From contig NZ_QBKI01000005.1 of NCBI RefSeq assembly GCF_003054055.1, positions 310,001 to 374,000 of the forward strand: a stretch of 64,000 bases of DNA. The letters run 5' to 3'. Position 1 is the first letter of the stretch. Every line of letters starts with the position of its first letter. Below are positions 1 through 64,000 of the stretch, one piece after another. The stretch comes from Pontibacter mucosus. GTDB taxonomy: Bacteria; Bacteroidota; Bacteroidia; Cytophagales; Hymenobacteraceae. A program made the translations under genes and the position numbers. Under the pieces are notes generated by a model, which was not told where the DNA came from, did not search any database, and was given only the letters and a program-made list of their open reading frames with translations.

Positions 1-477
1 GCCCGAGAAGGTGAAGTAGCAAAACCCGCATCCGATAGAGGACCTGCAGATATGCCGGGAGCCCTTGCTGCTTAAGTATAAACTGTTATCGGCGGCAAGG
101 TCCAGCTGCAGGGCCATACTTCTGTAAGCACCGTTCTGCATACCCAGGCCCACCAGGTAATAAGCGGGCTCGTCGTCCTTGGTCTCCTGCACCTTCCGGA
201 TCATCACCCTGTCCACGACCGTTCCATCGCCAAACTCTTTGATGAAGGGCTGCATGAGCTGCTCAGAGGGAACAATGTAATCCACCGTATCAAAAACCAC
301 CTGCGCCAAAAGCACCCCATCATACGGAATTTCCGCCTCTACCTCCGCTTCGCCCTCCGGGTTCTCCTCCTGAATAAACTCACGGGTGGAGCAGGCCTGG
401 GAGGCCAGCAGCAGAAATAACAGCAGGTATAATAACCCGCCTTTGTTTAGGGTGAGATTTCTTTTGGCTGTGGTCAT
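1..477 (-). CDS. Putative lipoprotein, cut at the window edge
   Basis: The frame is open from an ATG at 477 down to base 1, giving 159 codons with the C-terminus outside the window. The N-terminus is a lipoprotein signal: a basic start, a leucine-rich core (LLYLLLFLLLASQAC) and a lipobox cysteine near residue 29. An acidic linker rich in Glu follows, then a globular region. The visible end carries three cysteines within a dozen residues (C-x6-C-x2-C), which could bind metal or form disulfides. It starts 13 bases after the M48 peptidase stop on the same strand, so the two are probably one transcript and both would sit in the cell envelope. I do not recognise the family. Confidence 0.75.
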   Translation of the reverse strand, partial: MTTAKRNLTLNKGGLLYLLLFLLLASQACSTREFIQEENPEGEAEVEAEIPYDGVLLAQVVFDTVDYIVPSEQLMQPFIKEFGDGTVVDRVMIRKVQETKDDEPAYYLVGLGMQNGAYRSMALQLDLAADNSLYLSSKGSRHICRSSIGCGFCYFTFSG

Positions 478-490
478 GAAGTAAGGTTTG

Positions 491-1285
491 TTAGCGCTTG
501 TAGTACTGGAGCGCCTCCGGCATGTACTTTTTCAGGTCTGCCTGTCTGGTTCCGGCGCTCGGGTGTGTAGACAGGAACTCCGGCGGGGCTTGTCCGCCGC
601 TTGCAGCTTCCATCCTTTGCCAGAAAGATACAGCTTCTTCTGGATTATATCCAGCCATCGCCATAAAAATTAAGCCCAGCCGGTCGGCCTCGGATTCCTG
701 CGTACGACCATACTTGAGCAGCCCCAGTTGCGAGCCCACGCCGTAAAGCGAGAGCACCAGGTTCTGCGCTACACCTGGCTGCGAGCCTGCCAGGGCAGAA
801 AGCGTCTGGCCACCGAATTGCTGGGCCAGTTGCTGGCTCATGCGCTCGTTGCCGTGCTTAGCAATGGCGTGGGCAATCTCATGGCCCATCACCACGGCTA
901 GGCCGGTCTCGTTCTTGGCTACCGGAAGTATACCAGTGTAAACGGCAGTCTTTCCGCCAGGCATCGCCCAGGCGTTTATCTGGTCATCCTCAATCAGGTT
1001 AAACTCCCACTCAAAGCCAGCCAGCTCATTCTGCAGGCCATTGGCCGCCATGTACTGTTCCACAGCCCGCTGCACGCGCTGCCCCACGCGCTTGACCATG
1101 GCAGTTGCCTGGGCGTCGCGCGAGAGCTTACTTTCACTAATCACCTGTTTGTAGGCAGCATAGCTCTGCTGCTGCATGGCCGCATCCGACACCAGGCTGA
1201 ACTGCCGGCGACCCGTGATTGGCACCGTGGTACATGCGACCAGCATGGTCACTGCCATTGTAAATGCAATAATTTTCTTATACAT
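491..1285 (-). CDS. M48-family zinc metallopeptidase lipoprotein
   Basis: This is a 264-residue M48 peptidase of the short lipoprotein/periplasmic type (LoiP/YggG/BepA-like core). The signal peptide ends at a lipobox cysteine near residue 18 (TMLVAC). The zinc motif HEIAH sits at residues 135-139 and the third ligand is probably E197 in ESEAD. The family cleaves misfolded or damaged envelope proteins. There is no TPR domain, so it is not full-length BepA. It is likely co-transcribed with the lipoprotein gene 13 bases downstream. The N-terminal lipid suggests attachment to the inner or outer membrane facing the periplasm. Substrates cannot be told from sequence. Confidence 0.92.
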   Translation of the reverse strand: MYKKIIAFTMAVTMLVACTTVPITGRRQFSLVSDAAMQQQSYAAYKQVISESKLSRDAQATAMVKRVGQRVQRAVEQYMAANGLQNELAGFEWEFNLIEDDQINAWAMPGGKTAVYTGILPVAKNETGLAVVMGHEIAHAIAKHGNERMSQQLAQQFGGQTLSALAGSQPGVAQNLVLSLYGVGSQLGLLKYGRTQESEADRLGLIFMAMAGYNPEEAVSFWQRMEAASGGQAPPEFLSTHPSAGTRQADLKKYMPEALQYYKR

Positions 1286-1642
1286 CGTCTTTAATGATTT
1301 AGTGGCTTTCAGAAACCGGTGTCAAATTTTGAACCAAATTTCCGGAAATTCCACGCAATTATATGAACTTATTAGCATAAACCTATACTTAAAACACCGC
1401 TACAAGCGTTCTAAGCCTGCATAGTCAGGGTTTTAGAGCTCAGTTTACAGACGGTTATACGGCTGCGCTGCGCTCAAAAGTTGTACCACTGCAAGCTTCT
1501 GTGGTTTATATCAAACACAGGCTGAAGCAAGTATAAAGAGCTCGATTGCGGTGCTGCAGGTGGCAGAATTATTTTACCGATTTTGCTGGGGCTCTCCGTT
1601 TTAAGTCCTATTTTTGAAAAGAGAACTGAAAACACCCTTTAC
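1286..1642. other. Divergent intergenic region
   Basis: These 357 bases separate the M48 gene (minus) from the FAH-family gene (plus) and must hold both promoters. I see no convincing gene, RNA or paired hairpin. One AAGTATAAA copy lies at 1529-1537. An upstream in-frame extension of the FAH gene to 1583 has no conserved look. Confidence 0.5.
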
Positions 1643-2254
1643 ATGAAGATAGTAGCCATCGGCAGAAACTACGCCGATCATATTGCCGAACTCAAAAACG
1701 AAGTGCCCGATGAGCCCGTGATTTTTTTTAAGCCAGACACGGCCGTGCTTCGGAACAACGAGCCTTTTTATTACCCGGAGTATACCAACGATGTGCACCA
1801 TGAGGTGGAACTGATCCTGCGCATCAGCCGCGAGGGCAAGAACATCGACCCCAAGTTTGCCCACAAGTACTACGATGCCATTGGCCTGGGCATAGACTTC
1901 ACGGCCCGCGACCTGCAGGCCAAAGCCAAGGCCAAGGGCCTGCCGTGGACGTTGGCCAAGGGTTTTAATGGCTCTGCCCCTATTTCCGAGTTTCTGCCGC
2001 TGACCGAGTTTACGGACCTGCAGAACATCAACTTCAGGCTGGACGTGAACGGCGAGACCCGGCAGCAAGGCAACTCAAAAATGATGATGAACTCCTTTGA
2101 CGACATCATCGCCTATATTTCAAAATTCATCACCCTGAAAAAGGGCGACGTTATATTTACAGGAACACCAGAGGGCGTAGGCCCGGTAAAAATTGGAGAC
2201 AGGCTGGAAGGATATGTTGAAGACAAGAAACTCCTCGACTTTGAAGTTAAGTAA
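1643..2254 (+). CDS. Fumarylacetoacetate hydrolase (FAH) family protein
   Basis: This 203-residue protein matches the short FAH/YcgM family of metal-dependent hydrolases, isomerases and oxaloacetate decarboxylases. Visible signatures are the start MKIVAIGRNYADH, the metal ligands E54 and E56 in HHEVEL, D85 in GIDFTARD, K106 in AKGFNG and the late FTGTPEGVGP. The start at 1643 is chosen because the family begins at MKIV; an upstream in-frame start at 1583 would add 20 unrelated residues. The substrate is uncertain: acylpyruvate hydrolysis and oxaloacetate handling are both known in the family. The M23 peptidase gene overlaps its 3' end by about 41 bases. Confidence 0.9.
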   Translation: MKIVAIGRNYADHIAELKNEVPDEPVIFFKPDTAVLRNNEPFYYPEYTNDVHHEVELILRISREGKNIDPKFAHKYYDAIGLGIDFTARDLQAKAKAKGLPWTLAKGFNGSAPISEFLPLTEFTDLQNINFRLDVNGETRQQGNSKMMMNSFDDIIAYISKFITLKKGDVIFTGTPEGVGPVKIGDRLEGYVEDKKLLDFEVK

Positions 2255-4157
2255 AAAGCAATTCGCCACAGCCCTACTTGCACTCTTTACCACCTGTGGC
2301 GCGATGGCGCAGATGCCGGCAGAGCCCCCTATGCCTGCCCCGGCAGATTATTTCCTTTTCCCGATAAAGCCGGGAGAGCGCAATTACCTGTCTGGCACGA
2401 TGGGTGAGATACGCTCGAACCACTTCCACGGCGGCCTCGATATCAAGACCGACCAGCGGGAAGGGCTGAACGTATATGCCGCTGCCGACGGGTACATCTC
2501 GCGGGTGAAGCAATCGACCTATGGCTATGGCAACATCATCTACGTGACGCACCCCAACGGGCTGGTGACTACCTACGCCCACCTGCAGTCGTTTTACAAG
2601 CCTTTGGCCGACCACATGCTGCAGAAGCAGTATGAGCGGCAGACCTTTGAGCTGGAGCTTTTCCCGGAGCCGGGGCAGTTTCCGGTAAAGCGCGGCGACG
2701 TGATTGGCCTTTCCGGCAATACCGGGGGCTCGGGTGGCCCGCACCTGCACTTTGAGATCCGCGACAAAGAGGACCGCCTCTACAACCCGCTGCGCTATAC
2801 TTTCAAGGAGGTGATCGACACCACCCCGCCAGATATTTATAGTATAGGCATCTCGCCGCTCAACATCCACGCCCGCGTGAACAACGAATTTAGCAGGGCC
2901 GAGCTGCGCACCACGAAGGTGGGCAGCAATTATACGCTGCCCGACACGGTATACGCCCACGGCCTGGTGGGGCTGGAGCTGCAGACCATCGACCGCCTGG
3001 ACGGCGCCACGAACAAGAACGGCACGCAGGAGGTCACGCTGTTTGTGAACGGGGAGCAAGTGTACACGCACTACATCGACCGGGTACCGTTTGAGCTGTC
3101 GCGGCAGGTGTCGCAGCACATTAACTATAACCAGTACCGCAAAAGAGGCAGCACGTTCCAGAAAGCTTTTGTGGACCACGGTAACGACCTGCCACTCTAC
3201 CAGACCAACGACCAGGACGGCCGCCTACGGGTTCAGCCCGACCAGGTGTACCAGGTAAAGCTGGTGGCCCGCGACTCGTATAACAACGCCTCCACCTTGA
3301 GCTTTGTGCTGAAGGGACAGAAGCCGACCTTCACGCAAACCAAGTCTGCCACCGTGAAGAAACCGGCCATCAGCGGCTACGAGATCATCGGCAATGTACT
3401 AAAAATAAGTGCTGCCGACACCAGCAGCACTCCGCAGAACATCGAGCTGTTTGTGGGAGGCCAGGATCTGATGTTGGTGCCAAGCTATGTGCGCAATTCT
3501 GTGTCGGTAAGCCTTTACGACCTGCGCGCTGGCCTGCCCGACTCCATGCGCTTCTGCGGGCTGAAGACCAGCTTTGGGCTGGAGCAGATGGTGCCGCCGG
3601 CACAGGATTTCCAGCACCGCAACGAGTACCTGCAGCTGAGCTTCGACAAGCAGTCGCTCTACGACACGCTATACTTGCAGACCAGCCTGGAAAACGGCGT
3701 CTATACTATCGGCGATTATTTCACGCCGCTGCACAAGGCCATTAAGGTGACGTTGAAAGCTGACACCACCGGGCTGGACAAGAGCAAGGCAGCTGTATAC
3801 TTCCTGGGCACCGGCCGTGGCCGTGGCTTTACCGGCGGCAAGTGGGAGGGCAATACCATCACCTTCACGACCCGCAACATGGGCAAATTTAAAGTGATGG
3901 AGGATACTAAAGCCCCCACCATCCGGCTCCTGAGCAAGAGCAGCAAGGGCATCAGCTTTAAGATCTCAGACGATTTGTCGGGCCTGAACTCCTACAATGC
4001 CTGGGTCAACGGCCAATGGCTCCTGATGAAGTATGAGCACAAGCAAGCCACCATCTGGTCTGAGAAGCTGGATAAAAATGTACCTTTGTCCGGGGAGGTA
4101 GTGCTGAAGGTAAAAGATAACGCCGGCAACGAGGCGGTGTATAAAACGACTATTTAA
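2214..4157 (+). CDS. M23-family peptidase with Ig-like C-terminal region
   Basis: This 647-residue secreted protein has a LytM/M23 domain near residues 60-190. The zinc ligands are visible as H72 and D76 (FHGGLD) and H177/H179 (HLHFE). The family cuts peptidoglycan cross-bridges or acts as a non-catalytic activator of amidases; here the ligands are intact, so activity is likely. The start at 2214 is preferred over 2193 because it leads straight into a signal peptide ending near residue 32 (GAMA-Q). The roughly 450-residue C-terminal part appears beta-rich, with repeats like those of bacterial Ig-type folds, and ends in a domain resembling late periplasmic beta sandwiches. It overlaps the FAH gene, so co-transcription is likely. 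Confidence 0.9.
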   Translation: MLKTRNSSTLKLSKKQFATALLALFTTCGAMAQMPAEPPMPAPADYFLFPIKPGERNYLSGTMGEIRSNHFHGGLDIKTDQREGLNVYAAADGYISRVKQSTYGYGNIIYVTHPNGLVTTYAHLQSFYKPLADHMLQKQYERQTFELELFPEPGQFPVKRGDVIGLSGNTGGSGGPHLHFEIRDKEDRLYNPLRYTFKEVIDTTPPDIYSIGISPLNIHARVNNEFSRAELRTTKVGSNYTLPDTVYAHGLVGLELQTIDRLDGATNKNGTQEVTLFVNGEQVYTHYIDRVPFELSRQVSQHINYNQYRKRGSTFQKAFVDHGNDLPLYQTNDQDGRLRVQPDQVYQVKLVARDSYNNASTLSFVLKGQKPTFTQTKSATVKKPAISGYEIIGNVLKISAADTSSTPQNIELFVGGQDLMLVPSYVRNSVSVSLYDLRAGLPDSMRFCGLKTSFGLEQMVPPAQDFQHRNEYLQLSFDKQSLYDTLYLQTSLENGVYTIGDYFTPLHKAIKVTLKADTTGLDKSKAAVYFLGTGRGRGFTGGKWEGNTITFTTRNMGKFKVMEDTKAPTIRLLSKSSKGISFKISDDLSGLNSYNAWVNGQWLLMKYEHKQATIWSEKLDKNVPLSGEVVLKVKDNAGNEAVYKTTI

Positions 4158-4181
4158 ATTTTAAAACCCGAATCACGACAC

Positions 4182-4307
4182 ACGTATCACGTAACACGAC
4201 TATGATACTTGACTCATAGACAAGGGATAATTGGTAAGCCCACGTTATGCAGCTCTTTTGTCCTTTGTCACAAAGTCTGATGTCCAGAGTCGTGCTACGT
4301 GATACGT
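4182..4307. repeat. Intergenic inverted repeat with GACAAAGGAC-type arms
   Basis: Bases 4182-4200 and 4289-4307 form an inverted repeat with 18 of 19 positions paired, separated by 88 bases. The spacer carries TTTTGTCCTTTGTC at 4257-4270, which reappears around 36743-36849 and 63926-63943. It sits between the M23 and bcp genes, so it could act as an attenuating hairpin or be a decayed mobile element. Confidence 0.6.
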
Positions 4308-4330
4308 GCTACTTAATACGTAAAAAAACT

Positions 4331-4780
4331 ATGCAACTGAACATCGGAGACAAGGCTCCTGAATTTGAAGGGAAAGACCAGAACGGCAACACCGTAAAGC
4401 TGAGCGACTACCGCGGCAAAAAGGTGATTTTATACTTCTACCCCAAGGACAACACCAGCGGCTGCACCGCCCAGGCCTGCAACCTGCGCGACAACTACAA
4501 CGACTTGCAGCAAAAAGGCTACGAGGTGATTGGGGTAAGTACAGACAGCGAAAAATCGCACCAAAACTTCATCAGCAAGTATGAATTGCCTTTCACGCTC
4601 ATCGCCGACACCGACAAGAAAATTGTGGAGCAATACGGCGTGTGGCAGGAGAAGTCGATGTACGGGCGCAAGTACATGGGCACCATGCGCTATACCTTCG
4701 TGATTGATGAAAACGGCACCATCCAGGACATCATCACCAAAGTAAAAACCAAAGAGCACGCCGCCCAGATAGTAAAGTAA
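4331..4780 (+). CDS. bcp: Thiol peroxidase, Bcp/PrxQ-type peroxiredoxin
   Basis: This 149-residue protein is a standard-length PrxQ/Bcp peroxiredoxin that reduces hydrogen peroxide and organic hydroperoxides in the cytoplasm using thioredoxin. The peroxidatic and resolving cysteines lie five residues apart in SGCTAQAC, the pattern of the atypical two-Cys Bcp group. The start at 4331 matches the family N-terminus (MQLNIGDKAPEF); an open extension upstream runs through the inverted repeat and is unlikely to be coding. A strong terminator follows directly, so this gene ends its transcript. Confidence 0.95.
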   Translation: MQLNIGDKAPEFEGKDQNGNTVKLSDYRGKKVILYFYPKDNTSGCTAQACNLRDNYNDLQQKGYEVIGVSTDSEKSHQNFISKYELPFTLIADTDKKIVEQYGVWQEKSMYGRKYMGTMRYTFVIDENGTIQDIITKVKTKEHAAQIVK

Positions 4781-4786
4781 AAACAG

Positions 4787-4823
4787 AAAACGCAGCCGCT
4801 CCCTTTCGCAGCTGCGTTTTTTT
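4787..4823 (+). terminator. Rho-independent terminator after bcp
   Basis: AAAACGCAGC (4787-4796) pairs with GCTGCGTTTT (4811-4820) around a 14-base loop and runs into a T tract. It begins 7 bases after the bcp stop. Confidence 0.85.
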
Positions 4824-4825
4824 GT

Positions 4826-4833
4826 TATATTTG
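4826..4833 (+). promoter_or_regulatory. Candidate -7 promoter element
   Basis: TATATTTG fits the Bacteroidota primary-sigma -7 consensus TAnnTTTG. It lies just past the bcp terminator and about 130 bases before the transketolase start. The matching -33 TTG is weak here because the upstream bases belong to the terminator, so this is only a candidate. Confidence 0.4.
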
Positions 4834-4964
4834 ACCACTTGTAGAAGTATGGCTTCTGCAAAGTATAAACCAAGGCTGCGCCCGGTACATCCTGTAAAGT
4901 ATAAAAGTATGGACTGCCCGGCCACGCCACAATAAATCATTTAAGAACCAACATTTAATCGAAC

Positions 4965-5822
4965 GTGAATCCACATAACCTAAGCATCGAAGAGCTGAAG
5001 CAAAAGGCCGCACAGGTGCGCCGCGATATTGTGCGCATGGTACATGCCGTTAACTCCGGCCACCCCGGCGGCTCGCTCGGCTGCACCGATTATTTCGTGT
5101 CGCTATACTTTAAGGTGATGAACTATAGCACCGATTTTACCATGGAAGGCAAAGGCGAGGACCTGTTCTTCCTGTCTAACGGCCACATTTCGCCGGTATG
5201 GTATAGCGTGCTGGCCCGCGCCGGCTTCTTCGACGTGAAAGAGCTTGCTACCTTCCGTAAACTGAACTCCAGGCTGCAGGGCCACCCTACCACGCACGAG
5301 GGACTTCCGGGCATCCGGATTGCCTCCGGCTCGCTGGGACAGGGCTTATCGGCGGCCCTCGGCGCCGCGCAGGCCAAGAAACTGAATAACGATGACAGCC
5401 TGGTATACGTGCTGATGGGTGACGGAGAGCTGGAAGAAGGCCAGATCTGGGAAGCTGCCATGTATGCCGCCCACCACAAAGTAGACAACATCATCGCCAC
5501 CGTGGATAAGAACGGCCAGCAGATCGACGGCTCTACCGACGAGGTGATGAGCCTGGGTGATTTGCGCGCCAAGTTCGAGGCTTTCGGCTGGCACGTGCTG
5601 GAGGCCGACGGCAACAACTTTGAGCTACTGCTGCCCGCCCTGGACGATGCCAAGGCCGCTACCGGCAAAGGCAAACCGGTGCTCATCCTGATGAACACCG
5701 AGATGGGCTTTGGCGTGGACTTTATGATGGGTTCGCACAAATGGCACGGCGTGGCCCCTAACGACGAGCAGCTGGAGATAGCCCTGCAGCAACTGGCCGT
5801 AGAGCAAGCTTCCGACTACTAA
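4965..5822 (+). CDS. Transketolase, N-terminal (thiamine diphosphate) subunit
   Basis: This 285-residue protein is the N-terminal half of a split transketolase. The full enzyme moves two-carbon units between sugar phosphates in the pentose phosphate pathway. Diphosphate-binding features are SGHPGGSLG near residue 30 and the GDGELEEG motif with the metal-binding DKNGQ later. It begins with GTG at 4965: an in-frame stop lies at 4956-4958 and the next Met falls past conserved residues, so GTG decides the start. The C-terminal half is at 7323-8276, but a von Willebrand A gene lies between them. In most genomes with split subunits the halves are adjacent. Confidence 0.93.
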   Translation: MNPHNLSIEELKQKAAQVRRDIVRMVHAVNSGHPGGSLGCTDYFVSLYFKVMNYSTDFTMEGKGEDLFFLSNGHISPVWYSVLARAGFFDVKELATFRKLNSRLQGHPTTHEGLPGIRIASGSLGQGLSAALGAAQAKKLNNDDSLVYVLMGDGELEEGQIWEAAMYAAHHKVDNIIATVDKNGQQIDGSTDEVMSLGDLRAKFEAFGWHVLEADGNNFELLLPALDDAKAATGKGKPVLILMNTEMGFGVDFMMGSHKWHGVAPNDEQLEIALQQLAVEQASDY

Positions 5823-5870
5823 GCTAGACGTTAGCACCTGGTTCGCCGCCCCTCAACTGGTCTTACGCGC

Positions 5871-7262
5871 ATGCTACGCTGGAGCAAAAGTATAGCCGCC
5901 ATCTTTGTATTGCTGATACTTTCAGCAACGGGAGGCGCTTTTGCCCAGGAGAAAAAGCCGCAGCCCAAAACGCGTATCCTCTTTTTGCTCGATGCTTCGG
6001 GCAGTATGATGGCCAAGTGGGAAAACAGCGACCGCATGACGGTAGCTAAAAACCTGCTCAGCCATCTGGTGGACTCGCTCGACCGTTACGATAACGTGGA
6101 GGTGGCGCTGAGGGCCTACGGCCACCAGTTCGGGCGCGAGCGCAACGACTGCAAGGACACGAAACTGGAAGTGCCTTTCGGGGAGGATAACGCCACGGCT
6201 ATCAAAAAGAAGCTGGACGCAATTGTGCCGCGGGGCAACACCCCCATTACTTACTCGCTGCAGCAGGCAGCGGGCGATTTTCCGGAGGACCGCTCACGCA
6301 ACGTGGTCATCCTGATTACGGACGGGCTGGAGTCCTGCGGCGGCGACCCTTGTGCTACCTCGGAGGCTCTGCAGAAAAAGCGTATTTTCCTGCGTCCCTT
6401 CGTGATTGGCATCGGCATAGAGCCGCAGCAGGAGCAGCAACTCGACTGCATCGGGCAGTACTTCAACGCCGCCGATATCAAGACCTTTGAGCGGGTGCTG
6501 AGCGAGATCGTGACGCAGACGCTGAGTCAGACCACGGTGAGCGTGGAGCTGCTTGACGAGCAGAACCGCCCGCGCGAGACTGGCGTGAACATGACCTTTG
6601 TGAACGCCATGACCGGCGAGGCAGAGTATGATTACGTGCACTACCTGGATGCCAACGGCAAAACCGATGTGCTGGACGTGGACGCGCTCCTGCCCTATCA
6701 CCTGGTGGTGTACACCACGCCACCTGTGGTAGAGTCGAACCTGAAGATGCAGCCGGGCAGGAACAACGTTATCCGGGTAAAGGCGCCGCAGGGTGAGTTA
6801 TACTTGCGCCAGGATGGCCCATCGCCCTACAGGTTGCTCAACACCATTGTGCGGCAGGCCGGATCGGACAAAACGCTGCATGTGCAAAGCTTCGGCGAGC
6901 GCCACAGGTACCTGACCGGCAAGTATGATTTGGAGATCCTGACCGTGCCGCGCATCATGCTCCGCAACGTGGAGGTGAAGCAGGGCGAGACAAACACGAT
7001 CACCATTCCGCCGCCGGGGCAGCTGGCCATCCCCTCGCAGGTGCAGGGCTACGGCAGCGTGTACGAGCTGCACGAGAGCGGCGCCCAGCGCTGGGTGTGC
7101 AATCTGCCGGAGGAGAACAGCAAATTAACCATGCCCCTGCAGCCGGGCAAGTATAAACTGGTGTACCGGATGAAATCGGCCCAGTCGAGCAAGTTTACCT
7201 TTGTGCAGGATTTTACCATCCGGTCCGGGGCGACGACGACAGTAAGAATTTTTAACCGATAA
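5871..7262 (+). CDS. Secreted von Willebrand factor A domain protein
   Basis: This 463-residue protein has a signal peptide (residues 1-25, cut near GGAFA-QE) followed at once by a VWA domain (about 33-215). The MIDAS metal site is visible as DASGS at 41-45, with ITDG further along. Cysteine pairs in that domain (CKD, CGGDPC) suggest disulfides and a periplasmic location. The rest (about 220-463) is beta-rich with no motif I recognise. It lies 48 bases after the transketolase N-subunit and 60 bases before the C-subunit, so it is probably on their transcript. The family binds proteins or metal, and the partner is unknown. Nothing in the sequence links it to sugar metabolism beyond position. 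Confidence 0.88.
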   Translation: MLRWSKSIAAIFVLLILSATGGAFAQEKKPQPKTRILFLLDASGSMMAKWENSDRMTVAKNLLSHLVDSLDRYDNVEVALRAYGHQFGRERNDCKDTKLEVPFGEDNATAIKKKLDAIVPRGNTPITYSLQQAAGDFPEDRSRNVVILITDGLESCGGDPCATSEALQKKRIFLRPFVIGIGIEPQQEQQLDCIGQYFNAADIKTFERVLSEIVTQTLSQTTVSVELLDEQNRPRETGVNMTFVNAMTGEAEYDYVHYLDANGKTDVLDVDALLPYHLVVYTTPPVVESNLKMQPGRNNVIRVKAPQGELYLRQDGPSPYRLLNTIVRQAGSDKTLHVQSFGERHRYLTGKYDLEILTVPRIMLRNVEVKQGETNTITIPPPGQLAIPSQVQGYGSVYELHESGAQRWVCNLPEENSKLTMPLQPGKYKLVYRMKSAQSSKFTFVQDFTIRSGATTTVRIFNR

Positions 7263-7322
7263 AGCGGGGCAAGCTGGAAGTATAAAGCCGCCTCCTGATC
7301 AGCTTTAAGAAAAAACATACAG

Positions 7323-8276
7323 ATGAAAGAGTATACTTATACAGAGAAAAAAGACACGCGTTCCGGCTTCGGCGATGGCCTGTTGGAATTGGGCCGCCAG
7401 AACCCGAACGTGGTAGGCCTGTGCGCCGACCTGACCGGCTCGCTGAAGATGAACGCTTTCCAGAAAGAGTTTCCGGAGCGTTTCTTCCAGGTAGGCATCG
7501 CCGAGGCGAACATGATTGGCCTGGCCGCAGGTATGACGATCGGCGGTAAAATTCCTTTCGCTGCCACGTTTGCCAACTTTGCCACCGGCCGCGTGTATGA
7601 CCAGATCCGCCAGTCTGTGGCCTACTCGGGCAAGAACGTGAAAATATGCGCCTCCCACGCGGGCCTTACGCTGGGCGAGGACGGTGCTACGCACCAGATC
7701 CTGGAAGACATCGGGATGATGAAAATGCTGCCCGGCATGACGGTGATAAACCCTTGCGACTACAACCAGACCAAGGCGGCCACCATCGCCATTGCCGATT
7801 ATGATGGCCCGGTATACCTGCGCTTTGGCCGCCCTGTGGTGCCTATATTCACCCCTGCCGACCAGAAATTTGAGATTGGCAAGGCCGTGATGCTCAACGA
7901 GGGCACCGACGTGAGCATCTTCGCCACCGGCCACCTGGTTTGGAAAGCCATACTTGCCGGCAAAACCCTGGCCGAGAAAGGCATCTCTGCGGAGATCATC
8001 AACATCCATACTATCAAGCCGCTGGATGTGGAGGCGGTGCTGGCCTCCGTGGCCAAGACCCGCTGCGTGGTAACGGCAGAGGAGCACAACCGTCTCGGCG
8101 GCCTCGGCGACAGCATCGCCCAGGTGCTGGCAACGGCACACCCTGCACCGCAGGAGTACGTGGCCGTGGACGATACCTTTGGCGAGTCTGGTACCCCGGA
8201 GGAGTTGATGGAAAAGTATGGTTTGACGGAAGGCAACATTGTGGCCGCCGCCGAGCGTGCCATCAGCAGAAAGTAA
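7323..8276 (+). CDS. Transketolase, C-terminal (pyrimidine-binding) subunit
   Basis: This 317-residue protein is the second half of the split transketolase: a pyrimidine-binding domain (about 10-170) and a transketolase C-terminal domain (about 190-310). The Glu that activates thiamine diphosphate is in QVGIAEANMIGLAAG. A 1-deoxyxylulose-5-phosphate synthase half is excluded because the N-subunit is clearly transketolase-like. It must pair with the product of 4965-5822 to be active, with the active site formed at the interface. A strong terminator follows 28 bases after the stop, closing the three-gene unit. Confidence 0.93.
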   Translation: MKEYTYTEKKDTRSGFGDGLLELGRQNPNVVGLCADLTGSLKMNAFQKEFPERFFQVGIAEANMIGLAAGMTIGGKIPFAATFANFATGRVYDQIRQSVAYSGKNVKICASHAGLTLGEDGATHQILEDIGMMKMLPGMTVINPCDYNQTKAATIAIADYDGPVYLRFGRPVVPIFTPADQKFEIGKAVMLNEGTDVSIFATGHLVWKAILAGKTLAEKGISAEIINIHTIKPLDVEAVLASVAKTRCVVTAEEHNRLGGLGDSIAQVLATAHPAPQEYVAVDDTFGESGTPEELMEKYGLTEGNIVAAAERAISRK

Positions 8277-8304
8277 ACAGATCCTATACAAAAGCGCATA
8301 ATTA

Positions 8305-8340
8305 GAGCGGGAGGTACGGCGGTATCTCCCGCTCTTTTTT
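8305..8340 (+). terminator. Rho-independent terminator after the transketolase unit
   Basis: GAGCGGGAG (8305-8313) pairs perfectly with CTCCCGCTC (8326-8334) and is followed by a run of T. The sigma factor reading frame opens just beyond it. Confidence 0.92.
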
Positions 8341-8346
8341 GTATAC

Positions 8347-8949
8347 TTGCTCTTTCCTCAGGCGGAGTATACCCCTGAGCCCGCTACCCCTGATTACCTG
8401 GACGTTCCTTTGGAAGACAAAGAGTTACTCGAGAAATTCGCCCGGCCCGAGAGCCGTAACATGGCCTTTAACCAGCTTGTGCGCAAGTACCAGGAAAAAG
8501 TGTACTGGCACATCCGCAAGATGGTGATCGACCACGACGATGCCGATGACCTAACACAGGAAGTGTTTGTAAAAGTATGGAAGAACCTGGATAACTTCCG
8601 CCAGGATGCACAGCTTTATACCTGGATCTACCGTATTGCCACCAACGAGTGCCTTTCTTTCCTGTCGAGTAAAAAAAGGAAATTCTTTCTGCCCCTCAAC
8701 GACGTTACCGCTGAACTGATGGAGAAGGTGGAGTCCAGCCCCGAGCTGGCCGGCGACGAAGTGCAGAAAAAACTGCAGAAGGCCATCCTGCGCCTGCCCG
8801 AGAAACAGCGCCTGGTGTTTAACATGAAGTACTTTGATGAGCTGAAGTACGAGGAAATGTCGGAGATACTGGGTACCTCGGTGGGCGCCTTAAAGGCCTC
8901 GTACCACATCGCGGTAAAAAAGATTGAAGAATTTCTGAAGCAGGATTAA
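8347..8949 (+). CDS. ECF-type RNA polymerase sigma factor
   Basis: This is a sigma-70 family factor of ECF size (up to 200 residues). Region 2 covers about residues 45-110 (DDLTQEVFVKVWKNLDNF) and region 4 about 140-195 (LPEKQRLVFNMKYF, then an EEMSEILG helix-turn-helix). No ATG precedes region 2. Candidate starts are TTG at 8347 or TTG at 8410, the latter giving the shorter N-terminus MEDKELLEKF, which I think is at least as likely. It heads a three-gene unit with a membrane protein and a secreted helical protein. That order suggests a sigma/anti-sigma/sensor arrangement. Confidence 0.9.
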   Translation: MLFPQAEYTPEPATPDYLDVPLEDKELLEKFARPESRNMAFNQLVRKYQEKVYWHIRKMVIDHDDADDLTQEVFVKVWKNLDNFRQDAQLYTWIYRIATNECLSFLSSKKRKFFLPLNDVTAELMEKVESSPELAGDEVQKKLQKAILRLPEKQRLVFNMKYFDELKYEEMSEILGTSVGALKASYHIAVKKIEEFLKQD

Positions 8950-8989
8950 ACTATTGGCAGTGTACCCCATCTAACGTTTAGAGTTGACT

Positions 8990-9424
8990 ATGATGAAGAA
9001 AGATTTTAAGCTCAGCGACATTCCCAAGCGCAACCCCTACCAGGTACCGGAAGGCTACTTCGACCGGCTGCCGATGCAGGTGATGGAGCGCACCGCCGCC
9101 CGGGAAAAAGCAGGCTGGCTGCCCAACCTCTGGCAGCCGCTGCGCCTGGCCATGGCTCCGCTGTTGCTGTTGCTGCTGGTGTTTGTGGGCGTGTATTACT
9201 ACAGCGCCTTTAACGGGCAGGACAAGGTGCTGGTAAACCTGGCCGCCGTTCCGGACACTGAGATTATGAATTACCTGAGCACCTACGCTACACTGGAGAC
9301 AACGGACTTTGTTGAGCTGAACACCCTGCGGGAGCAGGATCTGCCGGCTGATGTATTAAACATAAGCGCCCAGACCGCCGAAGCGGAACTGGAGTACTAT
9401 AACCTGAATACCCTTGACTACTAA
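8990..9424 (+). CDS. Single-pass membrane protein, possible anti-sigma partner
   Basis: This 144-residue protein has a cytoplasmic N-terminal arm with the motif NPYQVPEGYFDRLP (about 15-28), one membrane span at 51-70 and a short acidic periplasmic tail. It is 40 bases after the sigma factor stop and its last codons are 8 bases before the next start. In Bacteroidota such small proteins commonly follow ECF sigma genes and are thought to hold the sigma factor at the membrane. I see no zinc-binding anti-sigma motif. The role is inferred from position and topology. A TTG at 8984 is in frame, but the ATG pair at 8990 is preferred. Confidence 0.8.
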   Translation: MMKKDFKLSDIPKRNPYQVPEGYFDRLPMQVMERTAAREKAGWLPNLWQPLRLAMAPLLLLLLVFVGVYYYSAFNGQDKVLVNLAAVPDTEIMNYLSTYATLETTDFVELNTLREQDLPADVLNISAQTAEAELEYYNLNTLDY

Positions 9425-9431
9425 TTCACCC

Positions 9432-9872
9432 ATGAAGCGTTATACCTTATTTTTATTTTTCAGCTTTATGCTGATGCTGGGTAGCGTTGCCGCTAATGCA
9501 CAGGACAGCCGCACAGAGAACGTAGAGGCAGCCAAAATTGCCTTCCTCACGGACAAAATGGAGCTGACCGCAGAGCAATCCCAAAAGTTCTGGCCCCTCT
9601 ATAACGAGTATGAGCAGAAGCGCCGCACCCTGATTAGAGGTTACCGCAGCGGCTACCGACAGGACGTAGACGCGCTGAGCGAGCAGGAGGCCAAGGCCCG
9701 CATCGACAACATGTTCCTGACCAAGGAGAAAGAACTGGAACTGGAGAGAGAGTACGCCTACAAGTACCTCAAAATCATTTCCAACAAGCAACTGATAAAG
9801 TTATACCGTGGCGAGCGGGACTTTACGAAAATGCTGCTCAAACGCCTTGACGAGAAGCGCGCGAGCAACTAA
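9432..9872 (+). CDS. Secreted helical protein, Spy/CpxP/ZraP-like in layout
   Basis: This 146-residue protein has a signal peptide (about 1-23, ANA-QD) and then an almost entirely alpha-helical, charged body. The sequence MELTAEQSQKFWPLY followed by a YEQKRR stretch resembles LTxxQ-type periplasmic sensors and chaperones such as Spy, CpxP and ZraP. That similarity is by pattern only. As third gene after a sigma factor and a membrane protein, it could be the periplasmic stress sensor of the set. A terminator follows. Confidence 0.8.
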   Translation: MKRYTLFLFFSFMLMLGSVAANAQDSRTENVEAAKIAFLTDKMELTAEQSQKFWPLYNEYEQKRRTLIRGYRSGYRQDVDALSEQEAKARIDNMFLTKEKELELEREYAYKYLKIISNKQLIKLYRGERDFTKMLLKRLDEKRASN

Positions 9873-9899
9873 GTATAAATTTGGCTAAAGTTGAGAACG

Positions 9900-9930
9900 A
9901 AGAGGGCGCTACCGCAAGGGGCGCCTTTTT
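9900..9930 (+). terminator. Terminator after the sigma-factor unit
   Basis: GGGCGC (9904-9909) pairs with GCGCCT (9921-9926) and runs into TTTTT. It lies about 30 bases after the helical protein stop. Confidence 0.7.
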
Positions 9931-9944
9931 CCATTTCAGGTGAA

Positions 9945-9985
9945 CGTATAAAGCCCGGTGCAGTTCAGCATCCGGGCTTTATACG
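9945..9985. terminator. Perfect 14-bp hairpin between convergent genes
   Basis: CGTATAAAGCCCGG (9945-9958) and CCGGGCTTTATACG (9972-9985) pair perfectly around a 13-base loop. It sits at the 3' end of pepE on the minus strand and after the sigma unit on the plus strand, so it probably acts as a two-way terminator. Confidence 0.75.
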
Positions 9986-9986
9986 T

Positions 9987-10706
9987 TTAGTACACGTCCA
10001 GCAGGAAGTTCAGGTCGTCGGTTGGCTTAAACTCCATCGGCTTCTCGCTTTGCAGGAACACGCGTGCCGAATGCGGCCCGAGCAACTGCATTTTATCCCC
10101 CTGCACGCGCAGCATGCTTCCCTCACGCAGCCCCACCACCGGCTGGCGGTTGTGGTGATGAAACTCGGCAATGCGGGTGTCGCGGGTTTCGCCCATGTGC
10201 GTGGAGTTGGGGTCCGGGTCCAGGAAGTGTGGGTTGATGTTAAAGGGCACCAGTTGCAGCGCATCAAAGGTCTTCACGTGCACGATGGGCATGTCGTTAG
10301 TGGTGCCGATGGTCCTGCCGGCCACGTTGGTGCCGGCGCTGGTGCCGATGTACGGCATCCCCTTCGCAGCACGCTCCTGAAGCGCGTCTACCAGCTTGTT
10401 CTGGTACAGCTGGCGCAGCAGCACAAACGTGTTGCCCCCGCCGATAAACACGGCCTCGGCCTCTTTTACCGCTTTCACCGGGTCATCGTACTCATGCACA
10501 CCGCTCAGGCTGATGCCCCATTTCTCGAAAGGCTCGCGCGCCTTGGCCGTATAATCCTGGTGTGAGATGCCGCCCGGGCGGGCATAAGGTATAAATAAAA
10601 TGCTGCTCTTACCCTGTAGCAGGGCTTTTATCTCCTCCTGCGCATGCTCCAGGTAACCGGTGCCATACGTGGTAGAGGTGCTTATTAAAAGTAGGTTTCT
10701 GCTCAT
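9987..10706 (-). CDS. pepE: Dipeptidase E (peptidase family S51)
   Basis: This 239-residue cytoplasmic serine peptidase hydrolyses dipeptides with an N-terminal aspartate. The nucleophile lies in GTSAGTNVA, preceded by the GGGNTF turn, and the conserved NPHFLDPDP follows. Length and motif order match the family. The start is the ATG at 10706; a TTG two codons upstream is unnecessary. It is a single-gene unit, facing the sigma operon. Confidence 0.93.
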   Translation of the reverse strand: MSRNLLLISTSTTYGTGYLEHAQEEIKALLQGKSSILFIPYARPGGISHQDYTAKAREPFEKWGISLSGVHEYDDPVKAVKEAEAVFIGGGNTFVLLRQLYQNKLVDALQERAAKGMPYIGTSAGTNVAGRTIGTTNDMPIVHVKTFDALQLVPFNINPHFLDPDPNSTHMGETRDTRIAEFHHHNRQPVVGLREGSMLRVQGDKMQLLGPHSARVFLQSEKPMEFKPTDDLNFLLDVY

Positions 10707-10922
10707 ACCCAAAGATAGGGATTTTGCAGCTTTGGTGAAGGGAGGAATAGATGTATTGGAGGAAACGCCAGGTTATGCGGTCGGCATTAAAGTATAAACA
10801 CCTGCCGGTCTGGCGCAAGCGTGCCAACAGTGGCGAAGGGTGGCCACTAAAGAGTTTGGAAGTATGGCACTTAAGCCAATTGTAAAGTATAAACCTGGGG
10901 CAAAAGCTCAGGAGCATGCACT

Positions 10923-10941
10923 CCCTCATATAGTATGAGGG
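10923..10941. other. Short perfect palindrome
   Basis: CCCTCATA-tag-TATGAGGG forms an 8-bp perfect stem with a 3-base loop, downstream of the 87-residue gene on the minus strand. It has no T tract. It could be a weak terminator or a protein-binding site. The surrounding 281-base gap also holds two AAGTATAAA copies (10790-10798, 10885-10893). Confidence 0.4.
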
Positions 10942-10987
10942 TAGGTTCTCAGAAAAGGTACCCTGAAACGCATCAACTGCAGCCCTT

Positions 10988-11251
10988 TCAGTCCCTGTCT
11001 TTCTTCTGGGGTTTGAGCTTTAGCTTGATGGTTTCTAGGTAAGGCTCCAGCTGGCGGTTGCTGGTGAGGGCACGCACCAAGCCAATGCTCTTCAGGTCGT
11101 AGAGAAACCAGAGCTCCACATAAAAATCATAAAGCCAGTAGAGGTCTATTTTGCACCAGCCTTTGATACGGTGATGTATGTAGTGGCCGTGGTCAAGGGC
11201 CAGGGTTGCCTGCAGGTGCGGCGGCAACTCGTTAAATTCTTCGGCACTCAT
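10988..11251 (-). CDS. Conserved hypothetical protein, 87 residues
   Basis: The protein is small, with no signal peptide or membrane span. It has an acidic N-terminal helix (SAEEFNELPPHLQ), a Tyr/Trp-rich centre (DLYWLYDFYVELWFLYDL) and a basic tail. The composition and ATG start at 11251 look like a genuine gene and not chance, but I do not recognise the family. It is 42 bases downstream of the terminator of the next gene, so it is probably transcribed alone. Confidence 0.65.
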   Translation of the reverse strand: MSAEEFNELPPHLQATLALDHGHYIHHRIKGWCKIDLYWLYDFYVELWFLYDLKSIGLVRALTSNRQLEPYLETIKLKLKPQKKDRD

Positions 11252-11292
11252 GGGTAAAAGTCTCCTCTGCTACACTATCCAACTAAATTAAG

Positions 11293-11321
11293 TTAAAAAA
11301 AAGGCTGCGCGAGGCAGCCTT
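11293..11321 (-). terminator. Terminator after the 86-residue gene
   Basis: On the minus strand AAGGCTGC (11321-11314) pairs with GCAGCCTT (11308-11301) across a 5-base loop and is followed by a run of T. It is 32 bases past the stop at 11353. Confidence 0.85.
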
Positions 11322-11352
11322 TATAGTTAAACGTAAGTTTCAGAATTTTGGT

Positions 11353-11613
11353 CTAGTTCAGGTGAAGTGTAAACAGCTCAAAGCGAGAGGAAGCAAAACT
11401 CCAGTGTGATGTCGAAGGATGAATTTCTACCCCATCCTCGTCCATGATCGTAACTGCAAACCCGTCGCCCGTGTTAAGGGGCTCCGTGAAGTGCTTCACC
11501 GGGTAAACCTTTCCTTCCTCAATCCACTCCTCCGGCTCAAAGGCTGGCAACGACGCATCCACGCACTTTGCGTAAACGGCCATATAGCTTGGGGGTACGA
11601 ATAAATTAACCAT
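11353..11613 (-). CDS. Hypothetical protein, 86 residues
   Basis: This small acidic protein begins MVNLFVPPSYMAVYAKC. The in-frame extension to 11670 is AT-rich and looks like leader, so 11613 is preferred. There is no signal peptide, membrane span or known motif. The C-terminal half reads as a small beta-rich fold (GDGFAVTIMDEDGVEI). The terminator just downstream supports a real transcript. Function unknown. Confidence 0.6.
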   Translation of the reverse strand: MVNLFVPPSYMAVYAKCVDASLPAFEPEEWIEEGKVYPVKHFTEPLNTGDGFAVTIMDEDGVEIHPSTSHWSFASSRFELFTLHLN

Positions 11614-11825
11614 ATCAGTAAGTAAACTTTTCCTTAAATTAAATAATTCCTGCAAACCCGCAAATAGCAAAGCAAATTTTGCGGGCGGCTACTTTACCGG
11701 CACAAAAAACGTGCCCTCATGGGGCAGAGCCACAAAAATAGGTAATGCACCAATTTTGGCAGCTTTCGGGGCAGATGTTTCGTAAGTACAGGTTCAGGTT
11801 CATTCTCAAAAAAAGAAACAAACTT

Positions 11826-12920
11826 ATGGCAGCAACATCAGCGCAACACGCTACTCCTAAAAGACACACCTTCCCTGTTGCCCCCCGAGTTTGGGGCCTC
11901 AAGACTGTAATGGTAAACTTATACTTTGTGGCGAACCCCGATGGCTCGTGGGTGCTGGTGGATGCGGGCATTCCCGGCAGCGCCAACAAGATAAGGGAAG
12001 CCGCCGCCCAGACCTTTGGCCCTGACAGCCGGCCCAGCGCCATTGTGCTCACCCATGGCCACTTCGACCACGTGGGGGCTGTAAAGGAGCTTGCCGAACT
12101 CTGGGCTGTTCCCGTCTACGCTCATCCCATGGAGTTTCCGTACCTGACCGGCCAGAGCAGCTATCCGCCACCAGACCCAAGTGTGGGTGGCGGCGCCATG
12201 GCCTACCTGTCGTTTGCTTACCCTAAAAAGCCGATAGACATTAAAAGCCACCTGGAGCTGCTGCCCAAAGATGGCACCGTGCCGGGGCTGGAAGGGTGGC
12301 ACTGGATCTATACGCCCGGCCACACACCGGGGCACGTGTCCCTTTTCCGGGAGGAGGACCGCCTCTTGCTTGCCGGAGACGCTTTTGTGACCCGCCATGG
12401 AGAGTCGGGCCTGGCTGTGATTATGCAGAAACGTGAGGTGCACGGCCCGCCCGCTTACTTTACCCCCGACTGGGGCTCCGCCCATCATTCCGTGGAGGCC
12501 CTCTGCGACCTGGATCCGGAAATTGCCGCGACCGGCCATGGCTTGCCTATGACCGGCGAGGAACTGCGCCAGCAGCTCAAGCGCCTGGTGCAGGATTTCT
12601 GGCTGGTGGCCGTGCCCAAGCATGGGCGCTACGTGCACGAGCCCGCCGTGGTGGATGAGTATGGCGTGGTGTCGGTGCCGCCGGCTGTCAGCAACCCGGT
12701 GCCAACCGTGCTGGCCGTGGCCGGAGCCGTGGCATTGGCAGGGGTGGCCTGGGCTGCCATGAGCAAGCGCAACAACAGGAAAGGCTATAGCCACAGCAAA
12801 AGGTCAAGGCCTGGTGCAGGGCAGCGGCCCTACTCCCACAACCGCGTGCTGCGCGACACACCGGCCGCGATAGACCCGGACTACACCAACCCAACGGATC
12901 ACACTAATAATTATCCATAA
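11826..12920 (+). CDS. Metallo-beta-lactamase-fold hydrolase with C-terminal membrane segment
   Basis: This 364-residue protein has an MBL domain at about 20-270. Metal ligands are visible in THGHFDHVG, in TPGHTPGHVS, in the LLAGDAF Asp and in the late TGHGLP His. The glyoxalase-II-like spacing suggests hydrolysis of a thioester or lactone, but the substrate is unknown. An unusual tail follows: a hydrophobic segment near 292-312 (VLAVAGAVALAGVAWAAM), then a basic, Ser/Arg/Pro-rich end. No signal peptide is present, so the catalytic domain may face the cytoplasm with a tail anchor. The start at 11826 is preferred to 11745, which would add a basic stretch with no family match. Confidence 0.85.
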   Translation: MAATSAQHATPKRHTFPVAPRVWGLKTVMVNLYFVANPDGSWVLVDAGIPGSANKIREAAAQTFGPDSRPSAIVLTHGHFDHVGAVKELAELWAVPVYAHPMEFPYLTGQSSYPPPDPSVGGGAMAYLSFAYPKKPIDIKSHLELLPKDGTVPGLEGWHWIYTPGHTPGHVSLFREEDRLLLAGDAFVTRHGESGLAVIMQKREVHGPPAYFTPDWGSAHHSVEALCDLDPEIAATGHGLPMTGEELRQQLKRLVQDFWLVAVPKHGRYVHEPAVVDEYGVVSVPPAVSNPVPTVLAVAGAVALAGVAWAAMSKRNNRKGYSHSKRSRPGAGQRPYSHNRVLRDTPAAIDPDYTNPTDHTNNYP

Positions 12921-12923
12921 AAA

Positions 12924-12965
12924 AGAGAGGGCCAGGAAGTATCATCCTGGCCCTCTCTTTTTTTA
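12924..12965 (+). terminator. Strong two-way terminator
   Basis: AGAGAGGGCCAGGA (12924-12937) pairs perfectly with TCCTGGCCCTCTCT (12945-12958) and continues into a T tract. The A run on the other side lets it serve the small minus-strand gene too. Confidence 0.92.
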
Positions 12966-12979
12966 CTTTATACTTTGGC

Positions 12980-13168
12980 TTAGCTACCTGGGTGGTTCTT
13001 TCTGCCCGATCCGCTCTTTTTGCCTCCGCCGTCCTGCTTGTTCACGGTGGCCCAGGCGCGCTTTTCAGCCTCTTCCTGGCTCACACCTTTCTTTTGGTAG
13101 CCCTCTTCTATATGCTCTGCCTTGCGCTTCTGCTTGTCAGTATAGGCTGATTTATCTCCTCTTGGCAT
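12980..13168 (-). CDS. Small basic conserved protein (often labelled plasmid stabilization protein)
   Basis: This 62-residue, highly charged protein begins MPRGDKSAYTDKQKRKAEHIE, contains EEAEKRAWATVNKQ and ends in a Gly/Lys/Ser-rich tail (GGGKKSGSGRK). This pattern is a widespread small family often annotated as plasmid stabilization protein without functional proof. A strong AAAGGAG Shine-Dalgarno-like sequence sits 5-11 bases before the ATG, which is unusual for Bacteroidota and fixes the start. It may bind nucleic acid through its basic tail, but that is a guess. Confidence 0.75.
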   Translation of the reverse strand: MPRGDKSAYTDKQKRKAEHIEEGYQKKGVSQEEAEKRAWATVNKQDGGGKKSGSGRKNHPGS

Positions 13169-13428
13169 AATATCTCCTTTCGGTTAAGTTATACAAACTG
13201 ATACCGTATTCTCCGGCTCATACCCTTTTACGAGTACATTGCTAAGAATGGCGACATCTGCCCGAAATCAATCAGTTTGAATTGTAGGCCTGGTAAGTAT
13301 AAATTAGCTGGACAGACGAAGCCTATACTTTAACGGGGAGCTTTAGAGATACACCAGAGACTTTACCAACCGGTGCAGCGCATCCAGGTATAGGCGTAAG
13401 GTTTAAGCTTATACTTGGGCGGGTGTTA

Positions 13429-14961
13429 TCACGGCTGTTGGAAGTATAGCCTGAAGGTGGACCCCTTGCCCGGCACACTGTCGAGCTCGATACGGTCTCC
13501 GGAATTGTCGAGGATGCGCTTCACCAGGTACAGCCCCATTCCGGTGCCCTCCACATGCGTGTGCAGCCTCCTGAACATCGAGAAGATCTTCTGCTTATAC
13601 TTCTCATCTATACCCAGGCCGTTGTCCGACACCTGCAGTACATACCTCCCACCCTGCAGCTCTGTTCTTATTTTAACGACTGGCCTCCGATCCGGGGAGG
13701 AGTACTTGATGGCATTGGACACCAGGTTAAAGAGTATACTTCTGAGGTTTTTCCGGGAGTAGCTGAGCTGGTCAAACCCGGATAAATCTCTCTCAACCAC
13801 TGCGTTGCAGGAGTAAATCAGGTTCTCCAGGTTTCCTTCCACCTCATCCAGCATTTCGGCCAGGTATACCTGCTCCACCTTGTTTTCCTCATGCTGTATC
13901 CGCGTCACATCGGTCAGGTCAAGTATAATGCTGTTCAGCCTCGTTATCGAGTTCTCGATGCGGCTGAGTACCTCCTGGTGCTTCTCCAGGTCAGAGCCAA
14001 GGTCGTACTTTAGCAACGAGAAGAGCCCTTCCAGGTTGGATATCGGAGCTTTCAGGTCGTGGGAGGCCGTGTACACAAAATTATCCAGGTCGGTGTTGAT
14101 GCGGTGCAACTCCTTGTTTTTGCGCATCAGGTCCTCGTTCTTCTTCTTCTCCGACAGGTCCCGGGTAATCTTAGAGAAACCGATAAGTTGCTTTTCCGCG
14201 TTGTATACCGGCGTGATCAGCACATTTGCCCAGAAGGTGCTGCCGTCCTTGCGCACCCGCAGGCCCTCATCTTCAAACCGCCCATCCTGCAGCGCCCGGC
14301 TAAGCTCATACTCGGTATAATTTCTCTGGTTCGCCTCCTCGGGGTAAAAAGCAGAGAAGTGCTTGCCGATGATCTCCTCGGCTTTATACCCTTTTATATT
14401 TTCGGCGCCCTGGTTCCAGGAAATAACAATGCCCTGCGGGCTGAGCATGAAAATAGCATAGTCACTTATACCCTCCGTCAGCAGCCTGGCCCGTTCCTCG
14501 CTTCGGCGGAGCTCCTCCAAGGTTTGCGTGAGTCTGTCTTCCAGCCGTTTTTTATCCGTCAGGTCGCGCGTCACCTTCGAGAAACCGAGCAGATCGCCGG
14601 TTTTAGCGCTTCGGATAGCCGTAATCAACACGTTTGCCCAGAACAAGCTACCGTCCTTCTTCACGCGCCACCCCTCTTCCTCAAAGCTGCCATACTGGGT
14701 AGCATGTTCCAGCTCCATCTCAGGGTGCTTGATGGCCTTGGCCTCCTCGGGGTAAAACTGGGAAAAATGCTTCCCGATAATCTCCTCTGCCTTGTACCCC
14801 TTTATGGCTTCTGCCCCTGCGTTCCAGGTTTGCACATACCCGGTTGGGCTCAGCAAAAAGATAGCATAGTCGCGCACGCCCTGCACGAGCAGCCTGTAAA
14901 GATCCTGGGTTTCAGAAAGAAGTTCGGAAGTACCTTTTAAGATATGGTTTTCGATACTCAT
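13429..14961 (-). CDS. Cytoplasmic PAS-PAS sensor histidine kinase
   Basis: This 510-residue kinase has no signal peptide or membrane span. Two PAS domains at about 20-140 and 155-270 are near-copies of each other: both contain the run GYKAEEIIGKHFS, so they arose by internal duplication. A short coiled linker leads to the HisKA dimerisation helix with phospho-acceptor H301 (ASHDLKAP), then an HATPase domain with NLVSNAIKYSS, SDNGLGID and GTGMGLYLV. The output regulator is not adjacent. PAS ligands (heme, flavin or none) cannot be read from sequence. The gene stands alone with about 260 bases of non-coding DNA on each side. Confidence 0.93.
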   Translation of the reverse strand: MSIENHILKGTSELLSETQDLYRLLVQGVRDYAIFLLSPTGYVQTWNAGAEAIKGYKAEEIIGKHFSQFYPEEAKAIKHPEMELEHATQYGSFEEEGWRVKKDGSLFWANVLITAIRSAKTGDLLGFSKVTRDLTDKKRLEDRLTQTLEELRRSEERARLLTEGISDYAIFMLSPQGIVISWNQGAENIKGYKAEEIIGKHFSAFYPEEANQRNYTEYELSRALQDGRFEDEGLRVRKDGSTFWANVLITPVYNAEKQLIGFSKITRDLSEKKKNEDLMRKNKELHRINTDLDNFVYTASHDLKAPISNLEGLFSLLKYDLGSDLEKHQEVLSRIENSITRLNSIILDLTDVTRIQHEENKVEQVYLAEMLDEVEGNLENLIYSCNAVVERDLSGFDQLSYSRKNLRSILFNLVSNAIKYSSPDRRPVVKIRTELQGGRYVLQVSDNGLGIDEKYKQKIFSMFRRLHTHVEGTGMGLYLVKRILDNSGDRIELDSVPGKGSTFRLYFQQP

Positions 14962-15192
14962 CTAGATAAGTCCTCTGTTACCGATAGACTTTATATTGTA
15001 ATAGCTATATGACAATCCTACTAATACTAAAGATAGGAAAGAATGTTGGATAAAATGTTTATAAAAACTGCTTTTACCACCGTTGATGCAAGTACGGCGT
15101 TTATACTACACTTTTCAGTCCAACTTTAGTTTCAGAAAACCGGCTTTTGTTCCCGCCCAGTATCCCCTGATTTTCCTCAGAGCAACCGGTTC

Positions 15193-15221
15193 TTGCTTCT
15201 GCGCTTATTTCCGTAAATTTG
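15193..15221 (+). promoter_or_regulatory. Bacteroidota-type promoter for the aminotransferase
   Basis: TTG at 15193-15195 and TAAATTTG at 15214-15221 match the -33 and -7 elements of the Bacteroidota primary sigma factor with an 18-base spacer. The -7 box ends only 4 bases before the ATG at 15226, so transcription would begin at or just after the first ATG. Confidence 0.6.
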
Positions 15222-15225
15222 CAAC

Positions 15226-16419
15226 ATGATTTCAATGAGACAATTATTTCTGCAGAATGTAGCGCAAACATCGGATTTCCCGCTGATGATTGAGGTGGAG
15301 AAGGCGGAGGGAGTATACATGTACGGCACGCAGGGCGAGCGCCTTCTGGATCTGATATCGGGTATTGGGGTGAGCAACGTGGGGCACCGGCACCCGCGCG
15401 TGCTAAAAGCGATACACGAGCAGCTGGATAAGTACATGCACCTGATGGTGTACGGCGAGTTTGTGCAGGCCCCGCAGGCAAAACTGGCGCAGGCCCTTAC
15501 CAGTACGCTGCCAAAACGCCTGAACAATGTGTACTTCCTGAACTCCGGTGCCGAGGCTGTGGAGGGCGCCCTGAAGCTGGCCAAGCGCTACACGGGCCGC
15601 ACGGAGCTCATCTCCTGCCGCAACGCCTACCACGGCTCCACCCAGGGGGCGCTGTCGGTAAACGGCAGCGAGAGCTTTAAGAACGCCTTCCGGCCACTGC
15701 TGCCCGATGTGCGCCACATACAGTACAACCACCTGCCCGACCTGCAAAGTATAACCACCCGGACAGCCGCCGTTATTGTGGAAACGATACAGGGCGAGGC
15801 TGGCGTTCGGGTACCCCAGAACGATTACCTGCAGCACCTGCGCCAGCGCTGCACCGAGGTGGGCGCCCTGCTGATACTGGACGAGATACAGTGTGGCTTC
15901 GGACGCACCGGCACGTTCTGGGCCTTTGAGCAATTCGGTATAGAGCCGGACATCCTGCTGTGCGCAAAAGGCATGGGCGGCGGCATGCCCATCGGGGCGT
16001 TTATTGCGCCGCAGGAGATAATGGCCGCTTTTAAAACCAACCCCATCCTGGGCCACTGCTCTACCTTTGGCGGACACCCGGTGAGCTGTGCGGCCTCTCT
16101 GGCTACCCTGCAGACCATTCAGGAGGAAAAGCTGCTGGACGGCGTGGCTGCAAAAGCCGCCTTGTTCAGGGAGTTGCTGGTACACCCAAGTATAAAAGAG
16201 GTGCGCGGCTGCGGCCTGATGATGGCTGCTGAGTTTGAGAGCTTCGAAGTACTGAAGGCCGTGATTGACCAGGCCATACAGAATGGTGTGCTCACCGACT
16301 GGTTTTTGTTCTGCGATAACTCGATGCGCATTGCCCCGCCCCTGGTTATTTCGGAGGATGAAATACGCGAGGCCTGCTCCCTTATATTACGGTCTATCGG
16401 TGAGGTGCTGAACAATTAA
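15226..16419 (+). CDS. Class III PLP-dependent aminotransferase
   Basis: This 397-residue enzyme belongs to the acetylornithine/ornithine/4-aminobutyrate aminotransferase family. The PLP lysine is K248 in LCAKGMGGGMPIG. Also visible are NSGAEAVEGALKLA, the YHGST loop and the DEIQCGFGRTG motif with the PLP-binding Asp. The exact amino donor cannot be assigned; no arginine or proline biosynthesis genes are nearby. The start is 15226 or the second Met at 15235; the promoter position makes the shorter form plausible. It is monocistronic as far as can be seen. Confidence 0.9.
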   Translation: MISMRQLFLQNVAQTSDFPLMIEVEKAEGVYMYGTQGERLLDLISGIGVSNVGHRHPRVLKAIHEQLDKYMHLMVYGEFVQAPQAKLAQALTSTLPKRLNNVYFLNSGAEAVEGALKLAKRYTGRTELISCRNAYHGSTQGALSVNGSESFKNAFRPLLPDVRHIQYNHLPDLQSITTRTAAVIVETIQGEAGVRVPQNDYLQHLRQRCTEVGALLILDEIQCGFGRTGTFWAFEQFGIEPDILLCAKGMGGGMPIGAFIAPQEIMAAFKTNPILGHCSTFGGHPVSCAASLATLQTIQEEKLLDGVAAKAALFRELLVHPSIKEVRGCGLMMAAEFESFEVLKAVIDQAIQNGVLTDWFLFCDNSMRIAPPLVISEDEIREACSLILRSIGEVLNN

Positions 16420-16644
16420 AAACAGGCACAGGAAAACCAGGTATTCGCCTTATTTCTATATTAGCTCACGCTGCAGCAAGCATACCGGCAACTATGGCCT
16501 GCTTGCTGCAGCTAGCTTCAGGTTCTGCTCTGCCCTTGCCGGTTAACCGCACTACGCTAAACGCGATGCGGTAACCGCAGCTATGATTGCACGTAAAAAC
16601 CGTGGCTATACTTTGCCCCTGAAGGTAGCCTAAGCAAAAACGAT

Positions 16645-18402
16645 ATGGAAATAGCCCTAGTGCTGACACTGCTGGTGATTGCAATGGTGCTGTTTGCCAC
16701 GGAGAAACTCTCCATCGAGCTCGTGACACTCACCATGCTCGTTATCCTGGCCAGCACCCGTATCATTACCCCCGAGGAAGCTTTTGAAGGCTTCAGCAGC
16801 GACTTTATCATCATCATCGCCTCCATTTTTATACTTAGCGCCGCCCTGCAGGAGACCGGTATATTTGACTTCGCCGTGGTTCGGCTGGTGCGGCTGGCCC
16901 ACCGCAGCACCAACCTGATGCTCTTCGCGGTGATGGCCATCTCCGGAACCGTGTCCGCCTTCATGAACAACACCACGGTGACGGCCATGTTCGTCACCCC
17001 GCTCGTCGGCCTTTCCCGGCAAATCAACACGAGCTCCTCCAAACTCCTGATGCCCCTGGCCTTTGCGGCCATACTCGGCGGTACCTGCACCCTGATTGGC
17101 ACCTCTACCAACGTTGCCGTGAGCGGCTACATCGCCCATGCCGGCCTGCCTCCTATCAGCATCTTCGAAATCACTGGTATCGGGCTTATCATCTTTGCCG
17201 TCGGGTTGCTTTATATGATGACTATAGGCCAACGCATGTTGCCAAGCCACGAAGACCAGCAGCTTACCGAAGAGTATAAACTGCAAAAGTACCTCACCGA
17301 GATTGTGGTGCGGGCCGATTCCCCGCTGGTGGGGCAGCTTGTGTTTGCCTCCGAACTTTCCACGCTCCAGTTCCGCATCCTCAACGTCATCCGGGGAAAG
17401 GACAATTTCCTGCCCGACTTCCGTACCCGCATTCAGGAGAACGACATGCTGCTGGTAGAGGGCGACCTGGACAACCTGATTAAGGTAAAGGAAACAAAGG
17501 GTATCGATATTATGGCCGATGTGATATCGGAGAAGGACCTGCAAACCGACAACATACGGCTGGCAGAAATGCTGGTGGTGCGGCAGTCTAACCTGATCGG
17601 GTACACGGTAAAGGAGGTTAATTTTCTGCAGCGCTACGGACTTGTGGTGCTGGCCATTTCCCGGCACGGCGAGACCCTCCGTACCAAGATAGGGAGCATA
17701 CAGCTGCAGCTCGGCGATATGCTGCTGGTACAGGGCTCGCCGGAGCGGTTCGAGCAGCTGCGCAACAACAATAACCTGGCCCTGCTCGACGAGTTTGAGC
17801 CCCTGCTCTTTAAAAAGCGCAAGGGCATTATCGCTATCTCCTGTTTCCTGCTGGCCATCATCCTGGGTACCACGAAAGTACTTCCCCTCTCAATTGCTTT
17901 TCTGCTGGCTGCCTTGTGCGCTATTCTGCTCCGCTGCATCAGCTCCGAAAAAGCCTACGCCGCCATCGACTTTAAACTGCTGATCCTGATTGGGGGGATG
18001 ACGGCTTTCGGCACGGCGATGGAAAACTCGGGGGCAGCAGATTTCCTGGCGAATGGCATTGTTAACTCACTGGGCTCCCTGGGCACTATAGCGGTGCTCA
18101 CCGGCTTTGTGGTACTCACCGTTATACTTACCCAACCTATGTCCAATGCGGCAGCGGCCCTGGTGATAGTGCCGGTTGCCCTGCGCGCGGCAGAAGCCAT
18201 GGGCTCAGATCCCCGGGCGTTTGCCATCGCCATCATGCTGGCTGCTTCTGTTTCGCTCATCACGCCTTTCGAGCCTTCCTGCATCCTGGTGTACGGCCCC
18301 GGCAAGTACCGCTTCTGGGACTTCATCAGAGTAGGTTCGCCGCTCACGCTGCTTCTCATCATTGTAATAGTAGCCATGGTGCCACTTTTCTGGCCTTTGT
18401 AG
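16645..18402 (+). CDS. SLC13/DASS-family transporter with two RCK_C domains
   Basis: This 585-residue inner-membrane permease has an N-terminal half of about five membrane helices (1-200), two cytoplasmic TrkA-C/RCK_C domains (about 215-300 and 305-385) and a C-terminal half of several helices (about 395-585). Such proteins move anions such as sulfate or dicarboxylates with sodium. The helical loop FMNNTTVTAMFVTP and the later repeat TQPMSNAAAALVIVP carry the Asn-Thr/Asn-Ala substrate-site motifs of the ion-transporter superfamily. RCK_C domains usually sense ligands and gate transport. The substrate is not predictable here. Confidence 0.9.
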   Translation: MEIALVLTLLVIAMVLFATEKLSIELVTLTMLVILASTRIITPEEAFEGFSSDFIIIIASIFILSAALQETGIFDFAVVRLVRLAHRSTNLMLFAVMAISGTVSAFMNNTTVTAMFVTPLVGLSRQINTSSSKLLMPLAFAAILGGTCTLIGTSTNVAVSGYIAHAGLPPISIFEITGIGLIIFAVGLLYMMTIGQRMLPSHEDQQLTEEYKLQKYLTEIVVRADSPLVGQLVFASELSTLQFRILNVIRGKDNFLPDFRTRIQENDMLLVEGDLDNLIKVKETKGIDIMADVISEKDLQTDNIRLAEMLVVRQSNLIGYTVKEVNFLQRYGLVVLAISRHGETLRTKIGSIQLQLGDMLLVQGSPERFEQLRNNNNLALLDEFEPLLFKKRKGIIAISCFLLAIILGTTKVLPLSIAFLLAALCAILLRCISSEKAYAAIDFKLLILIGGMTAFGTAMENSGAADFLANGIVNSLGSLGTIAVLTGFVVLTVILTQPMSNAAAALVIVPVALRAAEAMGSDPRAFAIAIMLAASVSLITPFEPSCILVYGPGKYRFWDFIRVGSPLTLLLIIVIVAMVPLFWPL

Positions 18403-18453
18403 CCTGCCCTGGGGGATTAAGGGTTGAATAGCGGGTAGAGAACACTAGCAGCA

Positions 18454-18830
18454 CCGGGTCCACCCACCCCTTCCCCTCCTTGGCTAAGGAGGGGAATTAT
18501 CACCCCACCCCGGCCCTCCCCTAAGAACAGGGGAGGGAGTTCTGCTAATCGTATTGTCATCTCGAGCAGCGCGAGAGATCTATCTGGAATTCTAATCAGA
18601 TCTCTCACAGCTACGCTGGCTCTCTTCGGCTCCCGCCTCAAGAGTGGTTGAGATGACAGCAGAGGCAGCGGCTATCGAATTGATTCCCAGCCTTTGGGTT
18701 GAGCGCCTTCTAGATTTCCGGTTTCGCTTCAGCGAAATTGCGACGTCAGGAGCAAAGGAAATGTAGACAGCGCGATGCCCGAAGGCGAGGCCTCCCGGCC
18801 TTGAGGGAGCCAAAGCTGGAGATGAAACGA
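18454..18830 (+). repeat. Composite dispersed repeat, copy 1
   Basis: Four blocks recur in the same order in the opposite orientation at 38677-38976: a CCGGGTCCA-CCCACCCCTT block with CCTCCTT-AAGGAGG dyads, a GGCTATCGAAT block, CAGCCTTTGGGTTGAGCGCC, and a GCGCGATGCCCGAAGGCGAG to GATGAAACGA block of about 60 bases. Copy 1 additionally carries the 104-base hairpin at 18555-18658. Confidence 0.8.
18555..18658. repeat. TGTCATCT...AGATGACA palindromic element
   Basis: This imperfect palindrome is bounded by TGTCATCT and AGATGACA. Inside, GAGAGATCT and AGATCTCTC form a second inner stem. Related ends occur at 28825-28900 and 44073-44148. Confidence 0.65.
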
Positions 18831-19006
18831 TAGGTATGTAAGGCTGGAGGATGAATGGTGGTTTGAAAGTATAGCTTTGTCCCAGATGTAGGATGCGATG
18901 GGTAGGAAAGTATAAGCATGTAAGTATAAAACGAACTACAAGCTCGTGCCAGCGACAGCAAAGGAAAGCCTAGCAAGTATAGCTCAAGTATAATAAAAAG
19001 CTCCCC

Positions 19007-19318
19007 CTACACTGCCCCCACCCAAAAAAGCGTAGAAGCCAGCGCAATGGCTACCACCACTCCCCCGCTTACCAGGTACGTGCTCAAACGCATCACGCGG
19101 CTGCGCTCAGCCTTGGATAAAGTATAAATCTGCCGCCGGGTATAGTATAGAAATACCAGCATGGCCAGCAGAAAACTGCAAAACCAGAAGGTACTGAAAC
19201 GCAGCAGGAAAACAAGCGGGTGGTACTCGTCGGAAAGGTAAAGGGCAGCCACCGCCATCAGCAGGCTGCCGTATAGCGATAATATCAGAAACAGAAAGGA
19301 ATTAGGGTTTTGCCTCAT
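19007..19318 (-). CDS. Small membrane protein, unknown function
   Basis: This protein of about 103 residues has three hydrophobic spans (about 7-28, 36-57 and 80-101) with a basic loop (YYTRRQIYTLSKAERSR) between the second and third. The ATG at 19318 is preferred to a GTG at 19345 that adds nine residues. Its sequence gives no family clue. Tandem AAGTATA copies lie upstream at 19388 and 19395. Confidence 0.6.
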   Translation of the reverse strand: MRQNPNSFLFLILSLYGSLLMAVAALYLSDEYHPLVFLLRFSTFWFCSFLLAMLVFLYYTRRQIYTLSKAERSRVMRLSTYLVSGGVVVAIALASTLFWVGAV

Positions 19319-19416
19319 GCAGCACAGCGCAGTTTGGGTAGTCACTTAATAAGTATATACGCACCAACCCCTGCGCCCTATCGCTGAAAGTATAAAGTAT
19401 AAATAGGACTTTACCG

Positions 19417-19842
19417 CTAACTTAAGAACGCCTGTGCCTCGTGCTTGATATTATCGCGGCTAAGGCCGTCTTTTACACCCATTGTTATTTTGCCTACCAG
19501 CACCCCCACAATCGATTTTTTAAAGCCCAGTTTTACAGCCATGCTGATACAGAAGTCCATCTCGCTCTCATCCACGATGCCGTCGGCCAGCATCATCTCC
19601 ACCAGGTCATAGATCTGGTCAAAACGCTCAGAGTCGTTGGACGGCAGCTGCGCCTTTTTGGTATCGGCCTCTGTGATCAGGTGGCGCACCTGCTCGGGCT
19701 TAATGCCGTGCCGCTGGCCAATGTTGATGATAAACTTCATCTCGGCAGGATCCAGGTGGCCATCCACCTTAGCCAAAGCCCCAAGGTTGGCAATATGGCT
19801 TTTCAACCTTTTTGTCTCCTCACTTTCAAAAAAACCAAACAT
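19417..19842 (-). CDS. TerB-like helical protein
   Basis: This 141-residue, all-helical soluble protein resembles the TerB/DjlA-N fold. Signatures are ALAKVDGHLDPAEMKFI near residue 25 and MLADGIVDESEMDF near 85, the two acidic helix starts that bind metal in the family. TerB domains are linked to tellurite and stress responses, but most chromosomal copies have no proven role. No other ter genes are nearby. The start ATG at 19842 is clear. Confidence 0.8.
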   Translation of the reverse strand: MFGFFESEETKRLKSHIANLGALAKVDGHLDPAEMKFIINIGQRHGIKPEQVRHLITEADTKKAQLPSNDSERFDQIYDLVEMMLADGIVDESEMDFCISMAVKLGFKKSIVGVLVGKITMGVKDGLSRDNIKHEAQAFLS

Positions 19843-20150
19843 ACGTTGCCTCTGTAGGTTAAATTAGTTTACTTGTACTCCGGTTTATGCTGGCACGGCC
19901 CCTGCAACAAATTATTCAAATAGTACGCTTTTTCCTCCCATAAACGGACCCCGCCATAAGGCAAGCGTATACTACGCCGATATAACATACGTTTTTTACT
20001 ATCTAAAAGTCGTGCTATATCGGCAGTTTTTGTGCAGGCCTTTTTTTTACAAACGAACAACTCTTCCGTTCCGCATAATTTAAACTTTAATTAACTTGCG
20101 ATTTGCGAAATTTGAGTATCATTACCACATTTAACAGACACTAATCTACC
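19843..20150. other. Divergent intergenic region before pfkA
   Basis: These 308 bases are AT-richer than the surroundings and should contain promoters for the TerB-like gene and for pfkA. A 63-codon minus-strand frame at 19869-20060 has biased, low-complexity content and no start context, so I do not call it. I could not fix a -7/-33 pair with confidence. Confidence 0.45.
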
Positions 20151-21122
20151 ATGAAGAGAATTGGAGTATTTACTTCGGGCGGGGACGCGCCGGGCATGAA
20201 CGCATGTATCAGAGCAATCGTGAGAGCCGCCGTCTATCATGGAGTGGAAGTATATGGCATTCACCGTGGCTACAAAGGCATGATAAAGGGCGAGATCTAC
20301 AAAATGGACTCTCACTCTGTGAGCAATATCATACAGAAAGGCGGAACCATACTTCGCTCCGCGCGCAGTAAAGAGTTCGTAACACCAGAAGGCAGAAAAA
20401 TGGCCTACGACCAGCTGCAGAAGTTTGGCATCGAGGGGCTGGTGTGCATCGGAGGAGACGGCACCTTTACCGGGGCTAACATCTTTTTCGAGGAGTTCGG
20501 CATCCCTACCGTCGGCGCCCCCGGCACCATCGACAACGACCTGTACGGCACTGACTATACCATCGGCTACGACACGGCCGTCAATACCGCCCTGGATGCC
20601 ATCGACAAAATACGCGACACGGCCGACAGCCACGACCGCGTGTTCTTTATCGAGGTGATGGGCCGCGACTCCGGCTACATTGCCATGCCTTGCGCCGTGG
20701 GCGGCGGTGCCGAGATCGTCATGATCCCGGAGACAGAGACAACTATAGACGAAGTGGTGGACACCCTGCGCACTGGCTGGAACCGCTCCAAGACATCCTT
20801 TATCGTGATTGTGGCAGAAGGCGACGACGCCGGCAACGCCACCGAGGTGGCGGCCAAAGTGCAGCAGGAGCTGCCGCACATGGATGCCCGCGTCACCATA
20901 CTTGGCCACGTGCAGCGCGGTGGCGCACCCACTGCCGCCGACCGGATGCTGGCCAGCCAACTGGGCATAGCCTGCGTGGAGGGACTGCTGGAAGGACGCA
21001 AGTGCGAAATGGCCGGTATCATCAATGGCGAGATTGTGTACACGCCGTTCATCGACACCATCACCAAGGACAAACTCATCAACCCGAACTACCTGAAGAT
21101 GGTGAACATACTTTCTGTGTAA
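20151..21122 (+). CDS. pfkA: ATP-dependent 6-phosphofructokinase
   Basis: This 323-residue enzyme phosphorylates fructose 6-phosphate to the 1,6-bisphosphate, the committing step of glycolysis. All landmarks are present: TSGGDAPGMNA at the N-terminus, GGDGT for ATP, PGTIDND with the catalytic Asp, MGRDSGYIA and GHVQRGG. The length is typical of the bacterial allosteric homotetramer. It is monocistronic with a terminator shortly after the stop. Confidence 0.97.
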   Translation: MKRIGVFTSGGDAPGMNACIRAIVRAAVYHGVEVYGIHRGYKGMIKGEIYKMDSHSVSNIIQKGGTILRSARSKEFVTPEGRKMAYDQLQKFGIEGLVCIGGDGTFTGANIFFEEFGIPTVGAPGTIDNDLYGTDYTIGYDTAVNTALDAIDKIRDTADSHDRVFFIEVMGRDSGYIAMPCAVGGGAEIVMIPETETTIDEVVDTLRTGWNRSKTSFIVIVAEGDDAGNATEVAAKVQQELPHMDARVTILGHVQRGGAPTAADRMLASQLGIACVEGLLEGRKCEMAGIINGEIVYTPFIDTITKDKLINPNYLKMVNILSV

Positions 21123-21150
21123 ACACCCAAAGTATAAAGTATACCTTATC

Positions 21151-21189
21151 GCCCCGGATGAAGCGTAAATGCCTTATCCGGGGCTTTTT
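21151..21189 (+). terminator. Rho-independent terminator after pfkA
   Basis: GCCCCGGAT (21151-21159) pairs with ATCCGGGGC (21176-21184) and is followed by five T. Confidence 0.88.
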
Positions 21190-21278
21190 GTGTTTCCTGC
21201 CCATGCCCTGCCCGCTGCCAGAATATACTGGCTAAGCCAAACAGCAAAAAACCTATCCCTGCGCATACTTTTCCGTAA

Positions 21279-24200
21279 AAGCATACACGAACTCAGAAAC
21301 CACGGAAAAATATCGCATCTGCCAAACATATCGCTAAAATCGCCCTGAAGGTAGTCCTTTGGCCGCTAGCCATTATCGTAGGGCTACTCCTACTTATTAT
21401 CATCGCCCTGCAGTTTCAGGGCGTGCAGAACTTTCTTGCCAAGCAAGGCGAAAATTACCTGCAGAAAACCCTGGGTACCGAGGTCAGGATAGGCGGCCTT
21501 ACCACCGACTGGCGGAACGCTTTGGTGCTGAAAGACATGTACCTGGAGGACCAGCAGCAGGACACGCTCTGGTACGCTGAACGCCTTGGCGTAGACATGG
21601 CCATACTTGCGCTCATCAGCGGGGAGGTGAACATCAGCAAACTAGACCTCGACAACGCTACCCTCAAGCTGCACATCCGCGAGGACAGCACCACCAACTT
21701 CGATTTCATCACGGAGGCCTTTGCCACAGACACTGCCGCAGCCCAGCCCACCGATACCACGGCCTCGGCCATGCAGATAACGCTCGGCACCATCAACCTG
21801 GACAATGTGTATGTCTCGTTCAGGGATGATGCCGGGGGCAACTACATCCGCATGCGCGTGGGCGAGCTGACCACCACTATGGATGAGCTGAACCTGGAGG
21901 AGCAGCGCTACCTGGTGGATGAGGTGCGCCTGGCCAATACCTGGGTGGCCTACGAACAAACCAAACTGCCTCCGCCCGATACCTCGGCCTACGAACCACT
22001 GGAGATGGATTTTGGATTGAACCGGGTGGAGCTGGAGAACCTGCGCCTGAGTTACTGGAGCCATCCAGCCGAACAGCGCATCGAACTGAAACTAGGCGAG
22101 TCGGAAGTGGTGTCGGATAAGATAGACCTGAAAAACGCCAAGGTAAACCTGAATAGCTTTGCCCTGCACAACACCGATTTGAAGTATGTGCAGGAAAAGT
22201 ATAAACCTGCCGATTCGCTGGCTGTGAACCCGGAGCGGACCGTGAAGGAGCTGGACAAGAAGGTGGAGCACCTGCAGGGCGAGCCGGTGAACTGGGTCGT
22301 AACGCTGGGCGACCTGGACGTGTCGGGCCTGAACGTGGCCTTCGACAATTTTAACGCTCCCAAGCAGCCCCAAGGCATGGACTACGACCACCTTCGCTTT
22401 GCAAACGTGCTGCTCGACGCCCAGGACATCAGCTACAGCCTCAGCCGCACCGAGGCTACGCTAAACCAGTTTACCCTGCAGGAGCAAAGCGGCTTCAGGC
22501 TGGAGAATTTCACGGCGAACATCGTTTTCGACACCATCCATACCAGCCTCACCAACCTCGACCTGAAAACCGGCCACAGCCACCTGCAAAACCAGCTGGC
22601 CATGTCGTACCCCTCGCTGGAGGCAATGGCCGAGACGCCGGAGAAAATCGGACTGGACATCGACATCCGGAACAGCTACATCGGCATGCAGGATGTGCTG
22701 TACTTTATGCCGGATATGGCCCAAAACCCTTCGTTTAAAAGTATAGCCAAAGACAACGTACGCCTGACCGCCAAAGCCACAGGCACCCTGGAGAACCTGC
22801 GCGTCCAGACCCTGCAGCTGGCTGGCCTGAACAACACCCGCGTGGATGTGAAAGGAACGGTCCGCAATGCCATGGACCCGGACAACCTATACCTGGACCT
22901 GGACATTGACCGCTTTGCCACCACCCGCACCGATGTGCTGGCGCTGGTTCCTGCCGGCACGATACCGCCTAACTTCCGGGTGCCGCCACAGCTAAGTATG
23001 ACCGGCAACTATAAAGGCAACCTGACGAACTTCGATGCCAACGCTGATCTGCGCACCTCTTTTGGTAATGTAGTGGCCAGGGTGGATATGGGCGCCAACG
23101 AAACCTTTACGGCTACCGTGCGCAGCGGCGGTTTTGCCCTGGACCAGCTCATGACCGACAGCCTGGGTTTGGGAAACATTGCCCTGGATGCCCAGGCGCG
23201 CGGCACCGGCCTGACCCCGGAAACGATGCGCGCCGATGTAAAAGCCGATATCCGGGTGTTCGACTATAGCAACTACAGCTATAAGGATGTGGACGTGGTC
23301 GCCAACATAGACCGCAACCTCTATACCGTACAGGCTACCGCCAACGATGAGAACCTGGCCTTTGACCTGGACGGCAAGTTTAACCTGCGCGACGCTCAAA
23401 AACCGGCTTATACATTTAACCTCGACCTGGCCCAGGCCAACTTGCAGGCACTAAACCTGTACCCCGAGCCCCTGGCAGTGCGCGGACAGCTGCAGGGCAG
23501 TTTTACCGGAGCCGACGCCAGCACCCTGAGCGGCAAGCTGGAGGGGCAGGCACTGCGGATAGAGCACAACGGCAGCGCCTTTCCAATAGACACCCTGGCG
23601 ATGACCCTGGCCCAAACCGGCGAAGCGGCTGACATCACGCTACAGTCTGAGATAGTGGATGCTGAGATGCACTTTGAGAACACGCTGGCTACCCTGCCAA
23701 CGGCCATGCTCAAGCATTTCTCCAACTATTTCGACCTGCAGCCCGACCCGCCTTTTCCGGCAAACCTGAACCTGGGCGACTTTACCGCCACTATCAACCT
23801 GAAGCAAACGGGTCTTATCACCTCCTTTGTGCCGGGGCTGGAGCAGCTGCAGCCTGCCACGCCCTTTGTGGCGACCTATAACGGTGATAACCAGCAACTG
23901 GAGCTGGACGGCCGCATCAGCAGGATTGTGTACACGGATTATACGTTGCAGAACCTGAACCTTTCGGTGCGCGGCGACCGGGATCAGCTGGCCTACGACC
24001 TGGACCTGAAGCGCCTGCTCTCCCCTTCTCTCACCATGGATAACATCAGCCTGGACGGGGCCGCCCGCGACAACGAACTGGCTGTGCGCGTGGCCATAGC
24101 CGGGGATAGCCTGCAGGAAAAGAACGAGCGCTTTGTAATAGGTGGGATTCTGAACAGCCTCGGCCGCGGCTACCGCTTCGCGTTTAACCCCGACCAGCTG

Positions 24201-26420
24201 GTGATAAACGGAGACAAGTGGGATGTGGCGCAGGACAATTACCTGCAGTTCGACACCGACCTGCTCTACGCCAATAACATCCGGCTGCAGCATAACAACC
24301 AGGCTATACTTCTAAACAGCGCCGGCCCGGTAGCGCCTCAGGCACCACTGGAGGCACGTTTCGAGAACGTAGACATCGCCTACATCATGCGCACCTTCCA
24401 GGCACCCGAAGACAGCCTGATGGCCGGTATCATCAACGGTACGGCAACCGTGCGCAACATTATGGGCGATAACCTGGCCTTCACCTCCGACCTCACCGTT
24501 ACCGACTTTGCCTATGAGGGCATACCGGTGGGCAACCTAGCTCTGAATGCGAGCAGCGGCGACAACAACCGCTACAACATCAACGCCAGCCTGACCGGCA
24601 ACGACAACCAGGTGCGCGTGGAGGGTTACATGGAGCCCCAGACAGAGGCCACCCTGCTGAACATGACTGCCAGTATAGACCGGCTGAACATGCATGCGCT
24701 GGAGGGTTTTATGGCCGGAATGGTGAACCAACTCGACGGCAATGCTACTGGCGACCTGCGTATCACCGGCACCGTAGCCCAACCGGATATACAGGGCCAG
24801 CTGAATTTTAACCGGGCGCAGTTTAACCTGGTGATGCTGGGCTCCCTGTTTACCCTGGAGAACGAGCGGCTGGAGTTCAACCAGCAGGGCATCCGTTTCC
24901 CCAACTTCACCATCACCGACTCTTTGGGCAACGACATGGTGGTGAACGGCAATATCCTGACGCAGAACTATACCGACTTTGACCTGGCGCTGGACGTGAA
25001 GACACCGCGCTTCCTGGCGCTTAACTCCACGGCGCAGGATAACAGCCTTTTCTACGGCAACGTGTTTGTTGGCGCCGATGCCACTATCAGAGGTAATGCC
25101 ATGGAGCCTGTGATTAAGGTTAATGCCCGTGTGCTGGATGGCTCCGATTTTACCACGGTTATTCCTGCCGATGAGGTGGGTGCCGCGGAGCGGGAGGGCA
25201 TTGTGGAGTTTGTGAACCTGAACCCGGAGATGACACGCATTATCCGCGAGCAGCAGGAAGACACCGTTAGTGTAACCGGTTTTGTGGGAGCCGATGTGGA
25301 GGCCCAAATCACCATTACGGACGCCTCTACCCTGACCATCATCATAGACCCCACCACGGGCGATAATCTCACGGTGCGGGGCTCGGCAGACCCGCTGTTC
25401 ATTGGCATGCGGCCAACCGGCGAGATAAACATGTCAGGCCGCTTTACCGTGACAGAAGGCAAGTATAGCATGGACTTTTACGACCTGGCCTCCCGTGAGC
25501 TGGACATTGCCCAGGGCAGCTACATCAACTGGACCGGAGACCCGCTGCAGGCCATCATGGACATCACAGCGATTTACAATGTGGAGACGGCTCCGCAGGA
25601 ATTGGTGGCTACATCAGTAGGCTCATACGAGGACCCCGCCCTGCGGAACCAGGTGCCGTTTCAGGTATATGTGTATGTGCGGGGCGAGTTGCTGCGACCA
25701 GAGATTGAGTTCGACATACAGCTACCCGAGGAAGAGCGCGGCAGTGTACCGGCGATCGTCACCACCAGCCTGGGCAACCTGCGCCAGGATGAGTCGGAGA
25801 TGAACAAGCAGGTTTTCTCGCTGCTGGTGCTCAACCGCTTTATGGCCCCGGATCCCTTTACCAGCTCAGGTGGCGGCCTGGAGTCCACGGCACGCAACAG
25901 CCTGGGCCAGGTGATGACAGACCAGCTAAACCAGCTCACCAACCGCTACGCCGGTGGCCTGGGACTGGAGCTGGGTGTGGATTCCTACCAGGATTACTCC
26001 TCCGGCTCGGCCGAAGGCCGCACCGACCTGAATGTGGCCATGCGCCAGCAGTTTCTCAACGACAGGCTGACCGTGCGCGTAGGTACGGATATCGGACTGG
26101 AAGGCGGCAGCCAGACAAACCAGACCATGAGCGGCTTTGGTGGCGACATCTCAGTGGAGTATTCCCTGACCGAAGATGGAAGGCTGCGGGTGCGCGGCTT
26201 CCAGCGCAACCAGTACGAAGGCGTGATTGAGGGTGGCGACGTGCGGGCGACCGGCATGGCCCTCATCTTCGTGCGTGAGTACAACAACTTCTCCGACCTC
26301 TTCCGCGACCTGGAGAGCCGCCGCAGGCGCGATGAGGAGCGTAGGATTGAGGCAGCCCAGAAAATACGGGAGGAGAAACCCGAGGTAGAAAAAGAATTAA
26401 GAGAAGAAGGTACAAGATAA
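21279..26420 (+). CDS. tamB: TamB-like translocation/assembly protein (DUF490)
   Basis: This very large AsmA/TamB-family protein (at least 1665 residues) has an N-terminal anchor, a long beta-helical body and a C-terminal TamB/DUF490 domain of about 400 residues. TamB spans the periplasm and works with an outer-membrane Omp85 partner; current views include lipid transport. The open frame begins after a stop at 21276-21278. No ATG, GTG or TTG occurs in frame before GTG at 21423, yet a clear membrane anchor (VVLWPLAIIVGLLLLIIIAL) is encoded at 21351-21410, upstream of that GTG. I give the whole open frame; the true start is unresolved. The stop is 4 bases before the tamL start. Confidence 0.85.
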   Translation, partial: KHTRTQKPRKNIASAKHIAKIALKVVLWPLAIIVGLLLLIIIALQFQGVQNFLAKQGENYLQKTLGTEVRIGGLTTDWRNALVLKDMYLEDQQQDTLWYAERLGVDMAILALISGEVNISKLDLDNATLKLHIREDSTTNFDFITEAFATDTAAAQPTDTTASAMQITLGTINLDNVYVSFRDDAGGNYIRMRVGELTTTMDELNLEEQRYLVDEVRLANTWVAYEQTKLPPPDTSAYEPLEMDFGLNRVELENLRLSYWSHPAEQRIELKLGESEVVSDKIDLKNAKVNLNSFALHNTDLKYVQEKYKPADSLAVNPERTVKELDKKVEHLQGEPVNWVVTLGDLDVSGLNVAFDNFNAPKQPQGMDYDHLRFANVLLDAQDISYSLSRTEATLNQFTLQEQSGFRLENFTANIVFDTIHTSLTNLDLKTGHSHLQNQLAMSYPSLEAMAETPEKIGLDIDIRNSYIGMQDVLYFMPDMAQNPSFKSIAKDNVRLTAKATGTLENLRVQTLQLAGLNNTRVDVKGTVRNAMDPDNLYLDLDIDRFATTRTDVLALVPAGTIPPNFRVPPQLSMTGNYKGNLTNFDANADLRTSFGNVVARVDMGANETFTATVRSGGFALDQLMTDSLGLGNIALDAQARGTGLTPETMRADVKADIRVFDYSNYSYKDVDVVANIDRNLYTVQATANDENLAFDLDGKFNLRDAQKPAYTFNLDLAQANLQALNLYPEPLAVRGQLQGSFTGADASTLSGKLEGQALRIEHNGSAFPIDTLAMTLAQTGEAADITLQSEIVDAEMHFENTLATLPTAMLKHFSNYFDLQPDPPFPANLNLGDFTATINLKQTGLITSFVPGLEQLQPATPFVATYNGDNQQLELDGRISRIVYTDYTLQNLNLSVRGDRDQLAYDLDLKRLLSPSLTMDNISLDGAARDNELAVRVAIAGDSLQEKNERFVIGGILNSLGRGYRFAFNPDQLVINGDKWDVAQDNYLQFDTDLLYANNIRLQHNNQAILLNSAGPVAPQAPLEARFENVDIAYIMRTFQAPEDSLMAGIINGTATVRNIMGDNLAFTSDLTVTDFAYEGIPVGNLALNASSGDNNRYNINASLTGNDNQVRVEGYMEPQTEATLLNMTASIDRLNMHALEGFMAGMVNQLDGNATGDLRITGTVAQPDIQGQLNFNRAQFNLVMLGSLFTLENERLEFNQQGIRFPNFTITDSLGNDMVVNGNILTQNYTDFDLALDVKTPRFLALNSTAQDNSLFYGNVFVGADATIRGNAMEPVIKVNARVLDGSDFTTVIPADEVGAAEREGIVEFVNLNPEMTRIIREQQEDTVSVTGFVGADVEAQITITDASTLTIIIDPTTGDNLTVRGSADPLFIGMRPTGEINMSGRFTVTEGKYSMDFYDLASRELDIAQGSYINWTGDPLQAIMDITAIYNVETAPQELVATSVGSYEDPALRNQVPFQVYVYVRGELLRPEIEFDIQLPEEERGSVPAIVTTSLGNLRQDESEMNKQVFSLLVLNRFMAPDPFTSSGGGLESTARNSLGQVMTDQLNQLTNRYAGGLGLELGVDSYQDYSSGSAEGRTDLNVAMRQQFLNDRLTVRVGTDIGLEGGSQTNQTMSGFGGDISVEYSLTEDGRLRVRGFQRNQYEGVIEGGDVRATGMALIFVREYNNFSDLFRDLESRRRRDEERRIEAAQKIREEKPEVEKELREEGTR

Positions 26421-26424
26421 AACT

Positions 26425-28788
26425 ATGCTAAACATCTACCCCCTGTTCCGGGCGAAAGAGGCCGGTGTGCGCTTGCTGCTGCTCATCTGCCTGCTACTGT
26501 CCGGCTGTAGCGTAACCAAGACGGTGCCCAAGGGTGATGCCCTCTTTACAGGCTTTGAAGTGAAAGTGGAGGGGAAGAACGATAGCAGCAACCGCAGCAA
26601 GCAGCTCGAGACCGAGCTGAGCGCCGCCGTGAGGCCGGAACCCAACGCCTCTATACTTGGCTTGCGCCCCAAACTGGCTATCTACAACGCTTTTTACACT
26701 GACAAAGAGAAGGGCCTCAGACACTGGATCATGACCAAGCTCGGGGAGCCGCCTGTGCTTATCTCGCAGGTGGACACCGGCAGCGTGAGCCAGGTAATGA
26801 GCAACCGCCTGCATAACCGGGGTTACTTTAACAACCAGGTCAGCAGCGCTACGGAAGTGGATACAGCCAAAAAGAAAGCGACCATAAACTGGATTGCCCG
26901 CGTGGGCGAACCCTACCGCCTGCGCAATATAAAGTATATGTTAAACGACTCGCTGGACATCCACCGGGCTATCCGGCAAACACAGCCGGAGTCGGTGCTT
27001 AAAAACGGGGAGCCTTACGACCTGGGGCTGATGACCGATGAGCGCATCCGCATCGACGGCCATCTGAAAAACAAAGGGTACTATTATTTCAGTCCGGATA
27101 TGCTCATCTTCAGTGCGGATACCACCGTTGGCAACCGGCAGGCCGATGTGCTCATGCGTGTCAAGAACGCCACCCCCTCCCCGGCCCTGCATCCTTACAC
27201 GCTGGATGACATTTACATCTTTGCCAACTACTCCATCGGCGATAGCCTGGCTGTGAACGACACGATCAGTATAATGGGCTACCATTACATTCCCAACGAG
27301 GAGTACCTGAAGGCCAAGCATTTACTCGATGGCGTATTTCTGGTCCAGGATAGCATTTATACCCGCGAAAACCACTTGCTCACTATCAAGCGTCTCTCCG
27401 GCCTGGCGGCTTACAAGTTCGTCAACATCGACTATAAACCCGACACCCTGAACCCGGGCAAGCTGGATGCCTTTGTGTACCTGACTCCGGCCCTTAAGAA
27501 ATCCCTGCGGGCAGAGGCGCAGATGGTTACTAAGTCGAATAACTTTGCCGGTCCGGGCCTGAAGGTGTCCTTCCGGAACCGGAACGCTTTCCGGGGCTCC
27601 GAGGTGCTGAACGTGGAGTTTACCGGCAGCTTCGAGTCGCAGGTGGGTGGCCGTGGCACGGGCGAGGTGCCCGAGGGCGTGGAGGCGCCTGAGAAAAGCG
27701 GCATCCCCTCCTACGAGCTGGGCGTGCAAACTACACTGGCCATCCCCCGGATCGTGTCACCGTTTAACCTGCGCAACCTTCGCACCGAATTTGTGCCGCA
27801 AACCCGCATCGGCCTTGGCTTTAACTTTCTGAGCCGCTCAGGTTTTTACCAAATCAATTCGTACAACGCCACCTATGGTTATACCTGGCGGCCCAAGGAG
27901 ACGCTAACCTTCGATGCCACGCCCATCAACTTGCAGTATGTACGTCTCACTAAAACGACGGAGGCCTTCGATACGCTTTTGGCATTAAACCAGTACCTGC
28001 GGAGCAGCTTCGAGAATCAGTTTATTGTGGGCGGGATTTACCAGATGACCTACAGCAACCAGATGTTTAAAGACCGCACCAGCAACTTCTTTAACAGGCT
28101 CACGCTGGATTTGTCGGGCAACGTGGTGAGTGGTTTCCAATCGCTTATGGGCAAACCGAAGCCTACCCCGGAAGAGCCGCGCGTGCTGTACAAGGACCGC
28201 TTTGCGCAGTATCTCTTGGTGGATAACGACTTTCGGCATTACCTGAACCTGGGCACCGAGAGCCAATTGGTGTGGCGACTGGCAACAGGTGTGGGCTACT
28301 CTTACGGCAACTCCAGAACCATGCCTTACGTGAAGCAATTCTCGGTGGGCGGCCCTAACAGCGTGCGGGCATTCCGGGCGCGCAGCATTGGCCCGGGCAC
28401 CTATGAAGTTCCGGACTCTGTTGCTTTTTCCTTTTTTGACCAGGTAGGCGATATCCGCCTGGAGACTAACCTGGAGTACCGCTTCCCGATAGCGGGATTC
28501 TTTAAGGGCGCCGTGTTTGCCGATGCCGGTAATATATGGAACCTGCGGGAAACCGATAAAGATGGAGCCAAATTCGAAGCCAAGAACTTTCTGAGCGAGC
28601 TGGCGGTGGGCACTGGCGTCGGCTTGCGTATAGACGTGGAATTCTTTGTGATTCGCCTGGATTTGGGCATTCCGGTGCGTGTACCTTACCTGCCCAAAGG
28701 AGACAGGTTTGTGCTGAACGAGTTCAATGGCAGCTTCAGCGGCGACTACGGCATGGTGCTCAACATCGCCATCGGATATCCGTTCTAA
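26425..28788 (+). CDS. tamL: TamL-type lipoprotein of the Omp85/BamA superfamily
   Basis: This 787-residue outer-membrane protein begins with a lipoprotein signal (lipobox LLLSGC near residue 28), which separates TamL of Bacteroidota from the TamA of Proteobacteria. POTRA-like repeats cover about 50-330 and a 16-strand barrel domain about 380-787, ending in a typical aromatic terminus (IGYPF). The barrel holds the GGPNSVRAFRARSIGPG motif, the VRG-like lid-lock sequence of Omp85 proteins. Direct coupling to tamB (4-base gap) supports a joint role in building or supplying the outer membrane. Confidence 0.9.
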   Translation: MLNIYPLFRAKEAGVRLLLLICLLLSGCSVTKTVPKGDALFTGFEVKVEGKNDSSNRSKQLETELSAAVRPEPNASILGLRPKLAIYNAFYTDKEKGLRHWIMTKLGEPPVLISQVDTGSVSQVMSNRLHNRGYFNNQVSSATEVDTAKKKATINWIARVGEPYRLRNIKYMLNDSLDIHRAIRQTQPESVLKNGEPYDLGLMTDERIRIDGHLKNKGYYYFSPDMLIFSADTTVGNRQADVLMRVKNATPSPALHPYTLDDIYIFANYSIGDSLAVNDTISIMGYHYIPNEEYLKAKHLLDGVFLVQDSIYTRENHLLTIKRLSGLAAYKFVNIDYKPDTLNPGKLDAFVYLTPALKKSLRAEAQMVTKSNNFAGPGLKVSFRNRNAFRGSEVLNVEFTGSFESQVGGRGTGEVPEGVEAPEKSGIPSYELGVQTTLAIPRIVSPFNLRNLRTEFVPQTRIGLGFNFLSRSGFYQINSYNATYGYTWRPKETLTFDATPINLQYVRLTKTTEAFDTLLALNQYLRSSFENQFIVGGIYQMTYSNQMFKDRTSNFFNRLTLDLSGNVVSGFQSLMGKPKPTPEEPRVLYKDRFAQYLLVDNDFRHYLNLGTESQLVWRLATGVGYSYGNSRTMPYVKQFSVGGPNSVRAFRARSIGPGTYEVPDSVAFSFFDQVGDIRLETNLEYRFPIAGFFKGAVFADAGNIWNLRETDKDGAKFEAKNFLSELAVGTGVGLRIDVEFFVIRLDLGIPVRVPYLPKGDRFVLNEFNGSFSGDYGMVLNIAIGYPF

Positions 28789-28824
28789 TATTGAATGAGT
28801 GAGTGAATGAGTGAATCTTCCCCA

Positions 28825-28900
28825 TGTCAGACTGGAAGGATCTTGGTAGCGAGCAGCGACTGCTTTTATACTTCGCCACCAAGATCTTTACAAGATGACA
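28825..28900 (-). repeat. 76-base palindromic element, copy 2
   Basis: Read on the minus strand it starts TGTCATCTTGTAAAGATC and ends GTCTGACA, folding into a long imperfect hairpin. It is the same length as, and nearly identical over the first 26 bases to, 44073-44148. Flanking GAGTGAAT-type direct repeats (28793-28816) and a partial inverse overlapping the miaA 3' end form an outer stem. Confidence 0.75.
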
Positions 28901-28933
28901 AACTTGGATGAAAGTACCTTCTCAATCATACAC

Positions 28934-29860
28934 TCAACCATTCATTCGCTCATTAATATACGCTACTATCTCCTGCCACTGCTCCGGGTGGAACCAGGCA
29001 TACTCCTCCGGATGCTTACTGAACCAGGTGAGCTGACGCTTGGCGTAGCGGCGGCTGTTGCGCTTTAGCAAGCGCACGGCTTCCTCCCAGCCATACTTGC
29101 CCTCCATGAAATCGAATATCTCCTTATAGCCTACCGTCTGCAGCGCGTTGTGCTCGCGGTAAGGGTACAATGCTTTGGCCTCCTCTAAAAGCCCCTGCGC
29201 CAGCATCAGGTCCATGCGCTGGTCGATGCGGCTGTAAAGTTCGGCGCGGTCGCGGGTAAGGGCTATCTTGATGATGTTGAAGGGGCGCTCTACCCGCTCG
29301 CTCTTTCTGAACGAGGAATAGGGCTGTCCGCTGCTCCGGCATACTTCCAGCGCCCGGATGACCCGCTGCGGGTTGGCCTTGTCTACCTGGGCAAAGTATA
29401 AAGGGTCCAGTTGCTGCAGCTGGTCCAGCAGTGGCTGCAAACCCTCCTGTTCATACTTTTCTGTAAGCTCCTCCCGCACCTGCGGGTCCGCCTCCGGCAT
29501 CTCGTCCATGCCCTCCAGCACCGCCCGCACGTACAGCCCCGAGCCGCCGGTCATCAGCACCACGTTATGCTGCCTAAAAAGTTGCTCCAGCAACGTCAGC
29601 ACATCCTGCTCAAAGGCCCCGGCGCTATACTCCTCCGTTATACTGTGCGAGTCCACGAAGTGGTGCTTTACCCCCTGCTGCTCCCCGGGTGTGGGCTTGG
29701 CCGTGCCAATTTGCATTTCCCGGAAAAACTGCCGGGAGTCGGCCGAGATTATCTCGGTGCCGTAGTGCTTTGCCAGCCGCACGCACAGGTCGGTTTTGCC
29801 CACTGCCGTCGGCCCCACCACCACCACCAGGTGCCTGTTATACTTGGTTACACTTTCCAT
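28934..29860 (-). CDS. miaA: tRNA dimethylallyltransferase
   Basis: This 308-residue enzyme transfers a dimethylallyl group to A37 of tRNAs reading codons that begin with U. The P-loop GPTAVGKT is at about 16-23, followed by the ISADSRQFFREM substrate motif, the GTAKP loop and the C-terminal RRYAKRQLTWF signature. The gene faces tamL across a palindromic repeat, and the last codons overlap the outer arm of that repeat. The start ATG at 29860 leaves a nine-residue lead before the P-loop strand. Confidence 0.96.
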   Translation of the reverse strand: MESVTKYNRHLVVVVGPTAVGKTDLCVRLAKHYGTEIISADSRQFFREMQIGTAKPTPGEQQGVKHHFVDSHSITEEYSAGAFEQDVLTLLEQLFRQHNVVLMTGGSGLYVRAVLEGMDEMPEADPQVREELTEKYEQEGLQPLLDQLQQLDPLYFAQVDKANPQRVIRALEVCRSSGQPYSSFRKSERVERPFNIIKIALTRDRAELYSRIDQRMDLMLAQGLLEEAKALYPYREHNALQTVGYKEIFDFMEGKYGWEEAVRLLKRNSRRYAKRQLTWFSKHPEEYAWFHPEQWQEIVAYINERMNG

Positions 29861-30076
29861 TTATCTGATACTGTTCACGCTATGGGCTTCGGTTAAAATC
29901 TGGCGGCCTGCTCTGCAAAAAGGCACAAACCACGCCGCCGTTTTGTTATAGCTTGCAAAAGCGAAAGCCGGCATTTATATTTTTTTGCTAAATTATCGCT
30001 TTATTTATGAAATTAGCATAGGCGTTGCGACTGGCTACAGTGCCTTTCGTTTGCTGTTATACTTTAAAACCAGAAC

Positions 30077-33000
30077 ATGCCCTATACTTTAAACCGGCAA
30101 CCTGAAGATAAAACCGTGCAGGCAGCATCTAACCTCTTGCAGGTGCTGGTGCAGCTGGCCAAACCAAGCCATGGCGTGATAGTGGCCCTTCCAAACGGGC
30201 AAGTACTGGCAGCCAACGCACAAGTCAGGAATTACAAACCCACCGACTCCGACTTTGATGCCACCCGCCATCTGCGCAGCCTGTTCGGCCACACGCAGGA
30301 GCAGTTTGCCCAGGTAATGGAGGAGTTAAAGCAACAGCGAAAGTATGCAGGCGCCGTGGAGCAGGACGAGGAGGATGACCAGCACTGCAGCGCTTATACC
30401 TACAGCTGTCGCATGGTGCACTTCCAGGACGAGCCATTTGTGTGCGTGGAGCTGGCCAACGTAGGCCAGGCCACTGCCCTGCTGCCCTACGACGGGGACA
30501 GCTACCACGATGTGTTTGAGGAAAATGCCGAGCCCATGTTCCTGCTCGACTGCGAAGGGCATTTTATTGACATCAACCAGGCAGCGCTGCAACTGGTAAG
30601 CCAGGACAAAGACCTGTTGGTGGGCAAGTCCATTTTCAGGGCTTTTAAGCTAAACCTGTTTGAGCGGGTGGCCCTGAAAGGGCAGCTAAAAAAAGCGCTC
30701 GACGGAACCAAGCAGAAATTTGAGTGGTGGATTCATGAGAACAGCCACCACCTCCTCCCTGTTGAGATAACCCTGCAGCGGGGTAGGTTTAAGGCTCAGG
30801 AGATACTCTATGGCACTGTTTACAACCTGAACGAGGTCATCGAGACGGAGCAGGATGTGCGCTTCCGGAACCATCAGTTGGAGTTCGTGAACCAGCTCAT
30901 CACCAACCTCTCCTCCACCGACAGCCCGCACTCCATCCTGCACAACACCCTGGACGAACTGCTGGAGAAGAGCGACGTGAAAGGGGGCTGCGTTTATACT
31001 TTCGATACATACGAGGCAGACGTGGTACACCTCTCCTACTCTGCCGGCGAGGCAGGCCCCCATGCCCTGCCCGAAGAGCTGCAACTGCCCCTGGCACAGG
31101 TACAGCAGCTGTACTCTGATAACAGCCGCCATGCCGTAAGGGCACTGGAGGAACACCTGCAGAAAAAGCTTTACCGCACTTTAACGCTTGTGCCCATTAC
31201 ATCGGACAACAAGGTGCTGGCCCTCATACTTATATGGCCAAACAACGAGCCGCGCATGACGGAGTCGTTCGTTTCGCTGCTCGATTTTATCGGCTCGGCC
31301 ATTGGCAACTACATTGAGCGGCACAGGCTGCAACAGCAGCTCATCAGCTCCGAAGACAAGTACAAGCTGCTCTTCGAGTCCTCTTACGACGCTATTCTCC
31401 TCTTCAAGGATGGCCTGGTGGTAGAGTGCAACGACAAGGCCATTGAGTTTTTCCGCTGCACCCGCGAAGACCTTATCGGCAAGTCGCCTGTAGACTTCTC
31501 GCCCGAGTTTCAGCCGGACGGGGAGCGCTCCTCGGACAAGACGGCCCGCCTGATGCAGGAGGTGCTGGAGACGGGCCGTTCCGTCACGTTTGAGTGGAAA
31601 AACATCCGCAAAGATGGCACTCCCTTCGACTCAGAGGTTAATGTCAACCGCCTCCTGCTGGACGGCCAGTCCTATATCCAGGTATTTAAGCGCGACATCA
31701 CACAACGCAAGCTGGTACAGCAGAGCAAGCGACGCGAGGAGGTGCTGCACGAGTCGATGAACCAGTTCCGCAGCTTCCTGGACAAGGTAAACCTGATCTA
31801 CTACAGCCTCGACACAGAGGGCCATATTACCGTGGCCAACGACTACTTTATGAAATATGTCGAGTACCCGGAGGAAGAGCTGATCGGCCGGAATTTTTAC
31901 GAGCTGCTTGTGCCCAAACAGGAGCGCTCGCAGCGGATGCAGGATTTTAAAAAGGCCCTGCAGACAAAGCAGATTAGCTCCTACTACGAGCGTGATGTGA
32001 TCACAAAGTCGGGTCAGCTGAAGACCATGCGCTGGAACGCCATGTTTGACTACGACACGGAAGGGCAGATTACGGGTATCACGCACGTGGGCAAGGACAT
32101 GACCGACAAACGCATTGCCATGGAGGCCCTGAAGGATAACAAAATCCGCCTGCAGGACCTCTTTGACAATGCCCATGACCTGATCCAGAATATCTCGGTT
32201 GACAACAAGTTCATCTTTGTAAACAAAGCCTGGAAAGACCGCCTCGGGTATACCGACCAGGACATCGAGTCGCTGACGCTGAACGACATTGTGCACCCCT
32301 ACTACAAGGCCAAGCTGATTTACCAGCTGCGCAACCTGTACAAGGGCGAGAATGTGAACAAGATAGAAACGGTATTCCTGACCAAGAGCGGAAAGCCGGT
32401 GCACCTGATTGGCAGTATCACCTGCAGCTGGCAGGATGGCAGGCCCGTAGCCACGCGCGCTATCCTGCACGACATCACGGACCGCATCAAGGCCGAGCGG
32501 CTGCAGAAAGTATACTATAGCATCGCCAACCTGGCCATCAGCAGCAAGGACCTCAACTCGCTTTACTCGGCCATCCACCGGGAGCTGAGCAAGATAATCG
32601 AGACGCGCAACATCTACATCGCCCTCTGCGACCCGGAGCAGAAGGACCTGAGCTTTGTATACCTGGTAGACCTGTTTGTGGACAGGGCCTCAAAGGCGCA
32701 GATGAAGCGGCCGTTCTCCAGGGGGCTTTCGGAGTATATCATCCACACGGGCAAGCCGTTGTACATGCAGAAAAAGGAGCTGCTGGAGCTGGCCGACCGC
32801 GAAGGGCTGGTCCTGTTTGGGGCGGTGCCGGAAGTAATACTTTGCTCTCCGCTGGCTATCGGCGAGCGTATCATCGGTGTCATTGCGCTGCAGGATTACC
32901 AGAACCCGGAGGCTTACGTCAGTACCGATATCGAGATCCTGCACTTCATCTCGAACCAGGTGGCCCTGGCCATCGAGCGGAAACGCAACGAGGAGCAGAT

Positions 33001-35305
33001 CAACACGCAGAACGCGCGCCTCAACGCCATCTTCGAGTCAGGCACCCACCACATGTGGTCCATCAACCGCAACTACGAGCTGACCTCCTTTAACCGCAAC
33101 TTTGCGCAGGAGTTTAACGACCGAAACAAGCTTGAACTTACCTCTTTCACCCAAATCAGCAACGACACAACGGTGCATGAGGGGTCGTGGGCTTTCTGGG
33201 AAGACAAGTATAAGCAGGTGTTTGCCGGGCATCCGCAGCACTTTGAGATTGAGCTGCAAAACGGCAAAAGCTGGCGCGAAGTATACCTGCACCCCATCTA
33301 CATGGAGGATGGCTCATTTGAGGAAATATCAGGTATTGCCCTGGACATAACAGATAAGAAGAAGTCGGAGCTGGCCCTGGCAGAAAGCGAGGAGAAATTC
33401 CGAAACATCTTTGAGTCGTTCCAGGACGTGTATTACCGCACCGACCTCTCCGGAAACCTCTTGCTCGTCAGCCCCTCGGTCACGCAGTTGCTGGGCTATA
33501 ACGAGCAGGAGGCGCTTGGCATGAAAACAACCGACTTCTATGCCAACCCTGAACAACGAATCCTCCTTATTAACAAGGTATTGGAGCAGCAAAACGTGCG
33601 GGATATAGAAGTCGAGATGGTTTGCAAGGATGGCACCCGTAAAACAGTTGTGCTCGACGCCAGGCTGGTATATGATGACGCTGGCGAGCCTATGGGCCTG
33701 GAGGGTGTTATCCGTGACGTGTCGGAGCTGAAACGCACGCAGATGGCTTTGCTACGCGCCAAGGAAGAGGCCGAGAACCTGCTGAAGGTGAAGACCCAGT
33801 TCCTGGCCAACATGAGCCACGAGCTGCGCACCCCGATGAACGGTATCATCGGCATGATAGACCTGATGAGCCAGATCAACACCGACCCGGAGCAACGAGA
33901 GTACATCGACACGCTGCGCAAGTCATCGGACGCCCTGCTGGCTATTCTGAACGACATCCTGGACCTGAGCAAGATACAGGCGGGCAAGCTGGTGCTGCAC
34001 GAGAGCGGCGTGGACCTGCACGAGACATTGGGCAAAATACATTCCCTGTTCGTGAACCGGGCCCAGCAAAAAGACCTGCAGTTTACCTACAGTATCGCAC
34101 CCAATGTGCCGCGCCACATCGTTACCGACGAGACCAGGCTGCTGCAGATTTTGTCCAACCTCACCTCCAACGCCATTAAGTTTACCAACGCCGGTTCTGT
34201 AAGTATAACAGTGGGTGCAGATAAGCTGGACGGTCAGCACTACAGGCTGCATGTGCGCGTGAAAGACTCGGGCATAGGCATCTCGCCGGAAGGGCAGGAA
34301 CTGCTGTTCAACGATTTCACCCAGCTTGACAACTCCTCTACGAAAACCTTTGGCGGCACCGGCCTGGGTCTTGCCATCTCCAAACAGCTCACGCAACTGC
34401 TGGGCGGCGACATCGGTGTGGAGTCCGAGGAGGGCGAGGGCAGCGTGTTCTGGTTTGACATACTCGTGCGCGCAGCCAGCACCCAGGAGGTAGAGGCACA
34501 GCAACTGCGCCAGCTGCAGCAGCACCAGGAGGTAGACACCTTTGAGGATGAACCCTACGTGCTGCTGGTGGACGATAACCAGATAAACCAGAAGGTGGCA
34601 CAGAAGCAGCTCGAGCGCCTGGGCTGCCGCACCGACATTGCCTCCAACGGCTTTGAGGCGATTGCGCATGCCACCCAGCACCAGTACGACATCATTTTCA
34701 TGGACATCCAAATGCCTGAGATGGACGGGGTTACCGCTACGAACCTCATTAAAGAGCAGCTCGGCAGCGCCTGTCCGCCCATTGTGGCCATGACGGCCTA
34801 TTCCATGAAGGACGATGCCGAGAAGTTCATGAACCAGGGAATGGATGACTATGTATCCAAACCGGTAAAAAGCTCCGACCTGCATGCCGTGATAAGCAAG
34901 TGGATGGCCAAAGACGCCGGTATTGGGGAGAAGGCTGCTGCGGAAGAGGCGCCGGAATCGCAGGAGCCTATCATAGACTTAGCTGTGGTGGAGCAGCTAA
35001 AGGAGATAGGCGGAGAGGATTTTACCAAGCAATTATATTCCGAGTTTGAGGAAGAAGCCGCCGGGCTGCTCCAGGAAGCCAAAAAAGAACTCGATATACA
35101 ACATTACAAAGGTATTTTAAGTACATTGCATCAACTTAAAGGTACCGGTTTTACTCTGGGCATAAATCCGCTGGCTGAACTGGCCAAAAAAATAGAGCAC
35201 AACATCAAAAACGACAACCTGGACGAAGTGGACAAAGACTTCTCTGCGTTGCAAATGCAGTACGAAAACTATAAAAAAACTTATAAGGACATCATATTCA
35301 GCTAA
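30077..35305 (+). CDS. Large hybrid sensor histidine kinase (multi-PAS/GAF, HisKA, REC, Hpt)
   Basis: This 1742-residue soluble kinase has, in approximate order: a PAS-like region (1-140), PAS (145-255), GAF (265-400), PAS (415-545), PAS (555-680), PAS (690-810), GAF (815-980), PAS (985-1100), PAS (1110-1225), HisKA with H1248 (NMSHELRTPMNG), HATPase (1350-1465), a receiver with D1543 (FMDIQMPEMDG) and an Hpt domain with H1685 (LHQLKGTGF). All phosphorelay residues are present. No membrane span is seen, so it senses cytoplasmic signals. A single-domain regulator starts 2 bases after its stop and is the obvious phosphate acceptor. Confidence 0.94.
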   Translation: MPYTLNRQPEDKTVQAASNLLQVLVQLAKPSHGVIVALPNGQVLAANAQVRNYKPTDSDFDATRHLRSLFGHTQEQFAQVMEELKQQRKYAGAVEQDEEDDQHCSAYTYSCRMVHFQDEPFVCVELANVGQATALLPYDGDSYHDVFEENAEPMFLLDCEGHFIDINQAALQLVSQDKDLLVGKSIFRAFKLNLFERVALKGQLKKALDGTKQKFEWWIHENSHHLLPVEITLQRGRFKAQEILYGTVYNLNEVIETEQDVRFRNHQLEFVNQLITNLSSTDSPHSILHNTLDELLEKSDVKGGCVYTFDTYEADVVHLSYSAGEAGPHALPEELQLPLAQVQQLYSDNSRHAVRALEEHLQKKLYRTLTLVPITSDNKVLALILIWPNNEPRMTESFVSLLDFIGSAIGNYIERHRLQQQLISSEDKYKLLFESSYDAILLFKDGLVVECNDKAIEFFRCTREDLIGKSPVDFSPEFQPDGERSSDKTARLMQEVLETGRSVTFEWKNIRKDGTPFDSEVNVNRLLLDGQSYIQVFKRDITQRKLVQQSKRREEVLHESMNQFRSFLDKVNLIYYSLDTEGHITVANDYFMKYVEYPEEELIGRNFYELLVPKQERSQRMQDFKKALQTKQISSYYERDVITKSGQLKTMRWNAMFDYDTEGQITGITHVGKDMTDKRIAMEALKDNKIRLQDLFDNAHDLIQNISVDNKFIFVNKAWKDRLGYTDQDIESLTLNDIVHPYYKAKLIYQLRNLYKGENVNKIETVFLTKSGKPVHLIGSITCSWQDGRPVATRAILHDITDRIKAERLQKVYYSIANLAISSKDLNSLYSAIHRELSKIIETRNIYIALCDPEQKDLSFVYLVDLFVDRASKAQMKRPFSRGLSEYIIHTGKPLYMQKKELLELADREGLVLFGAVPEVILCSPLAIGERIIGVIALQDYQNPEAYVSTDIEILHFISNQVALAIERKRNEEQINTQNARLNAIFESGTHHMWSINRNYELTSFNRNFAQEFNDRNKLELTSFTQISNDTTVHEGSWAFWEDKYKQVFAGHPQHFEIELQNGKSWREVYLHPIYMEDGSFEEISGIALDITDKKKSELALAESEEKFRNIFESFQDVYYRTDLSGNLLLVSPSVTQLLGYNEQEALGMKTTDFYANPEQRILLINKVLEQQNVRDIEVEMVCKDGTRKTVVLDARLVYDDAGEPMGLEGVIRDVSELKRTQMALLRAKEEAENLLKVKTQFLANMSHELRTPMNGIIGMIDLMSQINTDPEQREYIDTLRKSSDALLAILNDILDLSKIQAGKLVLHESGVDLHETLGKIHSLFVNRAQQKDLQFTYSIAPNVPRHIVTDETRLLQILSNLTSNAIKFTNAGSVSITVGADKLDGQHYRLHVRVKDSGIGISPEGQELLFNDFTQLDNSSTKTFGGTGLGLAISKQLTQLLGGDIGVESEEGEGSVFWFDILVRAASTQEVEAQQLRQLQQHQEVDTFEDEPYVLLVDDNQINQKVAQKQLERLGCRTDIASNGFEAIAHATQHQYDIIFMDIQMPEMDGVTATNLIKEQLGSACPPIVAMTAYSMKDDAEKFMNQGMDDYVSKPVKSSDLHAVISKWMAKDAGIGEKAAAEEAPESQEPIIDLAVVEQLKEIGGEDFTKQLYSEFEEEAAGLLQEAKKELDIQHYKGILSTLHQLKGTGFTLGINPLAELAKKIEHNIKNDNLDEVDKDFSALQMQYENYKKTYKDIIFS

Positions 35306-35307
35306 AA

Positions 35308-35685
35308 ATGGCAGAAAATAAAACTATTTTGATCGCCGAGGATAGCTCTGTTATCCTGAACTTGACGAAAAAGATTCTTGAGCTGCAGAAGTATAAGATC
35401 CTGACAGCCAAGAACGGTGGCGAGGTTCTAAAGCAGGTGGAATCTAACAAGATTGATGCTATCCTGATGGACCTGAACATCCCGGTTAAGAACGGCATGG
35501 AGTGCACCAAGGAGATCCGCGCCAGCAAAAACCCGGAAGTGGCCAACATTCCGATTATTGCCGTTACGGGCAATGCTAACAACTATAGCATGGAAGACTT
35601 TAAGGCCGTTGGCATTAACGACTACCTGCCTAAGCCACTGGATTTCGACATGCTGGTGGAAACCGTGAAAAAGTATACTGTATAA
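35308..35685 (+). CDS. Single-domain response regulator
   Basis: This 125-residue protein is a receiver domain with no output domain. It has the acidic pair in LIAEDSSV, the phosphorylated Asp in ILMDLNIPVKNG, the switch Thr in AVTGNA and the Lys in LPKPLD. The 2-base gap from the hybrid kinase implies translational coupling. With no DNA-binding part it must act by protein contact, as CheY-like and Spo0F-like proteins do. Confidence 0.93.
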   Translation: MAENKTILIAEDSSVILNLTKKILELQKYKILTAKNGGEVLKQVESNKIDAILMDLNIPVKNGMECTKEIRASKNPEVANIPIIAVTGNANNYSMEDFKAVGINDYLPKPLDFDMLVETVKKYTV

Positions 35686-35704
35686 ACATACCGTATCAGA
35701 GTAA

Positions 35705-35980
35705 ATGCAGTTAAAGTACACGCGGCCCTTTTTAACCAAGCTGGAGGATATTTTTGCAGAGTCGGATTTTGTGCTGCGCTACGAGAAGGGCAATTTTAAA
35801 GCCGGCTACTGTGTGCTCAAAGACATGAAGGTGGCTGTGGTGAACAAGTACTACAGCCTGGAGGGGAAGATAAACTGCCTTTACGATATCCTTCGCACCA
35901 TTTCTGTGGACGAGAGCCGCCTGAGCGAAAAAAACAGGCAGCTTTACCAGGAAATCCGAAACGGAGAAAACGCCAATTGA
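35705..35980 (+). CDS. Conserved small protein after the response regulator
   Basis: This 91-residue soluble protein has no known motif but a gene-like composition (LTKLEDIFAESDFVLRYEKGNF, then KVAVVNKYYSLEGK). It looks like a compact alpha/beta protein. Its stop overlaps the TTG start of the next gene, so the two are coupled. I believe related small proteins occur in other Cytophagales beside PhnP-like genes, but the function is unknown. Confidence 0.75.
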   Translation: MQLKYTRPFLTKLEDIFAESDFVLRYEKGNFKAGYCVLKDMKVAVVNKYYSLEGKINCLYDILRTISVDESRLSEKNRQLYQEIRNGENAN

Positions 35981-36738
35981 AAGTAACAATGTTAGGCACT
36001 GGCACCTCGCAGGGCGTACCGGTAATCGGGTGCACTTGCGAGGTTTGCCGTTCTGTGGACTACCGCGACAAGCGCCTGCGCGTGTCGGTGCACCTGCAGG
36101 TCGGTGAGAAGAGCATTGTCATTGACTCCGGCCCCGATTTCCGGCAGCAGGTACTGCGCGAGCGCATCAAAACACTGGATGCCCTGGTATTTACCCACGA
36201 GCACAAAGACCACACCGCCGGCCTCGACGACATCCGCGCCTACAATTTCTCGCAGCACAAGGATATGCCCGTTTATGGCGAGGAACGCGTACTGGAGCAG
36301 CTGAAGCGGGAGTATTCCTATATCTTTGCGGACTACAAATACCCGGGCATACCGCGGGTGGAGTTGTACCCTATCACAGTGGAGCCGTTTGAGGTGGAGG
36401 GGGTGCCGTTCATACCTATCCGGGTGATGCACTACAAGCTGCCAGTGCTGGGTTTCCGTATCGGCGATTTCACCTACATCACCGACGCCAACTACATCTC
36501 GGAGGAGGAAAAGGAAAAGATACGCGGCTCGAAGGTAATTGTGCTCAACGCATTGCGCCACGAGCACCACATCTCGCACTTTTCCCTGAAAGAGGCCGTC
36601 GCCGTACTGGAGGATCTGCAACCTGAACAGGCCTACCTTACCCACATCAGCCACCTGATGGGCCTGCACCGCGAGGTTGAGCTGCAACTCCCTGATTTCA
36701 TCCGCCTCGGCTACGACGGCCTGCAGATCGAAGTATAA
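35977..36738 (+). CDS. PhnP-like metallo-beta-lactamase-fold phosphodiesterase
   Basis: This 253-residue hydrolase begins with the family pattern GTGTSQGVPVIGC followed by a CTCEVC cysteine pair that may hold a structural zinc. The active-site motif is THEHKDHTAGLDD, with further histidines in HEHHISHFS and LTHISHLMGLH. Relatives include PhnP (cyclic ribose phosphate phosphodiesterase), but no phosphonate genes are nearby. The start is TTG at 35977, inside the stop of the previous gene (TTGA): it gives the conserved MKVTMLGTGTSQG. The next ATG would cut off the first strand. Confidence 0.88.
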   Translation: MKVTMLGTGTSQGVPVIGCTCEVCRSVDYRDKRLRVSVHLQVGEKSIVIDSGPDFRQQVLRERIKTLDALVFTHEHKDHTAGLDDIRAYNFSQHKDMPVYGEERVLEQLKREYSYIFADYKYPGIPRVELYPITVEPFEVEGVPFIPIRVMHYKLPVLGFRIGDFTYITDANYISEEEKEKIRGSKVIVLNALRHEHHISHFSLKEAVAVLEDLQPEQAYLTHISHLMGLHREVELQLPDFIRLGYDGLQIEV

Positions 36739-36742
36739 TTCT

Positions 36743-36849
36743 TTGACAAAGGACTGTGTGACATAGGACAAAAGACTTTTGTTGGTTTGTCATAGCGCGT
36801 TAATCAAGTATAAATATCCTTTGTCTTTTGTCATTGAGTCCATTGTCAT
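36743..36849. repeat. GACAAAGGAC-type inverted repeat
   Basis: The left arm (about 36743-36776) and right arm (about 36816-36849) are imperfect reverse complements built from TGACAAAGGACT and GGACAAAAGAC words. The same words occur near 4257-4270 and 63926-63943. It fills the gap between the PhnP-like gene and the NFACT gene. Confidence 0.6.
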
Positions 36850-36855
36850 AAAAAA

Positions 36856-38424
36856 ATGCATCTGAATTTTTACTTTTTGCGGCAACTGGCACAAGCCCTG
36901 CGTACCAAGGTGGTAGGCATGCAGGTAGTCACGGCTTTCAGCCAGCATAAGGCCGAGCTTATACTTGGCTTTGCCCGCGGACACGAAGAGCTTTATATCA
37001 GGGCCCAGCTGGGACCGCACTTTACCTCCCTCTCCTTCCCCACCGAGTTCAAAAGGGCCCGCGCCAATACCATCGAGCTGATGCAGGAGATGCAGGGACA
37101 GACGGTGGAGGACGTGGTGCCACACCTGAACGAGCGTAGCTTCTACTTTATACTTTCCGGCGGTTACACGCTGCTGTTCAAGATGTTCGGCAACCGTTCC
37201 AACATCGTGCTTTACAAGAAAGGGGAGGCCATCAGGCTGTTTCTGAAGAAATTTCCGGCTGATGCCGAGCTTGACCCGCTGAAGATGGACAGGCCGCTGC
37301 AGCAGAACTTCGCCGCCTTTGCGTCTGCCGATGGGAACTTGCGCAAAGTATACCCCACCTTCGGCGATGTGCCCGCTTTATACCTGGAAGAACGCGGCTT
37401 CAGCCAGGCCACGCTGGAGGAGAAATGGGAGCTGGTGCAAAGTATGCTGGATATCCTGGAGGCGCCGGAAGTATACTACATCATCCGCTTTCAGGACAAG
37501 TTGCGCCTCTCCTTATTACCGCTTGGTGAGGTGGTTTATACTTTTCAGGAGCCTTTGGAGGCTGCCAGCCAGTTTACCCGTTTATACTTATCCGAAACGG
37601 GTTTTAAGCAGCAGTACGAGCAGGCAAAGCAGCAACTGGAGCGCAAACGCTACGTAACCCAGACGGTGCTGGAGCAGAGCGAGGAGAAGCTGCAGGAGCT
37701 GCGCCACAACCGCTCCTACTCCCAGACGGCCGACGTGATCATGGTCAACCTTACTAACATTCCGCCGCGCGCCACCGAAGTAGAACTCTACGACTTTTAT
37801 ACCGACCAGACCCGCACGTATACTTTAAAGCAGCACGAGACACCCCAGAAGCATGCCGAGCGCCTCTACCGCAAAGCCAAAAACCAGCACCTGGAGGTAA
37901 AGCAGCTGGAAGAAAAGGCCGAGCGTAAGATGGAAGAACTCATCGTGCTGGAGGATGCCCTGCAGGCACTAAGCGAAGTGGAAAATTACAAGCAACTGAA
38001 GGTCTTTCTGCGGGAGTACAACCATCTGCTGGGCAGCAAGCAGCAAGAGCAGGTTCAGATTCCGTTCCGGGTATTTGAAAGCGAGGGATTCAAGATACTG
38101 GTAGGCAAAAGCTCCCAGAACAACGACGAGCTCACCCAACGCCATACTTACAAGGAGGACATGTGGCTGCACGCCAAGGATGTTTCCGGCTCGCATGTGG
38201 TGATCAAGTACCAGGCAGGGAAAAGTATACCGAACACGGTGCTGGAGAAGGCGGCGCAGTTGGCAGCGTACTACAGCAAGCGCAAAACCGATTCACTGTG
38301 CCCGGTGATTTACACGCCGAAGAAATGGGTGCGTAAGCCGAAGGGCTCGCCCCCCGGCGCTGTGGTGGTGGAGCGGGAGAAGGTGTTGCTGGTAAAGCCG
38401 GAGAATCCTTTTGCCAAAGTATAG
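36856..38424 (+). CDS. NFACT-family protein (Rqc2/RqcH homologue)
   Basis: This 522-residue protein has an NFACT-N domain (about 1-230), a coiled-coil middle (about 250-400) and an NFACT-R domain at the C-terminus (GFKILVGKSSQNNDELT, DMWLHAKDVSGSHVVIK). The family binds obstructed 60S/50S ribosomes and adds alanine tails to stalled peptides; in older databases it is called fibronectin-binding protein. At the place where RqcH has the tRNA-contacting Asp-Arg pair, I read Glu93-Arg94 (LNERSF), so tailing activity is less certain. The basic C-terminus would contact rRNA. Confidence 0.85.
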   Translation: MHLNFYFLRQLAQALRTKVVGMQVVTAFSQHKAELILGFARGHEELYIRAQLGPHFTSLSFPTEFKRARANTIELMQEMQGQTVEDVVPHLNERSFYFILSGGYTLLFKMFGNRSNIVLYKKGEAIRLFLKKFPADAELDPLKMDRPLQQNFAAFASADGNLRKVYPTFGDVPALYLEERGFSQATLEEKWELVQSMLDILEAPEVYYIIRFQDKLRLSLLPLGEVVYTFQEPLEAASQFTRLYLSETGFKQQYEQAKQQLERKRYVTQTVLEQSEEKLQELRHNRSYSQTADVIMVNLTNIPPRATEVELYDFYTDQTRTYTLKQHETPQKHAERLYRKAKNQHLEVKQLEEKAERKMEELIVLEDALQALSEVENYKQLKVFLREYNHLLGSKQQEQVQIPFRVFESEGFKILVGKSSQNNDELTQRHTYKEDMWLHAKDVSGSHVVIKYQAGKSIPNTVLEKAAQLAAYYSKRKTDSLCPVIYTPKKWVRKPKGSPPGAVVVEREKVLLVKPENPFAKV

Positions 38425-38512
38425 CGGGCTGCTGAGCGCTGGCTTTCTCTCACTGCTGTAATACTTTAGCTGCTGCCATTTCCTGGCACAAGTCTGAAGC
38501 CAATTGCTGGCG

Positions 38513-38575
38513 CGGGTTTGAAACCCGTGTCTAACTATGGTGTTGGGTTTGCAACCCAACTGGCTTGAAAAGCCA
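38513..38575. repeat. Cluster of three short hairpins
   Basis: Three adjacent small hairpins are CGGGTTT-g-AAACCCG (38513-38527), GTTGGGTT-tgc-AACCCAAC (38542-38560) and TGGCTT-gaa-AAGCCA (38561-38575). Hairpins of the same size and loop style occur at 61655-61740. Confidence 0.65.
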
Positions 38576-38676
38576 TACTTATGCTTCTGCTATACTTCCC
38601 TGAACCACCGCTTCCTTCAGCTTGACACAAGCTATCCTTACTAGCTTCTGTTTATCCTCTAGTTCCCACAATCGTC

Positions 38677-38976
38677 TCGTTTCATCTCTGGCTTTGGAGC
38701 CCTCAAGGCCGAGAGGCCTCGCCTTCGGGCATCGCGCGGTGTGCCTGAAGCTGCCTCCGCTCTGCTCCGGCTGCCTCACTTCGTTCGGCACCGCAACATG
38801 CACAAGGCGCTCAACCCAAAGGCTGGGATAGGATTCGATAGCCCCTGCTACTACTACTGTCCCCTTGAGGGGACCATAGGGGTGTTAATACTTCGGCAAC
38901 GAAGCTAATACGTCAGCCAAAGCAGTTACAAGTTCCCCTCCTTGGACAGGGAGGGGTAAGGGGTGGTTGGACCCGG
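38677..38976 (-). repeat. Composite dispersed repeat, copy 2
   Basis: This 300-base copy lies in opposite orientation to 18454-18830 and shares the same four blocks in order. It lacks the TGTCAT hairpin that copy 1 carries. The stretch between the last two blocks has diverged strongly. Confidence 0.8.
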
Positions 38977-39064
38977 CGTTGCAGAACTCTTCCCTATTGC
39001 TAAGGGAGTGGCTAAAGACAGTACAGAGCAGACAGGAAGTTCCAGTACCTGGAGAGTTATACTT

Positions 39065-39628
39065 TTACACCCCCAACTTCCGCAGCGCCAGCAGGCAGAG
39101 GGCGATGGAACCGGCTACGTTGATTTTCCCGCTCGTCACCATACTTTCTACTTCCTGCAGGGGTACCTTCAACACCTCGATGTGCTCGCTGATATCCAGG
39201 TCTTGTTCGGCTACTTGGCAGGCATTGCGGGCTATGAAGTAATAAATCTTGTTCGTGTCTTTGGTAGGGTTGTCGATTACCTCCAGCAGTGGCTCCAGGT
39301 GATCGCAGGTATACCCGGTTTCCTCCAGCAGCTCGCGGTGGGCGGCTTCCAGGGGCTCTGTTTCGTGGTCGTCAATCACGCCACCGGGTAACTCTATAAA
39401 TATGTTGCCCGCGGCGTGTTTGTACTGCCGCACAAAAATCACATGGCCATCCTCGGTAAGCGGAAAAACCAGTACCACGTTCGGGCGCACGCTCACGTAG
39501 TAGTCATCCATCACATGGCCGTTTGGCAGCTCCACCTCATCGCGGCGCAGTTTATACCACTTCTCGTTCACCACCATGGCCGATTTCCGGATCTTCCAGG
39601 GCTGGGGTGCTTTACTCTTATCACTCAT
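39065..39628 (-). CDS. Nudix hydrolase, ADP-ribose pyrophosphatase-like
   Basis: This 187-residue protein has the fold and flanks of ADP-ribose/nucleoside-diphosphate-sugar pyrophosphatases (PGGVIDD followed by HRELLEETGY). The Nudix box has eight residues between the first Glu (E of DDHE) and the REL Arg, one more than the classical pattern, although the RELLEETG helix is intact. It is the most downstream gene of the minus-strand sugar region but separated from the methyltransferase by a terminator, so it may have its own promoter. Substrate uncertain. Confidence 0.88.
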   Translation of the reverse strand: MSDKSKAPQPWKIRKSAMVVNEKWYKLRRDEVELPNGHVMDDYYVSVRPNVVLVFPLTEDGHVIFVRQYKHAAGNIFIELPGGVIDDHETEPLEAAHRELLEETGYTCDHLEPLLEVIDNPTKDTNKIYYFIARNACQVAEQDLDISEHIEVLKVPLQEVESMVTSGKINVAGSIALCLLALRKLGV

Positions 39629-39654
39629 ACTTGCAAGTTATACTTTATCCACGT

Positions 39655-39679
39655 AAAAAAGCCACGCTGAGAGCATGGC
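39655..39679 (-). terminator. Terminator after the methyltransferase gene
   Basis: On the minus strand GCCATGCT (39679-39672) pairs with AGCGTGGC (39668-39661), one G-T pair included, followed by TTTTTT. Confidence 0.7.
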
Positions 39680-39709
39680 CTTGGTTTATACTTTGTAACG
39701 ACTACTTTG

Positions 39710-40531
39710 CTACTCCTTTTTCCCGTTCCGCCGCACCATGTACTCGTTTTTGCCGGATACTTTTTGCTGCACCGCCTCCTGCCAGTCCTGACCGGTGGCC
39801 GAGAGGTACTCCGACTCGTTCCACAGCTGGCTTTGTTTCAGTTGATCATCTGCTTCGAGTATATATAGCTCATGGCCTGGCTGTGCCTTCAGCCGAAAGC
39901 CGCAGGAGCGCATCATGGCCAGTATGGCGGCATGGTTAGGAGCCCACCAGTTGGTTACATCGCCGGCCATCCGTTTTTCGATAAAGGCCATTTTGGGCCA
40001 GCCCTCCTCCAGCATGCGCTTGCGATCGTTTAGCTCCATATCCTCAGGCACCTCGGCCTGTTCCTGACCGGGCATGGTCAGGGTCTGGAACACCAGCTGA
40101 CCGCGGCATTTGTGGGAGAGAATATCAAGCGATAGCAACGGGTAGCGCAGGTGGTAGAGCACGCCCATGTACCAGATCAGGTCGAACTGCCGATCGAGGC
40201 GCGCTACATCATACACCTGCATCTGCCTGAATTCTATTTTATCCTCCAACCCGAATTGCCTGGCCGCCCACTCCGCTTGCCGCAGGTAATGCGGATCCAC
40301 GTCGATGGCCAGCACGTTGGCGCCGCGCTTGGCCAGTTCTATACTATAAAAGCCGGCGTTACAGCCAATATCCAGCACCTCCTGCCCCGACAGGTCCTGC
40401 GGGATAAAAGGCTCCAGTTCCAGCCACTTAAACCTGGGGAAATCGCCCAGAAAATGCTGGGGGGCCGTCTGCTCTCCGTTAGGCAGGTGCAAATTATGAA
40501 ACCAGGGTGCCAGCGCTTCTATCTCCGACAT
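39710..40531 (-). CDS. SAM-dependent methyltransferase, TIGR04290/CmoB-like
   Basis: This 273-residue class I methyltransferase has the SAM-binding motif EVLDIGCNAGFYSIELA at about 50-66 and an acidic residue ending the second strand (LAIDVD). The N-terminus (WFHNLHLPNGEQTAP) and the VLYHLRYPL segment resemble CmoB and the TIGR04290 group, which I recall as neighbours of glycosyltransferase clusters. The substrate may be a sugar or lipid intermediate of the adjacent cluster. The gene is set off by terminators on both sides, so it is regulated separately from the glycosyltransferases. Confidence 0.82.
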   Translation of the reverse strand: MSEIEALAPWFHNLHLPNGEQTAPQHFLGDFPRFKWLELEPFIPQDLSGQEVLDIGCNAGFYSIELAKRGANVLAIDVDPHYLRQAEWAARQFGLEDKIEFRQMQVYDVARLDRQFDLIWYMGVLYHLRYPLLSLDILSHKCRGQLVFQTLTMPGQEQAEVPEDMELNDRKRMLEEGWPKMAFIEKRMAGDVTNWWAPNHAAILAMMRSCGFRLKAQPGHELYILEADDQLKQSQLWNESEYLSATGQDWQEAVQQKVSGKNEYMVRRNGKKE

Positions 40532-40590
40532 ATATTCTACTCTTTTATGATTTATATGTGAGAGCTTACGCAGCTGCAGCAGCTAATGAT

Positions 40591-40636
40591 GCATAAAACA
40601 AAACAGCCGCCCCGGCACTTGGCAGAGGCGGCTGTT
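40591..40636 (-). terminator. Terminator of the sugar operon
   Basis: On the minus strand AAACAGCCGCC (40636-40626) pairs with GGCGGCTGTTT (40610-40600), then a T-rich run. It is 21 bases past the stop of the last glycosyltransferase. Confidence 0.88.
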
Positions 40637-40657
40637 TATCAGTTCTATACGTGGTGT

Positions 40658-41761
40658 TTATACTTCCTGGCCTACTTCCGCATTCGCGAAAGGATTCTCC
40701 AGGGTCATCAGTTCCTCGGCATAGCTAACCAGCTCCTTGGCGCGGTGAGCGGCCGTGTGGTGCGCCAGCACTTTCTTACGGGCCCGCTCCCCAATCAACT
40801 TGCGCTCCGATTTGCAGATCTCGCGCAGGTAGCGGAGTGTGTCCCTGGCGTCGTTGGAGATCAGGATCTCTTCCTCTGGCTTAAAGATGGTTTCCAGTCC
40901 CTCCCAATAGTCAGAGATTATCGGGGTGGCGCAGGCCGCCGCCTCAAAGAGGCGCACACTCGGCGAGTACCCTGCTTTCACCATGTCGGCCCGGGTGATG
41001 TTGAGCGTAAAGCGCTGGCTGTTGTAAAAGTTACGGTGCGCGGAAGGTGGCAGGTGCTGGATATGCTCCACATTCTTCGGCCATTTTATACTTGCCGGGT
41101 ACTGCGGCCCGGCCACCACAAAGCGCCCGAGCGGCCACTGGCGGGCAGCCTCCAGCATCAGCTTGTCGAGCGGCGGCTGGCGGTCGTCGGAGTAAGTGCC
41201 CAGGTAGCCCATGTCCCACTTGCTCTCTAACAGCTCAGGATAGTATAGCTTTGGATCGATAGAGCAGTAGAGCGGCCTGGCCATAGGCGAACCGTACTTT
41301 TGCTCCAGCACGTCCAGGATAGGCCCTCCCGTAAACGATAAGTATAAGTCATACTTCGGGATGAGGTTTGGGTGCAGGTACTCGTAATCGCCCCGATCCA
41401 GTTTAGCTAGTGTTACCGGTGTGTCGATGTCGTAAAAAGCCTTGATACCGCGGGCCGTTTTGATGACCCACTCCCCTACCGGCACCCCTTCCGGTACATA
41501 CGATCCGACGATTACCATGTCGGCCTCGCGCACTTCCTCGGCAAAACCGCTCTTCAGCTCTTCCAGGGAGCTATAAAGCTCGGTGCGACAGAACTCCGGG
41601 TTGGGTAAATCACGGTTTCCGGCATACCAGGGAACATCCCGCTCCAGAAAAGTAACCTGATGGCCCTGCTTATTTAGCTCTCTTACCAGACCTCGGAACG
41701 TGGTGGCATGGCCGTTGCCCCAGCTGGAGGTGATGGATAAGCCAAGAATTACGATATTCAT
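40658..41761 (-). CDS. CgeB-like glycosyltransferase 1
   Basis: This 367-residue cytoplasmic protein has the two-domain GT-B layout of CgeB/DUF3880-type glycosyltransferases. The N-terminal domain opens with a conserved tryptophan-asparagine-glycine stretch (WGNGHATTFRGLV) and the C-terminal nucleotide-sugar side has PSVRLFEAAACATPIISDYWEGLE. Two neighbours share both motifs, so the three arose by duplication. It overlaps the previous gene by 4 bases. Donor and acceptor are unknown. It is the last gene of the operon before the terminator. Confidence 0.85.
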   Translation of the reverse strand: MNIVILGLSITSSWGNGHATTFRGLVRELNKQGHQVTFLERDVPWYAGNRDLPNPEFCRTELYSSLEELKSGFAEEVREADMVIVGSYVPEGVPVGEWVIKTARGIKAFYDIDTPVTLAKLDRGDYEYLHPNLIPKYDLYLSFTGGPILDVLEQKYGSPMARPLYCSIDPKLYYPELLESKWDMGYLGTYSDDRQPPLDKLMLEAARQWPLGRFVVAGPQYPASIKWPKNVEHIQHLPPSAHRNFYNSQRFTLNITRADMVKAGYSPSVRLFEAAACATPIISDYWEGLETIFKPEEEILISNDARDTLRYLREICKSERKLIGERARKKVLAHHTAAHRAKELVSYAEELMTLENPFANAEVGQEV

Positions 41762-42864
41762 GCTAATGCTTTATTTTTAAATGTAACTTTCGCGTACAGC
41801 AGTTTTTCCAGTTGCTCTGCACGATGCTGATAGGTGTGCGCAGCCAGTACTTTCTTATACGCAGCTTCTCCGATTGCTTTTGCCTTTTCTTTAGATAATT
41901 CTGCTATAATCTTAGCCACGTCGGCTCCGCTGTGGGCCACGAGTATTTCTTTTCCGGGTTCGAAGAAGAACTCAATGCCCTCCCAGTAGTCGGTGATAAT
42001 GCAGGCACCTGCCCCCGCCGCCTCAAAAACGCGTGTGGCCGGCGAGAACCCGTAGCGGGCCATACTTTCGCGGCTGATGTTGAGCACGGCCATGGGCGTG
42101 CAGTTAAAGGCATTGTGGTCGTTGGTGTATACGTGGCCTGTGTAGTGCACGTTATCCGTCATCTGCTTATCACCCCAGCCGCTGCCGCCAATAATAAACT
42201 TCTTATTCAGTTCCAGGGCTGCCGGCTTAAGGAAGAACTCGTCCACGCGGGCCTCGCGGTCGGGCAGGCGGTTGCCCAGGAAGGCCAAATCACAGACAAA
42301 ACGCGGGTCAGGTTCCACGGGGAAGTGCGTGGTCGTATCCAAGGCATTGTAAACCGGCACGCATTTTTTTGCGCCCAGCGCCTCGTAGGCATTCACCACG
42401 GGGTTGCCCCCGCCATAGGTAAGCACCATGTCGTAGCGCGGTATCAGCGGCAGGAACGGGTCGCTTGGGTTGTGGTGCACGCGGTCTAAGGTGGCCGGTG
42501 CGTCCACGTCCCAGAACACCACCAGCCGGTCGTCGGTCTGCAGCTTCAGCACTTCGCGCTCCAGCAGCTCGTCGAACACACCCACACCGCTGGCTTTTAC
42601 CACCATGTCGGCGTGCTGGGCGTCCTCCAGGCACTCGTAAACGCACTCCTCCGTGGCTTTGTAAACCACTACTTTGGCCCACTCCGGGTCGTCCATGTCG
42701 CGGTTCTGCTGGCGGTCGTAAGCATCGGGCTCGTAGAAGGTAATCCGGTGGCCACGCTCGCTCAGCGCCCGGATAATGCCCCTGTAGTAGGTAGCCGCGC
42801 CGTTCCAGTAGGCTGACACCAGGCTGGAGCCGAAAAATGCTATTTTGAGTTTGTTATTGTTCAT
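41758..42864 (-). CDS. CgeB-like glycosyltransferase 2
   Basis: This 368-residue paralogue of the flanking genes has WNGAATYYRGIIRALSERGH near the N-terminus and FSPATRVFEAAGAGACIITD in the C-terminal domain. It is coupled on both sides, with 11 bases overlapping the upstream paralogue and 4 the downstream one. The acidic FFEPGKEILV segment corresponds to the usual GT-B sugar-nucleotide contact. A distinct linkage specificity from its paralogues is likely but not readable. Confidence 0.85.
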   Translation of the reverse strand: MNNNKLKIAFFGSSLVSAYWNGAATYYRGIIRALSERGHRITFYEPDAYDRQQNRDMDDPEWAKVVVYKATEECVYECLEDAQHADMVVKASGVGVFDELLEREVLKLQTDDRLVVFWDVDAPATLDRVHHNPSDPFLPLIPRYDMVLTYGGGNPVVNAYEALGAKKCVPVYNALDTTTHFPVEPDPRFVCDLAFLGNRLPDREARVDEFFLKPAALELNKKFIIGGSGWGDKQMTDNVHYTGHVYTNDHNAFNCTPMAVLNISRESMARYGFSPATRVFEAAGAGACIITDYWEGIEFFFEPGKEILVAHSGADVAKIIAELSKEKAKAIGEAAYKKVLAAHTYQHRAEQLEKLLYAKVTFKNKALA

Positions 42865-43996
42865 GTAAAACTTGCGCTTTGGGGGTGAGATAGATTTTTG
42901 ATTCGGCTATACCCAGTTCCTCGCATACTTTCTCCAGCTCGTTTACACGGTGGGCACAGGTATGGCGGCTGCGGATCGTTTCCAGGCCACGCGCGGCCAG
43001 GGTATTTGCTTTTTCAGGGTTGTGAAGTATAGCTTGCAGGTGCTGTTTCATCTCCTCCCCGTTTCGGGCCACCAGGAAATCCTCTCCGGGCGTGAACAGA
43101 TGCTCGGCATCATCCCAGGGTGAGGAAATGAGCGGGATACCGCAGGCCATGGCCTCGAAGGGGCGGATGGTCGGGATGCCCGGCAGCGCCTCCACGTAGG
43201 GCCGGCGCGGCACGTGCACGGTTACTTTATACTTGGCAAACTCCTCCGCCGCTTTGTAGTTAGGCAGCCAGCCCCCATAGGTTATCCCGGCATCCGCCAG
43301 GGCTTTGCGGGCATGCTCCGGGTAGCGCACGCCGTAGATTTTGGCTTTCAGCCCCAGCTCCTTCACAGGGTTTATCAGGAACTCGTGCAGCTCGGCCGTA
43401 CGCTCCTCGTCGCCCCAGTTGCCAATCCAGATCAGGTCGCCTTCATACGTCTCTTGTTCGCGTGGGTAAAAGACGGAGGTGTCGGCGGCCTCATGCCAGG
43501 TCCAGGCTTTCCGGGTCCAGCCTTCCTGCAAGTATAAATCGCGTATCTTCTGCCCGAAGGCCAGCACGCCATCGTAATGGCGCAAATCATACTTGGCCAT
43601 ACTTTCGCGCTCAGTCACGGCGCGGTGGTGGGTATCGTGGAAGAGCAGTCTATACTTGCCGCCGTTGGCCCGGTGTTCCCCGATGCGCTTTACCAGCTCG
43701 TGCTCGTTCCACTCGTGCACCAGCACCAGGTCGGCTTCGGCTAACACATCATCCAGGTTTATACTTTCCAACCTATAAAAGTTGGTGCTGAGGCCAGGGT
43801 AATACGCCTGCAGCTCGTCGAGCTTCTCCTTTCCGTAACCTTCTACCAGATTTTGCAGGCTCCAACCGTTCTCCGGCTCATATACCTGCACCCGGTGCCC
43901 CCGCCCCTCCAGCTCCCGCACAATGCCACGCAAAAAGTGCGCGTTGCCATGGTTCCAGTCAGAAAGTATAGAGTGGTAGAAAAGGACTATATGCAT
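42854..43996 (-). CDS. CgeB-like glycosyltransferase 3
   Basis: This is the 380-residue, first-transcribed member of the tandem trio. The N-terminus has WNHGNAHFLRGIVRELEGRG and the C-terminal half IPTIRPFEAMACGIPLISSP followed by a FTPGEDFLVA strand. It is more divergent from the other two than they are from each other. A 198-base gap with a palindromic element separates it from the GT4 gene upstream, so the element may alter expression of the trio relative to the rest of the operon. Confidence 0.86.
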   Translation of the reverse strand: MHIVLFYHSILSDWNHGNAHFLRGIVRELEGRGHRVQVYEPENGWSLQNLVEGYGKEKLDELQAYYPGLSTNFYRLESINLDDVLAEADLVLVHEWNEHELVKRIGEHRANGGKYRLLFHDTHHRAVTERESMAKYDLRHYDGVLAFGQKIRDLYLQEGWTRKAWTWHEAADTSVFYPREQETYEGDLIWIGNWGDEERTAELHEFLINPVKELGLKAKIYGVRYPEHARKALADAGITYGGWLPNYKAAEEFAKYKVTVHVPRRPYVEALPGIPTIRPFEAMACGIPLISSPWDDAEHLFTPGEDFLVARNGEEMKQHLQAILHNPEKANTLAARGLETIRSRHTCAHRVNELEKVCEELGIAESKIYLTPKAQVLHEQ

Positions 43997-44072
43997 TTCG
44001 TTGTTGGTATGTTCGTTTTGGATTTTAGGGATTTGAAGGAGAAACTGAGTGAAGAAATACGTCTTTCAGTGC

Positions 44073-44148
44073 TGTCATCTTGTAAAGATCCTGGTGGCGT
44101 TGTCGCAAAGCAATCGCTACTGGCTAACAAGATCCTTTCAGGATGACA
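44073..44148 (+). repeat. 76-base palindromic element, copy 3
   Basis: It starts TGTCATCTTGTAAAGATC and ends GGATGACA, forming an imperfect hairpin. It matches 28825-28900 in length and inverted orientation. It lies inside an operon, between the GT4 gene and the CgeB-like trio. Confidence 0.78.
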
Positions 44149-44194
44149 TGGAAAAAGGTCAACGTATAAGTTTCACGCATCCACTCATTCAGAA

Positions 44195-45295
44195 TTATAC
44201 TGTGACTGTTTGCTTGAGCAGCTGCCGGTACACGTGGTCGTAATCCTGGCCCATAGGGTCGGCGGTGTAACCATGGGAACGCTTCACGGCGCGGCAGGCC
44301 ATGATGTTGCGGCCAAACTCATCCTCAATCAGGTTCTTGATCGTGTCGCGCAACTCGTCGGCATCGTTCGGGTTCACGTACTTGGCCGCGTTGCCCCATA
44401 CTTCTGCCAGGCTATCGGTTTTACCCACCACCAGCGCGCAACCCGACATGGCCGCTTCCAGGATGGTCAGGCCGAAAGGCTCATACTTGGCAGGCAAGGT
44501 ATAGATTGAAGCTCTTGACAGCCAGTCCGATACTTCTTTCTCAGTCAGTTGGCCCAGGAAGTGCACATTCTCCAGCTCTATCTCTTTTCCGGTAGCCGGA
44601 TGGCGCGCATCGCCGGCAATGTATACCGGCCAGGGCAGGTCGGAGGCGATGTGTGCAAGCATGGAGATGTTCTTTGCCTCATCCCACACGCGGCCCATAC
44701 TGAACACGAAGGGCTCTTTTCTCCCGAACTGGAAGCTGTGCTGTCCGCGGCCGTTGTACACCACTGTGCTGTTCTGGAAAGGCCCGTACAACGCCTCCGC
44801 CTGGTGCAGCATGGCCTGTGTTGGCGCCACCACCATCGTGGCGTTCTGAAGGCCTTTGGTCACCATTTCCTTGTACTTTTCCCAGGCCTTCGGGGCCTCC
44901 TCGTCCTTCACGGCCCTCCACCACGACAGCACACAAGAGTGCACCACCACCACTGTAGGCACGCCAAAGTTGAGGGCGCCATGCACCAGTCCGTTCAGGT
45001 GTACCAGGTCTGGTTGTACTTCTTCTTTGAGTCTGAGCAGCCACTGGCCCGCCTGCTCTACGTCCTGCCAGGGTTCGTCCATCCACTCCAGTTTGTAGTG
45101 GCTTTCGTAGAGGGTCATGTTGTCGATGTCCTCCACCTGCTGCCGCTGCTCTTCGGTGAGCGGTGCGCCCATGGTAGCCAGGGCCACATGAGTCTTAAAA
45201 GGAGCCAAAGCCCTAATCAGCTCCAGCGCATAGGTCCAGACACCGCCTACGGTGTCGGCCGTCATCAAAATCTTTGAGGGATGTTGTGCCTCCAT
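44195..45295 (-). CDS. GT4-family glycosyltransferase
   Basis: This 366-residue glycosyltransferase is of GT4/GT-B type. The N-terminal domain has the donor-side glycine motif TVGGVWTYALELI, and the C-terminal domain has YEPFGLTILEAAMSG, the E-x7-E motif that binds the nucleotide sugar. No membrane segment is seen. It follows the Gfo/Idh-type gene with a 20-base gap. The family retains anomeric configuration; donor unknown. Confidence 0.9.
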   Translation of the reverse strand: MEAQHPSKILMTADTVGGVWTYALELIRALAPFKTHVALATMGAPLTEEQRQQVEDIDNMTLYESHYKLEWMDEPWQDVEQAGQWLLRLKEEVQPDLVHLNGLVHGALNFGVPTVVVVHSCVLSWWRAVKDEEAPKAWEKYKEMVTKGLQNATMVVAPTQAMLHQAEALYGPFQNSTVVYNGRGQHSFQFGRKEPFVFSMGRVWDEAKNISMLAHIASDLPWPVYIAGDARHPATGKEIELENVHFLGQLTEKEVSDWLSRASIYTLPAKYEPFGLTILEAAMSGCALVVGKTDSLAEVWGNAAKYVNPNDADELRDTIKNLIEDEFGRNIMACRAVKRSHGYTADPMGQDYDHVYRQLLKQTVTV

Positions 45296-45315
45296 ACTCC
45301 TATCTTCCGTAAATA

Positions 45316-46365
45316 TTATCTTCCGTAAATTTTATCTAATACTTCTGCTACTTTTACATACTCTTCGGCTTCCTCGCTAAAACCTTCGCCCTTGGCTACT
45401 CGCTCAGCCCAGGCCACGCCGGCACGGCCCATCCACTCGTCAGGCGGGGCGCAGAGTTGCTCGGTTTTGGTGCCGTAGTAGCGCTCGGCCACAAAGTCGT
45501 AGAAGGAGCCGTTTACGTTTTTAAACGCCACGCCCCCGTTTGTGCCGTAAAAAGTGGCGCTGATAATGGCCTCTTGTCCGGCCGGCAGGTTCCAGGAGCA
45601 GCTCAACTGCAGGAGCGTATTGCCCTCCAGTTCGATGTGCGCGGCGGCATAGTCCTCTACTTTGCCTTCTGCCATACTTATCGGTTTGCCTTTGGCGTAG
45701 AGATGGCTCTGCACCTGCTTTACCTCCGGGAAATTCATGCTCCACAGGGCCAGGTCCACCAGGTGCACGCCCAGGTCTATCACGCAGCCGCCACCCGAAA
45801 GCTTTGGCTCGTAGAACCAGGCTTTGTCGGGGCCATAGGCGTTGTGGAACACCAGCTCGATGGCATAAATCTGCCCCAACTCGCCACTCTGCACCACCTT
45901 GTAAACTTCCTGCATGGCCTTGGTATGGCGATAGGATAAGTCTACCCCTAGGAGTTTATTCTGCGCACGCGCAGCCTCTACCACGCGCTTGGTCTCCTCC
46001 ACATTGCGCCCCAGCGGCTTCTGGCAGAACACGTGCTTGCCTGCCTTTAGGGCTAGGGTACTTTGCTCGGCATGAAAGGCGCTTGGCGTAGCGATAACGA
46101 TTCCGTTCACCTCTGGCTGCTGCAGCATGGTCTCCAGCGAGGACACCTGCTTTGCCCCAGGCTCACTTTTCAGTGCCTCTTCGGCGTTTTGGGGTGCTGT
46201 ATCGGCGATATAGGCTACCTCTCCGGCCTTATACTTTGAGATTGCTTCCATCCGGTTACGCCCGATCCAGCCAACGCCCAGGAAACCGAGCCTTGGTGTA
46301 TGACCAAAGGTAGTAGAAGAAGATGCTGAAGGGGCTTCCGCCTTGTCAAGTATAGTTTCCGTCAT
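45316..46365 (-). CDS. Gfo/Idh/MocA-family oxidoreductase
   Basis: This 349-residue NAD(P)-dependent dehydrogenase has the Rossmann glycine motif GFLGVGWIGRNR near residue 28, FCQKPLGRN with the catalytic Lys and a C-terminal alpha/beta substrate domain with ADLGV-like CVIDLGVHLVDLAL. The family oxidises or reduces sugars, inositols and nucleotide sugars. It starts 2 bases after the zinc dehydrogenase, suggesting linked action on the same sugar. A 25-residue Ser/Thr-rich N-terminal extension precedes the fold. Confidence 0.9.
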   Translation of the reverse strand: MTETILDKAEAPSASSSTTFGHTPRLGFLGVGWIGRNRMEAISKYKAGEVAYIADTAPQNAEEALKSEPGAKQVSSLETMLQQPEVNGIVIATPSAFHAEQSTLALKAGKHVFCQKPLGRNVEETKRVVEAARAQNKLLGVDLSYRHTKAMQEVYKVVQSGELGQIYAIELVFHNAYGPDKAWFYEPKLSGGGCVIDLGVHLVDLALWSMNFPEVKQVQSHLYAKGKPISMAEGKVEDYAAAHIELEGNTLLQLSCSWNLPAGQEAIISATFYGTNGGVAFKNVNGSFYDFVAERYYGTKTEQLCAPPDEWMGRAGVAWAERVAKGEGFSEEAEEYVKVAEVLDKIYGR

Positions 46366-46367
46366 GT

Positions 46368-47381
46368 TCAGTAGGTTATAAGGGCTTTCACAAAACCGTC
46401 CGGGCGGCTTGTGAGGTGTTCGAATGCTTTTGCAATTTCTTGTAACGTATAGGTGTGAGTGTAGAGCTTTTCCGGGTTCATCCGGCCCGACTCCACAGCC
46501 GCTACAGCTTCTCTTATGCCTTTGATGTACTCTTTCGGGTCGCGCTCGTGGGCATTGATCACGTCCAGGCCGCGCCAGTTCCAGAGCTGGATGTTCACCT
46601 GCCGCATGCCGTCCTGATGGAAACCGGCGATCACCAGCTTGCCGCGCTCGGCAGTAAGCTCACCGGCCAGGTTCAGCGGCCACTCCTTTCCGGTGCACTC
46701 TATTACGCGTTCGCAGAAGTTTCCGTTTGTTAGTTCCTTTACTTTTTCTATAATTTTATAGTGATCATCCATTTTAATCACCTCGTCTGCGCCACATTCT
46801 TTTGCAACTTCCAAAGAGAACTCCCGCTGCGACACGGCAATAACCCGTGCTCCGGCATCCTTGGCCAGCTGAATCAGGAGCGCCCCCAGGAAACCGATGC
46901 CCAGGATGGCCACCGTCTGCCCGGCCTGCAGGTCGCTGCGGCGGAAGATGTTCATGGCGCAGCCCAGCGGCTCACCGGGGAAGGGCTTATCCTGCAAAGA
47001 ATCGGGCAGTTTCACCACCTTATCGGCATCGGCCACATCATACTCGGCGTAGGCGTTGTAAGACAAAGCAGCCACGCGATCACCGGGCTGCAACTGGTCT
47101 ACCCCTTCGCCTACGGCGTCTACCACACCCCAGCCTTCATGGCCCGGGTTGCCGGCCGCTACTGGGTAGCTGAACCACTCGCGCCCCTCCCACACCGGGA
47201 TGTTGGAGGCACAAAGGCCGCAGCCCTGCAGCCGGATGCGCACCTGCCCGGCTTTTGGCTCGGGCAGGGCGGTTTCCTCTATTTTTATACTTTGCGGCGC
47301 TACCAGCACGGCGGCTTTCATGGTGGTGGCGTGGGTGCTGGGCACTGCTGGTTTATGTGTTGTAAGCGTTTCTTGCATCAT
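46368..47381 (-). CDS. Zinc-type medium-chain dehydrogenase
   Basis: This 337-residue MDR dehydrogenase has the catalytic-zinc Cys in GCGLCASN, the GHEGWG His-Glu and the cofactor motif AILGIGFLGALLIQLA. It lacks the four-cysteine structural zinc lobe of classical alcohol dehydrogenases, like many sugar-alcohol forms. It sits 1 base after the fusion gene and 2 bases before the Gfo/Idh gene. The start may be either of two adjacent ATGs (47381 or 47378). The substrate is presumably a polyol or keto sugar. Confidence 0.88.
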   Translation of the reverse strand: MMQETLTTHKPAVPSTHATTMKAAVLVAPQSIKIEETALPEPKAGQVRIRLQGCGLCASNIPVWEGREWFSYPVAAGNPGHEGWGVVDAVGEGVDQLQPGDRVAALSYNAYAEYDVADADKVVKLPDSLQDKPFPGEPLGCAMNIFRRSDLQAGQTVAILGIGFLGALLIQLAKDAGARVIAVSQREFSLEVAKECGADEVIKMDDHYKIIEKVKELTNGNFCERVIECTGKEWPLNLAGELTAERGKLVIAGFHQDGMRQVNIQLWNWRGLDVINAHERDPKEYIKGIREAVAAVESGRMNPEKLYTHTYTLQEIAKAFEHLTSRPDGFVKALITY

Positions 47382-47382
47382 G

Positions 47383-49446
47383 TTAAGCTACTGCGGCTTT
47401 GTTTACAGGTTCTTCTTCTTTTTCCAACAGGGAGGAAAGCGCAATCGGTACTTTCAGGCCGCGGTGCTCGCACAGCCACTGGTAAAGCCTGGCTACTCCT
47501 TCCTGCACGTCATGCTTCGGATACCAGCCCGTCGCCTCCCTGAATTTGCGGATGTCGGACACATAATAGTGCTGATCGCCCGGACGCCAAGCGCCGAACT
47601 GAAGAGGGACTTTAGCCCCCCGGAACTTGCCGATAGTTTTGAGCAGCTCCAGCAAACTCACAGTGTTCGCAGGTCCTCCGCCTATGTTAAAGGCTTGTCC
47701 TTTTATACTATCCATGTGCTCCTGCGCCAGCAGGAAAGCATCCACCAGATCCTCTACAAACAGGATATCCCGCACCTGCTTGCCGTCGCCATAGATGTTG
47801 ACCGGCTCGCCCTCGATGGCCTTGATGGCAAAGTGCGCCACCCAGCCCTGGTCTTCGTTGCCGTACTGGTGCGGGCCGTAGATGCAGCTCATCCGGAACA
47901 CCGTCATCGGCAGGTTATAGGTGCGGGCATAGTCTATCACGTACTGGTCGGCGGCACCCTTCGAGCAGCCGTAGGGGCTGTGGAAATCGAGATGGCGCCT
48001 TTCGGAAATGCCATGTTGCTTGGTACCGGTATCGGCCGGGTAGTAGCGCGATCCGTTGGAGACAAACTCCATGTCCTCCAGCCCTCCGTATACTTTGTTT
48101 GTGGAGGTAAACACCAGTGGCGGCGGGTTTTTCTGTTGCCGGATCGCCTCCAGCACGTTAATGATACCGCGCGCGTTTATTTCAAAATCATTGATAGGAA
48201 AATTAAGGGAAGTGGTAACGGCCACCTGAGCGGCAAAGTGAAAGACCTGCTCGGCACGCTTCATTACCTGGCGCACGGCCTGTAGATCGCGGATATCGCC
48301 CACGTGTACTTCCAGCCTGTCGCCATAGGTGTGGTGGAGCCAACGCAGGTTCTCCTCCACCCCGTCGCGGCTAAGGTTATCGAACACCAGCACGCGCTTG
48401 CCTTGCCCCAGCAGGCGCTTGGCCAGGTTTGTGCCCACAAAGCCGGCCCCTCCCGTGATAAGGATGTAGGGTTCGGTGTTCTCATCCAGGCTGCGCTTCA
48501 GGTAGTTGAGTTCGCTAAGCTTCTCGATGCCGTGGCGTGCCCAGAGGCGGTAGAGCAATTTGCTGCTTCCGTCCTCGCGTTTCAATCCGAAATAGTACTC
48601 CCGCTCGTCCAGGTGAAAGCCGCCAACAGTGGGCAGTTCCAGGCTTAGGTCTTTTACAGCGTACCAGTAGATGCGGGCAACGTCGGCTTTTAGCACCTCT
48701 TTAAACTCCTGCAACTGCTTAAACTCATCGTGCTGCCAGGTAGAGAACCCGGCCTCCGTGATCCAGAGCTCGGCTTTGCAGTTGTTGCGCTCCATTACCT
48801 CGCGCACGGCCTGTATCCTGTCCTCCCAGCCGTCCCAAAGCTGATCGAACACATACGGGAAACCGTGGACACCCACTGCGTCGATGTATTGCATCACGCC
48901 ATGGTCGTACATGGTCTGCAGCCAGTTCGGGTCTATCGGGCTCATGCCGCCGAGCAGGGTTTTCTTGCCCAGTTGCTTGCACCAGTAGGCCGCGCCTCCT
49001 ACCATCTCGGCAAACTTGTTCCAGCCGTAGTCGTGGGTAAAATCATACTCTGTGATGTTGTTCGGCTCGTTCCAGAGCTCCACCCACTCAAAGTGATCCC
49101 CATGCCTGGCGATGAACACATCCAGAAAATCGGCATACGCTTTCTTGTCCTTGGGTGGGGAGGAGGTGCGGGGCTTCTCGCCTATACTTGGCGGGGTATA
49201 CAAAAAGCAGGGAAGTATGCGTACCTCCCTAGCCAGCGTCGGGATGAGCCAATCGTACCATTCCTGCCCTTCGGGGGTATAGTAGTCGGCCCACGAAACA
49301 CCGGTGCGCAGCTCTTGCACCCCCAGCTCCCTCAGGCTGGCCAGCGTTTCTTCTACATGCTCATACTCACCGGGTCTGAACCACTCCACCAGGCCCACCA
49401 CGGGGAGCGTTGGCTTGCTGTTCAAAGTCTTGTCGTCTATTTTCAT
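47383..49446 (-). CDS. Glycoside hydrolase fused to nucleotide-sugar epimerase/dehydratase
   Basis: This 687-residue two-enzyme protein has an N-terminal TIM-barrel glycoside hydrolase resembling GH39/GH5-type clan A enzymes (about 10-310), with WVELWNEPNN (acid/base E127) and LWITEAGFST carrying the probable nucleophile. The C-terminal domain (about 330-665) is an extended SDR epimerase/dehydratase with the cofactor motif ITGGAGFVGTNLA and catalytic Y492/K496 (YGCSK). No signal peptide is present, so the hydrolase part would act in the cytoplasm, which is unusual. It may process an intermediate made by the neighbouring enzymes. A 40-base gap follows the upstream epimerase. Confidence 0.85.
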   Translation of the reverse strand: MKIDDKTLNSKPTLPVVGLVEWFRPGEYEHVEETLASLRELGVQELRTGVSWADYYTPEGQEWYDWLIPTLAREVRILPCFLYTPPSIGEKPRTSSPPKDKKAYADFLDVFIARHGDHFEWVELWNEPNNITEYDFTHDYGWNKFAEMVGGAAYWCKQLGKKTLLGGMSPIDPNWLQTMYDHGVMQYIDAVGVHGFPYVFDQLWDGWEDRIQAVREVMERNNCKAELWITEAGFSTWQHDEFKQLQEFKEVLKADVARIYWYAVKDLSLELPTVGGFHLDEREYYFGLKREDGSSKLLYRLWARHGIEKLSELNYLKRSLDENTEPYILITGGAGFVGTNLAKRLLGQGKRVLVFDNLSRDGVEENLRWLHHTYGDRLEVHVGDIRDLQAVRQVMKRAEQVFHFAAQVAVTTSLNFPINDFEINARGIINVLEAIRQQKNPPPLVFTSTNKVYGGLEDMEFVSNGSRYYPADTGTKQHGISERRHLDFHSPYGCSKGAADQYVIDYARTYNLPMTVFRMSCIYGPHQYGNEDQGWVAHFAIKAIEGEPVNIYGDGKQVRDILFVEDLVDAFLLAQEHMDSIKGQAFNIGGGPANTVSLLELLKTIGKFRGAKVPLQFGAWRPGDQHYYVSDIRKFREATGWYPKHDVQEGVARLYQWLCEHRGLKVPIALSSLLEKEEEPVNKAAVA

Positions 49447-49486
49447 ACTGATTTGAATCCTTTAATTGATGTACACGGAAGGGTGA

Positions 49487-50605
49487 TTAAACGGTGAGGC
49501 CGCGGGAAGCCAGCTCAGCACTCGCCTCGCTGACGCGGTCGTAGGCGATCTGGCCCTCAAGCCAGCCAGCCAGCTCTTCCAGACCGGCGTTAAACTCCAC
49601 CTGCGGGTAAAAGCCCAGCACTTCCCTGGCCAGCGAGATATCGGCGTAGCAGTGGCGGATATCCCCTACCCTATACTTGCCCGTTATCTCCGGAAGGAGG
49701 TCTGACTTGCCCATCACCACCGCCAGGCGCTCCCCAATCTCGCGGATGGTGTAGTTGTTGCCGCTGCCCACATTAAACACGCGCCCGTTCGCCTCCTCCT
49801 TCTCCATGGCCAGGCGGCAGGCCAATGCCACATCACGCACATGCACAAAGTCCCGCTGCTGGTAGCCATCCTCGAAAATCATCGGAGAGTTGTTGTTCAG
49901 CAGGCGCGAAGCGAAAATGGCCAGCACCCCGGTATAAGGGTTCGAAAGTGCCTGCCGGGTGCCGTACACGTTAAAGAAGCGCATGGCTACGGTTGGAATA
50001 TTGTAGGCACGGCCCACCATCAGGCAAAGGCGCTCCTGGTCATACTTGGAGAGGGCATATACCGAGGATAAGCTAGGGGCTTTTGTCTCCGGGGTAGGTA
50101 CCGGCTGCAGCTGCTCGCCTTGCGCATTGTACAGTTCCCAATCGGCTGCTTTCAGCTGCTCCAGTGGCCGCTCCTGCGCAGTGGTCTGTTCACCCGCGGC
50201 GCTTTTGTAAAGCCCCTCCCCGTAGATGCTCATGCTGCTGGCCACCACCAGCTTCTTCACAGGCTTCTTGATAAGGGCCTCCAGCAACACCGTGGTGCCT
50301 ATGTTATTCACGTCGGTATACTCGCGCAGCTCGTACATACTTTGCCCTACCCCTACCATCGCCGCAAAGTGGAACACGTAGTCCACACCCTCCAGCGCAC
50401 GTGCCACATCCTCCGGGTTGCGTACATCCCCAATTAGCAGCTCTACGTCTTCATGCAGGTACGCCGGCCGCTGGCAGTCTTTGCCATGTACCTGCTCGCT
50501 CAAATTGTCCAATGCTCTTACGGCATACCCCTGCTGCAGCAGTTCATCGGCCAGGTGAGAACCGATAAACCCAGCGCCGCCGGTAATCAATACCTTGTCT
50601 TTCAT
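49487..50605 (-). CDS. NAD-dependent nucleotide-sugar epimerase
   Basis: This 372-residue extended SDR has ITGGAGFIGSHLADELL at the N-terminus, a VDYVFHFAAMVGVGQS strand and YALSK catalytic residues. A roughly 45-residue insert (around 150-185, Gln/Glu/Pro-rich) precedes the Tyr. The RDFVHVRDVA segment is typical of GalE/WbpP-like 4-epimerases. It lies upstream of the fusion gene, so two epimerases are made from this operon. Product sugar unknown. Confidence 0.88.
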   Translation of the reverse strand: MKDKVLITGGAGFIGSHLADELLQQGYAVRALDNLSEQVHGKDCQRPAYLHEDVELLIGDVRNPEDVARALEGVDYVFHFAAMVGVGQSMYELREYTDVNNIGTTVLLEALIKKPVKKLVVASSMSIYGEGLYKSAAGEQTTAQERPLEQLKAADWELYNAQGEQLQPVPTPETKAPSLSSVYALSKYDQERLCLMVGRAYNIPTVAMRFFNVYGTRQALSNPYTGVLAIFASRLLNNNSPMIFEDGYQQRDFVHVRDVALACRLAMEKEEANGRVFNVGSGNNYTIREIGERLAVVMGKSDLLPEITGKYRVGDIRHCYADISLAREVLGFYPQVEFNAGLEELAGWLEGQIAYDRVSEASAELASRGLTV

Positions 50606-50681
50606 AGTTTTAAGTTTACTTTCTGTTTAGTTTGTACTTTTATTTTGGGTGCTGATATGGTTAGATAGGCTCTAGCCGGAG

Positions 50682-51386
50682 TTAAAACACCTGCGCCGTG
50701 GGCCTGAGGGTGATGTTGTTGATGGATACTCCCGGTGGCTGACGTAGGGCATATAAGACGGCATCTGCTACTTCTTCGGGGGTGAGGGCACCATACCCTA
50801 TACTTTCCACCGTCTGGCTGCCGGATAGGGTATTTTCGAAAAAGGCAGTGTCGGTAACTCCCGGTGCTACTACCGTTACCCGGACATTGGGCAATACTTC
50901 CTGCCGCAGCGTTTCGGCAATTACCTGCAGGGCGGTCTTGGTAGCAGCGTACACGCCTCCGTACGCGTAGGCCTGTCCTGCCGCTACCGACGACACGATC
51001 ACGACATCGCCGGCGCCTGCCTCCTGCATGCCCGGTACAAAAGCCCGGATCAGGCGCAGGGTGCCCATCAGGTTGGTGTTGATTACCTGTTGCCACTTTG
51101 CCGGGTCTCCCTCCGTAAGTTTCTCGTGCACGCCCAGGCCGGCGCTGCACACAAGTATGTCTGGTGCGCCCAGCTGTTGCTGCACCGCTTCGAAAAGGTT
51201 GTCTATGGCTACGGCATCGGAAACATCACAGGTGAGGCAGATGCTTCCTTGGGGTAGGTTATCGGTCAAGTGCAGATCGGCAATGGCAGTTTGAACTCCG
51301 TCTTCAGTGAGCTGCGCGGCAATGGCTTTACCTATGCCCGATCCTCCTCCGCTCACTATCGCTCTCTTACCCTTAAGTTGCTGCAC
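50682..51386 (-). CDS. Short-chain dehydrogenase/reductase
   Basis: This 234-residue classical SDR has SGGGSGIGKAIAAQL for cofactor, a DILVCSAGLG strand, catalytic Tyr/Lys in YAATK and a substrate loop near the C-terminus. The start is GTG at 51386, since an in-frame stop lies four codons upstream and no ATG precedes the Rossmann strand. It is the first gene of the minus-strand sugar operon. It could act as a 3-ketoreductase on a sugar or lipid, but may also be unrelated. Confidence 0.85.
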   Translation of the reverse strand: MQQLKGKRAIVSGGGSGIGKAIAAQLTEDGVQTAIADLHLTDNLPQGSICLTCDVSDAVAIDNLFEAVQQQLGAPDILVCSAGLGVHEKLTEGDPAKWQQVINTNLMGTLRLIRAFVPGMQEAGAGDVVIVSSVAAGQAYAYGGVYAATKTALQVIAETLRQEVLPNVRVTVVAPGVTDTAFFENTLSGSQTVESIGYGALTPEEVADAVLYALRQPPGVSINNITLRPTAQVF

Positions 51387-51661
51387 GTCTTCCGTTTATT
51401 TTTGTCCTCCTACTAGAAATTTATGTGGGTGCTGAAAATTGTTAGGTAGAACGTAGCAGATGGAAATAGGGTTGTAGATGCTGCCGCAAGGCTATATAAA
51501 AACAGCCTAATTGTTGTGTTACTGCGCTTATGGAGGGATAAGGCTTTAAAAGATACCACACGCTACACCTTTTCCATTGTACTGATAACAGGTTAGTATG
51601 CGCCTGCTCGCAATCAAAAAACTGTTTACTTTGCACCAATCTCCAGCTAAAACATTGTTCT

Positions 51662-52261
51662 ATGAACTTTCCCCAAGACATCCTGCTCCAGGACGATCGC
51701 GTGCTGCTGCGCCGCTACCTGCCTTCAGACTTACCTGAGTTAGCCCATATCGCTTTGGATGAGGATATCTGGCGCTTTATGCCTACCCGTATCAGCAACC
51801 AGGCGGAGTTGCAGGAATGGGCAAGCAACGTAGAGAAAGGCTACGCCACCGGCACCCGCTACACGTTCCTTATCGTGGACAGGGCCACCGGCAAACTGGC
51901 GGGCAGCACCAGCTACGGCAATATCTCGCTGCCCGACAAGCGGCTGGAAATTGGCTGGACCTGGCTGAGCAAGGATTACCGCGGCACCGGGCTGAACCGC
52001 CATTGCAAGTTCCTGCTGCTGCAGCATGCCTTTGAGGAGCTACGCATGGAGCGGGTAGAACTGAAAACGGATGTGCTGAACCTGCACTCCCGCCGGGCGA
52101 TGCTGAAGATTGGCGCCACGGAGGAGGGCATCCTGCGCAGCCACACCCAGATGCACGACGGGCGCCGCCGCGACACGATCTACTACAGCATCCTCCGGCC
52201 GGAATGGCCAGGTATAAAACAGCAGGTATTTGCAGATTTAGCTCCGGCCAACATTTCTTAG
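51662..52261 (+). CDS. GNAT-family N-acetyltransferase (RimJ/RimL-like)
   Basis: This 199-residue acetyltransferase has the RimL-type start (LLQDDRVLLRRYLPSDL), the RLEIGWTWLSKDYRGTGLN strand that holds the acetyl-CoA pyrophosphate and the late LKTDVLNLHSRRAMLKIG helix. Substrates in this group include ribosomal proteins, aminoglycosides and other amines; none is indicated here. It is divergent from the SDR gene and shares a 275-base intergenic region. Confidence 0.9.
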   Translation: MNFPQDILLQDDRVLLRRYLPSDLPELAHIALDEDIWRFMPTRISNQAELQEWASNVEKGYATGTRYTFLIVDRATGKLAGSTSYGNISLPDKRLEIGWTWLSKDYRGTGLNRHCKFLLLQHAFEELRMERVELKTDVLNLHSRRAMLKIGATEEGILRSHTQMHDGRRRDTIYYSILRPEWPGIKQQVFADLAPANIS

Positions 52262-52315
52262 AACCCAAGCAGCCGCCAAGTGGTATGCAAGGGGTAGGAC
52301 CAACAGGGCTTTCAA

Positions 52316-52894
52316 TTGGATACTTCCCCCTACCGCATTTTCCTCATCCGCCACGCCAGGCCTAAGGTGGAGCGAAAGGGCTTTTTTAACGCGACGGCTG
52401 CCCGGCAGTACATCTCTGACTACGACACCGCCCAGGTGGAGGCCTTTGTACTGCAGCACGAGGCGATACCTTTTAAGGAGATAAAGAAAGTATACTGCAG
52501 CACGTTGGTCCGCTCGCAGCTAACGGCACGCGCCATTTTCGGGGAGGACGTGGAACTGCACATCGACGAGACTTTCCGGGAGTTTGAGCGCCGCATTTTC
52601 ACGCTGCCCTGGCTGCACCTGCCCATCAAAGTATGGCTGCTGAGTGCCCGCCTGCTCTGGTTTCTGGGCTTCAACAACCGCGACATCGAAACCTTCCGGC
52701 AGGCTCGCACCCGCGCCAGAAAAGCCGCCGAACTCCTCGACCGTGACGCCCGCCGGAGCCATACCACCGTGCTGGTTGCCCACGGCCTGCTCAACAGCTT
52801 TATCCGGCGCGAGTTAAAGCGCCTGGGCTGGCAGGAAAGTATAAAAGGCGGCAGCGACTTCCTTTCTGTAGATATGCTAATCCTTCCTAAGTAA
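52316..52894 (+). CDS. Histidine phosphatase family protein
   Basis: This 192-residue member of the phosphoglycerate mutase-like superfamily has the phospho-acceptor motif IRHARPK near residue 11 and a second His in VAHGLLNSFIRREL. A helical cap lies between. It starts with TTG at 52316: the frame is open only from just after a TAG at 52295-52297 and no ATG or GTG precedes the motif. The first Arg-His pattern is RHA, a slight variant of RHG. Substrate unknown. It follows the GNAT gene by 54 bases. Confidence 0.85.
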   Translation: MDTSPYRIFLIRHARPKVERKGFFNATAARQYISDYDTAQVEAFVLQHEAIPFKEIKKVYCSTLVRSQLTARAIFGEDVELHIDETFREFERRIFTLPWLHLPIKVWLLSARLLWFLGFNNRDIETFRQARTRARKAAELLDRDARRSHTTVLVAHGLLNSFIRRELKRLGWQESIKGGSDFLSVDMLILPK

Positions 52895-53119
52895 ATTTAT
52901 ACTACCCTGCGGGCAACTTCAATCTCGATATATAGTATAATTTAATCACACAATATAATTATAGCCAAAACAGCTGGCCGGGGCAAGTATAAACTACCTA
53001 GAAATGTTCCCCTCCGCTACCCCATCAACCTGGTTCAGACCGTGGCAGCGCAGACGGCATTGCCTTACCTGATAACCAGATAAGCCCAATTTCATACTTA
53101 TTAATCAAACCCATATCCT

Positions 53120-56101
53120 ATGAAGAAACATGTACTGCTCCAATTCCTGCTGCTCCTGCTGGTGCTGCCCCTTGCCTGGGCACAGACGCAGACGGTATCC
53201 GGCAGGGTAACCTCTGCTACCGACGGCGCTGCCTTACCTGGCGTTACCGTGCTGGAGCGGGGCACCTCAAACGGCGTTACAACCGGCGCTAACGGTGAGT
53301 ATACTTTAACTGTGCAGCCCAATGCCACCCTAGTCTTCCGGTTTATAGGTATGGCGACGCAGGAGATTGCCGTGGAGGGAAGGACAACAATAAACGTAGC
53401 CCTCGGCTCGGACCAGCAGCAACTGGGCGAGGTAGTAGTGGTTGGCTACGGCACCCAGCTAAAGCAAGAGCTGACCGGCAACATCGCGCAGGTATCCGGC
53501 GAGGACATCGCCAACATTCCCACCCCCTCGCTGGAGTCGGCGTTGCAGGGCCGGGCAGCCGGCGTGTACATAAACCAGGGCAGCGGCAAGCTCGGCCAGG
53601 GCATCAACATCCGTATCCGCGGCGCCGCCTCCGTGTCGGCCAGCAACCAGCCGCTCTATGTGGTAGATGGTATACCGGTCACCTCCTCCGACCTGGGCAC
53701 CACCAACGCAGAGCCGCTCAACCCCATTGCCGACATCAACCCCAATGATATCGCCTCGATTGAGATCCTGAAAGACGCCTCGGCGGCGGCCATTTATGGA
53801 TCCAGGGCTTCCAATGGTGTGGTGATCATCACCACCAAGCGGGGACAGGCGGGCAAGACCAATATCACCTTCAACTACTACACCGGCTTCAGCCGCCCCA
53901 CCAAGATAAGGGAGTTTTTAAACGCTGAAGAGTATATCGAGCTTTTCTCGGAGGCCATTGAGAACGTGGGCGGCGACCCGGCCACGGTATTCGCCAGAAA
54001 CGGGCTGGACATCAATTCCCCCTACGACCAGAACTGGGGCGAGGAACCCTTCAGAACCGGCAGTGTGTCGCAGTATGAGGTTGCGCTGAGCGGCGGTAAC
54101 GAGAAAACGCGCTTTTACATCAACGGCAACTTCAACACCACCGACGGCATCCTGGTAGGAAACGAGTTCGACAGGGCCTCGGGCCGCTTCAACATCGACC
54201 ACAGCATCAGCGACCGCGTCCGGATTGGCACCAACGTCTCGCTTATCCGCACGCTAAACCAGCGTGTATCCGACGACAACGCCTTTTCCAACGTTATTCA
54301 GCTGAACGCCCTCCCCCCTATCCAGCCCAAGATAGACCCGGAGACCGGGGAGCTCAACCGCAGGACCTTGTACTATAACAACCTGATAGACCAGCGTGAC
54401 GGCTTCAACGATGCCCTGACCTACCGCACCATCAGCACGGCTTTTCTGGAGGTGGACGTGCTGCAGAACCTGCGCTTCCGTACCGAGCATGGTATCGATT
54501 TTCTGAACCTGCAGGAGGAGCTGTACCTGGGCAGGCAAACGCAGGATGGCGGCCCTTCGGGCTATGGCTACAACTCGCAGCTGACCTCCTCCAACTATAA
54601 CACCAACAACACGCTGACCTACAACAACACCTTTGCCGATGCGCACAAACTGGAGGGCCTTTTAGGTATCAGCTACCAGCGCGCCAACACCAGCTCTGCC
54701 TCCGTGGAGGGGCGCGGCTTCCCAAGCGACAGGTTCCAGAAAATCGCCAGCGCTGCCCGTATCACCAGTGGCTCCTCCTCTGAAACGGGCTATGTGTTTG
54801 CCTCTTATTATGCCCGCGCCAACTACGTGTTCCGCGACAGGTACCTGTTCAGCGGCAGCGTGCGCGTGGATGGGTCTTCCAGGTTCGGGTCCGGCAACCG
54901 CTTTGGTGCTTTCCCGGCGGCCTCTGCCGGCTGGATCCTGACACAGGAGCCGTTTCTGGATGGGTCGAGCCTGTTTAGTTTCCTGAAACTGCGGGCCAGC
55001 TATGGCCTGACGGGTAATGCCGAGATTAGCAACTTTGCCCCGCTGGCACTTTACAGCGCCGCCGCCTACGAGGAACTGGCCGGCCTGGTGCCCACCAGCC
55101 TTCCTAGCGATGACCTGCGCTGGGAAAAAACGAAGCAGCTGGATGTGGGCATCGACTTCGGCTTGTTCAACGACCGGATCACAGGTGAGGTGGACTACTA
55201 CATCAAGGACACCGACGACCTCCTGCTGAACCTTCCCATCCCGGGCTACAACGGTTATACTGTTATCACCAAGAACATCGGTAAGCTGGAAAACAAGGGC
55301 TTTGAGTTTGTGCTGAACACGCAGAACCTGGTGGGCGCATTTACCTGGAACACCAACTTTAACATTGCCTTTAACCGCAACAAGGTAACCGACCTGGGCG
55401 GCAACACGATTTTCGGCAACTCCAGGGGCCTGGGCCAGATACGAGAGGGAGAGCCGATGGGCGTGTTCTGGGGACCAAAGTATGCCGGTGTGGATCCGCA
55501 GAGCGGTGATGCGCTGTACTACATTGAGGCCGGCAGCGATGAGACGACCAGCAACTACAGCCTGGCGCAGGACCAGCGGCTGGGCAACCCGAACCCTAAA
55601 TTTACCGGTGGCTTCACCAACAACTTCTCCTTCAAGGGCTTCGACCTGAACGTGCTGATGCAGTTCGTGTCCGGAAACGATGTTTTCAACATGGCGGGCT
55701 TCTTCCAGTCGGTAAACGGCGACTATTTCGACAACCAGACCAAAGACCAGCTAAACCGTTGGCAGCAGCCAGGCGATATCACCGATGTGCCGCAGGCCCG
55801 TTACCTGGCTAGCAACGGTGGCGGCAGGTCGTCACGCTGGATGCAGGATGGCTCCTTCCTGAGGATAAACAACGTGAACCTGGGTTACCGGCTGCCGGCC
55901 ACCTTCACCGAAAGGATCGGGCTTGAGTCGGCCAGAATCTATGTGCAGGCAACCAACCTGGCCACCTTTACAGACTACGACGGCTATGACCCCGAGGTGA
56001 ACACCACCTACTTCGGGCGCAGCAACGTGAACCTTGGCCACGACTTCTATACCCCGCCGCTTGCCAAGACATTTACCATTGGTGTAAGCATTGGTCTGTA
56101 A
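53120..56101 (+). CDS. SusC/RagA-family TonB-linked outer-membrane transporter
   Basis: This 993-residue outer-membrane protein has a signal peptide (about 1-22, WA-QTQ), a CarboxypepD-like domain (about 24-105), a TonB-dependent plug (about 110-230) and a 22-strand barrel. Typical SusC features are the SVSASNQPLYVVDGIP and IEILKDASAAAIYGSRASNG motifs. It imports oligosaccharides or peptides with its SusD lid, encoded 18 bases downstream. No degradative enzyme or regulator is adjacent, so the substrate cannot be inferred. Confidence 0.95.
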   Translation: MKKHVLLQFLLLLLVLPLAWAQTQTVSGRVTSATDGAALPGVTVLERGTSNGVTTGANGEYTLTVQPNATLVFRFIGMATQEIAVEGRTTINVALGSDQQQLGEVVVVGYGTQLKQELTGNIAQVSGEDIANIPTPSLESALQGRAAGVYINQGSGKLGQGINIRIRGAASVSASNQPLYVVDGIPVTSSDLGTTNAEPLNPIADINPNDIASIEILKDASAAAIYGSRASNGVVIITTKRGQAGKTNITFNYYTGFSRPTKIREFLNAEEYIELFSEAIENVGGDPATVFARNGLDINSPYDQNWGEEPFRTGSVSQYEVALSGGNEKTRFYINGNFNTTDGILVGNEFDRASGRFNIDHSISDRVRIGTNVSLIRTLNQRVSDDNAFSNVIQLNALPPIQPKIDPETGELNRRTLYYNNLIDQRDGFNDALTYRTISTAFLEVDVLQNLRFRTEHGIDFLNLQEELYLGRQTQDGGPSGYGYNSQLTSSNYNTNNTLTYNNTFADAHKLEGLLGISYQRANTSSASVEGRGFPSDRFQKIASAARITSGSSSETGYVFASYYARANYVFRDRYLFSGSVRVDGSSRFGSGNRFGAFPAASAGWILTQEPFLDGSSLFSFLKLRASYGLTGNAEISNFAPLALYSAAAYEELAGLVPTSLPSDDLRWEKTKQLDVGIDFGLFNDRITGEVDYYIKDTDDLLLNLPIPGYNGYTVITKNIGKLENKGFEFVLNTQNLVGAFTWNTNFNIAFNRNKVTDLGGNTIFGNSRGLGQIREGEPMGVFWGPKYAGVDPQSGDALYYIEAGSDETTSNYSLAQDQRLGNPNPKFTGGFTNNFSFKGFDLNVLMQFVSGNDVFNMAGFFQSVNGDYFDNQTKDQLNRWQQPGDITDVPQARYLASNGGGRSSRWMQDGSFLRINNVNLGYRLPATFTERIGLESARIYVQATNLATFTDYDGYDPEVNTTYFGRSNVNLGHDFYTPPLAKTFTIGVSIGL

Positions 56102-56119
56102 CCCTAAACCTGAGAAGAC

Positions 56120-57499
56120 ATGAAACTGAGACATAAATTATTTGCCCTTCTAGCCATACTTTGCCTCGGCTCCACCGCCTGCGAAGAGTCGCTGGACATA
56201 GACCCCAAGCAGTCGATTAACGCCAGGGACGCCATCACCACAGTGGATGATTTGCAGGGCGCCGTGATTGGGATGTACGCCATACTGGGAGGGGGCGAGC
56301 TTTACGGCACCAACCTCCTGCTCTTGCCCGAGCTGCTTGCTGCGGAGGAGAACATAGCCTGGTATGGTACCTTCGCCAGCTACCGCCAGGTGGCCAATAA
56401 AACCATGACCTCCGACAATGCCGATGTGCAGCGTACCTGGGTGGCTGCCTACGCGGCCATCAATCAGGCCAACATCATACTGAGCAAGCTCGACATCGTG
56501 AGCGACCCTGCTACCCGCGACAGGATTGAGGGGGAGGCGCTTTTTGTGCGCGGCATCATGCACTTTGAGCTGGTAAGGTTCTATGGCAAGGCTTGGAACG
56601 ACGGTGACCCGAACACCAACCTGGGCGTACCGATCCGCACCACCGCCGTTACCACCGAGGAGCAGGCCAGAACCTTTGCCCGCCGCAACACCGTGGCCGA
56701 AGTATACGCCCAGGCTGAGCAGGATCTGGAGCGCGCCAAGGAACTCCTGCCCGAGCTGAACGAGGAGCGGGCCAACACCTACGCTGCCAGCGCCTTCCTG
56801 GCCCGTATGCACCTGCAGCGCCAGGATTATGCGGCCGCCCTCGAGGAAGCTAACCGCGTGATTGAGGAGGGGCCGTTTAACCTCAACCCGAGCGTGACCG
56901 CCATCTTCCGCAACGATAACACGGCCGAGTCTATCTGGGAGATACAACAGAACGACCAGAACAACGCAGGCACCGCCAACGACGGCCTCACCACCTTTTA
57001 TGCCGACCTGGAGGGTATTGGCCGCGGAGATGTTGCCGTGCTTTCCTATGACCTCTACGAAGAACAGGACACGCGCCTGACCGAGCTGATTTATGAAGGC
57101 TTCCTGTATGGCGACATTCAGTCGGGCAAGTGGACAAACTTTGGGCAGAACATACCGGTGGTGCGGCTCGCTGAGATGTACCTGATCAGGGCGGAGGCTA
57201 ACTTAAGACTCGGATCGGCAGTAGGCGCCACCCCGCTGGAGGATGTGAACCTGATCCGGGGCAGGGCGGGCGCTACCCCGCTGAGCAGCGTTACCTTGGA
57301 GGATGTGCTGCTGGAGCGGCGCCTGGAGCTGGCTTTCGAGGGCTTCAGGATACACGACGTGAAACGTAACGAAGAAACCTTGGACGGCGGCAACTACACC
57401 ATCCCCTGGGACTCGCCGGATCTGGTGCTGCCTATTCCGAGAAGGGAGATTGATGCCAGCCAGGGCGAACTGACGCAGAACCCAGGTTATTCCGGCTAA
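56120..57499 (+). CDS. SusD/RagB-family outer-membrane lipoprotein
   Basis: This 459-residue surface lipoprotein has a lipobox cysteine near residue 21 (LGSTAC), TPR-like helices with DLERAKELLPELNEERANTYAASAFLARMHL and the C-terminal signature IPRREIDAS. It caps the SusC barrel and captures ligand. Its gap of 18 bases from susC and the terminator after it define a two-gene unit. Confidence 0.95.
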   Translation: MKLRHKLFALLAILCLGSTACEESLDIDPKQSINARDAITTVDDLQGAVIGMYAILGGGELYGTNLLLLPELLAAEENIAWYGTFASYRQVANKTMTSDNADVQRTWVAAYAAINQANIILSKLDIVSDPATRDRIEGEALFVRGIMHFELVRFYGKAWNDGDPNTNLGVPIRTTAVTTEEQARTFARRNTVAEVYAQAEQDLERAKELLPELNEERANTYAASAFLARMHLQRQDYAAALEEANRVIEEGPFNLNPSVTAIFRNDNTAESIWEIQQNDQNNAGTANDGLTTFYADLEGIGRGDVAVLSYDLYEEQDTRLTELIYEGFLYGDIQSGKWTNFGQNIPVVRLAEMYLIRAEANLRLGSAVGATPLEDVNLIRGRAGATPLSSVTLEDVLLERRLELAFEGFRIHDVKRNEETLDGGNYTIPWDSPDLVLPIPRREIDASQGELTQNPGYSG

Positions 57500-57513
57500 A
57501 ATATTTTTACACA

Positions 57514-57551
57514 AAAAAAGCGGCTCTTATACTTTTCAGAGCCGCTTTTTT
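57514..57551 (+). terminator. Terminator of the SusC/SusD unit
   Basis: AAAAAAGCGGCTCT (57514-57526) pairs with AGAGCCGCTTTTTT (57538-57551), giving a strong hairpin with a T tract. Confidence 0.9.
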
Positions 57552-57567
57552 ATTTTTTCTCTTTATT

Positions 57568-57603
57568 AACTAAACTTTTAGTTTTTAAACTAAGTATATA
57601 GTT
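57568..57603 (+). promoter_or_regulatory. Twin dyad operator, probably for BlaI-like repressor
   Basis: Two perfect dyads of the form AACTA-N6-TAGTT lie at 57568-57583 and 57588-57603, exactly 20 bases centre to centre (two helical turns on one face). They sit between the SusD terminator and the BlaI-like gene start at 57639. BlaI/MecI repressors bind tandem dyads of this kind as dimers and silence their own operon. Confidence 0.7.
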
Positions 57604-57638
57604 ATATATTTACCTCAACACCCATACTTTATACTTCT

Positions 57639-58031
57639 ATGAAAGAACTGACCAAGGCCGAGGAAGAGATTATGCAGGTACTCTGGAAGCTGGATCGGGC
57701 TTTTGTGCGCGACATTCTGGAGGAACTGCCCGAGCCGAAACCTGCCTACAATACCGTGTCTACCATCGTGCGTATACTGGAGACAAAGGGCTTTGTGGGG
57801 CACGAGGCTTTCGGCAAATCGCACCAGTACTTCCCGCTGGTGGAGCAGGACAAGTATAAAAGCTTCTTTTTGAAGAACTTCATGAGCGGCTACTTTGGCG
57901 GCTCTTTCGAGAAACTGGTTTCCTTCTTCGCCAAGGACAATAACCTCGATGTGCAGGAACTGGACCAGCTGCTGCGGCACGTAAAACAAGACCTGGACGA
58001 AAACGAAGAAAGCGATGGAAGCACTACTTAA
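57639..58031 (+). CDS. BlaI/MecI/CopY-family repressor
   Basis: This 130-residue protein has a winged helix at about 1-75 (EEEIMQVLWKLDRAFVRDIL, then YNTVSTIVRILETKGFV) and a helical dimerisation tail with the FFLKNFMSGYFGGS region where BlaR1-triggered cleavage occurs in relatives. The regulator overlaps the sensor gene by 17 bases, the classic arrangement. The twin dyads upstream are the probable autoregulatory site. The signal may be envelope stress rather than a beta-lactam, as no beta-lactamase gene is nearby. Confidence 0.93.
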   Translation: MKELTKAEEEIMQVLWKLDRAFVRDILEELPEPKPAYNTVSTIVRILETKGFVGHEAFGKSHQYFPLVEQDKYKSFFLKNFMSGYFGGSFEKLVSFFAKDNNLDVQELDQLLRHVKQDLDENEESDGSTT

Positions 58032-59349
58032 TTATACGCTGAAGGTAAGCATCGCCCTGCTGGCGTTGTACCTGTTTTACTTCCTGGTGCTGCGGGGGCA
58101 GAACAGCTTTCGCTTTAACCGGGCTTACCTGCTTGTAGCCCCCATCATCGCGCTGCGGCTCCCATTAATCCAATGGCCTGCCATACTTGCCCCGGATGCC
58201 GCCGTTTCTGAGATACTGCAGGCTGTGCAGCTTGGCGAGGTGGTCGTAACCGGTTACCGGCCTGAAGCTATGGCGGCAACAGATATAGCCTCTTCCCTGA
58301 GCCCTATACTTGTAGCTTTATACTTTGTCGTCATGGCGATTGTGCTTTTTAAATTGGTGCGGCAGCTGTGGCAAATCCGGCAACTGAAGGCACAGGCTAT
58401 ACTTGCCAGGCAGGCCGAAGGGATAAAAGTATACCACCTGAGCAGCCCATACCCAGCCTTTGCTTTTGGAAAAAACATCTTCCTGAGCAAGCAGCAGGAG
58501 CAGCTACACCCGCAGGAGCGGGAGCAGGTGCTGGCCCATGAACTGGCGCACGTAAAGTATGGCCATACTTGGGACGTGCTGCTCTATGAGGTGCTCTCGG
58601 CCATACTTTGGTTTCACCCTGCTGTGTGGCTATTAAAGCAGGAGCTGCGCGATGTGCACGAATACCAGGCCGATGCCGCCGTGGTGAGCCGACACCAAAC
58701 GCAAAAGTATACCTCGCTCCTCTCCAGGGAGGCCCTGTTAAGTATGGGTTTGCCGGTGGGAAGCTACTTTACTAAGCCTCAGGTGCTCAAGCGCCTGCGC
58801 ATGCTGCAACTGCAAGGGCACAAACCCGGTTGGGTACGCCCGCTGCTTGCCGCCCCGCTCCTGCTGGCTTTAGCTTTTCTGCTCGCGCGCCAGCAAGCCA
58901 CCGCCGAAAACCAAAGTATAACTGCAGCCCCCACCTCTGAGGTACTCCCGGCTGTAACCCTTCCAGACGCTGAAGCGAATGCTCCATCCGGAGAACGGCC
59001 TTATACCGGAGAACGGCCTTATACCGGAGAACGGCCTTATACTTACGTGGAGCAGATGCCACAATTTAAAGGTGGTGATGTGGAGATGATGAAGTTCCTG
59101 GGCATGAACATCCGCTACCCTAGACAGGCGCAGGAGGCCGGCGTAGAAGGTTTAGTAGTTTTAAGTTTTGTTGTTGACCGGGATGGCTCTTTATCCAATT
59201 TCCAGGTATTAAAATCCCTGGGCCAAGGTACGGACGAGGAGGCCCTGCGTGTGGTGGAAAGTATGAATGGCAGTTGGGAGCCCGGCAGGCAAAACGGAAA
59301 AGCCGTACCGGTACGGTATACCCTGCCCATCCGCTTCGCCATCAAATAA
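58015..59349 (+). CDS. BlaR1-like M56 metalloprotease with TonB C-terminal domain
   Basis: This 444-residue inner-membrane protein has membrane spans near 5-25, 40-60 and 95-115, then a zinc protease domain with HELAHVKYGH (about 178-187) and a downstream Glu in HEYQAD. A fourth span lies near 280-298 (LLAAPLLLALAFLLA). The periplasmic tail holds three GERPYT repeats followed by a TonB_C domain (VEQMPQFKGGD onward). The penicillin-sensor domain of true BlaR1 is absent. Signal sensed by the TonB domain is unknown; cleavage of the BlaI-like repressor is the presumed output. Confidence 0.92.
   Translation: MEALLNYTLKVSIALLALYLFYFLVLRGQNSFRFNRAYLLVAPIIALRLPLIQWPAILAPDAAVSEILQAVQLGEVVVTGYRPEAMAATDIASSLSPILVALYFVVMAIVLFKLVRQLWQIRQLKAQAILARQAEGIKVYHLSSPYPAFAFGKNIFLSKQQEQLHPQEREQVLAHELAHVKYGHTWDVLLYEVLSAILWFHPAVWLLKQELRDVHEYQADAAVVSRHQTQKYTSLLSREALLSMGLPVGSYFTKPQVLKRLRMLQLQGHKPGWVRPLLAAPLLLALAFLLARQQATAENQSITAAPTSEVLPAVTLPDAEANAPSGERPYTGERPYTGERPYTYVEQMPQFKGGDVEMMKFLGMNIRYPRQAQEAGVEGLVVLSFVVDRDGSLSNFQVLKSLGQGTDEEALRVVESMNGSWEPGRQNGKAVPVRYTLPIRFAIK
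58990..59043 (+). repeat. Three-copy 18-bp tandem repeat inside the M56 gene
   Basis: The unit GGAGAACGGCCTTATACC occurs three times without gaps (last base differs in the third copy) and encodes GERPYT three times. It links the membrane part to the TonB_C domain. Confidence 0.95.
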
Positions 59350-59449
59350 AGTATAAATCACCCTTTCTGAAATTCCATTTTCAGCTCCTACCGGGCTGAT
59401 ACAGGATAGCTATTGCCTTTTCCAAGTATAAAAACAAACCCCTCTAACC

Positions 59450-60685
59450 ATGAAAAAGAAACGTACCCTCTCCAATCTGGCTGCTACGGCACTGTTAAGT
59501 ATGGCCCTGCTGGCCGCTATCCCTGCTGCTTTGGCCCAAACAGCAGACAAACCTTATACTTATGTGGAGCAAATGCCTGTATTTAAAGGCGGTGACGCAG
59601 AAATGATGAAGTTCCTGGGCAGCAACATTGTCTACCCTGCCGATGCCGTTAAAGCCGGTGTAGAAGGGCTGGTGGTGGTGTCCTTTGTAATTGATGCCAA
59701 AGGTTCTGTAGACGACGTGAAGGTGGTAAAATCGCTCAGCACCAGTACCGATGCCGAAGCGGTGCGTGTCGTTAACATGATGGACGGGAAGTGGCACCCC
59801 GGTAAGCAGGATGGCAAAGAAGTAGCTGTCCGGTATACGTTGCCGCTGCGCTTTGCCATGAAAACCGCTCCCGCCGAGGCTGCAGCCACAGACCAGCAGC
59901 CGCAGTTCAAGGGTGGGCAGGAAGCGCTGATGCAAACCCTGCACCAGCACCTGAAAATGCCCGAAGAGGCCAAACAGGAGCACCTGAACGCCCGGGTGGT
60001 GGTGAAGTTCACGGTAGAGAAAGATGGCAGCGTCTCAAACATCAAACTGGCCAGCACCAAGCTAAAGAAAACCATAGGCCCCGGCGCCAAACTTGATTAC
60101 ATGGACGCCGCTACCTTTAACCTGCAGAACAAAACCATACTGGCCAAGCTGGCAGAAGCCGCCGCCGAAGCCGTAAAAGCCACCTCCGGCCAATGGCAGC
60201 CAGCGCTTAAAAAGGGGCAACCAGTTGCTGCAGAAATAGTGCTTCCGGTGCAGTTCTTAGGCTCCGGGGCAGATCCCACAGGCCATTCCTTCGATTCGTC
60301 AGCAGGCCAACGGGCAGGAAGCTATTCAGCCAAAGCGCAACCTTCGGCTTCTTCTACCTCCAACAGAGAATTCCCTCAGGGACTAGCTAAATTCTTTGCC
60401 AAAAACCTCCGCTACCCCACTACCGATGCAGAAACTGTTATTGAGATAGAGTACGAGGTGATGGAGAACGGAACGCTACACTACGTATTCGGAAAGAACC
60501 AGAGCAGAGCGCTGCAGGATGAAGTCCTACGCGTTTTGAAGTATGCCAAAGATGAAGGGCATATACATTATAACGGGCAGGGCCTGCAATCACTGGCCGT
60601 GTGGTTTAAAATCGATGACGGCACCACGAAGTCTTTATCCGAAAAAACCATGTACGCTGATGTGGTGGTGACGAAGTATAAATAG
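59450..60685 (+). CDS. Secreted protein with three TonB C-terminal-like domains
   Basis: This 411-residue protein has a signal peptide (about 1-30, ALA-QT). Domain 1 (35-138) starts YTYVEQMPVFKGGD and is a close relative of the TonB_C domain of the preceding M56 protein. Domain 2 (about 148-275) is more diverged (PQFKGGQEALMQ), and domain 3 (about 310-400) is distant (EFPQGLAKFFAKNLRYP). There is no membrane anchor, so it does not look like an energising TonB; it may be a periplasmic partner of the sensor. It follows the M56 gene by 100 bases, containing an AAGTATAAA copy. Confidence 0.85.
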   Translation: MKKKRTLSNLAATALLSMALLAAIPAALAQTADKPYTYVEQMPVFKGGDAEMMKFLGSNIVYPADAVKAGVEGLVVVSFVIDAKGSVDDVKVVKSLSTSTDAEAVRVVNMMDGKWHPGKQDGKEVAVRYTLPLRFAMKTAPAEAAATDQQPQFKGGQEALMQTLHQHLKMPEEAKQEHLNARVVVKFTVEKDGSVSNIKLASTKLKKTIGPGAKLDYMDAATFNLQNKTILAKLAEAAAEAVKATSGQWQPALKKGQPVAAEIVLPVQFLGSGADPTGHSFDSSAGQRAGSYSAKAQPSASSTSNREFPQGLAKFFAKNLRYPTTDAETVIEIEYEVMENGTLHYVFGKNQSRALQDEVLRVLKYAKDEGHIHYNGQGLQSLAVWFKIDDGTTKSLSEKTMYADVVVTKYK

Positions 60686-60833
60686 TCACTTTACTTTTAA
60701 CAGTCAGAGATAAATCAGAATTTTTGCATCCAGAAGTATGGCTAATCGGCTGCGAAGTATAAAACGCATCAATTTATACTTTGCAGCCGATTAACCTGAG
60801 CTTCATCTGCATAATTATCCTACCCTTAACACT

Positions 60834-61460
60834 ATGACGAAAAAACTTACTACCCCCTTACTTTTCATCTGCCTGCTAACCTTCACCTTTTGTACTTCTA
60901 AGCAATATGCCGTTTCCTCGCAAAGCTACAGAATAACAGGCACCGTAACAGGGGTAGAAGACGGCACCTGGATCTACCTCAGGAATGCGGACAGGTTTAA
61001 TAATTTCCCTTTAGCTGACTCCGTACAGGTTAAAAAGGAGCGTTTCGAGTTCCGGGGCCGGCTGGTTGATAAAGTGCTATTCACCATACTTGGTTTCAAG
61101 GGTCCTGTCTATGCCACGGATGGTAAAACAGTAAGAGACATACGTTTGACAGATGCGACAATGCTTTGGCTGGAAAACAGTGAAATCACCATACAGGCTG
61201 AAAAAGGCAATATGCCTCATGCGCGTATAGAAGGCTCTCTAACGCAACAGGACTTCCAGTTACAGATCTCAACACCTACCAAAGCGTTTATACGAAGTAA
61301 CCCGAATACCTCCTACTATGGTGTGTTTGCATTGAATAGCTACAAAGAAAGCTGGGGGAAGGAAGTTACGTCCGAGCTATACCAGCTGCTATCCGAAGAA
61401 AAGAAAAACACAATCTATGGAAGACAGATCGCAGACTACTTAGGCAATGGCCAGAATTAG
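60834..61460 (+). CDS. DUF4369-like lipoprotein without thioredoxin domain
   Basis: This 208-residue lipoprotein (lipobox LTFTFC near residue 20) matches the N-terminal DUF4369 part (YRITGTVTGVEDGTWIYL) that in Bacteroidota normally precedes a TlpA-like thioredoxin domain. Here it stops after IYGRQIADYLGNGQN, just where the linker to that domain would start. A repeat element begins about 57 bases past the stop. It may be a natural short form or a truncated gene. The N-terminal domain alone has no known activity. Confidence 0.8.
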   Translation: MTKKLTTPLLFICLLTFTFCTSKQYAVSSQSYRITGTVTGVEDGTWIYLRNADRFNNFPLADSVQVKKERFEFRGRLVDKVLFTILGFKGPVYATDGKTVRDIRLTDATMLWLENSEITIQAEKGNMPHARIEGSLTQQDFQLQISTPTKAFIRSNPNTSYYGVFALNSYKESWGKEVTSELYQLLSEEKKNTIYGRQIADYLGNGQN

Positions 61461-61516
61461 GAACAAGTAAACCACAAGGGGCATTTATCCCGGAAAGTAT
61501 AAAATCTTAGCTGCAA

Positions 61517-61796
61517 TTTACCCACCCCTACCCCCTCCGAGGAGGGGAATTAAATTACAGTTGCTGAAATTCCCCTCCCAGACCGGGCTACCAATAGGAT
61601 ACAAGTATAACCTACCTCCTCTACCGCCCGCTTTCAGCTCGTGGTTATCCATAGCCGCAAGCTTTCAGCTTGCGGGAGCCGCTATTTATACTTTCGCCAG
61701 TTGAAAACTGGCCCCATAATAGCTCCAAGTTGAAAACTTGAAGCAGTAATAAACTTGGGTGCTTAGCGTAACCTCGGAGGGGCGGGGGTGGGTTTA
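61517..61796. repeat. MITE-like element with terminal inverted repeats
   Basis: The ends CCCACCCCTACCCCCTCCGAGG (left, from 61521; given as C-rich CCCACC...CCGAGG) and its near reverse complement at 61772-61794 form terminal inverted repeats of about 24 bases. The inside has three short hairpins (61655-61675, 61696-61712, 61726-61740) in the style of 38513-38575 and no coding frame. No flanking target duplication could be assigned. The CCACCCC words also open the composite repeats at 18454 and 38976. Confidence 0.6.
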
Positions 61797-61811
61797 TACA
61801 ACAAAAGTATA

Positions 61812-61840
61812 AAGCCCTACCGAGTTATTCAGTAGGGCTT
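61812..61840 (-). terminator. Hairpin terminator after surE
   Basis: AAGCCCTAC and GTAGGGCTT (61812-61820, 61832-61840) form a perfect 9-bp stem. On the minus strand a T-rich run follows, 72 bases beyond the surE stop. Confidence 0.65.
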
Positions 61841-61911
61841 CCATTTAAGTCAAGTTGAGCTGGAAGGTTAGAAAATCTAAAAACGATTAACTAGCAACCA
61901 GTAACGAATTA

Positions 61912-62688
61912 CTAAAAATTCCAATCCTCATTAATGATGGCCATGGCGTAGTGGGCCGTCATATCGAACTGGCAGGGCACCAGGGACACGTAGTTGTTTA
62001 CCAGCGCCCATTCGTCGGTGTCCTCGCCTTTGTCGTGGTTCACGAAGCTGCCCGTCATCCAGTAGTACTTGCGGTTGTGCGGATCCAGTCGCTCATCGAA
62101 CTCCTCCTGCCACTTGGCGCGGGCCTGGCGGCATACTTTAATGCCTTTTATCGGCTCGTCGCTCTTCTTCGGGAAGTTCACGTTCAGGGCCGTGTTCTCC
62201 GGAATGCCGTGCTCGATTGCCTCACGGATGATCTTCTCCACAAACTCCTCGGTATGGCTAAAATCCGCCCCGTGGCCGTAGTCGCAGAGCGAAAAACCGA
62301 TGGCAGGGAGCCCCTCGATGGCCGCCTCGATAGCTGCCGACATCGTGCCGGAGTACAACACGCTGATGCTGGAGTTGGAGCCGTGGTTGATGCCGCTCAC
62401 CACCAGGTCAGGCTGGCGATCTTTGAGCACGTGGAACTTGGCCAGCTTCACGCAGTCGGCCGGGGTGCCGGAGCACTCATAGGCCTCCACGCCCAGGTCT
62501 TCTAAAGCAATGGATTTATCTAAACGGAGTGTATTTCCAATGGTGATGGCGTGCCCCATACCAGACTGCGGCGAATCAGGAGCCACTACAACTACCTCCC
62601 CTACCTTCATGGCCACCCGCACCAGTGTTCGGATGCCCGGGGCCGTTATGCCGTCGTCGTTGGAAACTAAGATTAAAGGTTTAGCCAT
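61912..62688 (-). CDS. surE: 5'/3'-nucleotidase SurE
   Basis: This 258-residue metal-dependent phosphatase acts on nucleoside monophosphates and short polyphosphates. The metal motif ILVSNDDGITAPGI (D11, D12) is at the N-terminus, followed by the GMGHAIT loop and VSGINHGSN. The length matches the family. It is commonly linked with survival in stationary phase. The start ATG at 62688 fits the family exactly. It is divergent from the lipoprotein gene. Confidence 0.96.
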   Translation of the reverse strand: MAKPLILVSNDDGITAPGIRTLVRVAMKVGEVVVVAPDSPQSGMGHAITIGNTLRLDKSIALEDLGVEAYECSGTPADCVKLAKFHVLKDRQPDLVVSGINHGSNSSISVLYSGTMSAAIEAAIEGLPAIGFSLCDYGHGADFSHTEEFVEKIIREAIEHGIPENTALNVNFPKKSDEPIKGIKVCRQARAKWQEEFDERLDPHNRKYYWMTGSFVNHDKGEDTDEWALVNNYVSLVPCQFDMTAHYAMAIINEDWNF

Positions 62689-62809
62689 TTTAACTTTTAT
62701 AAGTTGATGTATGATAATAAAAACGCATTTGTAATAGTTGCTAATATACTACAACCAGAAGCTGCACATCAAGGTTTATACAATTAAATAACACAGAGGC
62801 TAGCGCAAC

Positions 62810-63427
62810 ATGTTGAAGAATATAGTATATGCGGTACTGCTAGGAATAGGTATGGCGGCTTGCCTCTCGCAGCAGGAGGAACAGGACGAAACGGCTACAG
62901 GCGCCACCGGGTCGTCTATACCTCCGGAGGTGCCCGATGAGACCGCTGCCTCTCCGGACTCATCTCTTTTTGTGATAGAAAACAAGCAGATAGGCAAGCT
63001 CCGGATTGGCATGCCCATCGACGAGATGCGGGCAGCGGCAACAGCCGGTTTCCGGCTAAATGACACTACCCTGCAGCAGGAAGGCATGCCCAGCACCGCT
63101 TATATACTTCGGCAAGGAAACCAGGCGAAAGGCCTCCTGATAGAGCAGACTTGCGACGACGCCTGTAAGGTGTGGCGCATCAGTGTGCTCAACCCAAAGT
63201 ATAAAACAGCCAAAGGGATACATGTGGGCTCCACCTACGGCGAGCTGCAGCAGGCGTACAAAATCCGCGCTGTTACCTTTGAGGAAGGCCGCGTGGTAGC
63301 CCAGGCTCCGGACGCAGGTCTAAGTTTTATGCTAGACCACAGCAGCCTGTCTTCTGAGGAACTTTCCCGGCTGAATGCTGCCACTGCGCCAAAAAATCTC
63401 TTAATCGAACGAATCTTAGTATATTAG
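62810..63427 (+). CDS. Hypothetical lipoprotein
   Basis: This 205-residue protein has a signal peptide with lipobox GMAAC near residue 18, a Glu/Thr/Pro-rich linker (about 20-45) and a globular part with IGKLRIGMPIDEMRAAA and GIHVGSTYGELQQAY, a repeat-like pattern seen in small envelope proteins. A cysteine pair (CDDAC) could form a disulfide. I do not recognise the family. A DoxX gene follows after 40 bases. Confidence 0.8.
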   Translation: MLKNIVYAVLLGIGMAACLSQQEEQDETATGATGSSIPPEVPDETAASPDSSLFVIENKQIGKLRIGMPIDEMRAAATAGFRLNDTTLQQEGMPSTAYILRQGNQAKGLLIEQTCDDACKVWRISVLNPKYKTAKGIHVGSTYGELQQAYKIRAVTFEEGRVVAQAPDAGLSFMLDHSSLSSEELSRLNAATAPKNLLIERILVY

Positions 63428-63467
63428 ACTGTTGCTATGTTCGGGGTAAATTCCTATACTTGCCCCT

Positions 63468-63917
63468 ATGGCTATACTTCGCGCAGGCTACAAAACAAAG
63501 AATTTCGGATTGCTGCTGCTCCGGGTGGGTATCGGGGTAATGTTTATACTTCATGGCTGGCCAAAAATGGCGGGCGGCATGGCCCGTTGGGAGGCCATTG
63601 GGCAGAACATGCAGCTGCTGGGCATTGATTTTATGCCGGTGTTCTGGGGTTTGATGGCGGCCGTTGCAGAGGTAGTTGGCGGTGGACTGCTGGTGCTGGG
63701 CTTTCTGTTCAGGCCCGCCTGTGCGCTGCTGCTCATCACAATGCTGGTCGCTACCCTGCGCCACGTAGCCGGCGGCGACGGATTTGGCGGCTACTCCCAC
63801 TCCCTGGAGGCTGCCATACTTTTCGCCTCGCTCCTCTTCATCGGCCCGGGCAAGTATAGCGTAGACTATAAGTTCTTCCAGAAAGATAAAAGCAGAGGCC
63901 GCAGGTATTACGCCTAG
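63468..63917 (+). CDS. DoxX-family membrane protein
   Basis: This 149-residue inner-membrane protein has four hydrophobic spans (about 13-30, 52-75, 80-98 and 107-125). The N-terminal LLLLRVGIGVMFILHGWPKM and the GLLVLGFLFRPACALLL stretch match the DoxX/DoxD group. The function of this family is poorly known; some members act with thiosulfate or oxidative stress systems. The start ATG at 63468 fits. A terminator follows after about 40 bases. Confidence 0.92.
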   Translation: MAILRAGYKTKNFGLLLLRVGIGVMFILHGWPKMAGGMARWEAIGQNMQLLGIDFMPVFWGLMAAVAEVVGGGLLVLGFLFRPACALLLITMLVATLRHVAGGDGFGGYSHSLEAAILFASLLFIGPGKYSVDYKFFQKDKSRGRRYYA

Positions 63918-63925
63918 TGTCCCAG

Positions 63926-63943
63926 AGGACAAAGGACAAAGGA
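63926..63943 (+). repeat. GGACAAA direct repeat
   Basis: GAGGACAAAGGACAAAGGAC is a short direct repeat that shares its word with the intergenic repeats at 4257-4270 and 36743-36849. It lies between the DoxX stop and its terminator. Confidence 0.55.
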
Positions 63944-63959
63944 CATAGTATACTCTGTT

Positions 63960-63985
63960 AAGACGCATCAAATTGCGTCTTTTTT
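63960..63985 (+). terminator. Rho-independent terminator after the DoxX gene
   Basis: AAGACGCA (63960-63967) pairs with TGCGTCTT (63974-63981), followed by T. Confidence 0.88.
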
Positions 63986-64000
63986 GTTTCCATACTTCCA

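Follow-up and report, generated by a model that had tools for sequence, protein, structure and literature searches.

The window, a stretch of 64,000 nucleotides from the genome of Pontibacter mucosus, carries nine open reading frames on the minus strand between positions 40658 and 51386, all of them confirmed, and the adjoining methyltransferase gene extends this array to a ten-gene system (Table 1). The genes are separated by gaps of 40, 1, 2, and 20 bases or overlap by 11 and 4 bases, with three wider gaps: 76 bases between the SDR and epimerase genes, 198 bases between the GT4 gene and the first CgeB-like glycosyltransferase gene, and 126 bases between the third CgeB-like gene and the methyltransferase gene. 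An earlier note on this DNA described nine tightly packed minus-strand genes; its reading frames, gaps, and overlaps are all correct, the three wider gaps having been omitted, and its family assignments (adh_short, Epimerase, the fusion, ADH_zinc_N/ADH_N, GFO_IDH_MocA, GT4, and three times PF13524) hold throughout. The terminator that it placed after the ninth gene is matched by a strong hairpin with T-rich sequence, with a minimum free energy of -39.0 kcal/mol over a 96-nt stretch, a value computed without a shuffle control.

Table 1. Genes and features of the locus, with the evidence for each assignment
Feature	Position	Strand	Evidence
SDR-family oxidoreductase, 234 aa, GTG start	50682..51386	-	adh_short 141 bits
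NDP-sugar epimerase (EPI), 372 aa, C4-epimerase-like	49487..50605	-	Pfam Epimerase 181 bits
Fusion, N-terminal 322 aa, PslG-like (beta/alpha)8 glycoside hydrolase domain	48481..49446	-	AlphaFold2, Foldseek
Fusion, C-terminal half (FEPI), CDP-tyvelose-type NDP-sugar C2 epimerase	47383..48480	-	~295 bits to 9rl0 and 1orr
Zinc-binding dehydrogenase (ADH), 337 aa	46368..47381	-	ADH_zinc_N 73 bits; ADH_N
Gfo/Idh/MocA dehydrogenase (GFO), 349 aa	45316..46365	-	GFO_IDH_MocA 84 bits
GT4 glycosyltransferase, 366 aa	44195..45295	-	Glyco_trans_1_4 and Glyco_transf_4
CgeB-like glycosyltransferase 1 (CgeB1)	42854..43996	-	PF13524, 133 bits
CgeB-like glycosyltransferase 2 (CgeB2)	41758..42864	-	PF13524, 136 bits
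CgeB-like glycosyltransferase 3 (CgeB3)	40658..41761	-	PF13524, 129 bits
Terminator-like hairpin, T-rich tail, between CgeB3 and methyltransferase	40595..40636	-	Fold and sequence
TIGR04290 SAM-dependent methyltransferase, 273 aa, core member	39710..40531	-	342 bits; synteny across phyla
Nudix hydrolase, possible accessory member, 81-base gap to methyltransferase	39065..39628	-	Neighbourhood in relatives

The best solved relative of EPI is the UDP-glucose 4-epimerase 4zrm (161 bits), and GFO scores 119 bits against the inositol 2-dehydrogenase model, below the cut-off of 355. CgeB itself is a spore crust protein of Bacillus subtilis; the name was inherited from the earlier note, and the three transferases, in which the domain found is PF13524 (Glyco_trans_1_2), are set beside CgeB by label alone. 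A clear membrane segment is absent from all ten proteins (the highest 19-residue Kyte-Doolittle mean, 1.89, is that of the Zn-dehydrogenase), and, as claimed earlier, none belongs by family to the flippases, polymerases, or exporters.

A PslG-like domain fused to a C2-type epimerase

The fusion protein joins a PslG-like barrel to an epimerase of the CDP-tyvelose type. For the N-terminal domain, no Pfam family was detected at E 0.1, and the AlphaFold2 model (mean pLDDT 84.3) has eight strands. The best Foldseek match is PslG (5bx9, E 2.2e-16; next other protein, 4.6e-10), and a second structure program also ranks PslG at the top (Z 26.7), with a GH1 and a GH39 enzyme next at 24.1. In the model, Glu127 of an NEP motif lies just after strand 4 and Glu231 of a WITEAG motif lies on strand 7, which reproduces the layout of clan GH-A, namely, a (beta/alpha)8 barrel with the acid/base on strand 4 and the nucleophile on strand 7. 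PslG, a GH39 endoglycosidase of Pseudomonas aeruginosa, is likewise encoded among biosynthesis genes, those of an exopolysaccharide operon. The hydrolase domain described here differs from PslG in that it is only 18-19% identical in sequence, lacks a membrane segment and a Pfam match, and is fused to an epimerase; moreover, one or both of the catalytic glutamates are lost in 3 of the 26 aligned members, with the cluster retained. We ascribe neither a GH39 nor a beta-xylosidase activity to this domain.

Many relatives of the cluster carry a second hydrolase that, judging from sequence comparison, corresponds to the fused barrel in circularly permuted form: the two proteins align in two separate parts whose order is exchanged (E 6e-29 and 1e-18), a pattern seen again in a second comparison. 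Examples are the Azospirillum protein and the one encoded at 15204-16085 of L048, for which the predicted order is strands 4-8 followed by strands 1-3. The case for permutation is made at the level of sequence because the single-sequence model of the permuted enzyme is of poor confidence (mean pLDDT 54.5). A search of viral contigs for the permuted hydrolase gave no match. The fused and permuted forms are not mutually exclusive, given that in one genome (G665) a permuted copy occurs together with a fused copy in which no catalytic motifs can be recognised. Another (G564) combines the fused hydrolase with an unpermuted stand-alone copy located after the methyltransferase gene.

The C-terminal half of the fusion seems to be specifically a C2 epimerase of the tyvelose type. 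With the whole fusion as the query, the TyvE structures 9rl0 and 1orr are retrieved at 294 bits versus 139 bits for the next solved SDR epimerase, 4zrm (GalE). The match to TyvE/CPa2E spans the full domain, and in the alignment with 9rl0, the TNK segment (STNKVYG), the catalytic Tyr and Lys (SPYGCSKG), the catalytic Thr, and the DQGW stretch are conserved; the TNK segment and the Tyr/Lys pair are among the features of TyvE-type enzymes named in a passage of PMC13098431. Apart from the fusion, the differences from TyvE are that the VAM segment reads VAV and that, among the cytidine-binding aromatics reported for CDP-using members in an excerpt of PMC7851689 (Trp207, Trp210, and Phe211), the first and the last are kept, whereas the middle one, Trp210, is a histidine in the window protein. 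The nucleotide carrier, therefore, may not be CDP.

A conserved cluster with an exchangeable module

Searches with the fusion gene retrieved 48 genome loci, of which 37 keep the order of eight genes, from the epimerase to the third CgeB-like transferase, 30 of these in Hymenobacteraceae and 7 in Geomonas and Citrifermentans, where the identity is 49-65%; such conservation indicates that the cluster is not a chance assembly. The SDR gene, present in 23 of the 37 complete clusters, is the only cluster gene observed in Hymenobacteraceae alone. Rearranged or extended versions are found in Acidobacteriota and Bdellovibrionota and, on plasmids, in rhizobia, Azospirillum, Roseomonas, Paracoccus, Sphingobium, and Xanthomonas. 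In Sinorhizobium meliloti 1021/2011, the cluster occupies 242-258 kb of pSymB (NC_003078; locus L082). The three CgeB-like transferases represent three old ortholog groups: CgeB1 is 49-63% identical to its counterparts in other phyla versus 26% to CgeB2 and CgeB3. CgeB2 has relatives in 148 plasmid records at a coverage of at least 80% and no solved relative at E 0.01.

The methyltransferase, which the earlier note had left as a mere extra neighbour, is instead a core member. It passes the curated cut-off of TIGR04290 (342 versus 300 bits, over residues 3-224 of 273) and travels with the cluster across phyla. Matches above this cut-off were detected in 48 of 150 Hymenobacteraceae genomes and in none of 14 controls, in 3 of 247 genomes of an Acidobacteriota sample, and in 4 of 247 genomes of a phylum sample centred on a Citrifermentans genome, the centre genomes being counted. 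Within the 39 kb read, one genome (G496) has the methyltransferase and the permuted hydrolase but lacks all six core genes. The Nudix gene downstream may belong to the system as well: it adjoins the methyltransferase gene in most Pontibacter loci, in Hymenobacter and Rufibacter loci, and in one acidobacterial locus (L092), and Nudix-type genes close the cluster in Roseomonas marmotae and in Sphingobium, in the latter case annotated as ADP-ribose pyrophosphatase (28.8% identity over 118 aa, E 8e-7).

The ten genes are one version of an undescribed sugar-building pathway of soil and plant bacteria in at least five phyla. The earlier reading of a single dedicated pathway is borne out, in that the genes are not scattered singly in relatives and no characterised locus for an exopolysaccharide or a glycolipid was found to match, and it has to be amended not only with respect to the methyltransferase but also for the inositol-phosphate synthase (MIPS) and UDP-glucuronate decarboxylase that relatives add and for a radical-SAM replacement. 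In the open-licence literature, we found nothing on the cluster, on TIGR04290, or on TIGR04295; the cluster is absent from the relevant passages of PMC12542648, which names one sugar-transport protein tag, and of PMC4274787, which mentions, without studying it, a putative cytochrome oxidase, RHE_PB00063-66.

The radical-SAM replacement involves the two dehydrogenases. Among 63 locus rows, defined as loci with at least four of the six core genes, 56 have ADH and GFO without the radical-SAM protein, 7 show the reverse, and none has both or neither within the stretches fetched. Four rows (L099, L100, L101, and L103, the first two only part-covered by their 20-kb stretches) were judged repeats of L032, L034, L027, and L017 because their contigs are of equal length, leaving 52 and 7 distinct loci; the window itself, L035 (a short contig), L056 (a remnant), and G496 (L091, with fewer than four core genes) stand outside this set. 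On a tree of 36 rows, 35 loci and the window, hand-chosen to thin the near-identical Bacteroidota and leaving out L112 (a fourth CgeB paralog, misassigned in the CgeB2 tree), the label requires six changes, at least four of them being forced by well-supported branches. Whole plasmids give a congruent picture, with close relatives of ADH in 136 records and of GFO in 135 (one Agrobacterium plasmid is missing from the latter list), and the radical-SAM protein in 9, in disjoint sets of genera. In Roseomonas marmotae, neither alternative was found in the 29 kb read. The replacing protein is a B12 radical SAM of the TIGR04295 family (722 bits for the Azospirillum protein), which gave no match at E 1e-60 in 150 Hymenobacteraceae genomes, including that of the window, or in the controls of that search. 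The replacement of the pair by TIGR04295, with the two never found together, suggests that the Zn-dehydrogenase and the Gfo/Idh protein jointly invert one hydroxyl. However, the swap could have a meaning other than epimerisation because sugars, too, are substrates of both dehydrogenase families, and methylation is the best-known activity of B12 radical-SAM proteins.

A predicted methylated oligosaccharide and its acceptor

We see about an even chance that the locus is one version of a mobile pathway, shared by at least five bacterial phyla, whose product is a small, soluble hetero-oligosaccharide that carries O-methylation and probably has an inositol as its core. In the scheme that we envisage, NDP-sugars, including UDP-xylose, would be converted to rarer epimers by the C4-type EPI and the C2-epimerase half of the fusion. 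UDP-glucuronate decarboxylase, the UDP-xylose synthase (UXS), is encoded inside most of the proteobacterial clusters read and elsewhere in the window's genome (47% identity, 308 bits). The GT4 enzyme and the three distinct CgeB-like transferases could then attach as many as four sugars, one per enzyme, to a small acceptor, for which inositol or inositol phosphate is the probable candidate. The Zn-dehydrogenase might oxidise one secondary alcohol, with the Gfo/Idh protein reducing it again on the opposite face, or the two roles might be exchanged; the net result would be an epimerisation, performed in other lineages by TIGR04295. TIGR04290 would add an O-methyl group, and the PslG-like domain would trim or recycle mis-made glycans. 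The product might serve as a stress or desiccation solute.

The relevance of inositol is suggested by the genes that many relatives add, namely, MIPS, a phosphatase, and the second hydrolase. The cluster has MIPS and a histidine phosphatase as neighbours in Sinorhizobium, Ensifer, Roseomonas, Azospirillum, Bradyrhizobium, Paracoccus yeei, and Sphingobium, the last with a single run of close or overlapping genes (phosphatase, methyltransferase, hydrolase, MIPS, ADH, GFO, Nudix). A different type of MIPS lies near the cluster in a Hymenobacteraceae locus (L102), a Rufibacter locus (L100), and one acidobacterial genome (L112); near the Hymenobacteraceae copies, these could be general inositol-lipid genes adjacent by chance. 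Within Hymenobacteraceae, MIPS occurs in 30 of 48 methyltransferase-positive versus 24 of 102 methyltransferase-negative genomes, weak evidence of association because the Fisher p of 7.7e-6 ignores relatedness. Mycothiol synthesis, with INO1, the GT4 enzyme MshA, and a phosphatase, offers a partial parallel: in relatives of the cluster, too, a phosphatase and a GT4 enzyme occur together with a mycothiol-type INO1 homologue (543 bits, cut-off 638). The cluster differs in having four transferases and a methyltransferase, and the window GT4 scores only 30 bits against the MshA model (cut-off 462).

MIPS is not universal to the pathway, however. The genome of the window has no match to MIPS (PF01658), which makes the acceptor uncertain in this organism; of ten further genomes, seven have MIPS, and two Geobacterales genomes and Adhaeribacter aquaticus lack it. 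Neither was MIPS found in the stretches read of the fused-hydrolase clusters of Rhizobium, Paracoccus AK26, Tistrella, Geminicoccaceae, and Xanthomonas. It is accordingly quite possible, although we would not expect it, that the same pathway uses another acceptor, such as a sugar, a polyol, a glycerol-type core, or a lipid, and that MIPS, the phosphatase, and the permuted hydrolase are an optional lineage add-on decorating the product. This possibility has to contend with the linkage of two different types of MIPS to the cluster in three phyla, with the location of MIPS directly before ADH and GFO in Sphingobium and one opposite-strand gene away from them in Paracoccus yeei, and with the availability of free inositol in soil and plants. 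An inositol acceptor remains our preferred reading.

An exported product, such as a surface glycan or an exopolysaccharide, made with machinery encoded elsewhere, seems unlikely, notwithstanding the origin of PslG, the closest structural relative of the hydrolase domain, in an exopolysaccharide operon and the presence of a polysaccharide pyruvyl transferase nearby in Sinorhizobium and P. yeei. The clusters read on 15 plasmids contain no gene annotated as a flippase, polymerase, exporter, or priming transferase, and the lack of clear membrane segments in the ten window proteins fits a soluble product. The earlier proposal of a soluble glycoside rather than a capsule keeps the standing of a proposal. 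Still harder to credit is a catabolic cluster for the uptake and breakdown of a plant glycoside: hydrolases, Gfo/Idh proteins, and Zn-dehydrogenases are common in sugar and inositol catabolism, but here, glycosyltransferases, NDP-sugar epimerases, and a methyltransferase are conserved alongside them, and the cluster persists in those members in which the hydrolase has lost its glutamates.

In its boldest form, which we regard as doubtful, the preferred reading of an inositol-based product implies a new family of methylated inositol pseudo-oligosaccharides, stress protectants spread horizontally in at least five phyla. One hydroxyl would be inverted either by a relay of the Zn-dehydrogenase and the Gfo/Idh protein or by the cobalamin radical-SAM protein TIGR04295, unrelated solutions swapped at least four times, and the helper hydrolase would occur in two forms, one fused to a sugar-nucleotide C2 epimerase and the other a natural, circularly permuted version of the clan GH-A barrel.

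The cluster ties to one pathway three groups of PF13524 transferases and two NCBIfam families of unknown function, both hypothetical equivalogs: TIGR04290 (meth_Rta_06860), to which the window methyltransferase belongs, and TIGR04295 (B12_rSAM_oligo), carried by relatives in the place of the ADH and GFO of the window. From its repeated exchange with two dehydrogenases, a reaction can be predicted for a family of B12 radical-SAM proteins that is so far uncharacterised, and the circularly permuted hydrolase provides a ready test of the tolerance of barrel enzymes to permutation. One would expect to find the predicted metabolite in Sinorhizobium meliloti, Rhizobium etli, and Azospirillum.

Layout, conservation and distribution of the cluster

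Reading of open reading frames, combined with profile searches, places ten genes on the minus strand of the window, in the order SDR, C4-epimerase-like NDP-sugar epimerase (EPI), a fusion of a PslG-like hydrolase barrel with a C2 epimerase, Zn-dehydrogenase (ADH), Gfo/Idh/MocA dehydrogenase (GFO), GT4 glycosyltransferase, three PF13524 CgeB-like transferases (CgeB1, CgeB2 and CgeB3), and the TIGR04290 methyltransferase. The first nine are the tightly packed, consecutive genes described in the earlier note, whose spacings of 40, 1, 2, 20, -11 and -4 bases recur in the full series of 76, 40, 1, 2, 20, 198, -11, -4 and 126 bases; the terminator that it placed at the end of this run is evident as a T-tailed hairpin between the last CgeB-like gene and the methyltransferase. 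With a G+C content of 0.564 vs 0.544 in the remainder of the window, the cluster is scarcely distinct in composition. Its nearest relative among the loci, in Pontibacter chinhatensis, is 97-99% identical per protein across the ten genes. Elsewhere in the window, there is a perfect 18-base tandem repeat in three copies.

The proposal that these genes form one system was borne out when the fusion protein was used as the neighborhood query. A single scan of genome contigs yielded 48 loci, in 37 of which EPI, the fusion, ADH, GFO, GT4, CgeB1, CgeB2 and CgeB3 occur in this sequence on a single strand (30 from Hymenobacteraceae and 7 from Geomonas/Citrifermentans, the latter at about 49-65% identity). 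Ten of the other eleven are a short contig ending after ADH (L035), related but rearranged clusters in Acidobacteriota (L047) and Bdellovibrionales (L048), and seven loci in which the only relatives are of the epimerase type (L049-L055). The last, in Pontibacter qinzhouensis, is a decayed remnant of the cluster, in which the same flanking genes enclose only a fragment of the fusion and an intact GT4 gene. Of the 37 eight-gene loci, 26 have the methyltransferase within the stretch retrieved, the remaining 11 being from Rufibacter or Sabulibacter; in two such genomes read further (L099, L100), it follows CgeB3 after about 4-5 kb that contains other genes. The SDR is present in 23 of the 37, all from Hymenobacteraceae. 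The cluster is real and conserved, and it is very likely that it encodes one biosynthetic pathway, methyltransferase included. Our literature search, which covered open-licence papers, found no description of it.

The CgeB-like proteins are only 26-33% identical to one another but 49-68% identical to the matching proteins of other phyla, which implies that they separated long ago into three ortholog groups, each probably with its own specificity. Some relatives encode a fourth such protein, about 42-45% identical to CgeB3 and absent from the window.

TIGR04290 exceeded its cut-off in 48 of 150 Hymenobacteraceae genomes, in 3 of 247 from the Acidobacteriota sample (where one more genome has a match under the cut-off) and in 4 of 247 from the phylum sample centered on a Citrifermentans genome, the center genome being counted in each case; it did so in only 1 of 296 genomes sampled across Bacteroidota, the window's own, and in none of 14 control genomes. 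The CgeB2 (61 rows) and methyltransferase (50 rows) trees each unite the copies from Bacteroidota in a single well-supported group and those from Geobacterales in another. Given this grouping and the rarity across the phylum, the data fit a single entry into Hymenobacteraceae from outside. Among plasmid records, 148 matched CgeB2 with at least 80% coverage, mostly from Sinorhizobium and Rhizobium, and additionally from Roseomonas, Paracoccus, Azospirillum, Ensifer, Bradyrhizobium, Tistrella, Geminicoccaceae, Sphingobium and Xanthomonas. Plasmid gene content was taken from annotated copies on 15 plasmids, and the pSymB copy of S. meliloti 1021 was read by tblastn.

Coordinates of the cluster, its remnant and associated features
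Locus	Positions	Feature
Window	51386-39710 (minus strand)	SDR to methyltransferase
Window	52316-52894	histidine-phosphatase-family gene
Window	58988-59042	tandem repeat
L056 (P. qinzhouensis)	10001-12464	cluster remnant
L048	15204-16085	permuted stand-alone glycoside hydrolase
L105	2523-3452	permuted stand-alone glycoside hydrolase
L110	4376-5353	permuted stand-alone glycoside hydrolase
L120	11952-12875	permuted stand-alone glycoside hydrolase
L077	2001-3749	~585-aa protein
L104	15292-17052	~585-aa protein
L118	7900-8706	nucleotidyltransferase-family protein
L078	2851-3657	nucleotidyltransferase-family protein

The hydrolase-epimerase fusion and its relatives

The N-terminal half of the fusion has no Pfam match. 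Its model, built from a 26-row alignment, is an eight-stranded barrel (mean pLDDT 84.3, pTM 0.85) with PslG as the best structural relative (Foldseek E 2.2e-16, against 4.6e-10 for the next other protein); a second structural comparison gave Z 26.7 and an rmsd of 3.5 over 297 residues for PslG, the GH1/GH39 rows scoring 24.1 and less. Glu127 at strand 4 and Glu231 at strand 7 are the putative acid/base and nucleophile, respectively. At least one of these glutamates is lost in 3 of the 26 aligned members (L027, L033 and L035), so that hydrolase activity appears dispensable in places. The fused hydrolase domain of the Hymenobacteraceae locus L102 also lacks one or both, with the epimerase half kept as in those three, and we read the domain in all four as turning into a pseudoenzyme.

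The "beta-xylosidase" or "glycosyl hydrolase" adjoining myo-inositol-phosphate synthase (MIPS) in relatives corresponds to this barrel with its chain opened before strand 4 and the old ends joined: residues 120-296 of the window protein align to 3-184 of the Azospirillum protein, and 17-116 to its 197-294 (E 6e-29 and 1e-18). The stand-alone hydrolase is, by these alignments, circularly permuted relative to the fused barrel, an assignment that rests on sequence because the permuted form is poorly modeled. Permuted copies, which span four phyla, share 65-75% identity with the Azospirillum protein, and in the alphaproteobacterial copies read, the gene lies beside or near MIPS and a phosphatase. 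One genome (G564) carries an unpermuted stand-alone copy after the methyltransferase.

The C-terminal half, which scores about 295 bits to 9rl0 and 1orr (the whole fusion scores 294 bits to the TyvE type vs 139 for the best C4 epimerase), is predicted to be of the CDP-tyvelose 2-epimerase type. It keeps the TNK segment and the catalytic residues named for the 9RL0 enzyme in PMC13098431, but one of the three cytidine-binding aromatics named in PMC7851689 is altered, so the nucleotide carrier may be other than CDP. EPI is closest to UDP-glucose 4-epimerase (161 bits). In L049-L054, metagenome-assembled genomes of Omnitrophota, Elusimicrobia and others, C2-epimerase-like and UDP-glucuronate decarboxylase-like genes lie close together, with an EPI-like gene also close by in five of the six and the rest of the cluster absent; this clustering is a hint that the three enzymes act on one nucleotide sugar.

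The dehydrogenase pair and the radical-SAM protein

ADH and GFO are absent from the stretch in Azospirillum, Tistrella, Geminicoccaceae, Bradyrhizobium, the Acidobacteriota genome G531 and two members of the Citrifermentans-phylum sample (G665, G743), where a B12-binding radical-SAM protein of family TIGR04295 (722 bits in Azospirillum) sits in their place, between the epimerase gene(s) and GT4. Among loci retaining four or more of six core genes, scored by identity thresholds in the fetched stretches, 56 of 63 rows have both dehydrogenases without the radical-SAM gene, 7 have the latter without either dehydrogenase, and none has both or neither; four rows are duplicates, leaving 52 and 7 distinct. 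On a 36-row CgeB2 plus CgeB3 tree, this label requires six changes, at least four of them forced by well-supported branches, and is spread to roughly the same extent as shuffled labels. Among whole plasmid records, 136 carry ADH, 135 GFO and 9 the radical-SAM gene, the dehydrogenase and radical-SAM records coming from disjoint genera; one Agrobacterium record is in the ADH list and missing from the GFO list. CgeB2 has 146 records at E 1e-60; among these, genus counts, which compare genera and not records, leave one Roseomonas record unexplained, probably R. marmotae, where neither ADH/GFO nor the radical-SAM gene was found in the 29 kb read.

Because the dehydrogenase pair is replaceable by a single radical enzyme, the simplest reading, in which we have moderate confidence, is that ADH and GFO perform oxidation and then reduction at the same carbon, that is, epimerization. 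Radical-SAM sugar epimerases, such as NeoN, exist. The main alternative is that TIGR04295 is a B12 radical-SAM enzyme of C-methylation, a reaction that, by an indirect argument, could hardly be taken over by two dehydrogenases.

Inositol, sugar donors and the neighbors of the cluster

MIPS (543 bits to TIGR03450 in Azospirillum, below the cut-off of 638) and a histidine phosphatase adjoin the cluster in Sinorhizobium, Ensifer, Roseomonas, Azospirillum, Bradyrhizobium, Paracoccus yeei and Sphingobium. In the last, phosphatase, methyltransferase, hydrolase, MIPS, ADH, GFO and Nudix genes form a closely spaced or overlapping run, and a divergent run comprises both epimerases, four transferases and UDP-glucuronate decarboxylase; we read these as the acceptor and sugar-donor halves, respectively. 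On most plasmids read, Azospirillum excepted, the cluster includes an annotated decarboxylase gene, and a 47% identical homologue lies on another contig of the window's genome. A second type of MIPS occurs near the cluster in L102, L100 (Rufibacter) and L112 (Acidobacteriota), the L102 and L112 proteins sharing 88% and 60% identity, respectively, with the L100 protein, and MIPS is within 12 kb of the methyltransferase in 6 of 48 methyltransferase-positive Hymenobacteraceae genomes. Seven of ten genomes tested have MIPS; none was found in two Geobacterales genomes and Adhaeribacter aquaticus, nor in the window's own genome. That inositol is the acceptor in general is a tentative proposal, and a weaker one for the window's strain.

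Divergent from the cluster in the window, and retained next to it in the majority of Pontibacter loci, is a histidine-phosphatase-family gene that may be a distant counterpart, within the same broad family, of the phosphatase linked to the cluster in other phyla. In Sinorhizobium, Ensifer, Roseomonas and two members of the Citrifermentans-phylum sample, a gene close to the cluster encodes a protein of about 585 aa; for the Sinorhizobium protein, there is no Pfam match at E 0.1 and no NCBIfam match at E 1e-15, and one stretch of it resembles, by eye, a phosphoribosyltransferase loop. A nucleotidyltransferase-family protein (PF14907, 33 bits, in R. etli) lies in or beside the cluster in Bradyrhizobium and Rhizobium etli.

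The genes beside the alphaproteobacterial copies also include those for ECF sigma factors, Mn catalase, Ku/LigD, Hsp20, cold-shock proteins, BON, DUF1003 and treZ. These stress-type neighbors suggest a possible role of the cluster in survival of stress or desiccation.
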